Assembly (NCBI RefSeq): GCF_963678975.1
Contig: NC_089278.1
Coordinates: forward strand, 9,699,479-9,763,478
DNA: 64,000 nucleotides
Source: Dysidea avara
Lineage: Eukaryota; Porifera; Demospongiae; Dictyoceratida; Dysideidae
Reading direction: 5' to 3'
The translations under genes and the position numbers were made by a program. Positions 1 to 64,000 of the stretch are shown here, piece after piece (the first letter of the stretch is position 1; every line of letters begins with the position of its first letter). The notes under the pieces are model-generated. The model made no database searches, was not told the DNA's origin, and saw only the letters and a program-made list of their open reading frames with translations.

Positions 1-25
1 AGCTTTGGCTTGTTCCTTCCTGCAG

Positions 26-1940
26 TAGAGGTACTACAGAAGGTTGTGGATGATGCTAATGCATGGACTAGCAAGGCAAATGAACTGGAGGTATATATGT
101 GAAGTGTTGTGTGTTTAAATTGTTTGACTGGATAGAGGGTAGAAAAGCCACACTTCAGTGCTATTGAGAGGATACTGTCTAAGAAAGAGTCATTAAGGGT
201 GCAGCTTAGTCTGCCATCAAAAACTCAGTGGAAGCATGGATTGGCTACTGGCTGGTTAGAGAATGCAACAAAGTTGTTTGTCAAAGAGTCTTCTGCGCTT
301 ACTTTGCTAGAGGTGTGTAAGTATGCGTGCGTAGTTGTTTTACAGTAATGTATGCCCAGTACAGCTTAACCAAGGCTGTGCAGTCAGAGCTTGTTCTTAG
401 TTCAAGCTGCTACACTGTATGGTATATCTCTTAATAGGTTTTGCTTCCCAGAGAGAGATCAATTACTAATAAACTATTTACAAAGAAGAGACGAAGTACT
501 TCATCAGATACCCAACCTAAGAAACCACTGAGTGATCTCTATGGTAATAAAGAACTAGAGACCCAAAGAATCACCTGGATGGAAACAGAGGAATGGAATT
601 ACATCACTGATCTTAGAACAAAGAATGAGAGAAAGCAAAACACACAAGATGATAGCAAAATTTTGTACTGTCACTGTCGCCAGCCTTCATCTGGGTACAT
701 GGTACAATGTGACCTCTGCCTGGACTGGTACCACATTTCATGTCTTGCCCGAGAATCTGGAAAGCCTGATACTAATGACAAGTACCTGTGTTCCTCTTGC
801 CAGCGTTCAAATAGGCCGACCTTAACTGCTATTACCACTTTGCTTGCATCTCTGCATTTACTTCCGATCAACTTAACTGAAGGAACTGCTCTGGAATGTT
901 TACTAAATCGAGCAAGTAAATGGCAAAAGAAAGCTAAGGAGGTCCTTTCCAAGGTTAAAGAAAGTGCTAAGAGGCAACAGGTAGCTAAGAAGCAGCAAGA
1001 AATGCAAGCTGCACTTGGTAAACTGCAAAATTTGCCCGAATTGGCACCCCTGTTTAAGATTCCACCCAAGCAAGGAGCAACTACTCCAGTTTCAAGTCCT
1101 AATTCATTGTCACAGAATTCTCTTTCATTACTCAACTGCAGCCAAATGGCCACTCCGCCACCCAGACCTCCTGTGTCTAGTCCTTGTACTGTTGGCAATA
1201 CTGGTGTAACAGTAGCTACAGTTTTTCCTAACAAAATACCAACCAACACCAGCCCCTCTGTGTCCCCACCATCTGTACAAGCACTTGTCACAGCTCTCCT
1301 TGCAGTGAACAAGAATGGCAACAACAACAACGGTACTGTCATCAAGCCAATGTTGCTTCCAGCAGAACTGAAAAAGGAGCTGGAAGAAGTTTTGTTGAGA
1401 TGTGATCTCCTTGAAGTGACACTTGAGGAATCCCAGCAACTCTGGCAGGTGCTTCATGAGGATGAACTTCTCAGAAACAAAGACAAAGTAAGTGAAATTT
1501 TGTACGCCTCTAACATGACAATATTTGTGTATTTTAATGTGTAGTCACCTGAAGATGTGGTTAGCAACAAAAAGAGAAAGCAGCCAGACATTCCAGCATC
1601 CTCTGAAAGCTGCAAGAAACCCAAGAATTCATCTGAGTGTGAAGAGTGTTCAGCTATTGCATGCCTGAGACCAACGGACTCGACGGTGAACTGGGTACAG
1701 TGTGAAGAATGCCAGAGATGGTTCCACATCCGCTGCATAAACTTATCATATCAAGAAGTGAAGGTAATGGATGTGTACAAGTGTCTGAGATGTCAGGCCA
1801 ATACCAGCAACAAGATGGCCATTCAATCACAAGTTCTCCAAGTTGGTAACATTGCATATGAAAAACCTGTTACTGTAAAGCCGAGTGTCATAACAGGTGG
1901 ATTTCGGCCACTGCTATCAATTCCCAACTCCATTGAATAA
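26..1940 (+). CDS. KDM5: KDM5-type lysine demethylase, C-terminal part (5' end outside window)
   Basis: This is the 3' part of a KDM5/JARID1 histone H3K4 demethylase, a nuclear chromatin enzyme; the JmjN, ARID and JmjC domains must lie upstream of the window. Exons with consistent phases are 26-90, 136-312, 438-1487 and 1545-1940 (TAA). The first two carry the end of the PLU-1-like helical region (WLENATKLFVKESSALTLLE, continuing VLLPRERS). The third has a PHD finger at about 664-803 (YCHCRQP, CDLCLDWYH, CSSC), followed by the typical KDM5 segment RPTLTAITTLLASLHLLP. The last exon has a second PHD finger (CEECSAIACLRPTDS, WVQCEECQRWFHIRC, CLRC), which matches the terminal PHD of animal KDM5. 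The region between the fingers is Ser/Pro/Asn-rich, and the tail after the last finger is short. The 3' end faces TMEM161, 71 bp away. The family is certain; which vertebrate paralogue it resembles most cannot be told. Confidence 0.93.
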
Positions 1941-2011
1941 TTGTTGCTTATTTACTTGTCATTGCATACAATTTTTGTGTATATAGCTACAAATATACAA
2001 TTAATATGTTC

Positions 2012-3316
2012 CTATGCTAGTATGTGTCCTAAGGAAAAAGTGTGTTCAATGCTTCCACATGTAGTTGTTATGATCCATGTAAAGTTGACCCACCAACACA
2101 GAAAGGATAAACATCCACTGAATATGCCAATGCCTGGTGTATGTGGAGTTCCCTGACGAGACTGAGCAATATTGTACAACATGGTTAATGTTAGGAGCAG
2201 TATTAGTGGGCTGGTGTACTGGAGACCAACTGCACAAAGGAACTTAAGTACATACACAACCTTCTTCTGTACTTGTACCAATGGCACCCTCTCTTTTCCA
2301 CGTCTCATTATTTGAATCTTATGTTTCACAAACTCCAGGTAGGCTTGTAAGTGTGGCCAGATAAGTGAGATTCGTGACACACACGTCCCATACAGTAGAA
2401 ACATTTTCCACTGGTCAAACTGTTGGTTAGTCATTATGGGAATATCTCCAGTAGTTAAAGGCATCCTAGTGAGAGGTGTCATCCACATGAAGACTACCAC
2501 CATTGGTAGAATATAGTTAATGTGGTGTACAATTCTATAAAATGGCCTTTTTTGTAGTTGTGCCAGGGCTCCATGGTGCATCTGTGCACATCGGAAACCA
2601 GGAAATGTCACCAGTCCACCCATCATACTAGCAAGAAGTGCCAGCAAGGATTTCAACAACCAATTGGGAAACACCCTCACAGCATAATCCTGGTCAACTC
2701 CAGTTACATTAACAAAAGATTTCACCAGCAAATTGTAACTACCATCCAATCCAAACTCCAGGTTCCTTTCATCCACTATTAAGATAGCCATTGCACATAC
2801 TAGGAAGAAAGCTGTGAACACCATACACAGTGATCTCTCTGTTGACAAATCATTGGTGAAGTACATTGTTGTAATGGAGACAAGCACACCTACGTTGTAC
2901 AACAGTACTAATGATATCCAGATAGCACTCAAGTCATATTCGCTCCACATGGCAGTAGGGTTGAAACAGAAGTAGACTCTTGTGCAAATGTACACTACTG
3001 AGGAGCTGGCAGTGAAATCTACTAACCAGCGAAAATCTGAGTAATAATGAATGCTTAGTAGTTCAGCTAAAGTGATCTGTGAAGTTTTAAGATTCAAGTC
3101 ACAATTTTTGGGCACGTACACTTCCTCTTTTGTGCCATTTATCTTTGAGCGGCTACCCTGCAGCTGCGGCAAATCGCGTTGGTTTGGCGGGCAATAAAAC
3201 TTCAGTTTGTCAACAAGCAACCATCTTCCAAGTGAATAATATTTGGATAGTTTATGCACTGCACTAGCTACAATCATAGTAACGACCAGCTGATAGCCAA
3301 ACAGCCCCATCTTCAA
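2012..3316 (-). CDS. TMEM161: TMEM161 family multipass membrane protein
   Basis: This is a single-exon gene for a 434-residue protein. The start region (MGLFGYQLVVTMIVAS, then KLSKYYSLGRWLL) matches the conserved N-terminus of TMEM161A/B. Family blocks follow: LHYY-like then WLVDFTASSSVVY, an acidic LEFGLDGSY loop, VTFPGFRCAQMHHGAL, RSHLQAYL-like (WPHLQAYLEFVKHKI) and VLKFLCAVGLQYTSPLILLL. About eight hydrophobic segments are visible. In vertebrates TMEM161B affects cardiac rhythm and cilium or cortex development, but the biochemical role is unknown. Family members begin at the third residue of this frame, so Met3 (position 3310) is the likelier start. The gene is head-to-head with the PIERCE-like gene and tail-to-tail with KDM5. 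Confidence 0.93.
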   Translation of the reverse strand: MKMGLFGYQLVVTMIVASAVHKLSKYYSLGRWLLVDKLKFYCPPNQRDLPQLQGSRSKINGTKEEVYVPKNCDLNLKTSQITLAELLSIHYYSDFRWLVDFTASSSVVYICTRVYFCFNPTAMWSEYDLSAIWISLVLLYNVGVLVSITTMYFTNDLSTERSLCMVFTAFFLVCAMAILIVDERNLEFGLDGSYNLLVKSFVNVTGVDQDYAVRVFPNWLLKSLLALLASMMGGLVTFPGFRCAQMHHGALAQLQKRPFYRIVHHINYILPMVVVFMWMTPLTRMPLTTGDIPIMTNQQFDQWKMFLLYGTCVSRISLIWPHLQAYLEFVKHKIQIMRRGKERVPLVQVQKKVVYVLKFLCAVGLQYTSPLILLLTLTMLYNIAQSRQGTPHTPGIGIFSGCLSFLCWWVNFTWIITTTCGSIEHTFSLGHILA

Positions 3317-3400
3317 CTAAATCCCACTATCACAAATTTTATTGTCCTGTTCTAAATAGGTCCCACCTAGACGACGAAAATAAACACTTACATCGCAACA
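3317..3400. promoter_or_regulatory. 84-bp divergent promoter of TMEM161 and the PIERCE-like gene
   Basis: The start codons of the two opposite genes are only 84 bp apart, so both 5' UTRs and their core promoters must sit here or in the adjoining exons and intron. No TATA box is visible. That the promoter is bidirectional is inferred from geometry. Confidence 0.55.
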
Positions 3401-4076
3401 ATGGTAAGATGGTCCTTTAGCTATTTAGGGCTTTTATTAAAGTTTATTTGCAGGCTTCTACGGAACAAAGTAACACTAGTGAGGCTGATAAAGTTTATGA
3501 AGTAGGTAAGGTTGCTTGTTATAAATGCCCCGTGGCTGACAGTGGCTACTGAGCGCATTCCAATAGACACCCGCTGTGCTAATCCCGGAAACCCAGTGAT
3601 CTCATGCGATAAAAGGACTGCAGAAAAGGCTAAGGGCTATACTTTTGATCCAAAAGGTAGTTTATAGAAGCAAGCCGTCATCATCAGAGTGTTGCATGTA
3701 TCAACATTTTGTAATTTGTAGATAGAAAAGAAGTGCTTTGCTGTCATCAGCATCCAATGTACACCACATCATCAAGCACTCATGGGTAAATTTAAATACC
3801 AAATTTTTCTATGACCATGCCTATATTAGTGGACTATATGCCTAGCTGCGTGTATATGGCACACTCACGTGTGTCTCTCTGCAGGTTGTTAAAATCAGAT
3901 CTCACATCAACACCTTCAACTTACCACGGAAAGAGTCAACGTTTTTCAGAAGTATGGTGTTTTGATACTGAGTTTCTCCAAAATTTAATTCTTGTGTATT
4001 ATTTTAGCACTTGGGGAATGCTGGAATGTACAGAAATCATTCGCTAAATACTGCACCAGATCACAGCAGAGTATGA
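3401..4076 (+). CDS. PIERCE1/2-like ciliary microtubule inner protein
   Basis: Six exons (3401-3403, 3454-3505, 3543-3656, 3722-3785, 3885-3951, 4008-4076) join in phase into 122 residues. The first exon is only the ATG. The C-terminal block (YHGKSQRFSEHLGNAGMYRN, then HSLNT) resembles the signature of Piercer of microtubule wall proteins (C9orf116/C15orf65), which have K-FS-(2-3)-G-MFRNN-LN at the same place. Further upstream, NPGNPVISC and PMYTTSSSTHG resemble the NNPG and Y-TS--YG stretches of that family. These proteins sit inside the doublet microtubules of motile cilia and anchor other inner proteins. The assignment is from memory of short motifs, so it is likely rather than certain. 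The gene lies 173 bp upstream of IRBIT on the same strand. Confidence 0.68.
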
Positions 4077-4130
4077 CTAATGAACAACATGTAGTGTATA
4101 CATAATACTACTTTATTTTGAAAGCGTATG

Positions 4131-4150
4131 GTGAGCGTTCTATTAGGGGA
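4131..4150 (+). repeat. Variant copy of the dispersed 19-bp motif
   Basis: The bases GTGAGCGTTCTATTAGGGGA between the PIERCE-like and IRBIT genes are a divergent copy of TGACTGTTCTATTAGAGTA. It lies about 100 bp upstream of the IRBIT start codon. Confidence 0.4.
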
Positions 4151-4249
4151 TTACTGAACCCACAATCAAAAGAAATAAGAATTCATGACGTTACTTGCGA
4201 AATTGCTTTGTGTTGGTGTTAACGAACGGAAGCGAGTAGAATTATACTA

Positions 4250-9302
<5,053 letters not shown>

Positions 9303-9386
9303 ATTTAAACATTAATTTATTTGAGAAATGTACATATTTAAATTCTTCTTGTAATAATGTGTACTGTTGCTGATTTATCTCAGTAT

Positions 9387-12300
9387 TCATTGTGCCAATT
9401 GATCATGAATTATTGTTAGTTTTCCCTGTAAGACATCAGTTTACACCAATCCAGTAGGACCATACATACCTTGCCAGCATCCAGATGAACCTTCATTCCA
9501 CTCTAATTGAAATACAAAATGGCATACACAAAATGTTATACTTATTTTTACCTTAAGTCTCTTCATCAGTCCACCAGATACCCCCACAATGGTGGGGAGA
9601 CCCAGTTCTCGTGCGACAACAGCTGAGTGTGACAACAAGCTGTATGAGGTACACAGCAGTACATACAGATTGATGAGCAACAGTGCATGCAGAAATTGTT
9701 TACTGAAGAAACTACCATCACATATATACTTGCCTTCCTCGTTCAATTATCAGTCCAGAGCACAAAGGGTAGAGTGGCACCCAACCTGGGTCAGTTCTAG
9801 CTGTTACTAGTATCTCTCCATTCAAACCCTGTGAAACAAACAGTTCACCCAAGACATTTAATTCAGTACCAGCACACCTTAGCCTGCTCAACATTAGTAA
9901 CAACTCTGACAATTCCATCCACTACACCAGGACAACAAGGGACTCCCTTCAAGACATTTGGATCAGAAGATGCCTCAGTCTGTCACAACAGTTCGTCACA
10001 CACTGTTATCATACCCAGTACATTTCACCTCTAGGTCTCTTAACAAGTCCAGATCATCTAGTAATTGTGGGAATAGCAAGTAAGAACCGACTGCTCCAGT
10101 GGTCATGAAACGCTCAGGAGGTTGCAATCCCTGGTTTGCAACTTTTGTAGCCACAAGGGGAAAGGTTAGACACAAGTTACCTTCTTGTAGCTGGTCCATT
10201 CACTTTTTCTAAGCTCCACTATACCAGCTAGATTATTGGTGACAGACCTACCCTCCACATGGGCATATAACTCATCCACAGTAAGGTAAAACACATCCTT
10301 TTTAAAGAGATGATAGGTTAGGTAAATAAATCAATGGCTACATACCTCCTTCTCTTTTATGATACCTAGTTTGTAAAGGTTTAATCCTACACCACGAAAT
10401 AAATTACGGATTACTCCCCAGATCTTAGTACGAGCAAATCTCAAGTTTTCTCTGTGTTTCACTCCTGCAGAAATATCAGAAAAGTCATCATACATTAATC
10501 ACATTACAGACCTTTACGAGCATGGAAGAGCACCCAGTTGTAGAATATCCTCTTGTGGATACGGAGAGTTGACTGTATCACATTTTCTGCTTCTTTACGT
10601 ATCTCTGATTCTCTCTTCTCCATGGAGGCAATAGAGTAGGCACCAGAGCGCACATAGCCAGCTATCATGTCCAGCACAAACCCTGGGGGATAGACATGTA
10701 CACACAAGTATAAAATGTACATTACAAACCACTGAATTATTGCTATATTTGATTGACCATCTTGATGATGTGGAGTCTCCCAGAGAGAATATGACGGTGA
10801 CAGGGTCCAGGCCACCACCTCTGAAGCAGCCGAGACACTACAGGGACACCATTGCAAAGTGTGCTTGCTGTATACCCACAGTTCATACCATTGGCAAGTG
10901 GATGAGGTTCGAAACATATAAGTGACACCAACCCATTATCTTTTGTTAACAAGGACCGCAATTTGTCAAAATACAAGGTACAGGTAGAAGTCAAGTGAGA
11001 AGGTTATTGCAGAGGCTTTTTATCACTACTAGCACGGGGCAATCAAGTGCAGGCAATTGGGATCAGAACTGAAACTGTGGATAATGAATCATTCATCAGA
11101 CTTGCAATATCACAAAGCACTGGCACTGTGGAGTACTACCTTACTGAGATCCAGAGTCACTAGAATCTTGGACCCATTTGACAAAGATATATTTGGGAGG
11201 TCATCCAAGATGGACTGCTTGATCATCAGATATTATCACTGTGGAAGATGGTGGAGGTTGGTGGACTTGGTTCCCAAGAGGACCACTCATTGATGACAAG
11301 CCCACCATTACCAGTGATGACATACTGAGGGGAGATGGTGGCAACATACTGTTCCTGGGCTGCTCTTTGGGGAACCCCTCATGACAATAGAACTTTGCAC
11401 ACTACACTGATTGCATCATGTTACTGCATATTCATGCTAGATACCATCTCAGTGCCAGCGGTAATCATATATCGTTGTACTAAGTGAGACAAGTCAAGTT
11501 GGGATGAGCTGTGAGGCACATGAATAGTAGTAGACGACTCATATTAAAAAAAGTGCTGACAGCTACCTGTAACCACCATCTGCTGTGAAGTGCTGGTGGA
11601 CTTAGGCTGGTTAATGTGGAGAACCTGCATTATTGGTGCACTAGCGTGCATCTATATTGTTCTGCTGATACCCTGGTGAACCTGTGCTGAGAGTTGGATA
11701 ATACTTTACCAGCACGTCAATCTAGTACTGCCATTCTTTAGGGGTACCATTTGAATGTGATAGCTGTGATTCTATGCAGAATGTGCTTTCTAAAAAGCAG
11801 TTACATTCTTTAACCTCATTATGTGGCCAGTCAGAAGAAGCTATTGCGCATCTGATGTCAGCTTGTCCTGTGCTTGCCCTTTCACCATCACAATTTGACT
11901 GCTGCTGCCGTACACTGGCACTTAATGAGAGTTTATTTCCAAGGGCTGGTCAGTCTAGCTTAGTGCTCCCACAAGCTGCCTCCAGTGCTGTAGTCATCTA
12001 CTGTGAAGCTACGAAATTTTAGTTTATTTTACTGACCACTCGTGATCATTCAAGCAATCGTCCCGACATCGTGGTGTTTGATCATAGTAAGAAACAAATT
12101 TATTTCATAGAGATATCGTGCCCTACTGATATTACCATGGCATTAAAGGAGGTGGAGAAATTGACAAAGTACCGTGACTTGGCAGCTGATTTTCATCGAA
12201 TGTATGGAATGCAAATAACTAATGTGCCTGTTGTACTAGGTTGCACCGTTATTGTTTCATCAGCATGACTTGATTACATGAAAAAGATTCTAAAGTTCTT

Positions 12301-15300
12301 CCCAAAACTGTTTGCTAATCTACAGAAGGCGGCAATTACACACCTTAAGAACAATTTCGCTTAATTTAATGTAGTTACTGCTCATCTTATGTTTATTACA
12401 CATGATGTCAGTTAATTTTCTGTACATGTTAATCATTTGATGAAAAAGTAGAAGGGTTAACATCCTGCATCTGACCTAAGCTATACAAAGAAGCAAGGAT
12501 GTAAATTCTCTGAAGATTTGGTTTTACTCCAGGCCACTCTGCCAACAGCACAGCAATGGTACCACAGCTACCACTCCACACAAGTATAACACCCAAGGGG
12601 ACAGTTGGCAAGAGAAGGCAGCAACTTGGTTAAGAGAACAGTAAGGCCTGTCCAGTCTCCTATAGGAAAGAAGTGACAAGTATTCTAATGATTTGGGATG
12701 CAAACATACTAGTGTGCATTGTAGCACAAGAAACCTCTCATTGGGAAGATCACTCTGATGATGAGCTACTACCGCGAGAGGTTCCCTGGTCACTGTTACA
12801 ATAAGTCTGCCACAACTCCAAAAGCCTAAACCCTGGATGCTGTTTGTACCTCTAGTCAACCTGCTGGAGTTGACTCACTTACCACACACATGCAGAAGAT
12901 GCTAATGGTAGCCTGAACAAGAAGCTTCAGGCCCTTGTCCAGGAAAATAATTTATTGAAAAATGCAGCCTTTTTCTTTGAAAAGGTTTTGACAAGGTGAA
13001 TGAACACTTTGACACCATGAAGCCCACACAGGAAGTCGCCTGAAGGTGGTTTCAGAAATAAGTTGTAATCCTCACTGCTGGTCGAGACATCAGGCATCGG
13101 TGCTATTATTTGTCAGGTGCAGACTTCATGACAACCTGTTATGATTTCGCTGTAGTAGTTATAAACACCTTTGGCATTGTTCTTCCACGCATTGCCCCCC
13201 CCCCCCCCCCCCCGACAAATGATTATTTAATGGCTCAGAGAAAGACTTGGTAAGATAAGGTCCTTGAGTAAGATTAAGTTCTTGGATGTGTCCAGGTCCT
13301 GTAGCTGCCACTCCTACCCTTAAAGGTGCTGCCTACCCATAGAACTTGTAACTTTCATCATTTAAAAACTAAGGGCAGTGGCAACAATGGCTCAGTGGTC
13401 ACAACCCATGGTAGAGTTATCTGGGTTCTGTTCAGAACCCACAACAACATTATTTCCACCTATCAATTTCAATCTGACGCTCTTTGTGTATGACTTTTAC
13501 TTAGTGGCTGTTCTATTAGGATATCTTGATCACATTGTTGTCATGTATACATGTTAGATTATAACGTCACCTTTCAAGGTTTGTGCCTTATTGGTAGTTT
13601 ACCCACAGTAAAATTAAGCTCAGTTTCCACAAGCACACTTTGTCCAGTAAGTGCAACTACAAATCGCATTTTACCAATTTCAATTAAGAATTGTATGCAA
13701 TTTGCCAATGAATGCTATAGACAATCTGTCATGAAATTTGCATGTTTATATGTATAGCCCTCTAAAATTGTGAAGTAAAATCAAATGTAAGTACATGCAA
13801 GTTGCATACTCGAGTGTTGCAAAAAGGTATACAGGTGGGACCAATTTAATTCTAATTTATTAAGCAAGGTAGTTAACTCACATTAAAGAATTTCTGCAGA
13901 AAATATAACCTGTTTCTGTCCAAGCACAACTGAGATAATTATAGATACGTGAAATCATGTAATGAACACACATGCAACACAACACTACCTTCCAACTACT
14001 TGGGTGCTCCTCGTATTACTTTTCATAATACAATTAACTAACCTGGGTCATCATGAAGAGTTTTCTCTTCCAACTTGAGCTCATTGATGCACCGAAAACC
14101 ATACCTCTTCAGAAAAAGTCTGATAGACAACAGCACATTCTTTTTGGCCTGTAAAACAGCAATTTGTAATCACACACACACCACACACACCACACTTCTG
14201 TAAATGCATCTGATGATTCAGGTTTGCCAGCAGCTTCTTGAGGCTTCTTTCTGTTCCTAACAGTACTAAAAGTAAAACCATATGAAAAACTAAATTTCAA
14301 CATGTTGTATACAGGGCACTTACTCATGAGAAGGTACAGCTGATGAATCCAATTCGGTATTGTCTTTATCTGCCAACATTGTCAATACCTCCTCTTTGTT
14401 GTTAAGGAACCAATCCTTCAACTCAACACTATGAGTGTCAACATATTCAGCTACTTCCATTAATAGTTTGGTAGGCATTGTACTCTCAACATCTCCTATA
14501 TGATAAGTATGACTGCTGGTAGGGAACACACATGTACACTACCTTGTCCACACAACAAGTCATTCTGAAGTGACTGCACCTGTAAATGAATTACCACAAT
14601 AGGAAGATATGAAAGACAACCATGGAAACACACTAAAGTAGACTATACAAGTTTTACACTGACGAGTGGTTTGTGAGTATTAAAAAAAAAACAAATTGTA
14701 CTGCCTTCTGGCAAAATGTTTCCATGCAAAAACAGTGAAGCTGTATAAAAATGATGCAGCCTTCAAAAGCATGGATGAAAAAGTAGTGAAATCAATGGTG
14801 GTAGCCATGAAATGGCTATGATGATGTTGACAATAATAAATGTTAATAATGTGACCGTCTTAGCAAAAACCTGACTTGCTTGTACAACTTGTGATTTTTT
14901 TTCAAACTTCCGAATCTACAGATACAATGATGATCATACAAGACAAAGTAGTGCTTTACCAATACAGAAAAATACCTACTGATCCGATACCAAACAATAA
15001 CCAATAAATACTGATAACTGCTTTATAATCTTGTGCTTGCTTGTTCATGGCTATGAATATATAAAGTTGTGTTACAGTGCCTGTATTTATTTGCACTAAT
15101 GTTTTATAAGAAAGTAAATTCCTTCCTAAGTTAGGTATACATGCATGATTCTACATTGCAATTTATATTTTTTCAGTGACTGTTCTATTAGAGTATATCA
15201 ACTTTTCATGCAAACATAGGTTGCAGTTGCTCAACTCAAGTATATCAACCCCACAATTTATATATAGTTGTTTGGTTTTTGTCTTGTAACTCTATAGCTA

Positions 15301-18064
15301 TCAGTTTGATTTCTTTTAAACCACAAAAGGTTTGAACTATGATGGCTAACCTATATGCGCATAGCAATATTTTTAAGTTACTCCCAAAAACAGTTTACCT
15401 TGTAGGCATGACAAAATGCTAATAATAATTGTCAGTAACTCTGTGACTATTTGTCAAACTTGTATGTGAAATACGTTCTTAAAGAGTGTACAGAAATTTA
15501 AGAAAATCAAGCTAGCTACGCATTCACACCTATGATTGCGTTAGCAAAAATATTGTGCTGAAGGTGGAGGGTGGTCGCAGTACAAAAATGATTCCAATTT
15601 GAGAAAGGAGCAGAGTTACGTATGCATGAAAATCACGTTTTCTTTCTTATACTCACGGTGTGGCATGCCAGCTTTCTTGGCTTTGATACCGTGTGTCTTG
15701 ATCCTATAGCTTAGTGTTAGCAAATTTGAAAATAACTTCTTCACCTTGTCGTCTGAGTCTCCAGTGACCACCCAACGACCAGTATACTTCTTCAGCAAAC
15801 CAAAAAAGAACATCACGTAAATATCATTGTATATAGGCACTTCCCATCGTCCAATAACATTCTATAGAGCATCGGAAAAGGTACACTTATACACATGAAG
15901 CTTGCTGCATGCTGTGGTGGAATTATACTTTATAGATGTGTTTCAGATAATCCATTTGATTAACAAGATCCATTTTCTCAAAATCAGTACCAAGAGCTGC
16001 TTCATACTGCTGGTTGAAATAGTCGAAGAACTTCACCACAAGACCATCAATGGTGTACACTACATAAGACAACTGATTATGAAATTCACTAACAAATGAC
16101 ATAACTTACTTTTGTATAACGTATTTAATACAACTGTCATCTTTGCCCACAAGCTGTAACGAGGTGCTGTGTCTTTTATAGCACCCAGTTGGGCTTCAAT
16201 GTCTGGATGAAGTGTCTGTATGTTCTATATGTAACATCAACCTGAGCTTAATATATATTGTCACCTGTTTTACTCCCATCATAGTCTCCATAAACTTGGA
16301 GGTGTCCCCAATTGGGAAAGCACTCAGCAGTCGATACCAGTTGACAAGATTGTAGTACACATTACCCCTAATAATTCCCAGCATGTTAGAAAGGTATGGT
16401 TGGAATTCTTGTATTTGCTTGGCTGGTACTCCCATTGTCTTTAGGGTCAATGTATACACCTGTAGTCAATAATAAAACTTACATACACGCAAAACACACA
16501 ACTATTACTGACACAAAGAATGTCTCCTCCCTTCGGACCTTATGCATGCAGTACATTGCACACAAAAGGGGTTAAAGAGGATAATTCTTTAGCAAGGGAG
16601 ATTGCAGTGATGTCTCACAAGCAAAAACAAGACACACATGGGTGTCCCTTGCCATACACATACTATGCACAAACACAAATAGGAACCTGCTCATATGCTC
16701 TTGAAGCAAACGAGAATGTAAGAGGTGTAGTGACACCGCTATAGCTCTCAACAATGTTTGAGTTGTCCCACAGTACTGCTTTTGAACCGCGTGCATCCGG
16801 CCGGAAAAAAAATGAACAGGGTAATGTCACAATTGGTCTGGCTTGCAGGCAATACAGTTGACCTGTACAGACATACATTGTAAGAGCCGAGATATTATGT
16901 GTATATTGCTTTACCATCTTCAAAGGCCCACTCAAAGTCCTGGGGTTTGCCATTTTTCTCCTCTAAATCTACCAAAAGTTTAGCAATCATCTGAGCCTGG
17001 TCATCTGTCAAACATGAAGCCTTCTGGTCTGTCTCAGGCACAGAAACCTAGTTGTACATAAAAGAAACCAAATATAGATCTGATGCCTTTTACCTGACTT
17101 GTAATTTAAACCTAACTTACTTTCTTAAGTCCTCCACTTTCGTTTTGCACTAGTTTTTCACCTTTTTCAGTAATCTGTTTGGTCACCTTGTAACCATTCC
17201 TGCTAACCTAGAGGATTTCTGATATGTTATCAGAGCTGAAGTCATCATTAACTTTACCTCATAACTGTCTGCCTCTAATTCTCCACTCACCAGTCCCTCA
17301 CCAAGCCCATATACAGCCTCAACCAGAACGGAATCTGCTGTCAGTGGCTTTAGAGGATGTCGTGAAAATGCCACCCCACTAGTTTCAGAGTTCACCATCA
17401 CCTGTAAGTTTGAACAGTATTCAGCAACATACATGTACATACAAGCTACCTGTATCACCACAGCCATTTGTATATTAGAAGTGGACAAGCCACAGTCAAT
17501 TCTGTGCTGCATGACTCGTGTAGCAAAACATGATGCCCAGCACTTTTTAACTGCATTCAGTATAACTTGTTCTCCTTTCTGAAATAAGTATGTTTCAAAC
17601 TGTCCTACCATAATACATGAGTGACATCCAACTATATTTGACATGTGTATATACCCGCAAAGGAATGGCTGGCGGAGTCTTCATCAGTTCCACTGGAACG
17701 TACTGCTATGAATTGATCACTGAAGGGTGATTCCATTAGACGGGCACTAATTGCTTGTCCTAATCCTGGAGGATAACTAGCAGTTTGAATGGCCTCTTGA
17801 GCTCGTGATGCACTCTCCGATAAATTCTTAGCATCAATTATCAGCTTAGAACTGAGATTATTTTCCTATAGAAGGACTGATAAACATTTTATATAGATAC
17901 GTACGTACCTGGACGAATTGTGTGAAACATCGTGAAGTTATCGCGAACCAAGCGGGAACATTGAGCTTGTAACGATGACTAAGCACCCATAAGTTATAAG
18001 CTTTCCCTCCAACTAACAAAGACTCGCATTCTTCGTCCTTTTCATCCACAACCAGCCTCTCCAT
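9387..18064 (-). CDS. PEP synthase / rifampicin phosphotransferase-like dikinase
   Basis: This is a multi-exon gene encoding an estimated 850-900 residues. Exon 1 (17909-18064) starts MERLVVDEKDEECESLLVGG and continues KAYNLWVLS, the first ATP-grasp motif. Exon 2 has VRSSGTDEDSASHSFAG, where the family has AVRSSATAEDLP-SFAGQ. Then come MVNSETSGVAFSRHP with AVYGLGEGLVSGELEADSYEV, LYCLQARPIVTLP and WDNSNIVESYSGVTTPLTFS. A middle helical region follows (IIRGNVYYNLVNWYRLL; FLKRYGFRCINELKLEE; NWVLFHARKG; RENLRFARTKIWGVIRNLFR). The C-terminal swivelling domain has GEILVTARTDPGWVPLY and the catalytic histidine in LLSHSAVVARELGLPTIVGV. The PEP-binding TIM barrel of PEP synthase is absent, so the layout matches rifampicin phosphotransferases (ATP-grasp, substrate domain, His domain). 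The substrate is unknown. Introns show it is nuclear and not a bacterial contaminant. Some internal exon borders are approximate. An intron at about 10687-14043 holds transposon debris. Confidence 0.88.
11774..12390 (+). mobile_element. Degraded non-LTR retrotransposon tail with nuclease-like segment
   Basis: Two broken frames follow each other. The first (from 11774) has HLMSACPVLALSPSQFDCC. After a stop, the second runs through RPDIVVFDHSKKQIYFIEIS and CPTDITMALKEVEKLTKYRD to VPVVLGCT. This arrangement is seen downstream of reverse transcriptase in many invertebrate non-LTR elements. The PD...EIS spacing looks like a PD-(D/E)XK nuclease core, which is inference. The frame is interrupted by stops, so the copy is dead. 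It lies antisense to the host gene. Confidence 0.55.
13195..13213 (+). repeat. Homopolymer of 19 cytosines
   Basis: An uninterrupted C19 tract in the dikinase intron. The opposite strand, G19, can form a G-quadruplex. Such tracts are rare in this AT-rich sequence; the only other one in the window is at 62590. Confidence 0.95.
13505..13524 (+). repeat. Copy of the dispersed 19-bp motif
   Basis: TGGCTGTTCTATTAGGATAT (13505-13524) in the large dikinase intron is a close variant of TGACTGTTCTATTAGAGTA. Confidence 0.6.
15176..15197 (+). repeat. Consensus copy of the dispersed 19-bp motif
   Basis: TGACTGTTCTATTAGAGTA, preceded by G and followed by TATC, in a dikinase intron between about 14.6 and 15.65 kb. 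This copy defines the consensus used in the other entries. The intron is otherwise AT-rich and without recognisable content. Confidence 0.75.
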
Positions 18065-18246
18065 CGTCAGCAGTACTGTAAAAGTGATCACATGTGAGCA
18101 ATGAGCATGTGAAACTTGAGGTGAGACCACGTGCAACGTTGCGGTAACGCGGGGTGTCCGAGCATGCTCATGATGTGATTTAGAGGGAACAGAAGACACA
18201 CCTGTTCAAAGGTCTGCTCCAGTTTGTAATTCTACTGCGCATCTCA
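18065..18246. promoter_or_regulatory. 182-bp divergent promoter of the dikinase and NRF1 genes
   Basis: The ATG of the minus-strand dikinase (18064) and of NRF1 (18247) are 182 bp apart. The gap is GC-richer than its surroundings. It contains TGCGCA at 18236-18241, which is the half-site core of the NRF1 recognition sequence, six bases before the NRF1 ATG, and a palindrome AGCATGCT at 18161-18168. NRF1 binding to its own promoter is inference. Confidence 0.55.
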
Positions 18247-20466
18247 ATGGCCGATACACCCGGGGTTCATGACAGTGGTAGTTTGAGGGTAGATTTATCG
18301 AGTTTTTCTGCTGTCACTTCCAACGTTGGTCCTGTTTCTGGAGTGGAAATTATTAGAGGTGAAAATTCCTTACAAGGTGGTGCGAAAGATGAGCGCAACG
18401 CTGAAGACGACTCGCGGCTGGGAGATATCCATATTCCGATGGAACTAAGTTCTGCTGACCCTATTGACGCCATTGCCAATCAGAACGTCACTAGGAACAG
18501 CCCTGTTGTCACCGAAGCGTTGGAAATACCAACCGATACTCTTACAAGCATTTCAAACCCCTTCTCACAGATGCCAGATGTTTCTAGCTTACAGCCCGAG
18601 ATGGCTCACCACAGTACTGGCCATGGTGACGCTTTGGGTACGTCTTTGGGTGAAGACACGGCCCGAGTACTTGGAGACAACCCCTTAGCTTATCCTGACC
18701 TAGGAATTAATACCAGTACTTCTACTGACCAGTCACTAACGATTGGTACATCAACTGATATGAGTTCACCAGTGAAACAGCAGCAACAACAACAGCAGGA
18801 GCCAAGAATTTACAGTGAAAATGAACCGTCCTCACCTGAGAGTAGTATGATTGAAATGATGTCAGCAGAAGATATTGCACAAGATGAGGTTACATCGAGA
18901 CTAGCCAGATCTGGGCCGGTGGGGTTGGCAGCTGCTGTAGCTGTTGCATCAGCTCGGAAGAGAAAAAGTCAATACCAATTTGAGTCTAATCCAGCACTGC
19001 GGAGACGATACACTACCAAACTAATGCGTCAACTACAGAACACAATTGATGAGTACACAACTAGGGTTGGTGTACAGGCTGCAGTAGTTATTTATACTCC
19101 CGGAAAAGATATGCCATTGTTCAAAGTATTTGGGGCCAACCCATTGGAAAGTGTGTTAAAGAAACAAAAGCATTTGATTATACGTGAAGTGGAGAACTCC
19201 CTGCAGTCCCAAACACCTGCTAACTTTCCACACACAACAGAACAGAGCCTGTTTGAGCTACCTCCACTAGTATTTGAAGGAATACCTACACCTGTCAGTA
19301 AAATGACACAGGCCCAACTCAGAAATTTCATTCCTACAATGTTGAAATATTCCACCCAAAGAGGAAAGCCTGGATGGGGCAAGGAGGATAACAAACCAGT
19401 ATGGTGGCCTGATGGAATACCTTTTGAAAACATCCGTATTGATCCACGGTCTCCAGATGAAAAGAAGCAATTGTCATGGACTGATGCCCTGAGACAGATC
19501 ATTGTCAACTGTTATGTCCACCATGGTAGGTTGGATTTGTTGCCAGAGTTCAGTCAGGCTCAGCAGATGCAACAACAGCAACAAGCTGCTGAGGAAAGTG
19601 TAGAAAACACTTTGTCAGATAATTCTGGTGGTGTAACCACTACTTCCACTGATCTCTCCCAACCACCTAATCTTCTCAGCACAAGCAATCAACAGGTAAA
19701 CTGGTGTTGATCCAATGCTATTGCCCTGTTAATACTTTTGTTTTCATTTAAGGTGTTTACCATTGATACCGGATTGGGTTCTAATGAGGATGGTAGTAGC
19801 TCTGGGATGGCTACATTAGCAGATGCATCACTGGCTGAGACTGCAGCCAAACTACAACAAATTGCTGATGAAACTGGTCAAGTACAATATGCTACACAGA
19901 CGGTAACAGTTACAGAGAGAGATGCCAAAGCCCTTGGACAGCCAGTGGGTTCCACTACCACAGTACTACTTACTGCTTATCCTGGTGGACAAGGAAATAG
20001 CAGTACGTCACAGTCAGACAGTAGCCAACAATTTTTTAATTCTGTCTCTTCATCGGTTGAAAATCAGTATCTTACTAGCAGTGAACCTGGCCAAGAATAC
20101 CTAAGCCTTGAATCACAACCTTCAGAGACCCAAGGTTATCTTAACACATCTGCCACCACGTCCAATTCCATGCTAACTGGTATGACCATGTCTAGTGCAA
20201 ATAATGACCAAATTGATGATAGTAAAGATCCTAGGAACCTTGTTGATTCTGTGGTGTCTGCATTATCATCCTCTGACAAGCCAAGCTTGGTGGAGCAGAT
20301 TCGTATAGGTGGATTAACATCTGCATTCTCTGATGCCTTTGGTTCTCTCAGTGAACAGACTCATTCAGTTGCAGACTTGTCCCAGTCTGACATTGCCTTA
20401 GCCTCTCAGTTTATATCTGGTGCATCACAGCCAATAAACACTGTACAAGAACAACATATGAACTAG
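18247..20466 (+). CDS. NRF1: Nuclear respiratory factor 1 (NRF1/Erect wing family)
   Basis: Two exons (18247-19695 and 19753-20466, phase 0) encode 720 residues. The conserved NRF1 DNA-binding and dimerisation region lies at about residues 225-430: GPVGLAAAVAVASARKRKSQ, FESNPALRRRYTTKLMRQLQ, DEYTTRVGVQAAVV, PLFKVFGANPLESVLKK, MTQAQLRNFIPTMLKYSTQR, GKPGWGKEDNKPVWWPDGIP and SWTDALRQIIVNCYVHHGR. NRF1 binds GC-rich palindromes (TGCGCATGCGCA) and drives mitochondrial, ribosomal and cell-cycle genes. The protein is longer than the human one (503 aa), chiefly because of a Ser/Thr-rich N-terminal extension of about 220 residues, with a Gln tract near residue 180 and another near 445. The C-terminal half is rich in Ser, Thr and Gln, as expected for an activation domain. 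It is divergent with the dikinase gene. Confidence 0.96.
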
Positions 20467-20782
20467 CATGTGTAGTTTATTATTCACTATATGTGAACAA
20501 GTCCGATAATAGTAATTAACTTCCGTAAATTTTTGTAAACTGTAAATCAGGTTGTCATAGTAGCGTGCCGGGTTGTGCTGTGAAGGCGTGTCGCGCAAGG
20601 AAAACTTACTACGTACGACTCGGTTGTGACTACACGTTTCAGTTAGAAGTATACCCCGTTAGTTAACTAAGCGAGGTAAGCCAATAAGCAGCTGCAGCCT
20701 TCAATTAGGGTGACGTTCAATTTGTACATATACAGGATTAAATTGGTGGAAATGGTAGTAGTAAGACTGGGGAATGCATGAT
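20467..20782. other. Intergenic region between NRF1 and SMKR1
   Basis: This 316-bp gap holds the NRF1 3' UTR and presumably the SMKR1 promoter and 5' UTR. A short GC-rich island at about 20555-20640 (CGTGCCGGGTTG, GGCGTGTCGCGC) is the only distinctive feature. No TATA box is evident. Confidence 0.5.
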
Positions 20783-21092
20783 ATGGTGAGTATAAGACGT
20801 GGTCTTTGCTCAACTGGACGTTTATTACTTACAGCCTGAAAAGAAATCTGGAAGAAAGAAGAAATCAAGCTCTAGTAAGAAAGGTGGTGGAAAGAAGAAG
20901 AAAGGAAAAGCCAAGTCTACTAAAGATGCTACATCAGCAAAGGCCCCTGTGGTAATAGACCCACTCAGTAATGCTGCTATGCTGAATGCATACTACATTT
21001 CTCATGGACCTGTGGAGTTCTTACAACTTCGAGGTTACAAATGGGAGGGTGGTGGGACTAAAAAGAAGAAAGGCAAAAAGAAAAAGAAATAA
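20783..21092 (+). CDS. SMKR1: Small lysine-rich protein 1 homologue
   Basis: The ATG at 20783-20785 forms the end of the first exon and is spliced to 20835-21092, giving 86 residues beginning MPEKKSGRKKK. A Lys/Ser-rich N-terminus is followed by the diagnostic block DPLSNAAMLNAYYISHGPVE, then LQLRGYKWEGG and a lysine-rich tail. Human SMKR1 has the same plan (Lys-rich, LSPAAMLNLYYIAHN, LHLRGFHWPG, Lys-rich tail). The function is not established; expression in ciliated tissue suggests an axonemal role, which is inference. The ATG-only start is supported by the acceptor at 20834 and the shared MP start. It is convergent with NOPCHAP1, 97 bp away. Confidence 0.85.
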
Positions 21093-21189
21093 AACTACAC
21101 CATATTACTACAGCTGTCAATAGGTAGCTTATTTTTCTTCAGTTTTTCTTGTAATATAATTATTATATAATTTATCATATTGTACAATT

Positions 21190-23706
21190 TTATTTCTTTT
21201 CAATTTCTTCTATTAATGAATATGAATTGCATGTCTTATTCTGGTTATGTGTCTGCAAATATCTACCATCGGGAAGTTTTATGGCTTGAAGGTTTTCACA
21301 TGATGAATCCGAACTATCTGAATCTGACAATGACGTATCACTACATCTGTCACTATCTTCCTCACCCAGGGGTACCAGTCCTAGAGTCTACCAGAACAAG
21401 ACTAATTTAATACAAGACATATTATGTAACATACCATTTCAATATAGGGTTCTCCATCTGGCACAGCTTCAATGTTTAAGTCTACAGTTGGTTCCTGCTG
21501 CTGTTGACAGTTGGCAAAGTCCAGAAATTGCTTTACCCCAGCAATAGCTATTGTACATGTAATAGATTACCAGTATACAGGTGGATATGAAAGGGCTGCC
21601 CCAAACCAAAAATGCTGCATTGCATACAGAATCTGTACCAAACATTAGGCCACAAATGCTTATATTAGATACTGCAATTTCCCATCTTATATATTGAACC
21701 AGAGGGGCCATTATGTGTTGCATATAGGATTGCTTGCTTTGATTACACATTTACATTTAGTATTTCACATCACAGGGGCAGCGGAACCAGGTAGGCAATT
21801 GCCTACCCAACTTTTAGTGGTAGCTATTGAGCCATGCATGTTCCAAGAAAGCAGTCTGGTTGCTCTGGTTTTCCAGGATCACTTTTGGATGTCACTCGAG
21901 ATACCCTAATAGAACAGTCAGTGATACCTTAATAGAGCAGTCAGTGACTATTAAAGTATCCTACTCCTGTGCAAAACCACACATAGGATGGAAAATTCTG
22001 TAGGTACTACAGATAATTGTTAGCCACTACCTCACTAGTGACATGCAGAGAATAAGTAAGATTTGGGTGCACTTACTAGCTGTTTGTAGAACTTGACAGC
22101 TGCAGTGTATTGACACCTCAAGTAGAGAACCTATGTTCTGTTCTGTAAGTTCTGGTGCTAGTTTCATCTCAAGTTGACTTGGTTCGGAAATTCAGGGCAG
22201 TGTTCAAGTCCCTGCAATGCATTTGCCAACCAGTGGTAATGTATCATGTACATGCTATTAGCCTGATCTATAGAATTATACTGCTCCTTTGGTTTTATTA
22301 GTAGCCTTATGAGTAGTATGATCCAGTGAAGGCTGGTTTTGTACTGAGCCTATTAAGACTGATGCAGGGGCGGAGGAAGCATCTACAAGTTGGGTAGGCA
22401 ACTGTTCTATGACCACCACCAGCATCATAGTTGTGCAAGCACAACCAGCATTTGCAGCATGTGTAGCAGAAATTTTTCAAAAAATTGCTTTCTGAGTTGA
22501 ATCTGGAGACAATTTCACATCTATAAAAATAATAATTATGATTATTAACTGCTAAAAAAATACTCTAATGGAATAAATACCAGTTCCCTCACTGCATGTT
22601 ACAAACTCTTGCTAGGATTCACTCATCTGGTAAGGACACCTAGCTTGGCTGCCTTTAGTAGTTTAATAATCATTGAGGATAAAACTGATGGGGAGTCAGA
22701 CACATAACACTCAATATAAAACTTTTTGTTGAATGCAAAATAAAGTTCCAGGTGGTGACTTGCATGATCCAGACAGCTTGCTGTCTAGTCAAGTACCTGA
22801 GGAGCCACACAATAGTTCACAAGTACTGAATGCATGAACATCATTGCCAATGATCCCCCAATAAGAAAACAAAGAAGATGGAGGATTCAAACTAGTTTCA
22901 TGTGGTCAGTGGCACTTATTGATTAGAGATTATAAGTGCTCTCTTGAAAAACAGTCTGGTCCAGAATCAATAATATATACCACACTTTTAGGTGTAATAA
23001 AGAGCATTTTGTCATAGAATGCACACTTCCTTTCAATTTATATGATAGAACCTTACACCTGGTGAAGTGGTAGATGATGAGTAGAAGCCAGATTAATTAT
23101 GCTGAAAGATATGAGGAACCCATAAACCTCAGTTTAAACACTCAATTTGCCCTTTGTCTTTTTAGTTTTATAAGAAATCAATCTGTGTACTTTTCAATTC
23201 AAGCTGCATAGAAAAACAGCCTCTGAGCCTCTTATCACTGCTAGCTACCATGGCCAGTGGCATTTCCAGTTCATACGTGGCTTGAAATTTGAATATACAT
23301 TTCACGACAAAAGCAGACAAAACGCCCTAGCTTGGGGTGTGAATAACATATTGATTCTGGACCAGACAGGGTGCTTATAGTCTCTAATTGATAAGTACCA
23401 CCTGAGGGTCTGGCCGCGCTAGACTATAGATTCAAACTTCCACGCTTGTCCCGTAGGTACTACTGATTAATCATATACCATACTCTGATGGTGCAAGTCA
23501 CTCACTTTCACACTCTTTCACTCTGTGGATATTTGGAGAGACTGTTGGAGAGCTATCTTTGATCACTAATATATTAGAAGCTATAAAATTGATGTGAGAA
23601 TATTCCATCGTGCTTAAATGCAATGTAGCTTACCATTTCCAGTAATATTTAAAAGATCCGAAGATCTTTTTATTTTCTTCTTTGCAGGAATACCGTCCGA
23701 ATCCAT
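21190..23706 (-). CDS. NOPCHAP1: NOP protein chaperone 1 homologue (C12orf45)
   Basis: Four exons with consistent phases (complement of 23634-23706, 23506-23580, 21435-21547, 21190-21387) give 152 residues. The order of motifs follows human NOPCHAP1: a basic N-terminus (MDSDGIPAKKKIKRSSDLL), a helix with VKQFLDFANC (human VQTFLPQMA), then LNIEAVPDGEPYIEMTLGLV (human FNIENIDG...VIQMDVALFEM), a long Asp/Ser acidic stretch and a final IKLP (human NIKLPN). The human protein bridges the R2TP complex and NOP58 during box C/D snoRNP assembly. Identity is low overall, but the order and spacing support the call. Intron 2 (21548-23505) is about 2 kb and carries repeats. It is divergent with DENND6. Confidence 0.72.
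21901..21943 (-). repeat. Two tandem copies of the dispersed 19-bp motif
   Basis: CCTAATAGAACAGTCA and CCTTAATAGAGCAGTCA, 24 bp apart in the same orientation (reverse complement of the consensus), inside NOPCHAP1 intron 2. Confidence 0.65.
22880..23445. mobile_element. Foldback element with about 100-bp inverted arms
   Basis: The left arm (about 22880-22985) includes GGATTCAAACTAG, GTGGCACTTATTGATTAGAG and GTCTGGTCCAGAATCAATA. The right arm (about 23335-23445) is its imperfect inverted copy: TATTGATTCTGGACCAGAC, CTCTAATTGATAAGTACCAC and TTTGAATCTATAG read on the opposite strand. The central spacer is about 350 bp and non-coding. Confidence 0.75.
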
Positions 23707-23795
23707 TGCAATGCAGGCGTGGCGAGGGTGTGCAGCAATTAGCACACTACATGATTGTTTTATTAGAGTATAGCCAATTGAAGGCGAGATTAAAG
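23707..23795. promoter_or_regulatory. 89-bp divergent promoter of NOPCHAP1 and DENND6
   Basis: The start codons at 23706 (-) and 23796 (+) leave 89 bp for both promoters. A variant of the dispersed motif (TGATTGTTTTATTAGAGTA, 23752-23770) lies in the middle, placing this repeat inside a shared promoter. Confidence 0.55.
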
Positions 23796-26700
23796 ATGGC
23801 CGAAGCAGCAGCAGTAAGTGATGAAAGACATGACTCGTGGGAGAAGTTTCATCGCTGGATATCTTGCGTGTGCGTGGTTACCTTTGACCTTGAATTGGGT
23901 CAAGCTTTAGAGGTAAGTAGGACACGTGATAGTTATGTAGTTTATATGATTGTGACGATGAAATCGAGTGTCTGCTATCTACAATACGTTGTTGTACAAC
24001 ATAATAAAAGTTTTGCCTTGGTTGGGGCATCATGTATATAATTATTGACTAGTTAAGGGGGAGTCTCCAGTTGGCATCTGCTGTGATTTTACAAGGAATT
24101 CACAAATCTATAATAGACAGATGCCAATTTTATCATAGTGCCTGGGAAGTTCATATAAATATGCCTTGCAATTAGCACAATCACATAGTGATAGATACGT
24201 TAACTGGTGTATCTGATTGAATGAAGTCTGTGTGTCTGTTGTAATTATATCCTAATAGGCCTGTACATGTGTGCAGAGAATGTATTAAATGACTGTCATA
24301 TGACTCATTTGACTAATTACGTGCCTCAATGCTAATGGCAGCCATATTCAGTGAATGTATAGTTGTCTATATCTCAGCAAGTTTTATAGATTCTAAACAG
24401 GTACCTCACATTCCTCATAGAATCCAGCAGACCCAAGCTGTGGGCATAATTAGATTAACTATTAGCATGGTGTTTATTGTAAATTTATAATTGATTTACT
24501 TAGCCCCATATCCCTAAGCTATGGAGATAGCACTGCTTTAATTAAATGAGTTTTAAGGGTTTCATATTCACCTGGTCACATCCATGGTGCAGGAAGTATA
24601 ACTTTTTCCAAACTCTATTTTTTTTAGAAATGTACACAGATAAATAGAAACAAGTTGTGCTACTTCTAAAAACCAGGCAGCTAGCTAACTCATCTGGAAT
24701 TAACTATAGACAGTATATGAATTAACCAACTATGTATTACTATTTTAAACTCGTATTTTGTAATTCACGAAATTTTTGTAATTCTTTCAATTACATTGCT
24801 ATGCACTGCTAAGGAAGCGTTTGTTAAACAAACCGCTTTTACCAACATATTACGCACAGAAGTATCTTCTAAACTATTTTATAGTGTGACTAACGTGTTT
24901 TTTCCCACAAATTCTCTCAACAAAGCCTCAAAGCTGCTCTTCATTTTTGTTTGCGTACGTAAGGGATGCGCCCCCTTTCAACTCGAAGGGATACGCTATT
25001 CCTGGTAGACTACGAGGCCTGCACTGCTGTTTTTTCAGTTGCTAAACGCCTGAAAACCTCAAGGGGAAGGTTATTTATAAAGTCAGAGGAAAGTCGCCAC
25101 ACCCGTATTTCAGACTTTCAAAAAGAAACCACCTCAGAGCAAAGTTTACCTGTGCAGGAGTTTGATATAGATTTCAATTCGCTTTTAATTCTTACGTAAA
25201 AGCTGCTTTTTACCATTATTTAATGATTTTGCTCACATGGGTGCGTACGGACAAACATATGTAGATAGGTACACACACACACTTTTACGGAAACAATTTC
25301 AGTAAACCAGGCGTACGCCCACAGCCGGCCGAAGGCCAGCTGTGGGGGTGCGCCTGGTTTAATAACGCTATAGTTTTTTTACTTGCTTATTTCCTTTTAT
25401 GACGCAGTCAGAATGCATCTACACTTTTCACAGACATTAAAACTTTTATGTTTGACATACGTCACTTGTCATGCAGCGCACACACCACACTAGTGTGTTA
25501 TTAACAGGAGGAACAATAATGCAATATGCATACACACATAATAATGTAGCTCCATAAAAAGTGAACTTTTTTTGTTGTGAAAATATCCTCATCCACATAC
25601 CAAATTTATGCGCACGAGCCCTTAATAATCTTTTTTTTTTTCCATTTTCTCCTTTTTGCACAATTACAAAAACTGCCATTATTAAGTAATTGCCATGAAA
25701 TTGCATGTAAGAAGAGTTTAAAGGCAAATCTCAGTATGCTGGTTTGGTTTAACTGTTACAGAGTTATTGTGCTTGTCAATAGCTTGCCACAATTCAATGA
25801 ACTATCAGCTTCTTCTGGCATAAAAGATCCTGACAGTGTTTTGAGACAGTTTTGTATTTCCTGATAATCTGTAAATTGTAGAATTTAGAGCACTTATCTT
25901 TTTATGACAAAACTTTGATCCTTATCAATTTTTTTTGTAGATGATTAAATACCAGGCAAAGAGACACAAAGGCTTTGAAGATGTTGCTAAACAATAGCAT
26001 GCGTAATGAAGTCTTTGTGTTTCTTTGGTATTTAAGCATCTGCAAAATAAGTGCTTTTATTATAGTGATAAAACAAGTTGATGCTTAGCTACTCTGCGCC
26101 AAATCAATACTATCCCTTGAATTAAGTAATAGATTCATTTTAAGCCTATCGGTTTTGTAGTACTAAATGTATTTTATTTTAATTCCACTTACAGCGGAAC
26201 CTCAGTTACCCGGACCCCACTTATCCGGATTCTCGGTTAACAGAACTATGGAAATGACTGCTCTATCAGAGTAGTGACTGTTCTATTAGGATAGTTGATA
26301 ATATTTTAAAAAAATTAAAATGTTTTTTATGCTATTTTAAGGTTATTTATACACAGTTCCAGAGATGTGGACTTTTCAGACTTATGGACCACCCCTGGTC
26401 CCAAGGGGTTCGGATAACTGAGGCTCCACTGTATTTAGTACCACCAAGAAGTAACAATATCTCTTGGTACTACTTTATCTTACTAAGGAAGCATAACTTG
26501 AACAAGCTACTTTAAACACTCAGACTATCTTCTTATGATTTGTCTATGGTGTTTCTTTCAAAACTTCTCTTAATGAAGCCTTGAGTCTGTTCTTTATTCT
26601 TGTTTGCGTATGAGAGGGATACACCTGCTTTTGATTCAAAACACAATTCCTGGAAGGCCTGCATTATTGTTTTTTGGTCATTACAATGCCTAAACTGTAT

Positions 26701-29700
26701 TCAGAAACCAGTTTCATCTACATCTCAAACTGGCACAAATATATATACCTCAGAGTCTGTAAGTTTAGTACAGGGACCATAGAGCACTCACACTGGCTGC
26801 TAAAGATTCTTTACCATACAAGTGTGATAGTGGTCAGGCATATATAGCAGCAAGCAAATATATGCACATACATACATGCAAAAAATTACGTAAAACTTGA
26901 AATTTGGTCTCAATCACTCACTCACTCACTCACTGGATTTTAGAAGCGTTTCAGTCCCAGTGCTACTATAAGAGGTATACTAGCTAGATATCTGCAACTT
27001 CGCAATTGGGATCCTGTTTGCGATAGGTTCACGACCTCAACCATCAAATAAAGATCTAGGTTGACTAATGGTGATAGACACCTCTTAACAATCTAGCTAT
27101 TTACTTAACAGTAATGACCTCATCCCTTATTTGTCTAGCTAGTAACACCCCTTTGTTGACTTGAGATACTCTAATAGAACAGTCACTCTAATACAACAGT
27201 CATGTATGCCAGATATTCTGATAGAACAGTCACACTGTAACTAGCTGTGCTACAACAAAAACTAAACAAACTAGTATTTTAAAATTTGTTAATTTAACAT
27301 TGCAAAGTAGGGACTTTCCCACCGAGCTATGCTATAATACCATCATTCATCTCTTGTCTCACTACTTTTTATTGCATAGATCCCTACTTCATTTTTAAAT
27401 TAACAATTTTATACTAATAAAAATAGAGATTAAAGGATATCTACAGTTGTACCACTTTTTATTTTTATGGCCCCTATCTGACCTTAAAATTCCAGTACTT
27501 GTAACTCTATATATGGCAGCATAAAGCCTAGGGTGATCAAAAGTATATTAGGCAAATAAAAGCAAATTTGACTCAACCCTAAAGCAGATGCCATGTTTTC
27601 TCCCAAGACATCTGCATGATCAGTATCTTAATGATTGCATGCATAGATTATCATACAGTATGGTAGTACTGTATAGTAGGGACAGTGTTATGACACCAAA
27701 ATACTTGTAGTGGATAGGATATGAAGCACCGGCTGAATTCTTATTATAGCACACTCTAATTAATATTACTACACATGTATTACAACACTAGTAATACTCC
27801 CCTACAAAAAGAAAGCTATCTCTTTCTTCCTAAAATAAGTGTATGTATGTATGTATGTACAAAAACAATAGAGGTGAATATATATAAATTAATAACACAA
27901 TAAAATTAATGTCATTCATACAAATTCTTAAAGAAAAGTTTCATCCAGTTGTAAACAAGGCATCTGTAATTATGTTGTCTTGGCCCCTTATGTGCTGTAT
28001 GTCTACGCAATACAGAAAACTCCACCACATAAACCTTTTATTCTTATTCTTGGAGTGAATTGTTATTCATGAAAATAACATTAGGCCCTTTAGCTGTAGT
28101 AGCATAAATCTCAATGTATTGCAGAGCTAATACTGAAACTAGCAATTCTTTTTTCAGTCGTACCTCTTCTGGGCGTCAATTTTGGAAAAGTAACACAATG
28201 GATGATCAATGAAATAGAACTGCCCCTGCTCCAACATCACTAGCATCTACAGCTGGCTTGAATTTCTTGGTGAAATCTGGTGCTGCTAGGACTGGTCAGT
28301 GAGTAAGAATACCTTTGACTTTCTGGAGCACTGTTTGACAGTCTTCAAAACTCTCTTCAGTAAGTTTATCAGTGGTTCAACAATAACTAGAAGTTCTTGT
28401 TATTAGCCAGCCATTTCTAAAAAATTGCATTAGTTTTTCAGAGTAGAAACTTGTGAGATGACTTCAACCTTGGCATCTATTGGCTTCACTTCTCCTTGCC
28501 CCACGATGTGACCTAGATAACTGACTGGTTCACATGCAACCAAATTCACTCTTTGCAAGATTAATGGTTAACTTTTCTTCCTTAATTTTAGCTTATCAAA
28601 GAAGGTTCTAATTTGTCTAATGTGGTCAATCCAACTGTCACTTAGAGTTGGGCAATAAATTTCAATATGATTAAGGTATTGTATTTTTGGTATGATGATA
28701 TTTTAAATACCGTATTATATTGCAAATACTGGAAGTAAATAATTGCAGGTATAAACGTTACAGGTGAGTCGTTCCAAGCATTTTTTGTAACTTGACAATA
28801 CTCAGTTAAATTTTAATATTCTAGATTTTACGTACATCCTTGCTTCAATTTGATGTCCATTAGATGTACACGACTGCACAATACCAAACACAAACATTAT
28901 TCAATAACCTCAATTAATTCATTTATACCGTATTGATTTAGAATTCTCGATACCACCTATCACTACTGTCACTATATATGATTACATCATTGATATAGGC
29001 GTCACATCCTTCTACCTCTGCTGCCACCTGATTAACAAAACGTTGAAATGTTGTAGGTGCATTTCTCATGCCAAATGGCATCACCTTATAATGGAATAGT
29101 CCATCAGGTGTTACGAATGCCGATATCTCCTTTGTTCTTTCACTCAGTAGCACCCCTTCGGTATATCGAATTTACTGACATACTTTGAGTGGCCATTTCG
29201 ATCAGTGCAACCCTCGATGCGAGGAAGGGGTACAAATCTAGAACCTGCTAACATTCTTGGCCTGTTTGGCCATTGTGTAAGTGACTGTGCAGGCAGTGAA
29301 TAAGCCGAATTTCCATTAGTGCTGTCAGAACACAAGGAAGACTACATCAACCACCAGCTAAATCATTACCTAGAAGTAAGCCCACTCCTTACACAGGTTG
29401 GGAGGGAATAAAAGCTGGAGTGCCTTTTGGCTTGGAAGTAGTAACACTCTTGGTCTCTGGTACAGAACTTATACTCTGATGGGTGAGTTTATAATCATCT
29501 GCTAAGGTTACTGCCCTTTGTAATTCATCTACTTTCTGACATCTTAACTTTAGCAAGAACACAACTCTTAAAGTGTTTAACTGTTTGAGCTTATCAAAAC
29601 TATCCCCAACTTGTTGTGAAGTACACCATCTGTTAAACAGTGCCTCCTTCTGTCATGCAAATTCCCCTACATATGTTTGGCCCTCTTTACATTTCAACTC

Positions 29701-32700
29701 ACGAAATTGTTTGGTAAGCCTCTGGTACTAGCTCATACCCCTTTAGTATCTCTCTCTTCGCTATCTAATAGTCTGCACTCTGTTCCACCAAAAGTACTGA
29801 GCATGCTTCACACACTTTACTACTCTGCAACAACGTTGTGTGTGATTCCGGTGGCCAGTGGAAACATCCTCAAACTAAAAACTTATCACTTCTTGTTAGT
29901 GATGTTGTTGGACCTAATTTTACCTGATGGCTTACGTCAAATGAACTAGCACTGGTAGGTGGAGGCTCTGATGAACTAACTGGGATACTCTTCTCTAGCT
30001 CCATCTTTTTCAATTTTAACTGTAGTTCCATATCCTTCATCTCTAGTTCCTTCTCTCGCAATTCTATCTCCTTCATCTTAAGCCGGGTCCATCTTTTGTT
30101 CCTGCACTTTATATTCTAGTTTGTTTGATTTCAACCTCACTGTTGCTCGTTGGAGGTAGCTCTTCTGAGATGAGATCCTCCTCAATAAAACAATCTAGCT
30201 TGGCTCTAAAGCTAACTGAACTTTCTGTTCTGAGCCATCCAGGTATATACTTGTGTGTAATTCAAAGCAAATTAATGAGATTACTAGCAGCTTTACATCA
30301 TTATGCACATTTTTGAGTTGTGTTTGATTTAGTTATCAAAAATATGCAACTTTACAACAAGATGAACATCTTCATTGTCACAGATGTATCCATCTATAAT
30401 TTGGACATGTTAATTTGGCGTGGACCAATGGCCTTTGTGGAAAAAAAAGCCAGTGTGTCACAAGATACTGATCAGAGGTGAAAAAGAGTCTCCTTGATTT
30501 CATGGTTGGACTAGATTCCCATGTAATCCACAGTACAGAAATGGAAATACATATTATGATTTTTAAAATTCCTACTGCCTCATCTCATGCCATTCAATGG
30601 CAAAAAATCTTCACAGTGTAGTGGTACTTGAAATGCATCATGTTGATGAGGTAGTGGAATTGATACATGTGATTGGACCATTAGTGCACTTTTCTTGTCC
30701 CCTTATTTGCCACTACAATCTTCTTCTCAAAGTTGAAAACTGAAATCAATGCAATTGAGAGTGAGTGCAATTTCTATACTGACAACGAAACCATCATACT
30801 TACAGCCCTGTCATCCATTACAATTCACGACTGTTTCAACTGGATTGAAGACTGTATCATATACACAATGACACAAATGTATATCCATTTTATCTTCACA
30901 AAAATATGGTATGCATATTCACACTTAGCTAAGCAGTGGCGGATCTAGGATTTTGAAAGGGGGTTTCTGGGAGGTGTATTATATTTCTCGATAGTAGCAT
31001 TAGTATAACATTAGTATAGCTATGTAGCTACACTATTGTATTACTATTTAGACATCCTTACTTGCTCTTGCTCTCTTGTCAAAGAAAGATAATGGTTTTT
31101 CCTTGCTTTAAGTTCTACTCAGGGTCTCTTGTCTTTCGTTTTCTCATTTTGAACTCACACAGAAACAAGCGCCTGAAAAAATAATTATCAAGTGAGTAGA
31201 TGAACTGCTGCTTAGTTAGCCTCAGAGATGAAAAAGAAGACATTCTGTAAGTTATACATTACTGTTATGATAAAGAGCTATTTACGACAGTAGAATGGCT
31301 TACTCAGCTAGCATCATTTTTAAAAGTGAAATTCTGAAAGGGCGGTTTCTGTCGGAACTACTGAAACCCTACTAGATCCGCCACTGTTAAGTAGCTTGCC
31401 ACAGTACACTTAGTGTGTTTAAAGGTCATGCAGTAATTGTAAAATTGACCTCTTCTTATGATAACACACCATCATCCATGCATTGCAACTGCTCTAATTT
31501 TTCATTCTTACATCTGCAAGCTTACTAGGGGAAACACTATTATGGCCTAAAGCCTTGGTTACTGGTGTAGGTGTTGGTATGACAGCAACAAAGTTCACTG
31601 GTGAGGCAATGAATGGGACAAAACTTTTCTGCATTTACAAGAGCAGAGGACATGGACTCATATTTCTGTTTCTTAGATATGGGAACACCTATAACCATAG
31701 GGACATGTGGATGGTCATTCATGTCATGATGAGTCCTATTAGCAATCTTATGAGCACATAAAGGGAATAGTGTATGTATCATCTTGTTTTCTCCTCCTTT
31801 ATAGTAGTGGCTATCTTGTCATCCCTCATGTGATGTTTATTCACATCATTTATCTTGCTTACTTGTTTTGTCTCCCTCGTCTCACCCTTCACACCACAGA
31901 AAAAAACCTTTTGTGTTCTTGATTTATCAAAGCTGCATCTTCACAACCATTGCTTCTTCTGGTGCTGCCCTTCAAAATAATGCTATAGTCACACTCTACA
32001 TTCAGTGCTTCTTCACTAAAAGCCTCCTTAATCTCAGTAACTGACATGACGTGGCTATGTAACTGACGAACAACATATTTATTATTTTTCTGAGGGCTAA
32101 AAGTATTTGCTTTCTTTGTATTTATATTTATCCTTGTGTATGTCCGGCTCAAGGATGTGGGGTAGCTCTGGAGACTGTTGTTGCAGTCACAGTGTTTTTG
32201 ACTGTTGACTCTTCTCTTCCTGCAGACGATCTTGTTGTTGGGAAACTTATGCCACCCCATGTGGTACAGCGGATTTGGTTGACTTGTACTTGTATCCAAC
32301 TGCACTGAACACCTGCTGCTACTAACACTGATGAATGTTGGACATAATGACATTCCAGGCTTTTTTTCGGAGTTCGGGGTTTACAGTTGGGATTACATAT
32401 CTTGCACTTTCTTGTTTACTGCATACCACAGCATGTTATCCACCAAGCAAGACAGAAACTTATTCAAACAACTATTCCAGGGGATTGGCTTCTTCAGTGA
32501 AGAAGTCATTGGAGATGGTATAAACAGCAGTTTGACAAATAGACCCCATACTTCATGTGGGACCTGTAAGGAGCCTTTGGCAAGTTGAGTGGCTGGAAGT
32601 ATAAAGAACAGGTGATCCTGTTTGGAGTAGACAATTATAATTTCATTGTTTTTGAATATAATTTTGCAACTGTGACTGTGTGATAGAGAAGTTATGGGAT

Positions 32701-35700
32701 TCAGGTTCACTGTTTGATACCAGCCTGGTTCAATGCATCGAAACATTTTGAGTGCCTCTTTGACTAGACTGCAAACTATACCATCAGTCAAAACAAAAAG
32801 GATTGCTCATCAGTGGCTTCTTCAAAAGCTTTGTGGTAGTACCACAAATGGAGGAGGCAAGACATTTGGGCCTGTGGGGATTGTGGTATAAATACCAGTT
32901 ATGATCTTCTAAGTGCAACCTTGTATGTACACACATTACTAGCCCAGAATAAAGTGATAAAGATGGTTGTGTTAAAAGTGATGGCTTAATGCAAAATTGT
33001 TTAGTGTGGATTATGAATGCTTGTGATTACCAACTATAAATATAAGCCCAAAATAGGTTTTAACTGAGCAATGTTTGAGTCATCACTCTGACATTCTCTC
33101 ATGACAATATCTACAAGGTGATTGGTCATGTGTTTCCTGTGTTGCATGCATTCCTTTACTGGGTTACCATAGTAACATATCTCCTACTCATTCTATTGGT
33201 CGAAAGGTGTCTGACATCTGACAAACATTCTTTATGTATATTTGGTACAGGTAACCAACATATGTAAATATTTGTTCACTACAGCTTGTCATACCGAAAG
33301 ATTATCCTTTATCTGAAAAAGAAGTAAGCATTTTCTTATTACAAACACTGCTGTTTATATTAACTTATTGTTTGCTGCAGAAATCAAACATATGCTACCT
33401 AGCATTTCCAGATTCGAATTCAGGTGAAATTATATAACTAATTATAGGCTGAAAAGTCTTTTCCACAGGATGTTTAGGAGACACACAGTTTCACTTCAGA
33501 ATCAAGTGCAGTGGTCCAGGCTGTGGAGGAACCTCTTCCATGTACATGGCTGAACACAGTGCAGCTCCACTAGTACTGATGGTACTATTGTAGTTGTAGC
33601 ATAGATGCACTCTGTCACATATTTCTTTAAAATCTTAGCCCGACCAAACACACTATTTTGGATATGTTTACTTCAGGCAGGTGAAGGATGCTGACATCAA
33701 AAGAGGTTACTTTCAAAAGGTGATAAGCTAAGGTTGTGTATATGTAGGCTGTGCTGATAAAGGATTTGTTTCTTTAGTCAGTTGTGATCATCTCTAGACT
33801 ACCTTATGTCACATTCTTCTCACATGTGGTAATGCAATAAGGATGTGTTGTGTATGTATTACATATGATTGTTTCACTTTCTACTTTTGTGGTGCAGTTC
33901 AATTCAAGTATTCAGTTCAAAGTTTTTCATATTCATGATCATAATTGCCATACTTTTCTTGCATTCCTTTATCTACCTACATGCTAGGAAATGGGTTATT
34001 AATATATCTCATACCTGAATTTGATACCTTATTCCATTTCAATCTAGATCCTGAACCTATATGGGCCCATGTTATCAGTGGTGTAACATAAAGAATCGTG
34101 GGGACTCTTGTAACATACAACAATGTAATAGATACATACATACAGCATATACTTGTCTGCATGATCAATCAGTATTGAGTTGCTTGGGAAACTCTGTTGT
34201 AGAAGTTAAACAATGATAGCAGCCTTCTACTAATTCAAGTGGATGTTAATGTTAGCAGCTAAGAGTAACATATATATTATGTAAAGAAAAGTTGCGTGTG
34301 TGTGAAGTTTGGAATACTGTTTGATAGTTTTAATGCTTCATGCGTGTGGGTATTGCCTTGTATTATACAAAAGTGCTAGCCCAGCAGAAAACAATGGATT
34401 GTGTTGTTTAACAATGTGGTGTTTTAATGTGTGAATTTGTCATGTAAAAATTATATCAAGGCTTTCTGAGAATTTGAAAGAAAGTTATCTATTGCTGTCT
34501 TTCTTTAGAAAATAGTAAATCTTTACCACTTGCTTGCACACACAGTTTAACATTCTTTGTCACTGCTGCTGCAGGACATGAAGATATGTATGAATGCACT
34601 GTACTACTAATGATATGCATGACACTCCATTACTGCATACTTCAGGTACAGAAAATTGCTTCTGATTATTTCACTAATGGAGAGCCTTCATTAGAAGCAG
34701 GTGTGTCCATGATGTTGGATTAGTGATGATGTATAATTTAGTTTGAAATGCTCCCAGTGTCAGCTTCCTGTCTATATATATAGTACATTAATTTCCTAAA
34801 AGAAATGTAACAATATGCATTCTGTTTTGTGATGTTTGGTGTTGCATATGCCTCTTTGTGTGTATTTTTTTCCGTAGTATGTCACTCCATCAATCAATGG
34901 CCATATCCTTGGCCGGGTCATGTAATTCACCTTCCTCTCATGGGAGAGTTAGTCTACATTAGAATTCCATCCAAAGCAGATAAACCTTCTGCTGCAAAGA
35001 TACTAACCAATTCACCTGCTGTTAAGTCAGCAGTAAGTTTATAATTGTACTCTTATAATATGATGTTTTAGTTTTTATTAGTCCACCACTATAGTAATTC
35101 CGTCAGTATATGAACCAAGCTTATACCAGTAAGTTGTTTGTGTGCGGTGATAGTACCTAATTTGTACTTCCCATAGAGCACTCCATTTACCAGTTGTAAG
35201 CAATTTTGAAACCATCTGGGAACTAGTATTGTTAAATGAGGTTTGCATTTACGCAGCCTCAGATAGTTGATGAATGTCTTGTTTTATTAGCCACTGGCAG
35301 TAATGGCTGCATCACCCACACTGTGTGCTAATGCTGTACAAGCTCTTGTCAGGTACTGTTTGTCAAGGATGTTAGTGTAATGACAAAAATGCAATAAAAG
35401 AATGAAACTAAGCATTGTTTTTTAAATTTTTTATTAACTATTCCAATACAGTTTGATACATCCACTGAAGTACTGTGGTGATTATCGACCATATTTTACC
35501 ATTCACGACTCAGAGTTCAAGGCATACACGACAAAGACTCAACCTCCGTTAGTGTTTTAACACATTGTATGGTCACTTGCTATTGGATGTTCTTTTGTAT
35601 TTCCAGTCCATTAATGATACTGGGAGTTACCAATCCATTCTTTACTAAAACACTGGAGCACTGGCCACACATTGTTCGTATAGGAGAACCGACCACCAAA

Positions 35701-37259
35701 GGACATGGTCAGTATAGAATATTCTACGTGTACAACATTTAGAGGGACAGAAAGTTTGTAGTATGCATGCTAAGAAGTGGTTTTGTAACTCTTTTTGTCA
35801 AATTTTAAATGCCTTAAAAAGGATTGGATTGTTTGGATTGTTTAACATAGGATAACAAGCAATAATCACACCTTTAATTTTGAATATTTACATATCCAGA
35901 ACTAACTTTGGTTATTAGTACTGCTACCTAATAATAATGTATAGTTAAAATATACATACCGTATTTCCTTGGTTAAATGCCGCACCTTCAATGGCCGCAC
36001 TTTAGTGGTGCCACAATTGATTTCGAAAATAAGAGCTTTAACATCATTTTTGAGCATCAAGTGGTGAATATAGTTGCCACATCAATTTTTGGAACTAAAA
36101 TAATAAAAAAATGCCACAGTGTTTAACCAAGTAAATATGGTATTTACTTCAGTCTCGAGTTACAGAATGCTTTACTTACATTGTACTCAGAATCTACCAC
36201 TAAGGTTTATCGACGTAGTACGAGTTCTGGTGGTAAATTTGATACCATGGACATGAAACCAGGTGTTACATATTTGTAGGTATATGATTGATTACTATAG
36301 TTACAGGTATCTACACTCGTTATCATCCATGTTTAAGTCACGATAAGGTGTTTGCCAAATTACTAACAAGCAAAACTATTTTGGGAAAGCGACCTTTAGA
36401 AGTACAGGTATATACACGCATGCACTTTGATCTACATTTTTTCAAATGATGTGTTATGGTTTAGAATGCATTGATCCGAAAGCAAGCATTGGAGTTGACA
36501 ACCAGTTTTATTATTCCCCTTGTAAGTAAACATGATTCTTGTAACCAACCAAATTGAAGTTCTATTACAGGAACGCTATCTATCTACACTTATGCCACTT
36601 AAAAGAGACGTGTCTCCATGGAAGGTTACTGTTAAAGTACATGTTTAAATTGTAATTTATGTGTTCTTATCTTGTAGATGCCACCTCAGTTAAAGCCATT
36701 TGATCCTGAAGATTTTCTAGAGTCTGTTGCAGCATGTGGACCACAGTTGACATCCCAGCATAAGGGAAATTGGACAGCATTGTATAGGTGAACAGAATTA
36801 AATGATACCTAACTGGCACTCTCACCCATCCGTTACAGGGCTTTTTTTAAGACACCAAATTTTGTTGGTTGGCTAAACACACGCCGTGAGGAGGCTAACC
36901 AAAAACTACGTTTACTTCACTTGGACATGTTGTGCAAGGCTGTAAGGACATTGTGTTGCTTACAGTAATGGACTGCGATCACTGTATGCATGCTATTCCT
37001 CTAGGATGTCATGTTTTGGACCAGAGGAAAACAAGAAATTGAAGTGGTTGACTTTTTGATAAGGATGAAGGAGTGCATGGTATGTGCATGCTACATGTGC
37101 TGGACACCAGTAACTGTGTTTGCTTGTGTGTAGGAGATGGCCAAAAACCAGCATATGTCTATCAGTCCTCTGCTCTTACAAGCCCTGCATGCACAAGCCA
37201 AGTCTATACTTGCAAAACTTCCAGATGATTTGCAGCTTGTACTTGCAAATTATTTTTAA
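23796..37259 (+). CDS. DENND6A: DENND6 (FAM116) DENN-domain Rab14 exchange factor
   Basis: Many small exons encode roughly 590 residues, close to human DENND6A (608). Exon 1 (23796-23912) has [20 protein letters not shown] (human [17 protein letters not shown]). Exon 2 begins at 33285 after a 9,372-bp intron. Later exons give [140 protein letters not shown] and a last exon ending [18 protein letters not shown]6 proteins activate Rab14 on endosomes and so control recycling and surface proteolysis of cadherins. The 35711/36153 junction (GGTCA joined to TCTCGAG) keeps the frame. The symbol refers to the family; the sponge gene predates the A/B split. Confidence 0.95.
24777..25375 (+). repeat. 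Dispersed repeat family, copy A
   Basis: About 600 bp. The middle (about 24900-25070) matches copy B: TTGTTTGCGTACGTAAGGGATG, ATTCCTGGTAG, AGGCCTGCACTGCTGTTTTTT. The rest (25100-25360), including GAAACCACCTCAGAGCAAAG, AAAGCTGCTTTTTACCATT and GGACAAACATATGTAGATAG, matches copy C in inverted orientation. It ends with the 25305-25359 hairpin. Confidence 0.8.
25305..25359. repeat. 55-bp hairpin ending the repeat copy
   Basis: AACCAGGCGTACGCCCACAG is followed by CGGCCGAAGGC and then an inverted arm, CAGCTGTGGGGGTGCGCCTG then GTT. The stem is GC-rich in an AT-rich intron. A degenerate copy of the same hairpin is at about 59093-59135, in copy C. Confidence 0.8.
25933..26049. mobile_element. 117-bp palindromic foldback element
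   Basis: The left arm TTTTGTAGATGATTAAATAC then CAGGCAAAGAGACACAAAG pairs with the right arm, whose reverse complement is TATTTTGCAGATGCTTAAAT then ACCAAAGAAACACAAAGAC. Only about 30 bp separate the arms, so it would form a near-complete hairpin in RNA of the DENND6 intron. Confidence 0.7.
26192..26431. mobile_element. Pogo/Tigger-like MITE with TA target duplication
   Basis: The 5' end is CAGCGGAACCTCAGTTACCC then GGACCCC. The 3' end, reverse-complemented, is CAGTGGAGCCTCAGTTATCC then GAACCCC. A TA dinucleotide flanks each side. CAGTGGAACCTC...ATCCGAA ends with TA duplication are typical of pogo/Tigger elements in the Tc1/mariner superfamily. The element contains two copies of the 19-bp motif at 26255-26293. 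Confidence 0.85.
26255..26293 (+). repeat. Two adjacent copies of the dispersed 19-bp motif
   Basis: TGACTGCTCTATCAGAGTA is followed one base later by TGACTGTTCTATTAGGATA, both inside the pogo-like MITE. Confidence 0.75.
26500..26770 (+). repeat. Dispersed repeat family, copy B
   Basis: TTGTTTGCGTATGAGAGGGA, ATTCCTGG and AGGCCTGCATTATTGTTTTT align with copy A around 24950-25035 in the same orientation. The part with the hairpin is missing. Confidence 0.65.
27165..27232 (-). repeat. Cluster of three copies of the dispersed 19-bp motif
   Basis: TACTCTAATAGAACAGTCA, ACTCTAATACAACAGTCA and TATTCTGATAGAACAGTCA lie within 68 bp in the same orientation in DENND6 intron 1. Confidence 0.75.
27950..30110 (-). 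mobile_element. Degraded Ty3/gypsy LTR retrotransposon
   Basis: The minus strand at 28938-29153 encodes a reverse-transcriptase core: [31 protein letters not shown] and [11 protein letters not shown]. The catalytic YIDD is YIND here. At 29870-30076 a charged coiled-coil stretch ([20 protein letters not shown]) followed by [11 protein letters not shown] resembles the start of gag in related elements. Frames between these are broken by stops and shifts. No LTR pair was found by eye. This is a dead insertion in DENND6 intron 1, antisense to the gene. Confidence 0.75.
30934..31386. mobile_element. MITE with CAGTGGCGGATCTAG ends
   Basis: The element begins CAGTGGCGGATCTAGGATTT. Its last bases, reverse-complemented, read CAGTGGCGGATCTAGTAGGG. 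The interior of about 420 bp is non-coding. Elements with CAGTGGCGGATC ends are common in invertebrate genomes. The target-site duplication is not clear. Confidence 0.75.
31889..32791 (-). other. Unidentified antisense open frames, possible gene or transposon remnant
   Basis: Two long minus-strand frames follow each other: 32791-32393 (132 codons, with [14 protein letters not shown] and [20 protein letters not shown]) and 32353-31889 (154 codons). They are separated by about 40 bp with stops. The composition is protein-like and the pair could be exons or a frameshifted remnant. I recognise no family. They lie inside DENND6 intron 1. Confidence 0.3.
35957..36142. mobile_element. 186-bp MITE in a DENND6 intron
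   Basis: The left end TACCGTATTTCCTTGGTTAA then ATGCCGCA matches the reverse complement of the right end, TACCATATTTACTTGGTTAA then ACACTGTGGC. It ends about 10 bp before the splice acceptor at 36152 and may have contributed to it. Confidence 0.75.
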
Positions 37260-37960
37260 GGTTATTATTACTATTTAAATATTTCATACTATATGTCTTG
37301 TCATCTCGTCATAACTAATATACTATTACAATTGGGTGTATGTCAATGTTATACCTTTTCCATTCAATGTATGAGAGAGTTGTTCTGAGCAAGTGCATGT
37401 CACATTCCAGTCAGGTAATTATATGAACACAGACGGTGCTTCATTTGCAGTAAGGATTTGTAAAACATGGCCATATACCACATGTACAAAAGTCCTAAGG
37501 CTAATGCCAGTCATCTCACTGTTATCTTGTTTTGTTATCTATCCATGTAGTTAACTAGCTTTATTTTAGCATGATCTTTTCCACATTTATGAATTTGCAG
37601 CCATCGATTTGCTTCTCAGTTTTTTGGCTTTAAGCTGTATGTCATACACCAGCTGTACTGACTACTTCAGCAGGACCCTCCAGGGGTATAGCGCTGATGT
37701 GCAATTTTACATTGAATTAGTTAGTGATTGCTACTTTCTGTTTAAATAATTATCACATCATCAGGTGTTTATAAAGCAGATAATTCAGTCTATAAATAGC
37801 CAATTATGTCATAGCGAGGTGGTATTGGATTAAGGTGTAACGGGCACGTGAGATCAATAGATATTAGTTACGAAGGCATCCAACTATGCATCATTTGTCT
37901 AGTGAGCTGTAGAGTCTGCAAATCTATCCGGCCAAGGTAGCTACAACCCGAGATTTCAAA
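37260..37960. other. Intergenic region upstream of the giant gene
   Basis: This 701-bp gap is long for this locus. It contains the DENND6 3' UTR and the promoter of the giant gene. Apart from the TATA-like box at 37791 nothing distinctive was seen. Confidence 0.6.
37791..37799 (+). promoter_or_regulatory. Candidate TATA box of the giant gene
   Basis: TATAAATAG matches the canonical TATA consensus 170 bp before the ATG at 37961. The other promoters in this window show no TATA box, so this gene may be regulated differently (tissue-restricted). The transcription start is not known. Confidence 0.5.
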
Positions 37961-40900
37961 ATGATAATTGTTGTGTTTGTCGTCAACTTGCTCTTTCTCG
38001 GTTGCTCCAAGGCACAAACTACCAACATGCCAGGTGAAGATTCTTTACAGTGTAATGGCACAGGAAGGCTGACGTTCCAAGGCGATGGACGATTCTCTAT
38101 TGTACGAGACGGCGGAAATGGAAGCTTGCATTGCGATGGGGACGTGAACTTTATAACAAATTCACTCTTGTATGCTAGAGTTATCAGTAAAGGCCAGTTT
38201 ATTTGCAACTCATCTAGCAGCGTGCGGCTATGTGGATACGGTGAAGCTGAATTGGTAAGTTCCGAAGGATCCAGCAGTATGGTTCAGTGTAACGGAGAGC
38301 CAATATTTCCGTCTACACCTATTCCTACTACTTTTTGTGGTGGAAACGGCGACTTTACCGTGTTTGGGCTTGGAAACTACACCATCACAGCTGGGACTAT
38401 TGGTTGTACCGGTGATTTCGCCCGTATGCGATTGACACTTACGACATATGACGTTGCTGGCGAATTTCATTGTTCAGGAACTGGTCCGTATTCTCTAGTG
38501 GGTGACGGAGTGCTACACTATGTATCATCAGAATCAGGCAACTGCACAGCTACAACAGGAGAACCTCCAACTACTCAGCCAAGCCCAACATGCTATGGAG
38601 GAGGAAACAATGTTTCCATAGTCGGCTCTGGATACTTCAACCTTTCATTTGTAGAGTTTGCTAGCTGTTCTGGTGATATATCTATGGTCATATCGGCATT
38701 GTTCTTTCAAACTTATGGAACATTTTATTGTGACTCATTTGGTAACTTTACAATTATGCGCACTAATGATGGTGGATATTTAGATGTATCAGCAGATTAT
38801 CACAATTGTTTCTTTTCCACCGTTTCACCAACAAGTACATTATCTACCCCAACTCCAACACCAATACCAAATTTTAATTGTTATGGAGGAGGAAATGTGT
38901 CAACCATTGAAGGATATGGTGATTTCAATCTGATATTTTCACACTATCCCAATTGTACTGGAAATGGGTACTTTTCACCTCCTAATAATAATAGTTACTA
39001 TTATCATACTTATGGCAACTTTAGTTGCAGGGCTTTTGGCAATTTCACTATTGAACGTACTGGGTATGGTGGATCTTTGAATGTTTACGCAGAATATCAC
39101 AATTGTTACTTGCCCACGATGTCTCCTACTCCAATACCAACACCTACACCAAATTTTAGCTGCTACGGTAGTGGAAATGTGTCAACTATTGAAGGTTATG
39201 GTGATTTCAATCTGATATTTTTGCACTATCCCAATTGTACTGGCTATGGGTACTCTTCATCTTACGGTAATAACAGTTATTACTATCACTCTTCTTTTGG
39301 CAACTTTAATTGCAGAGCTTATGGCAATTTCACTATTGAACGTATTGGGTATGGTGGATCTTTGAATGTTTACGCAGAATATCACAATTGTTACTTGCCC
39401 ACGATGTCACCTACTCCAATACCAACACCTACACCAAATTTTAGCTGCTACGGTAGTGGAAATGTGTCAACTATTGAAGGTTATGGTGATTTCAATCTGA
39501 TATTTTCGCACTATCCCAATTGTACTGGTAATGGGTACTCTTCATCTTACGGTAATAACAGTTATTATTATCACTCTTCTTATGGCAACTTTAATTGCAG
39601 AGCTTATGGCAATTTCACTATTGAACGTATTGGGTATGGTGGATCTTTGAATGTTTACGCAGAATATCACAATTGTTACTTGCCCACGATGTCCCCTACT
39701 CCTACTCCAATACCAACACCTACACCAAATTTTAGCTGCTACGGTAATGGAAATGACTCAACTATTGAAGGCTATGGTGATTTCAATCTGATATTTTCAC
39801 ACTATCCCAATTGTACTGGTAATGGATACTCTTCATCTTACGGTAATAACAGTTATTATTATCACTCTTCTTATGGCAACTTTAGTTGCAGGGCTTACGG
39901 CAATTTCCGTATTGAACGTATTGGGTATGGTGGATCTTTGAATGTTTATGCAGAATATCACGATTGTAACTTGCCCACGATGTCCCCCACACCTACTCCA
40001 ACACCAACATCACAGTTTAGTTGTTATGGAGGAAGTAACAGAACTATAAGTGTCTCAGGATATGGATATTTCAATCTGTCATTTACACAGGCTGCAAACT
40101 GCACTGGAGACCTATTTACACATAATTCAACTTACCAGACTTTTGAAACTTATGGTACATTTTACTGTAGTGCATCTGGATTTAGTGAGTTTTCAATCGA
40201 GCGCCTTAAAGATGGCGGATTTATAAATGTATCAGCTGATTATCACAATTGTTTCTTGCCTACCATTTCACCATCAAGTACATTTTCTACCCCAACTCCA
40301 ACACCAATGCCAAATTTTAATTGTTACGGAGGAGGAAATGTGTCAACTATTGAAGGCTATGGTGATTTCAATCTGATATTTTCACACTATCCCAATTGTA
40401 CTGGAAATGGGTACTTTTCACCTCCTAATAATGATAGTTACTATTATCATACTTATGGCAACTTTAGTTGCAGGGCTTTTGGCAATTTCACTATTGAACG
40501 TACTGGGTATGGTGGATCTTTGAATGTTTACGCAGAATATCACAATTGTTACTTGCCCACGATGTCTCCTACTCCAATACCAACACCTACACCAAATTTT
40601 AGCTGCTACGGTAGTGGAAATGTGTCAACTATTGAAGGTTATGGTGATTTCAATCTGATATTTTCGCACTATCCCAATTGTACTGGCTATGGGTACTCTT
40701 CATCTTACGGTAATAACAGTTATTATTATCACTCTTCTTTTGGCAACTTTAATTGCAGAGCTTATGGCAATTTCACTATTGAACGTATTGGGTATGGTGG
40801 ATCTTTGAATGTTTACGCAGAATATCACAATTGTTACTTGCCCACGATGTCACCTACTCCAATACCAACACCTACACCAAATTTTAGCTGCTACGGTAAT

Positions 40901-43900
40901 GGAAATGACTCAACTATTGAAGGCTATGGTGATTTCAATCTGATATTTTCACACTATCCCAATTGTACTGGTAATGGATACTCTTCATCTTACGGTAATA
41001 ACAGTTATTATTATCACTCTTCTTATGGCAACTTTAGTTGCAGGGCTTACGGCAATTTCCGTATTGAACGTATTGGGTATGGTGGATATTTGAATGTTTA
41101 TGCAGATTATCACGATTGTAACTTGCCCACGATGTCCCCCACACCTACCCCAACGCCAATATCACGGTTTAGTTGTTATGGGGGAAGTAACAGAACTATA
41201 ATTGTCTCAGGATATGGATATTTCAATCTGTCATTTACACAGCCTGCAAACTGCACTGGAGACCTATTTACACATAATTCAACTTACCAGACTTTTGAAA
41301 CTTATGGTACATTTTACTGTAGTGCATCTGGATTTAGTGAGTTTTCAATCGAGCGCCTTCAAGATGGCGGATTTTTAAATGTATCAGCTGATTATCACAA
41401 TTGTTTCTTGCCTACCATTTCACCATCGAGTACATTTTCTACCCCAACTCCAACACCAATACCAAATTTTAGCTGCTATGGTAGTGGAAATGTGTCAACT
41501 ATTGAAGGTTATGGTGATTTCAATCTGATATTTTCACACTATCCTAATTGTACTGGAAATGGGTACTCTTCATTTTATAACAACAATAGGTACTATTATC
41601 GTTCTTACGGCAACTTTAGTTGCAGGGCTTATGGCAATTTCACTATTGAACGTATTGGGTACGGTGGATCTTTGAATGTTTACGCAGAATATCACAATTG
41701 TTACTTGCCCACGATGTCTCCTACTCCAATACCAACACCTACACCAAATTTTAGCTGCTACGGTAGTGGAAATGTGTCAACTATTGAAGGTTATGGTGAT
41801 TTCAATCTGATATTCTCGCACTATCCCAATTGTACTGGCTATGGGTACTCTTCATCTTACGGTAATAACAGTTATTATTATCACTCTTCTTTTGGCAACT
41901 TTAATTGCAGAGCTTATGGAAATTTCACTATTGAACGTATTGGGTATGGTGGATCTTTGAATGTTTACGCAGAATATCACAATTGTTACTTGCCCACGAT
42001 GTCACCTACTCCAATACCAACACCTACACCAAATTTTAGCTGCTACGGTAATGGAAATGACTCAACTATTGAAGGCTATGGTGATTTCAATCTGATATTT
42101 TCACACTATCCCAATTGTACTGGTAATGGATACTCTTCATCTTACGGTAATAACAGTTATTATTATCACTCTTCTTATGGCAACTTTAGTTGCAGGGCTT
42201 ACGGCAATTTCCGTATTGAACGTATTGGGTATGGTGGATATTTGAATGTTTATGCAGATTATCACGATTGTAACTTGCCCACGATGTCCCCCACACCTAC
42301 CCCAACGCCAATATCACGGTTTAGTTGTTATGGGGGAAGTAACAGAACTATAATTGTCTCAGGATATGGATATTTCAATCTGTCATTTACACAGCCTGCA
42401 AACTGCACTGGAGACCTATTTACACATAATTCAACTTACCAGACTTTTGAAACTTATGGTACATTTTACTGTAGTGCATCTGGATTTAGTGAGTTTTCAA
42501 TCGAGCGCCTTCAAGATGGCGGATTTTTAAATGTATCAGCTGATTATCACAATTGTTTCTTGCCTACCATTTCACCATCGAGTACATTTTCTACCCCAAC
42601 TCCAACACCAATACCAAATTTTAGCTGCTATGGTAGTGGAAATGTGTCAACTATTGAAGGTTATGGTGATTTCAATCTGATATTTTCACACTATCCTAAT
42701 TGTACTGGAAATGGGTACTCTTCATATTATAACAACAATAGGTACTATTATCGTTCTTACGGCAACTTTAGTTGCAGGGCTTATGGCAATTTCACTATTG
42801 AACGTATTGGGTACGGTGGATCTTTGAATGTTTACGCAGAATATCACAATTGTTACTTGCCCACGATGTCTCCTACTCCAATACCAACACCTACACCAAA
42901 TTTTAGCTGCTACGGTAGTGGAAATGTGTCAACTATTGAAGGTTATGGTGATTTCAATCTGATATTCTCGCACTATCCCAATTGTACTGGCTATGGGTAC
43001 TCTTCATCTTACGGTAATAACAGTTATTATTATCACTCTTCTTTTGGCAACTTTAATTGCAGAGCTTATGGAAATTTCACTATTGAACGTATTGGGTATG
43101 GTGGATCTTTGAATGTTTACGCAGAATATCACAATTGTTACTTGCCCACGATGTCACCTACTCCAATACCAACACCTACACCAAATTTTAGCTGCTACGG
43201 TAATGGAAATGACTCAACTATTGAAGGCTATGGTGATTTCAATCTGATATTTTCACACTATCCCAATTGTACTGGTAATGGATACTCTTCATCTTACGGT
43301 AATAACAGTTATTATTATCACTCTTCTTATGGCAACTTTAGCTGCATAGCTTATGGCAATTTCACTATTGAACGTATTGGGTATGGTGGATCTTTGAATG
43401 TTTACGCAGAATATCACAATTGTTACTTGCCCACGATGTCCCCTACTCCTACTCCAATACCAACACCTACACCAAATTTTAGCTGCTACGGTAGTGGAAA
43501 TGTGTCAACTATTGAAGGTTATGGTGATTTCAATCTGATATTTTCGCACTATCCCAATTGTACTGGCTATGGGTACTCTTCATCTTACGGTAATAGTAGT
43601 TATTATTATCACTCTTCTTATGGCAACTTTAGCTGCATAGCTTATGGCAATTTCACTATTGAACGTATTGGGTATGGTGGATCTTTGAATGTTTACGCAG
43701 AATATCACAATTGTTACTTGCCCACGATGTCACCTACTCCAATACCAACACCTACACCAAATTTTAGCTGCTACGGTAATGGAAATGACTCAACTATTGA
43801 AGGCTATGGTGATTTCAATCTGATATTTTCACACTATCCCAATTGTACTGGTAATGGATACTCTTCATCTTACGGTAATAACAGTTATTATTATCACTCT

Positions 43901-46900
43901 TCTTATGGCAACTTTAGCTGCATAGCTTATGGCAATTTCACTATTGAACGTATTGGGTATGGTGGATCTTTGAATGTTTACGCAGAATATCACAATTGTT
44001 ACTTGCCCACGATGTCCCCTACTCCTACTCCAATACCAACACCTACACCAAATTTTAGCTGCTACGGTAGTGGAAATGTGTCAACTATTGAAGGTTATGG
44101 TGATTTCAATCTGATATTTTCGCACTATCCCAATTGTACTGGCTATGGGTACTCTTCATCTTACGGTAATAGTAGTTATTATTATCACTCTTCTTATGGC
44201 AACTTTAGCTGCATAGCTTATGGCAATTTCACTATTGAACGTATTGGGTATGGTGGATCTTTGAATGTTTACGCAGAATATCACAATTGTTACTTGCCCA
44301 CGATGTCACCTACTCCAATACCAACACCTACACCAAATTTTAGCTGCTACGGTAGTGGAAATGACTCAACTATTGAAGGTTATGGTGATTTCAATCTGAT
44401 ATTTTCACACTATCCCAATTGTACTGGTAATGGATACTCTTCATCTTACGGTAATAACAGTTATTTTTATCACTCTTCTTATGGCAACTTTAGTTGCAGG
44501 GCTTACGGCAATTTCCGTATTGAACGTATTGGGTATGGTGGATATTTGAATGTTTATGCAGATTATCACGATTGTAACTTGCCCACGATGTCCCCCACAC
44601 CTACCCCAACGCCAATATCACGGTTTAGTTGTTATGGAGGAAGTAACAGAACTATAATTGTCTCAGGATATGGATATTTCAATCTGTCATTTACACAGCC
44701 TGCAAACTGCACTGGAGACCTATTTACACATAATTCAACTTACCAGACTTTTGAAACTTATGGTACATTTTACTGTAGTGCATCTGGATTTAGTGAGTTT
44801 TCAATCGAGCGCCTTCAAGATGGCGGATTTTTAAATGTATCAGCTGATTATCACAATTGTTTCTTGCCTACCATTTCACCATCGAGTACATTTTCTACCC
44901 CAACTCCAACACCAATACCAAATTTTATCTGCTATGGTAGTGGAAATGTGTCAACTATTGAAGGTTATGGTGATTTCAATCTGATATTTTCACACTATCC
45001 TAATTGTACTAGAAATGGGTACTCTTCATTTTATAACAACAATAGGTACTATTATCGTTCTTACGGCAACTTTAGTTGCAGGGCTTATGGCAATTTCACT
45101 ATTGAACGTATTGGGTATGGTGGATCTTTGAATGTTTACGCAGAATATCACAATTGTTACTTGCCCACGATGTCCCCTACTCCAATACCAACACCTACAC
45201 CAAATTTTAGCTGCTACGGTAGTGGAAATGTGTCAACTATTGAAGGTTATGGTGATTTCAATCTGATATTTTCGCACTATCCCAATTGTACTGGCTATGG
45301 GTACTCTTCATCTTACGGTAATAACAGTTATTATTATCGCTCTTCTTATGGCAACTTTAGCTGCAGAGCTTATGGCAATTTCACTATTGAACGTATTGGG
45401 TATGGTGGATCTTTGAATGTTTACGCAGAATATCACAATTGTTACTTGCCCACGATGTCCCCTACTCCTACTCCAATACCAACACCTACACCAAATTTTA
45501 GCTGCTACGGTAGTGGAAATGTGTCAACTATTGAAGGTTATGGTGATTTCAATCTGATATTTTCGCACTATCCCAATTGTACTGGCTATGGGTACTCTTC
45601 ATCTTACGGTAATAACAGTTATTATTATCACTCTTCTTTTGGCAACTTTAATTGCAGAGCTTATGGCAATTTCACTATTGAACGTATTGGGTATGGTGGA
45701 TCTTTGAATGTTTACGCAGAATATCACAATTGTTACTTGCCCACGATGTCACCTACTCCAATACCAACACCTACACCAAATTTTAGCTGCTACGGTAATG
45801 GAAATGACTCAACTATTGAAGGCTATGGTGATTTCAATCTGATATTTTCACACTATCCCAATTGTACTGGTAATGGATACTCTTCATCTTACGGTAATAA
45901 CAGTTATTATTATCACTCTTCTTATGGCAACTTTAGCTGCATAGCTTATGGCAATTTCACTATTGAACGTATTGGGTATGGTGGATCTTTGAATGTTTAC
46001 GCAGAATATCACAATTGTTACTTGCCCACGATGTCACCTACTCCAATACCAACACCTACACCAAATTTTAGCTGCTACGGTAATGGAAATGACTCAACTA
46101 TTGAAGGCTATGGTGATTTCAATCTGATATTTTCACACTATCCCAATTGTACTGGTAATGGATACTCTTCATCTTACGGTAATACCAGTTATTATTATCA
46201 CTCTTCTTATGGCAACTTTAGCTGCATAGCTTATGGCAATTTCACTATTGAACGTATTGGGTATGGTGGATCTTTGAATGTTTACGCAGAATATCACAAT
46301 TGTTACTTGCCCACGATGTCACCTACTCCAATACCAACACCTACACCAAATTTTAGCTGCTACGGTAGTGGAAATGTGTCAACTATTGAAGGTTATGGTG
46401 ATTTCAATCTGATATTTTCGCACTATCCCAATTGTACTGGCTATGGGTACTCTTCATCTTACGGTAATAACAGTTATTATTATCGCTCTTCTTATGGCAA
46501 CTTTAGCTGCAGAGCTTATGGCAATTTCACTATTGAACGTATTGGGTATGGTGGATCTTTGAATGTTTACGCAGAATATCACAATTGTTACTTGCCCACG
46601 ATGTCCCCTACTCCAATACCAACACCTACACCAAATTTTAGCTGCTACGGTAGTGGAAATGACTCAACTATTGAAGGCTATGGTGATTTCAATCTGATAT
46701 TTTCACACTATCCCAATTGTACTGGTAATGGATACTCTTCATCTTACGGTAATAACAGTTATTTTTATCACTCTTCTTATGGCAACTTTAGTTGCAGGGC
46801 TTACGGCAATTTCCGTATTGAACGTATTGGGTATGGTGGATATTTGAATGTTTATGCAGATTATCACGATTGTAACTTGCCCACGATGTCCCCCACACCT

Positions 46901-49900
46901 ACCCCAACGCCAATATCACGGTTTAGTTGTTATGGGGGAAGTAACAGAACTATAATTGTCTCAGGATATGGATATTTCAATCTGTCATTTACACAGCCTG
47001 CAAACTGCACTGGAGACCTATTTACACATAATTCAACTTACCAGACTTTTGAAACTTATGGTACATTTTACTGTAGTGCATCTGGATTTAGTGAGTTTTC
47101 AATCGAGCGCCTTCAAGATGGTGGATTTTTAAATGTATCAGCTGATTATCACAATTGTTTCTTGCCTACCATTTCACCATCAAGTACATTTTCTACCCCA
47201 ACTCCAACACCAATACCAAATTTTAGCTGCTATGGTAGTGGAAATGTGTCAACTATTGAAGGTTATGGTGATTTCAATCTGATATTTTCACACTATCCTA
47301 ATTGTACTGGAAATGGGTACTCTTCATTTTATAACAACAATAGGTACTATTATCGTTCTTACGGCAACTTTAGTTGCAGGGCTTATGGCAATTTCACTAT
47401 TGAACGTACTGGGTATGGTGGATCTTTGAATGTTTACGCAGAATATCACAATTGTTACTTGCCCACGATGTCACCTACTCCAATACCAACACCTACACCA
47501 AATTTTAGCTGCTACGGTAATGGAAATGACTCAACTATTGAAGGCTATGGTGATTTCAATCTGATATTTTCACACTATCCTAATTGTACTGGTAATGGAT
47601 ACTCTTCATCTTACGGTAATAACAGTTATTATTATCACTCTTCTTATGGCAACTTTAGTTGCAGGGCTTACGGCAATTTCCGTATTGAACGTATTGGGTA
47701 TGGTGGATATTTGAATATTTATGCAGATTATCACGATTGTAACTTGCCCACGATGTCCCCCACACCTACCCCAACGCCAATATCACGGTTTAGTTGTTAT
47801 GGGGGAAGTAACAGAACTATAATTGTCTCAGGATATGGATATTTCAATCTGTCATTTACACAGCCTGCAAACTGCACTGGAGACCTATTTACACATAATT
47901 CAACTTACCAGACTTTTGAAACTTATGGTACATTTTACTGTAGTGCATCTGGATTTAGTGAGTTTTCAATCGAGCGCCTTCAAGATGGCGGATTTTTAAA
48001 TGTATCAGCTGATTATCACAATTGTTTCTTGCCTACCATTTCACCATCGAGTACATTTTCTACCCCAACTCCAACACCAATACCAAATTTTATCTGCTAT
48101 GGTAGTGGAAATGTGTCAACTATTGAAGGTTATGGTGATTTCAATCTGATATTTTCACACTATCCTAATTGTACTGGAAATGGGTACTCTTCATATTATA
48201 ACAACAATAGGTACTATTATCGTTCTTACGGCAACTTTAGTTGCAGGGCTTATGGCAATTTCACTATTGAACGTATTGGGTACGGTGGATCTTTGAATGT
48301 TTACGCAGAATATCACAATTGTTACTTGCCCACGATGTCTCCTACTCCAATACCAACACCTACACCAAATTTTAGCTGCTACGGTAGTGGAAATGTGTCA
48401 ACTATTGAAGGTTATGGTGATTTCAATCTGATATTTTCGCACTATCCCAATTGTACTGGCTATGGGTACTCTTCATCTTACGGTAATAACAGTTATTATT
48501 ATCACTCTTCTTATGGCAACTTTAGCTGCAGAGCTTATGGCAATTTCACTATTGAACGTATTGGGTATGGTGGATCTTTGAATGTTTACGCAGAATATCA
48601 CAATTGTTACTTGCCCACGATGTCTCCTACTCCAATACCAACACCTACACCAAATTTTAGCTGCTACGGTAATGGAAATGACTCAACTATTGAAGGCTAT
48701 GGTGATTTCAATCTGATATTTTCACACTATCCCAATTGTACTGGTAATGGATACTCTTCATCTTACGGTAATAACAGTTATTATTATCACTCTTCTTATG
48801 GCAACTTTAGCTGCATAGCTTATGGCAATTTCACTATTGAACGTATTGGGTATGGTGGATCTTTGAATGTTTACGCAGAATATCACAATTGTTACTTGCC
48901 CACGATGTCCCCTACTCCTACTCCAATACCAACACCTACACCAAATTTTAGCTGCTACGGTAGTGGAAATGTGTCAACTATTGAAGGTTATGGTGATTTC
49001 AATCTGATATTTTCGCACTATCCCAATTGTACTGGCTATGGGTACTCTTCATCTTACGGTAATAACAGTTATTATTATCACTCTTCTTTTGGCAACTTTA
49101 ATTGCAGAGCTTATGGCAATTTCACTATTGAACGTATTGGGTATGGTGGATCTTTGAATGTTTACGCAGAATATCACAATTGTTACTTGCCCACGATGTC
49201 ACCTACTCCAATACCAACACCTACACCAAATTTTAGCTGCTACGGTAATGGAAATGACTCAACTATTGAAGGCTATGGTGATTTCAATCTGATATTTTCA
49301 CACTATCCCAATTGTACTGGTAATGGATACTCTTCATCTTACGGTAATAACAGTTATTATTATCACTCTTCTTATGGCAACTTTAGCTGCATAGCTTATG
49401 GCAATTTCACTATTGAACGTATTGGGTATGGTGGATCTTTGAATGTTTACGCAGAATATCACAATTGTTACTTGCCCACGATGTCACCTACTCCAATACC
49501 AACACCTACACCAAATTTTAGCTGCTACGGTAATGGAAATGACTCAACTATTGAAGGCTATGGTGATTTCAATCTGATATTTTCACACTATCCCAATTGT
49601 ACTGGTAATGGATACTCTTCATCTTACGGTAATACCAGTTATTATTATCACTCTTCTTATGGCAACTTTAGCTGCATAGCTTATGGCAATTTCACTATTG
49701 AACGTATTGGGTATGGTGGATCTTTGAATGTTTACGCAGAATATCACAATTGTTACTTGCCCACGATGTCACCTACTCCAATACCAACACCTACACCAAA
49801 TTTTAGCTGCTACGGTAGTGGAAATGTGTCAACTATTGAAGGTTATGGTGATTTCAATCTGATATTTTCGCACTATCCCAATTGTACTGGCTATGGGTAC

Positions 49901-52900
49901 TCTTCATCTTACGGTAATAACAGTTATTATTATCGCTCTTCTTATGGCAACTTTAGCTGCAGAGCTTATGGCAATTTCACTATTGAACGTATTGGGTATG
50001 GTGGATCTTTGAATGTTTACGCAGAATATCACAATTGTTACTTGCCCACGATGTCCCCTACTCCAATACCAACACCTACACCAAATTTTAGCTGCTATGG
50101 TAGTGGAAATGACTCAACTATTGAAGGCTATGGTGATTTCAATCTGATATTTTCACACTATCCCAATTGTACTGGTAATGGATACTCTTCATCTTACGGT
50201 AATAACAGTTATTTTTATCACTCTTCTTATGGCAACTTTAGTTGCAGGGCTTACGGCAATTTCCGTATTGAACGTATTGGGTATGGTGGATATTTGAATG
50301 TTTATGCAGATTATCACGATTGTAACTTGCCCACGATGTCCCCCACACCTACCCCAACGCCAATATCACGGTTTAGTTGTTATGGGGGAAGTAACAGAAC
50401 TATAATTGTCTCAGGATATGGATATTTCAATCTGTCATTTACACAGCCTGCAAACTGCACTGGAGACCTATTTACACATAATTCAACTTACCAGACTTTT
50501 GAAACTTATGGTACATTTTACTGTAGTGCATCTGGATTTAGTGAGTTTTCAATCGAGCGCCTTCAAGATGGTGGATTTTTAAATGTATCAGCTGATTATC
50601 ACAATTGTTTCTTGCCTACCATTTCACCATCAAGTACATTTTCTACCCCAACTCCAACACCAATACCAAATTTTAGCTGCTATGGTAGTGGAAATGTGTC
50701 AACTATTGAAGGTTATGGTGATTTCAATCTGATATTTTCACACTATCCTAATTGTACTGGAAATGGGTACTCTTCATTTTATAACAACAATAGGTACTAT
50801 TATCGTTCTTACGGCAACTTTAGTTGCAGGGCTTATGGCAATTTCACTATTGAACGTACTGGGTATGGTGGATCTTTGAATGTTTACGCAGAATATCACA
50901 ATTGTTACTTGCCCACGATGTCACCTACTCCAATACCAACACCTACACCAAATTTTAGCTGCTACGGTAATGGAAATGACTCAACTATTGAAGGCTATGG
51001 TGATTTCAATCTGATATTTTCACACTATCCTAATTGTACTGGTAATGGATACTCTTCATCTTACGGTAATAACAGTTATTATTATCACTCTTCTTATGGC
51101 AACTTTAGTTGCAGGGCTTACGGCAATTTCCGTATTGAACGTATTGGGTATGGTGGATATTTGAATGTTTATGCAGATTATCACGATTGTAACTTGCCCA
51201 CGATGTCCCCCACACCTACCCCAACGCCAATATCACGGTTTAGTTGTTATGGGGGAAGTAACAGAACTATAATTGTCTCAGGATATGGATATTTCAATCT
51301 GTCATTTACACAGCCTGCAAACTGCACTGGAGACCTATTTACACATAATTCAACTTACCAGACTTTTGAAACTTATGGTACATTTTACTGTAGTGCATCT
51401 GGATTTAGTGAGTTTTCAATCGAGCGCCTTCAAGATGGCGGATTTTTAAATGTATCAGCTGATTATCACAATTGTTTCTTGCCTACCATTTCACCATCGA
51501 GTACATTTTCTACCCCAACTCCAACACCAATACCAAATTTTAGCTGCTATGGTAGTGGAAATGTGTCAACTATTGAAGGTTATGGTGATTTCAATCTGAT
51601 ATTTTCACACTATCCTAATTGTACTGGAAATGGGTACTCTTCATATTATAACAACAATAGCTACTATTATCGTTCTTACGGCAACTTTAGTTGCAGGGCT
51701 TATGGCAATTTCACTATTGAACGTATTGGGTACGGTGGATCTTTGAATGTTTACGCAGAATATCACAATTGTTACTTGCCCACGATGTCTCCTACTCCAA
51801 TACCAACACCTACACCAAATTTTAGCTGCTACGGTAGTGGAAATGACTCAACTATTGAAGGCTATGGTGATTTCAATCTGATATTTTCACACTATCCTAA
51901 TTGTACTGGTAATGGATACTCTTCATCTTACGGTAATAACACTTATTATTATCACTCTTCTTATGGTAGCTTTAGTTGTAGGGCATATGGTAGTTTCCGT
52001 ATTGAACGTATTGGGTATGGTGGATCTTTGAATGTTGCTGCAGATTATCACAATTGTGTCTTTCCCACGATGCCCCCCACACCTACTCCAACACCAACAT
52101 CACAGTTTAGTTGTTATGGAGGAAGTAACAGAACTATAATTGTCTCAGGATATGGATATTTCAATCTGTCATTTACACAGCCTGCAAACTGCACTGGAGC
52201 CCAATTTACACATAATTCAACTTACCAAACTTTTGAAACTTATGGTACATTTTACTGTAGTGTGTCTGGATTTAGTGAGTTTTCAATCGTGCGCCTTCAA
52301 GATGGTGGAGTTTTAAATGTATCAGCTGATTATCACAATTGTTTCTTGCCTACCATCTCACCAACTCCAGTACCTGGTTTTACTTGCTACGGTGGAGGTA
52401 ATAATATTTCTATATTAGGATCTGGTTATTTTAAGCTAATATTTGCGGATCATGGATCGTGTTTTGGTGCCATAACATCATTATCTGATGATATTTTTGA
52501 AACAAATGGTTCATTTTTCTGTGATGGATTTGGTAATTTTACAGTTGAAAGAATTCAGCCTGGGGGAGTATTGAATGTAGATGCAGACTTTCATAACTGC
52601 TTCTTTTCTGATTATGAAATTTCTTGCTTTGCTTCTGATCAATATGAAATCGTTGGAAATGGTCTAATTAGTATTATCCCACAATCATCCAGACCATTTG
52701 ACTGTGCGGTTGGTGAAATGTTATTTAATAACTCTGATTCAAATGTGAATTTACTTTTGGGTGATTTTATATGTTCAGGAAATGGTTTTGTCCAAATAAT
52801 TGGATTAGGCCAAGTGTTTGTTAACAGCACTGGGTACACTAACTGTACTGGCACTAATGTTGTAGTTGATGACACTCCTGTGTTTTGCAGTGGATTTGGT

Positions 52901-55900
52901 GTTTATCGTTTGTCTGGTGTTGCCAATGCCACAATTGTGTCCTTGGATGAACTTACCTGTAGTGGTCAAGTAGCTTTACTCCCTTTTGATGAAGATCAAA
53001 ACAATCAAACTGGAGAACTGTATTATGCTGGTGGCTATTATAGTTGTAATGGAACTGGTTATTTTATTATAAATGGAACTGGATATGCCAACATTGATGT
53101 CACTAATGGAAGTCATACCTGTACAGGACCTCAACCAATTCTTTGTGCTACGTTTAACATTGCTGAAAATAGTGGTATCTCTGTAGTAGGAGATGGAGAG
53201 TTTACTATTATTGGTGATGACAATTTGTATTGTGACGGTAATGCTGTGTCGTGCCCAGGAGAAATCAACTACTACTTCACCGATGGACATTTCTATTGTA
53301 CTGGTGACCTCTTTGCTCATATTGATGGTGTAGGATCTATTGAGTATATTACCGGCAACAACAATTGTAGTGGATTTGGATTTGCTGTCCCACCGCCAAT
53401 TTTCTCAGGTACACCATTAACCCCACAACCAGTTTGTATTGGGTACAGTAATCAGTATTACCTAGATGGTGAGGGAACTTTTAATATCAGCAGGATTATA
53501 GGGACAATTAGTTGCAATTTAGACCTACAAGAGGTTAATTCAGATGTACTTACCTATTCCAGTTATGCACAACCATTTAACTGCAGTGGTGCCGGTATTT
53601 TCTTCCTAGAAGGAATAGGAGCATCAACTATTGTAAATAATGATGGATTCTTTAACTGTATTGATCTGACACCGTTGGAGCAATTGATTTGTGTAGGCAG
53701 TAGTGATTCTGCTTTTGTTGTAGGAATAGGTAGTTTTGTTGTCACAGCTTCACTGAATAGCTCATGCAATCCAATGTTCAGTGTAATTGATAATGGAAAT
53801 GAAAGTGACACATTTGCTGTCAGTGGTTCTTTCTCATGCTACTTTGAGGGCCCTTTCAGACTTGATGGAAATGGAACCATTTTGGATAGCCGTAGTATAA
53901 TATTTGGTGGAAATTTAACATGTAACAATAGTTCAATGGGGAATTTTAGTGTCATAACAAGTCCTACTGCTACTTTGAACACTATTACAACAATGCCTGT
54001 GATATCAAGTTCTGCTATCCTAACAAGTTTACCTCCAGTAGTATCAACTATTATTGTAACAAGTTCAATTCCAGTGGTATCAACTGCAACTAGTTCAAGT
54101 TCATCTCCTGAAGTGCCAACTTTCACAATCGTAACAAGTTCAACTCCAGTGGAATCAATTTCAACTGTCATACTAAGTTCATCTCCTGAAATATCAACTT
54201 CTCCTATCTTATCAAGTTCAATTCCAGTGGTATCAGCTTCCACTATCGTAACAAGTTTGATTCCAGTGGAATCAACTTCAACTGCTGTACAAAGTTCAAC
54301 TCCTGAAGTATCAACTTCTGCTATGTTAACAAATTCAATTCCAGTGATGTCTACTTCTATGGTAACAAGTTCAATTCCAGTGGTATTAACTTCAACTATT
54401 GTACAAAGTTCATCTCCTGAAGTATCAACTTCTGCTATCTTAACAAGTTCAATTCCAGTGATGTCTACTTCTATTGTAACAATCTCAATTCCAGTGGAAT
54501 TAACTTCAACTATTGTACAAAGTTCAACTCCTGAAGTATCAACTTCTACTATCTTCACAAGTTCAATTCCAGTGATGTCTACTTCTATCGTAACAAGCTC
54601 AATTCCGATGGTATTAAATTCAACTATTGTACAAAGTTCAACTCCTGAAGTGTCAACTTCTGCTATCTTAACAAGTTCAATTCCAGTGATGTCTACTTCT
54701 ATCGTAACAAGCTCAATTCCGATGGTATTAAATTCAACTATTGTACAAAGTTCAACTCCTGAAGTGTCAACTTCTGCTATCTTAACAAGTTCAATTCCAG
54801 TGATGTCTACTTCTATCGTAACAAGCTCAATTCCGATGGTATTAAATTCAACTATTGTACAAAGTTCAACTCCTGAAGTGTCAACTTCTGCTATCTTAAC
54901 AAGTTCAATTCCAGTGATGTCTACTTCTATCATAACAAGCTCAATTCCGATGGTATTAAATTCAACTACTGTACAAAGTTTAACTCCTGAAGTATCAACT
55001 TCTGCTATATTAACAAGTTCAATTCCAGTGATGTCTACTTCTATCGTAACAAGTTCAATTCCAGTGGTATTAACTTCAACTACAGTGGTATTAAATTCAA
55101 CTATTGTACAAAGTTCAACTCCTGCAGTATCAACTTCTGCTATCTTAACAAGTTCAATTCCAGTGATGTCTACTTCTATCGTAACAAGCTCAATTCCAGT
55201 GGAATTAACTTCAACTATTGTACAAAGTTCAACTCCTGAAGTATCAATTTCTGGTATCTTGACAAGTTCAACTCCAGTGATGTCTACTTCTATCGTAACA
55301 AGCTCAATTCCAGTGGAATCAACTTCAACTATTGTACAAAGTTCAACTCCTGATGTATCAACTTCTGCTATGTTAACAAGTTCAATTTCAGTGGTATTAA
55401 ATTCAACTATTGTACAAAGTTCAACTGCTGAAATATCAACTTCTGGTATCTTGACAAGTTCAACTCCAGTGGAATCAACTTCAACTATTGTACAAAGTTC
55501 AACTCCTGAAGTATCAACTTCTGCTATGTTAACAAGTTCAATTCCGATGGTATTAAATTCAACTATTGTACAAAGTTCAACTGCTGAAGTATCAACTTCT
55601 GGTATCTTGACAAGTTCAACTCCAGTGGAATCAACTTCAACTATTGTACAAAGTTCAACTCCTGAAGTATCAACTTCTGCTATGTTAACAAGTTCAATTC
55701 CGATGGTATTAAATTCAACTATTGTACAAAGTTCAACTGCTGAAATATCAACTTCTGCTATCTTGACAAGTTCAACTCCAGTGGAATCAACTTCAACTAT
55801 TGTACAAAGTTCAACTCCTGAAGTATCAACTTCTGCTATGTTAACAAGTTCAATTCCGATGGTATTAAATTCAACTATTGTACAAAGTTCAACTGCTGAA

Positions 55901-58900
55901 GTATCAGCTTCTGCTATCTTGACAAGTTCAACTCCAGTGGAATTAACTTCAACTACTGTACAAAGTTCAACTGCTGAAATATCAACTTCTGCTATCTTGA
56001 CAAGTTCAATTCCAGTGATGTCTACTTCTATTGTAACAAGTTCAATTCAAGTGGTATTAACTTCAACTACTGTACAAAGTTCAACTCCTGAAGTATCAAC
56101 TTCTGCTATGTCAACAAGTTCAATTCCGATGGTATTAAATTCAACTATTGTACAAAGTTCAACTGCTGAAATATCAACTTCTGCTATCTTGACAAGTTCA
56201 ACTCCAGTGGAATCAACTTCTGCTATCTTAACAAGTTCAACCCCATCAGTATCAACTGCAACTAGTTCACCTCCTGTGGTATCCACAGTGAGTTCACATA
56301 CTTCAGTTACTCCAGCAGTGTCAAGTACATCAACTTCAAGCACTACTGTTGTACCTACTACCACCATTACAACTTCTGCAACACCCACGGAATCCGTAAG
56401 TTGTATTATACATGCCACATATTAAGGAGTTATATTGTGTTAATACAGCCTGTAGTAATGCTTGAGGATCTGACTCCAGAAGAGGAAGAAAATGCAGTCA
56501 CTTTATTTTTTGATGGATATGACACGGTACTGACTGTAACCTATAGCAATGTGTTGTTTTGATATTTACTGGTATACTATGTGATAACTTTCCGGTTGGT
56601 TCTTTAGGTAGAAGAATTTGATATGGAAGCATTCTCAGAGTTTATATTAAGCACTCTGTCAGTAGCAAGGCGTCGCAGACAAGTTACAACTGAGCTAATT
56701 GTAATGTTTATTGCTCCTACTCCTAGACTGGTCAATGGAGTATTAGAAGTTGCATTCTTTGTTATAAGTACACAGGGAATGTTATATGATGGCGATGCTG
56801 TTTTTGAAGCAGTTGAAGAAAACGAAGAAGAATTAGTACAAGCTGTAAGTAGTTGTATTATTATTGTGCAGCCCCAGTGTGTTTGCAGTGCTACTTATGT
56901 TGTGCATAAGCTTCAATCCTCTGTGTTCATTATAAAGAGTTATAATGTTATGCTACTGCATTTCAATCCAGCCTATGTACAGGAAGTAAACCTGAATGTG
57001 TATGTTGGTTGAATTGCAGTTGCAAATGCAATAACAATTGTAATTGGGGAGAATTCTGTAAAAGCCAATTATGCCCAATGGGTGAGAGAGTCAGCATGCT
57101 TTATGCAGCAGAACTGGAGTCCATAGGTGTGCCACATAAGTGCCACCTTGCAGCGTTTATGGGCTTTTGAGCACAGTATCTTTGGAATGTACACTAAGTG
57201 TAGGCAGGAGCCTTACGGTGTAGGAGTGTATGGTGTCAACTTGACTGACTGTGTATTATATTAGTGATCTTACATCCAGTTAATTGTTACACTTCTTTGA
57301 AGTATGCTTAGCTTTGTTCTTGCCTGTATAAGCAATTGACTTTCTTGGAACCATATTCTTCAGTTTCTTTAAACCCTGACTGCAGAACTTTAGGTGGTAA
57401 GCTAGAGTGGGAAGGTTTGGTGCCATGAAAAGATGTTTTGCTATGTGTACATATGGATCAGTAATCAGGGTATTTGGATATTTACGTTTCTCATAATGTA
57501 GTAGTAACTATCTTTAAACTATACTTGCAACATTAGTTTAATTAATTATAATTATCCCATTGATGACTAAATTCCTGGCCAAATTGTTGAGTTGTGTCAT
57601 GCTAGCCTTATATAACTGCTAGCCTTGAGTTGTGTCTTGTCACAGAATTACTTAGCAATCATACTTGACTTTGTTGTTTTTTACATAGTACTAACCACAA
57701 AAAGATTATTACATGGCAAAATCTAAACTTCGGTAAAATAAATAGTTTACAAAATCAGTTCCAATCAACTTACATGCACTCTATAGAACTTATAATTTAC
57801 TGACAAGTTTTTAGCACTGTGCATGAATTCATGTCAAGGACTAGAGATCAACAATGTATGAAACATGCAGGTTATCTTCTAAAAGCCACTATACAGCTAT
57901 GGATTGATCATGATACAGCAAACCAAAAGGAATAATAATTGATGCACACAGTGCCACACTGCTGTACAGCTATGGTTTATCTTATTTTTGATGTTGTGCA
58001 TGTACATCTGTACTTGTGTGCACCATGCCTCATCCAGGAAAAAAACATAGAAGGTCATCTCCACCTGTCTCCATCAATGTATAGTAGTGTCTTCCATAGA
58101 CTTCAACTTGAAGAACGATTTAACTCACTTATTCTAACAAAAATCACTTACCCGCAATTACATACTATCCCAGGAAGGATCCAATTATAGTAGGGAGGAA
58201 CCTTATGGGCATGTCTGTTTTAACACTGGTCCATCTTGCTACGAAATTCACACAGCAGTTTGTAGCAAAGCTAGTTTTAACTTGCACGATTTATATGTGA
58301 CCTGCTAAGCCAAAACCCAACTTGTTTGCATAATTCTATTTTTGAGATAAGTGCCATTGAAACACATTGGGTAGAAACATGTGCTACGTAAATAATATTA
58401 CAATTGCTGCATAAATTATCACATGCTATGTTAATAGTTTTAAAGGCTCTAGAATGATTTTTAAAAAACTGGCATGGAAAATGCTAAAGCAACAATGCCA
58501 GTCTATGCTACAATTTCTCCCCAAGACAAAATTTGTTGGAGGGACCAGTGATCCCTGCCCCCTTAGAATAGCCTATACTCACTAACAGATTAAATTAATC
58601 CATTCAGCTCTTAACACTTTGCTGTGTCCAAGCAAATTCTAACTAGTTGCTTCAACAATTATTCACAACATGCTGCTTTTTTTCAAGACACACAGTAGTG
58701 TGTTGTGCCACACTGTGCATAATAATTATATTGACAGGGAAAAAAAGGATTTTCATGCATACAAAACTCCATGATCCCTTTTCGAAAACACACAATTATA
58801 GCTTCCTTCCACCTTCAGCACATCACATACTAAATTTAGCAAAATCATTTGTGAAAATACAAGCCCTCAAAGTTAGGCTTAATTTCTTGGGTTTTTTTTC

Positions 58901-59930
58901 CTTTCATTTATTGGGACCTAATTTTTCTTCATCTTTTCACACATTGTGGTACATTAATGAGGAATTTGCATACCAAGTCTGGTGCAAATCTGACGGACAT
59001 CCATTCGTGGAGTTATGAACGATTAGTTGGGACCAATTTCTAGTCATGCCTGCAGAGTAAACCACTTAGGGAATAATTTACTTTTTAAACCAGGCATGTA
59101 CCCACAAAGGCCAGCTGTGGGAATCTGCCTGGTTTACTGAAATTGTTTTCGTAAAATGTGTGTGTGTGTGTGTACCTACCTATCTATGTTTGTCTGTAAG
59201 TACCCACATGAGCAAAATTGTTAAATGGTAAAAGCAGCTTGCACGTAAGAAGTAAAAGCAAACTGAAGTCTGTATTAAACTTCCACACAGGTAAACTTTG
59301 CACTGAGGTGGTTTCTTTTCGGTGGCCTTAGCAATGCATAGCAACGTAATTGAAGAATTACAAAATTTCATGAATTACCAAACTCAAACATAATTAATTG
59401 ATGTATTATAGCTATATAGTTATACATAATTGATTAGGGTGGTTATACAGCTGATGGTTATTCGAATTACACTGTATTTCCTGCAGGTAAATGCATCAGG
59501 TGTAAACGCAGTTGACGGACTCTCAGAAGAATTGTCTGAGGAATTGAGGGAAATTACTGCAACCCCCGATGGTGGTAGTGGTGATGATGGAATCAGTACT
59601 GGTGCCATAGCTGCAATTGTGGTTGTTGTAGTAGTAGTCTTGCTGACACTAGTCATAGTACTCACCACATTTTTGGTCTATAAGAAGAGAAACAAGAAAA
59701 GTTATGATGTTTATAGAAAGAGCCGACGTGGTGGAGATGATTACGTTGCAGATACTGCATTTGACAACAAGACTTACATGGTTGCACAAGAAATATCAGA
59801 CAGTCGTGTAGAACAAATGATGTCTACTGAGCCTGAGCCTTTCAAACTGGTAGACCAGAAGAGTGCAGATGATGGTATGGTAACGATGAATCCTGATGCT
59901 GATCATGACGATACTGAGACACATTTATAG
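37961..59930 (+). CDS. Giant repeat-built type I membrane glycoprotein, about 6,397 aa, family unknown
   Basis: Four exons (37961-56395, 56449-56526, 56608-56844, 59487-59930), all phase 0. In order: signal peptide (residues 1 to about 19, MIIVVFVVNLLFLGCSKAQ); two divergent units; a tandem array from about residue 211 to 4808; five or six divergent units to about 5327; a Ser/Thr/Val/Ile-rich stretch to 6145; a membrane-proximal domain of about 130 residues (VMLEDLTPEEEENAVTLFF; LIVMFIAPTPRLVNGVLEVA) with an RRRR site at 56668-56679; an acidic Gly/Asp stalk; a transmembrane helix at about 6288-6315 (GAIAAIVVVVVVVLLTLVIV); and an 82-residue tail with YDVY, DDYVAD and TYMVA. Units have four cysteines and several N-glycosylation sequons (NVS, NCT, NNS, NFS/NFT), and linkers such as MSPTPIPTPTP suit O-glycosylation. 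This is probably an adhesive or protective surface molecule; no family is recognised. The membrane-proximal part may be SEA-like (inference). Confidence 0.9.
38591..52383 (+). repeat. Coding tandem array of about 48 units, about 288 bp each
   Basis: Units start at each CYG. Type A runs CYGSGNVSTIEGYGDFNLIF, SHYPNCTG, a variable Tyr/Ser/Asn patch, YGNFSCRAYGNFTIERIGYG, then SLNVYAEYHNC and a Pro/Thr linker. Type B runs CYGGSNRTIIVSGYGYFNLS, NCTGDLFTHNSTYQTFETYG, FYCSASGFSEFSIERLQDGG, YHNC and the linker SPSSTFSTPTPTP. Type B recurs about nine times among roughly forty A units. Exact DNA offsets between blocks are 576 bp (43165 and 43741), 1,152 bp (41161 and 42313) and 3,450 bp (45360-48395 and 48810-51845). 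All offsets are multiples of 3, and the frame is never broken. Confidence 0.95.
53942..56395 (+). repeat. Coding minisatellite for the Ser/Thr/Val/Ile-rich mucin-like region
   Basis: The elementary unit is 12-13 codons (TSSIPVMSTSIV, QSSTPEVSTSAIL). These combine into a 114-bp period clearly seen at 54550-54960 (TSSIPMVLNSTIVQSSTPEV then STSAIL), with further mixed orders downstream. It follows the last cysteine-containing unit and precedes the membrane-proximal exons. The composition suggests dense O-glycosylation, although Val and Ile are higher and Pro lower than in classical mucins. Confidence 0.9.
56845..59486 (+). other. Intron 3 of the giant gene
   Basis: This 2.6-kb intron separates the membrane-proximal exon from the transmembrane exon. 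It includes inverted repeat copy C near its 3' end and AT-rich sequence with short open frames (57939-58190, 58647-59018) that have no recognisable features. No exon with matching phase was noticed inside it. Confidence 0.7.
59083..59370 (-). repeat. Dispersed repeat family, copy C (inverted)
   Basis: Reading the minus strand, GAAACCACCTCAGTGCAAAG, TTTACCTGTGTGGAAGTTTA, AAGCTGCTTTTACCATTTAA and TACACACACACACACACA, then AACCAGGC, correspond one after another to copy A between 25110 and 25370. The upstream part shared by A and B is absent. The tract (GT)n at 59157-59174 is part of the element. Confidence 0.8.
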
Positions 59931-60855
59931 GACATCGACACCTATGTTATGACATAGTGTAATTTGTAGATATAATTTTTATGGGATTAAAATGTAATTA
60001 AATGTTTATTCATGTTTGTACACTACATTGTGTTACAATCTTGGCTCAGAACTGTACTACTGTAGCTGATAGTCACTGCAGTAAAGGGCGCTCTGATCAT
60101 TTTAACATGGTTGCCATGCTCTGATCATTTAAGGGCATGGTTGATGAGCTCAGCTTTCGAAATAGGTGCCTCTTTTCATTGATTCTGGCATTGCTGCACA
60201 GATAAAACAAATAAGTACAACTAATTTATTATCGGAACTGTTGGATGTACTTATGCATGCTGTAATAGCACTATACAAAATGTAGAAATTGTTAGCTAAA
60301 TATAACAGTTAATTGTGTCTTGCGCATGAAGCACTAAAACCTGGCCTGGACTCAAAGATTTCAACATATGTTATGCTCTCCCTCATATCATATATTCGGG
60401 TCATTATTACAGTTCCTCAAAACAGTCAGAATTTTTTACTGCCAGAATCAGGCATGCATTGCACCTAAGCCATAAAACCATTAACATTTCGATAAAAGTA
60501 CCAAAATTTCTTATGGGGCCTGTACTAAGTGTTTTTAGAAGAGGGGAGGTACCTAAAAAGTGTTTTGGAACCCTTTTTGGGCCTTAAAGATATACACTCT
60601 TACCAGCCGAAGAAATCCGCAGCATGTTCAAAGTGGCAGAACCAGGTACTGCTGTTCAGTAAGTACCATACCTGTATATAACATTAACAAAAGCATTTAA
60701 TTCAGTTCAACCTTACCAGCAAAGTACAGGCAGAAGGATAGTTTTGAATCACATGATCACAATGTACACATAAATGCATGTTTCATGAATGTTTGTACAA
60801 TCTGTACAAACCAATGATAATTGATATGTAATGTGCTCAGTAAATATGACGTGAC
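59931..60855. other. Intergenic region downstream of the giant gene
   Basis: This region starts with the 3' UTR, with a candidate polyadenylation signal ATTAAA at 59986-59991. A short direct repeat (TGCTCTGATCATTT) occurs near 60090 and 60117. Otherwise it is AT-rich with no recognisable gene before the LINE begins. Confidence 0.5.
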
Positions 60856-62589
60856 ATGTGTACCTTACTAGTTCAGTATATACCATGTTCCCATGTTCAG
60901 AATATGACCTGCACTGATCAATCCACGCCATTTGTTGGAAACTATCCAGGTACTGCCTTACACACCATATGTAATGAAGTCCAAATATCTGAACAGGAAG
61001 TATATGAAGCACTCGTTTCACTCCATACTGACAAGGCCACTGGTACTGATGGTATTGGCCCAAGGATTCTCAAACAATATGCTAACATTCTTGCTAATAA
61101 GCCATTGCACCATTTGTTTACAATCAGTTTAAATAGTTGCTCCATACCTTATGAATGGCGCATATACACACACGATTGTTCCTGTACATAAATCTGGTGA
61201 CAAGACTCAAGTTACTAACTATCGTCCAATTTCTCTACTCTGTATAACATCTAAGGTATTAGAACAACTAGTTACAACAAAACCATTTCTTACATTTCAA
61301 GTTTTCTCTCACCTCAGCAGTTTGGCTTCTTAAAAAATCGATCCACAGTGCAACACTTGCTTCTCATGTTGAACACTATACATAGTACTAATGACCAAAC
61401 TGATGTAGTCTATCTTGACTTCAAAAAGGCTTTTGACAGTGTCCCCCACAAGGAACTGTCATTCAAACTTTGATCACTTGGAATTTCTGGCAAGCTTTGG
61501 TCATGGTTTGAATCATACCTACTTAATCGTTATCAGTGTGTGAAGATTAACAACTCATTGTCTCACCTTCTCCCAGTTCTATCCGGAATCCCACAGGGAA
61601 GTATACTTGGCCCACTTCTATTTCTCATATATGTTAATGATATTCCGGACATCATTAAATTTTGTCTATTGTTTCTATTTGCAGACGACACCAAATGCAT
61701 CAAAACTATCTCCTCACCACTAGATCTACTTAAACTTCAAGAAGACTTAAATAATTTAAACTTTTGGAGTACCCACTGGAATCTTCTATTCGGTCTATCA
61801 AAAATCTTTCTGCTATCTTTTAAAAGGAAATCTCCAACATCTTACAATATTGGCACCTCCCAGATTTCTTGTGTTGATACATACAAAGATCTAGGAATTA
61901 TGTTATCAAGTGACCTGTCATGGGATGCTCACTATTACCACATTATCTCCAAATCCTATCAGGTACTTGGACTTCTAAGAAGATCTTTCTCCCTACAAAA
62001 TTATGTCCAAGCCAAATCTCGACTATATACCTCTCTTGTTAGATTCCAGTTTTTCTACTGCTCGGTCATCTGGAAACCCTACCTAATTAAGCACATTCAG
62101 CAACTCGAACGTGTTCAGAGGCGTGCAACTAAATACATTCTAAATGATTACTCTACTGACTACAAGTCTCGTCTTATTAATCTCCATATGCTACCCCTGA
62201 TGTACATTCTTGATGTAAATGATATGATGTTCTTTCTTAAAAATCTCCACAACGCCCACAATGGATTTGACATCAATAATTTCATTAAATTTGCAACTGG
62301 TCACACACGTCTAGCTTCTGGAAACAAGCTACTCCAAACAAGATCACCTGACAATTCCACTAGTAACTTTTATTTTAACCGGCTTCCTCGCATCTGGAAT
62401 GTCCTTCCCGTTATCAACTACCAGGACAACCCACTCAAGATAAAGGCCAAACTTTTAGATTATCTGTGGAATCATTTCACTGCCAATTTCACCTCCAACA
62501 ACACCTGCTCTTTTTCATTTCTATGTCCATGCTCAAAGTGTTCAAAGATCCCTCACCAACCTAACTTCAACTCCCTTTAACTGTTAATT

Positions 62590-62606
62590 CCCCCCCCCCC
62601 CCCCCC
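62590..62606 (+). repeat. Homopolymer of 17 cytosines
   Basis: C17 starts 10 bp after the LINE stop codon, so it probably belongs to the 3' UTR of the element. It is the second long poly(C) in the window. Confidence 0.95.
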
Positions 62607-62749
62607 TTTTAAGTAATCTTAGACTAGTAAGTAAACTTTGTAGCAAATCACTACTACAATTTAGCTTCGACCATCAGTGTGCTGCCATATGTCCCGACTC
62701 TATCATACCAACATCTGCAACTTGTATGTATATGTACACTGTAAAGTTC

Positions 62750-62771
62750 ATTATTATTATTATTATTATTA
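62750..62771 (+). repeat. (ATT)n tail of the LINE
   Basis: About seven ATT repeats mark the 3' end of the LINE; simple-repeat tails are made during target-primed reverse transcription. Confidence 0.85.
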
Positions 62772-62779
62772 AGTCACAG

Positions 62780-64000
62780 GCCATATCATGTGTCTGGATC
62801 TACTGGACACGTACATTCCACATCATCTGTCCTATATATGTAAACATGTCTTGTGCAATACCGGAAATTCCACAGGGTACATGACATTTCCTTTCAAAAG
62901 TACAGGTGAAGGACATATCATGAATCCTGTGTGTTTCCTTTACCTTTCCTTCATCTGGAAACGTCAATGTTACTCATGGAATGATCAGCCGCTGGGTTTA
63001 CCTGATGAGAACTATCCCTAACATTGGCTCTCTGTTTCAACCATTGGAGGATGCAATCAGGCTACAACTTCTTCCTTCTATCACTGGACATGTTGCGTGC
63101 ACCACTAGTGAGCATGACTTGTTCTCTCTTCCATGTCGCTTTGGTGGGCTGGGTGTGGATGATCTTACTAATTATTGTGACTCCCAGTTTGATACTTTCC
63201 TGAAGTTTACTATACCTTTAAAAGATTTGATTATTAGCCAGTCTGTTCATGCTCATCCCCCAGATACTCGATCCATCAAGGATCAGGTTCACCAACACTG
63301 GTGTGAGGCCTCTAAGGAACACGCTCTTGAAATCAGAGACGGTCTCTCTCCACAACTTCAAAGAGCTTTTGACTTGAATGGTGAACCTGGGGCCTCTTCT
63401 TGGCTTTTAGCTTTACCACTGCAGGACCAGGGTTTCCATCTGACTAAGCAGGAGTTTTGGGATGCACTCCGCTTGCGCTATGGATGGACACTGCTGAATA
63501 CTCCTAGCCACTGTGCGTGTGGCCAAACTTATACTACTGATCATGTAATGATATGCCAACATGATGGTTTGACTTTTGTTCATCACAATGACCTGCGTGA
63601 CATTACAGCTGAGCTGCTTTCAAATGTGTGTAATGATGTTGCTATTGAACTGCCTTTTCAACCTCTAAGTGGAGAAGTACTTACTTCTGGATCAGAAAAC
63701 TGACAGGGTGATGCCAGAGCTGACATTTATGCTCATGGTTTTGGGGGTGGCAGCACAAAGTGCCTTAAGGGTTTTTCACCCAAACGCACAGAGCTACTGC
63801 AATGTATCAAACCCATCTGTCTATAGACATCACGAGATACAGAAGAAGAGGGAGTATGGTGACCGAGTTGTGAGGTGGAGTTAGCTTCTTTTACACCATT
63901 GGTTTTTGCGACAACTGGGGGCATGCATGGGAAAGAAGGAAATCACATCTTATTGCCTTATCCTACAGCAACACTTTGGCATGGCTTCACTGCACCCTAT
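62780..64000 (+). mobile_element. 3' part of a second, different non-LTR retrotransposon (runs off window)
   Basis: An open frame at 62981-63703 encodes RWVYLMRTIPNIGSLFQPLE, DAIRLQLLPSITGHVAC, LFSLPCRFGGLGVDDL, GASSWLLALPLQDQGFHLTK, FWDALRLRYGW, then a zinc-knuckle-like CACGQTYTTDHVMICQHDG, HNDLRDITAELLSNVCNDV and LPFQPLSGE. This is the region after reverse transcriptase in a group of non-LTR elements abundant in cnidarians and sponges. After position 63703 the homology continues in other frames (RADIYAHGFGG, RVFHPNA, YRHHEIQKKREYGDRVV, then ASFTPLVFATTGG), so the copy is frameshifted. No RT motif is left in the window. It begins directly after the (ATT)n tail of the preceding LINE. Confidence 0.8.

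Follow-up and report, generated by a model that had tools for sequence, protein, structure and literature searches.

A giant membrane protein of four-cysteine modules encoded in a tandem gene cluster: a probable mucin-like glycoprotein of the cell surface

The window (the whole 64,000-nucleotide stretch of DNA analysed here) comes from a contig of 39.5 Mb in a genome of 551 Mb, and contains a four-exon gene whose first exon (37961..56395, + strand) is a continuous run of 18,435 nt, or 6,145 codons, without a stop. At 37.6% G+C, a frame of this length would be expected by chance with a probability of about 10^-185. Exon 1 closes on a GTAAGT donor and is followed by three exons joined in phase 0, with the first two introns being short (53 and 81 nt). 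A variant of exon 2 that is 9 nt longer is also open; since both of the paralogues described below use the shorter equivalent donor, we prefer the resulting protein of 6,397 aa, close to the 6,400 aa given in a preliminary description of this locus, in which the single frame and the three additional exons had been correctly placed. The features of the gene are as follows.

37961..38017, + strand: signal peptide, residues 1-19, with a hydrophobic segment at residues 1-20 and a putative cleavage point
38042..38551, + strand: N-terminal modules 1 and 2, common to both paralogues; module 1 has a fifth cysteine
38582..52606, + strand: array of 49 four-cysteine modules with Ser/Thr/Pro-rich linkers
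52616..53929, + strand: five C-terminal four-cysteine modules
53993..56395, + strand: mucin-like stretch of 801 aa with 39-nt-type repeats, up to the end of exon 1
56449..56526, + strand: exon 2, 26 codons, where the membrane-proximal domain begins
56608..56844, + strand: exon 3, 79 codons, with a membrane-proximal domain whose layout is putatively SEA-like
56668..56679, + strand: RRRR, a furin-type motif found by a scan for R-x-[KR]-R
59487..59930, + strand: exon 4, with transmembrane helix, cytoplasmic tail and stop
59601..59678, + strand: transmembrane helix (hydropathy scan; exact limits read from the sequence)
59916..59927, + strand: C-terminal ETHL, a class I PDZ-ligand motif

When compared to the whole genome, exon 3 yielded three matches, and the N-terminus yielded five matches in three frames, all on one strand. 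These correspond to a cluster of three genes spanning 94 kb, in which the window gene is gene 1 and the two others are laid out as follows (contig coordinates).

Gene 2: exon 1 end 9791301; exon 2 9791354-9791428; exon 3 9792285-9792521; exon 4 9800015-9800497
Gene 3: exon 1 end 9828622; exon 2 9828673-9828747; exon 3 9828912-9829148; exon 4 9831161-9831619

All four exons of the window gene were found again in both paralogues with their phase-0 junctions kept, which we consider strong sequence evidence that exons 2-4 are real, and the tail exon was found again in seven other public proteins. Overall, the four-exon gene model, as read from the DNA, is independently supported by the paralogues and by the relatives of the tail exon. 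The number of array-type modules identified by motif differs between the genes, with 49 in gene 1, none in gene 2, and 27 in gene 3, where one frame stays open over 3,701 codons. A module searched against the whole genome gave at least 77 matches, 76 of them in the reading frame of either gene 1 or gene 3. The one elsewhere is a lone 37-residue fragment (G000:C7:7531611-7531727, − strand), which shares 73% identity with the latter half of a module and lies about 2.2 Mb from the cluster, and which is possibly a relic or a dispersed module copy.

By cysteine count, the protein contains 56 four-cysteine modules (49 in the array, two N-terminal, and five C-terminal, the limits of these last seven being set by hand), as the preliminary description had estimated. 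Four cysteines and two glycines are invariant across an alignment of 33 distinct modules. Within the array, modules belong to several types that succeed one another in a recurring order, and are separated by 48 linkers composed of 70% Ser, Thr, and Pro. Among the 49 array modules there are 32 different DNA sequences, and one block of 3,770 bp is duplicated with 97.9% identity, so that the array looks to have grown recently. Between array copies, pN/pS was 0.35 and 0.56 for the two multi-member length classes, i.e., amino-acid-changing differences were fewer than silent ones, hence these copies look constrained rather than diversified. N-glycosylation sequons are abundant, with 275 within residues 20-5340, including 252 in array modules (about five per module). 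Separately, modules 1 (38042-38296) and 54 (53135-53374) each contain an extra cysteine, also present in relatives, and these odd cysteines could form a long-range or intermolecular disulfide.

The module matched no Pfam or NCBIfam family above cut-off, and a PDB sequence search did not provide a convincing match. AlphaFold models of one module (five models, mean pLDDT 76.8 to 88.4) were all-beta in the best case, with a pLDDT of 88.4 and a pTM of 0.77. Structural comparison returned weak rows, among them many seed globulins and oxalate decarboxylases, which we take to be cupins. The module represents a domain family without known assignment but with a confident predicted model. The earlier statement of no recognised family holds for the module within these searches, but relatives exist among public proteins and a precomputed Pfam label, PF27960.1, is attached to four of the eight proteins matching the tail exon (the window's own among these eight). 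This label was not returned by our own Pfam scan of two of the labelled matches.

We used 681 N-terminal residues as a query, which identified at least three related proteins, and then a profile of these three and two window pieces, which identified at least 36, the first three included; both counts are lower bounds, as each search scored 8,000 candidates preselected by word sharing. One of the 36 (P0006) is gene 2 of the same genome save for its start residue, leaving 35, and some matches lie on contigs of equal length (P0027/P0029, P0032/P0034), so that not all are separate genes. All 36 are ENA entries without protein names and look like single-frame ORF calls, since several read through the exon-1 donor. 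A donor signature, [TS]-V-S after a Ser/Thr tail, was recognised by eye in nine of the 36 (P0001, P0006, P0013-P0017, P0019, and P0020), while P0021 has V-C at this site and many others end before it. P0001 is 59% identical (329/555) to the product of 52361-53980, the region holding the five C-terminal modules. An F[EQ]GDGRFS N-terminus was found in 24 relatives, all of which display the fifth cysteine of module 1 (19 as CGYG, 4 as CGFG, and 1 as CGLG), and all five cysteines of module 54 are invariant in a 20-row alignment (A4) that took in 19 of the 36 relatives, short, truncated, or divergent ones being left out. Among 16 relatives in which cysteines were counted over all modules but the last, seven have 42, i.e., ten modules plus two cysteines, compared to 55 modules over the same interval in the window gene. 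Totals follow 4n+2 in 12 of these 16, the rest having 72 (two), 43 (one), and 41 (one). The array-type module ending was detected, in one to three copies, in four of the 36 relatives with one motif (P0003, P0005, P0007, and P0008), and in five with another, which added P0024.

Downstream of the last module, the 801-residue stretch at the end of exon 1 consists of 29% Ser and 19% Thr (48% together) with 7% Pro and no Cys. When hydropathy was scanned over the complete protein in its 6,400-aa form (longer exon 2), two hydrophobic segments stood out, corresponding to the signal peptide and a single type I transmembrane helix. This helix and the cytoplasmic tail had been noted in the preliminary description. 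The RRRR of exon 3 is the sole R-x-[KR]-R motif of the protein, and a furin-type motif is kept in all three genes (RRRRQ in genes 1 and 2, RQRRQ in gene 3), although exon 3 of gene 2 and of gene 3 shows only 47% and 44% identity, respectively, to that of the window gene; pN/pS in exon 3 is about 0.5. Ahead of the following predicted strand, the turn has the sequence NGSLEV, with a Gly-Ser pair of SEA type, in genes 2 and 3, and NGVLEV in the window gene. Pfam SEA (PF01390) was not matched in any of the three genes (hmmscan, E up to 10, with HMMER filters dropping most matches above 0.1), and no PDB chain matched the membrane-proximal region by sequence. At the C terminus, the tails end in DTETHL, DTDTHL, and DIDTHL in genes 1, 2, and 3, respectively, and the T-x-L ending, of the class I PDZ-ligand type, was observed in all ten sequences available (7 public matches and 3 genomic genes), including every one of the eight aligned rows of the tail-exon search. 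YxxL/I motifs are absent from the tails of all three genes.

Taken together, these features make it rather probable that the gene product is a giant, membrane-spanning, mucin-like glycoprotein belonging to the coat of the cell surface. The modules would be small disulfide-stabilised beta domains carrying N-glycans, with O-glycans on the linkers and the mucin-like stretch, and the ectodomain may stand upright as a long brush. In Notch, a heterodimerisation domain is cut by furin and its halves stay together, while SEA mucins reach a similar state by self-cleavage; by analogy, furin may cut the membrane-proximal domain here with the halves remaining associated, providing a tether able to shed. 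The PDZ ligand would tie the protein to a scaffold on one of the cell's surfaces, and the height of the coat may be tuned through module duplication. The membrane anchoring and glycosylation potential proposed earlier fit the evidence, the potential for glycosylation being heavy. However, most of the ectodomain consists of folded-looking modules rather than a mucin repeat, and the lack of a Pfam SEA match, the low Pro content of the mucin-like stretch, and a turn that has Gly-Ser in genes 2 and 3 but not in the window gene may also count against a membrane mucin.

Several other functions were considered for such a protein. One is a cell–cell adhesion or allorecognition receptor, in which modules bind a partner on an adjacent cell and individuality comes from the paralogues and from alleles that differ in repeat number. 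The tandem clustering of three related membrane proteins is consistent with this, as are the near-identical array duplications, from which copy-number polymorphism would be predicted. However, array copies look constrained, the three tails are devoid of YxxL/I, and neither Ig nor Calx-beta domains were found above cut-off in five window pieces, with one relative (P0001) showing a weak, sub-cut-off Ig-like_POM152 row (E 0.0025). We thus regard such a receptor as unlikely, and reason that the mucin-like stretch, furin-type motif, PDZ ligand, and gene cluster, none of them mentioned in the preliminary description, together argue for a membrane mucin instead. Of the roles initially suggested (adhesion, allorecognition, or surface coat), the surface coat fits the evidence, while the mucin features and the tails point away from an allorecognition receptor.

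An all-beta module present in many copies, with seed globulins and oxalate decarboxylases among its weak structural rows, could also suggest a surface lectin capturing particles or microbes, each module binding a glycan and multivalency providing avidity for feeding or symbiont retention; we give this little credence. Finally, the protein could be a secreted mucus component, if furin frees the ectodomain and cross-links form through the extra cysteines of modules 1 and 54. The single furin-type motif and the conservation of both odd cysteines among relatives would agree with this scenario, but the strong conservation of the tail and PDZ ligand, superfluous in a product that is only released, and the lack of a VWD-type polymerisation domain in the five window pieces make it very improbable. 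More specifically, VWD, C8, and TIL, the domains of gel-forming mucins, were not matched in the first 400 aa, the last 540 aa, or a 500-aa array piece.

Among known systems, the closest working model for a membrane mucin of this kind is, by analogy, the MUC3/MUC17 group. Human MUC3-cluster mucins are described as combining a giant repeat exon, a SEA domain, a transmembrane segment, and a class I PDZ motif (PMC9578598), and PDZK1 is described as holding MUC17 at the apical membrane (PMC6705488). The window gene resembles MUC3, MUC12, and MUC17 in its giant repeat-coding exon, membrane-proximal domain, single transmembrane helix, class I PDZ ligand, and tandem paralogues of differing repeat length, but differs in that its repeat region is mostly made of the four-cysteine module and no Pfam SEA match was obtained; no sequence homology to these proteins was found. 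As SEA was searched without a match, we do not claim membership in SEA-type mucins. The membrane-proximal region, which carries the furin-type motif and has an apparent alpha/beta layout, is reminiscent of the Notch heterodimerisation domain and SEA, as is, for SEA, the Gly-Ser turn of the two paralogues, although neither Pfam SEA nor PDB chains are matched by sequence. The sponge aggregation factor is a large glycosylated extracellular protein and includes Calx-beta domains. Should the host be a sponge, the window protein, also large and with predicted glycosylation, would be comparable, but it is membrane-anchored, and Calx-beta domains were found neither in its five pieces nor, at E 0.01, in the 20 A4 members. 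A protein put forward as the glycocalyx mucin of an early-branching animal has the same proposed role but is described as having VWD, SRCR, and EGF-like domains; no piece of the window protein matched any of these above cut-off. Sponges are named in an account of early mucins (PMC9578598), and mucus-like substances on demosponges are mentioned elsewhere (PMC11452194). It is conceivable, and we propose it tentatively, that transmembrane mucins arose in a non-vertebrate animal lineage separately from the vertebrate SEA mucins but on the same plan, with a tandem cluster, a giant repeat exon, a membrane-proximal domain cut in two by furin, and a PDZ tether. The rod would then consist of a new family of disulfide-bonded beta modules in place of bare mucin repeat, and the height of this glycocalyx molecule would be set by module copy number. 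If the host is a sponge, the cluster makes it testable whether such animals have a tethered glycocalyx, and whether it was invented more than once.

Other genes were observed around the cluster. The window includes a PHD-finger gene that also shows a PLU-1-like match below cut-off and may encode a KDM5-type protein (438-1541, +), a TMEM161-like gene (2015-3316, −; E 9e-102), a frame encoding an AMP/ATP-binding domain of pyruvate phosphate dikinase (17186-17680, −; E 8e-25), and a gene with an NRF1 DNA-binding/dimerisation domain (18184-19707, +; Pfam E 4e-96), adjoined by a frame without a match (19711-20463). The NRF1-type and TMEM161-type genes speak for an animal genome, and a sponge would agree with the two short introns of the giant gene and with the occurrence of relatives in ENA and JGI assemblies. 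Downstream of gene 3 lies a frame with two Tudor-domain stretches (L017:3368-5389, +), and beyond the cluster a DM13 and DOMON domain gene (L021:4308-5912, −), to which the start of a second minus-strand frame (C7:9880228-9881868) is similar. Directly downstream of the giant gene, a reverse-transcriptase domain frame (61474-62577, +; E 4.5e-8) represents a piece of a retroelement.
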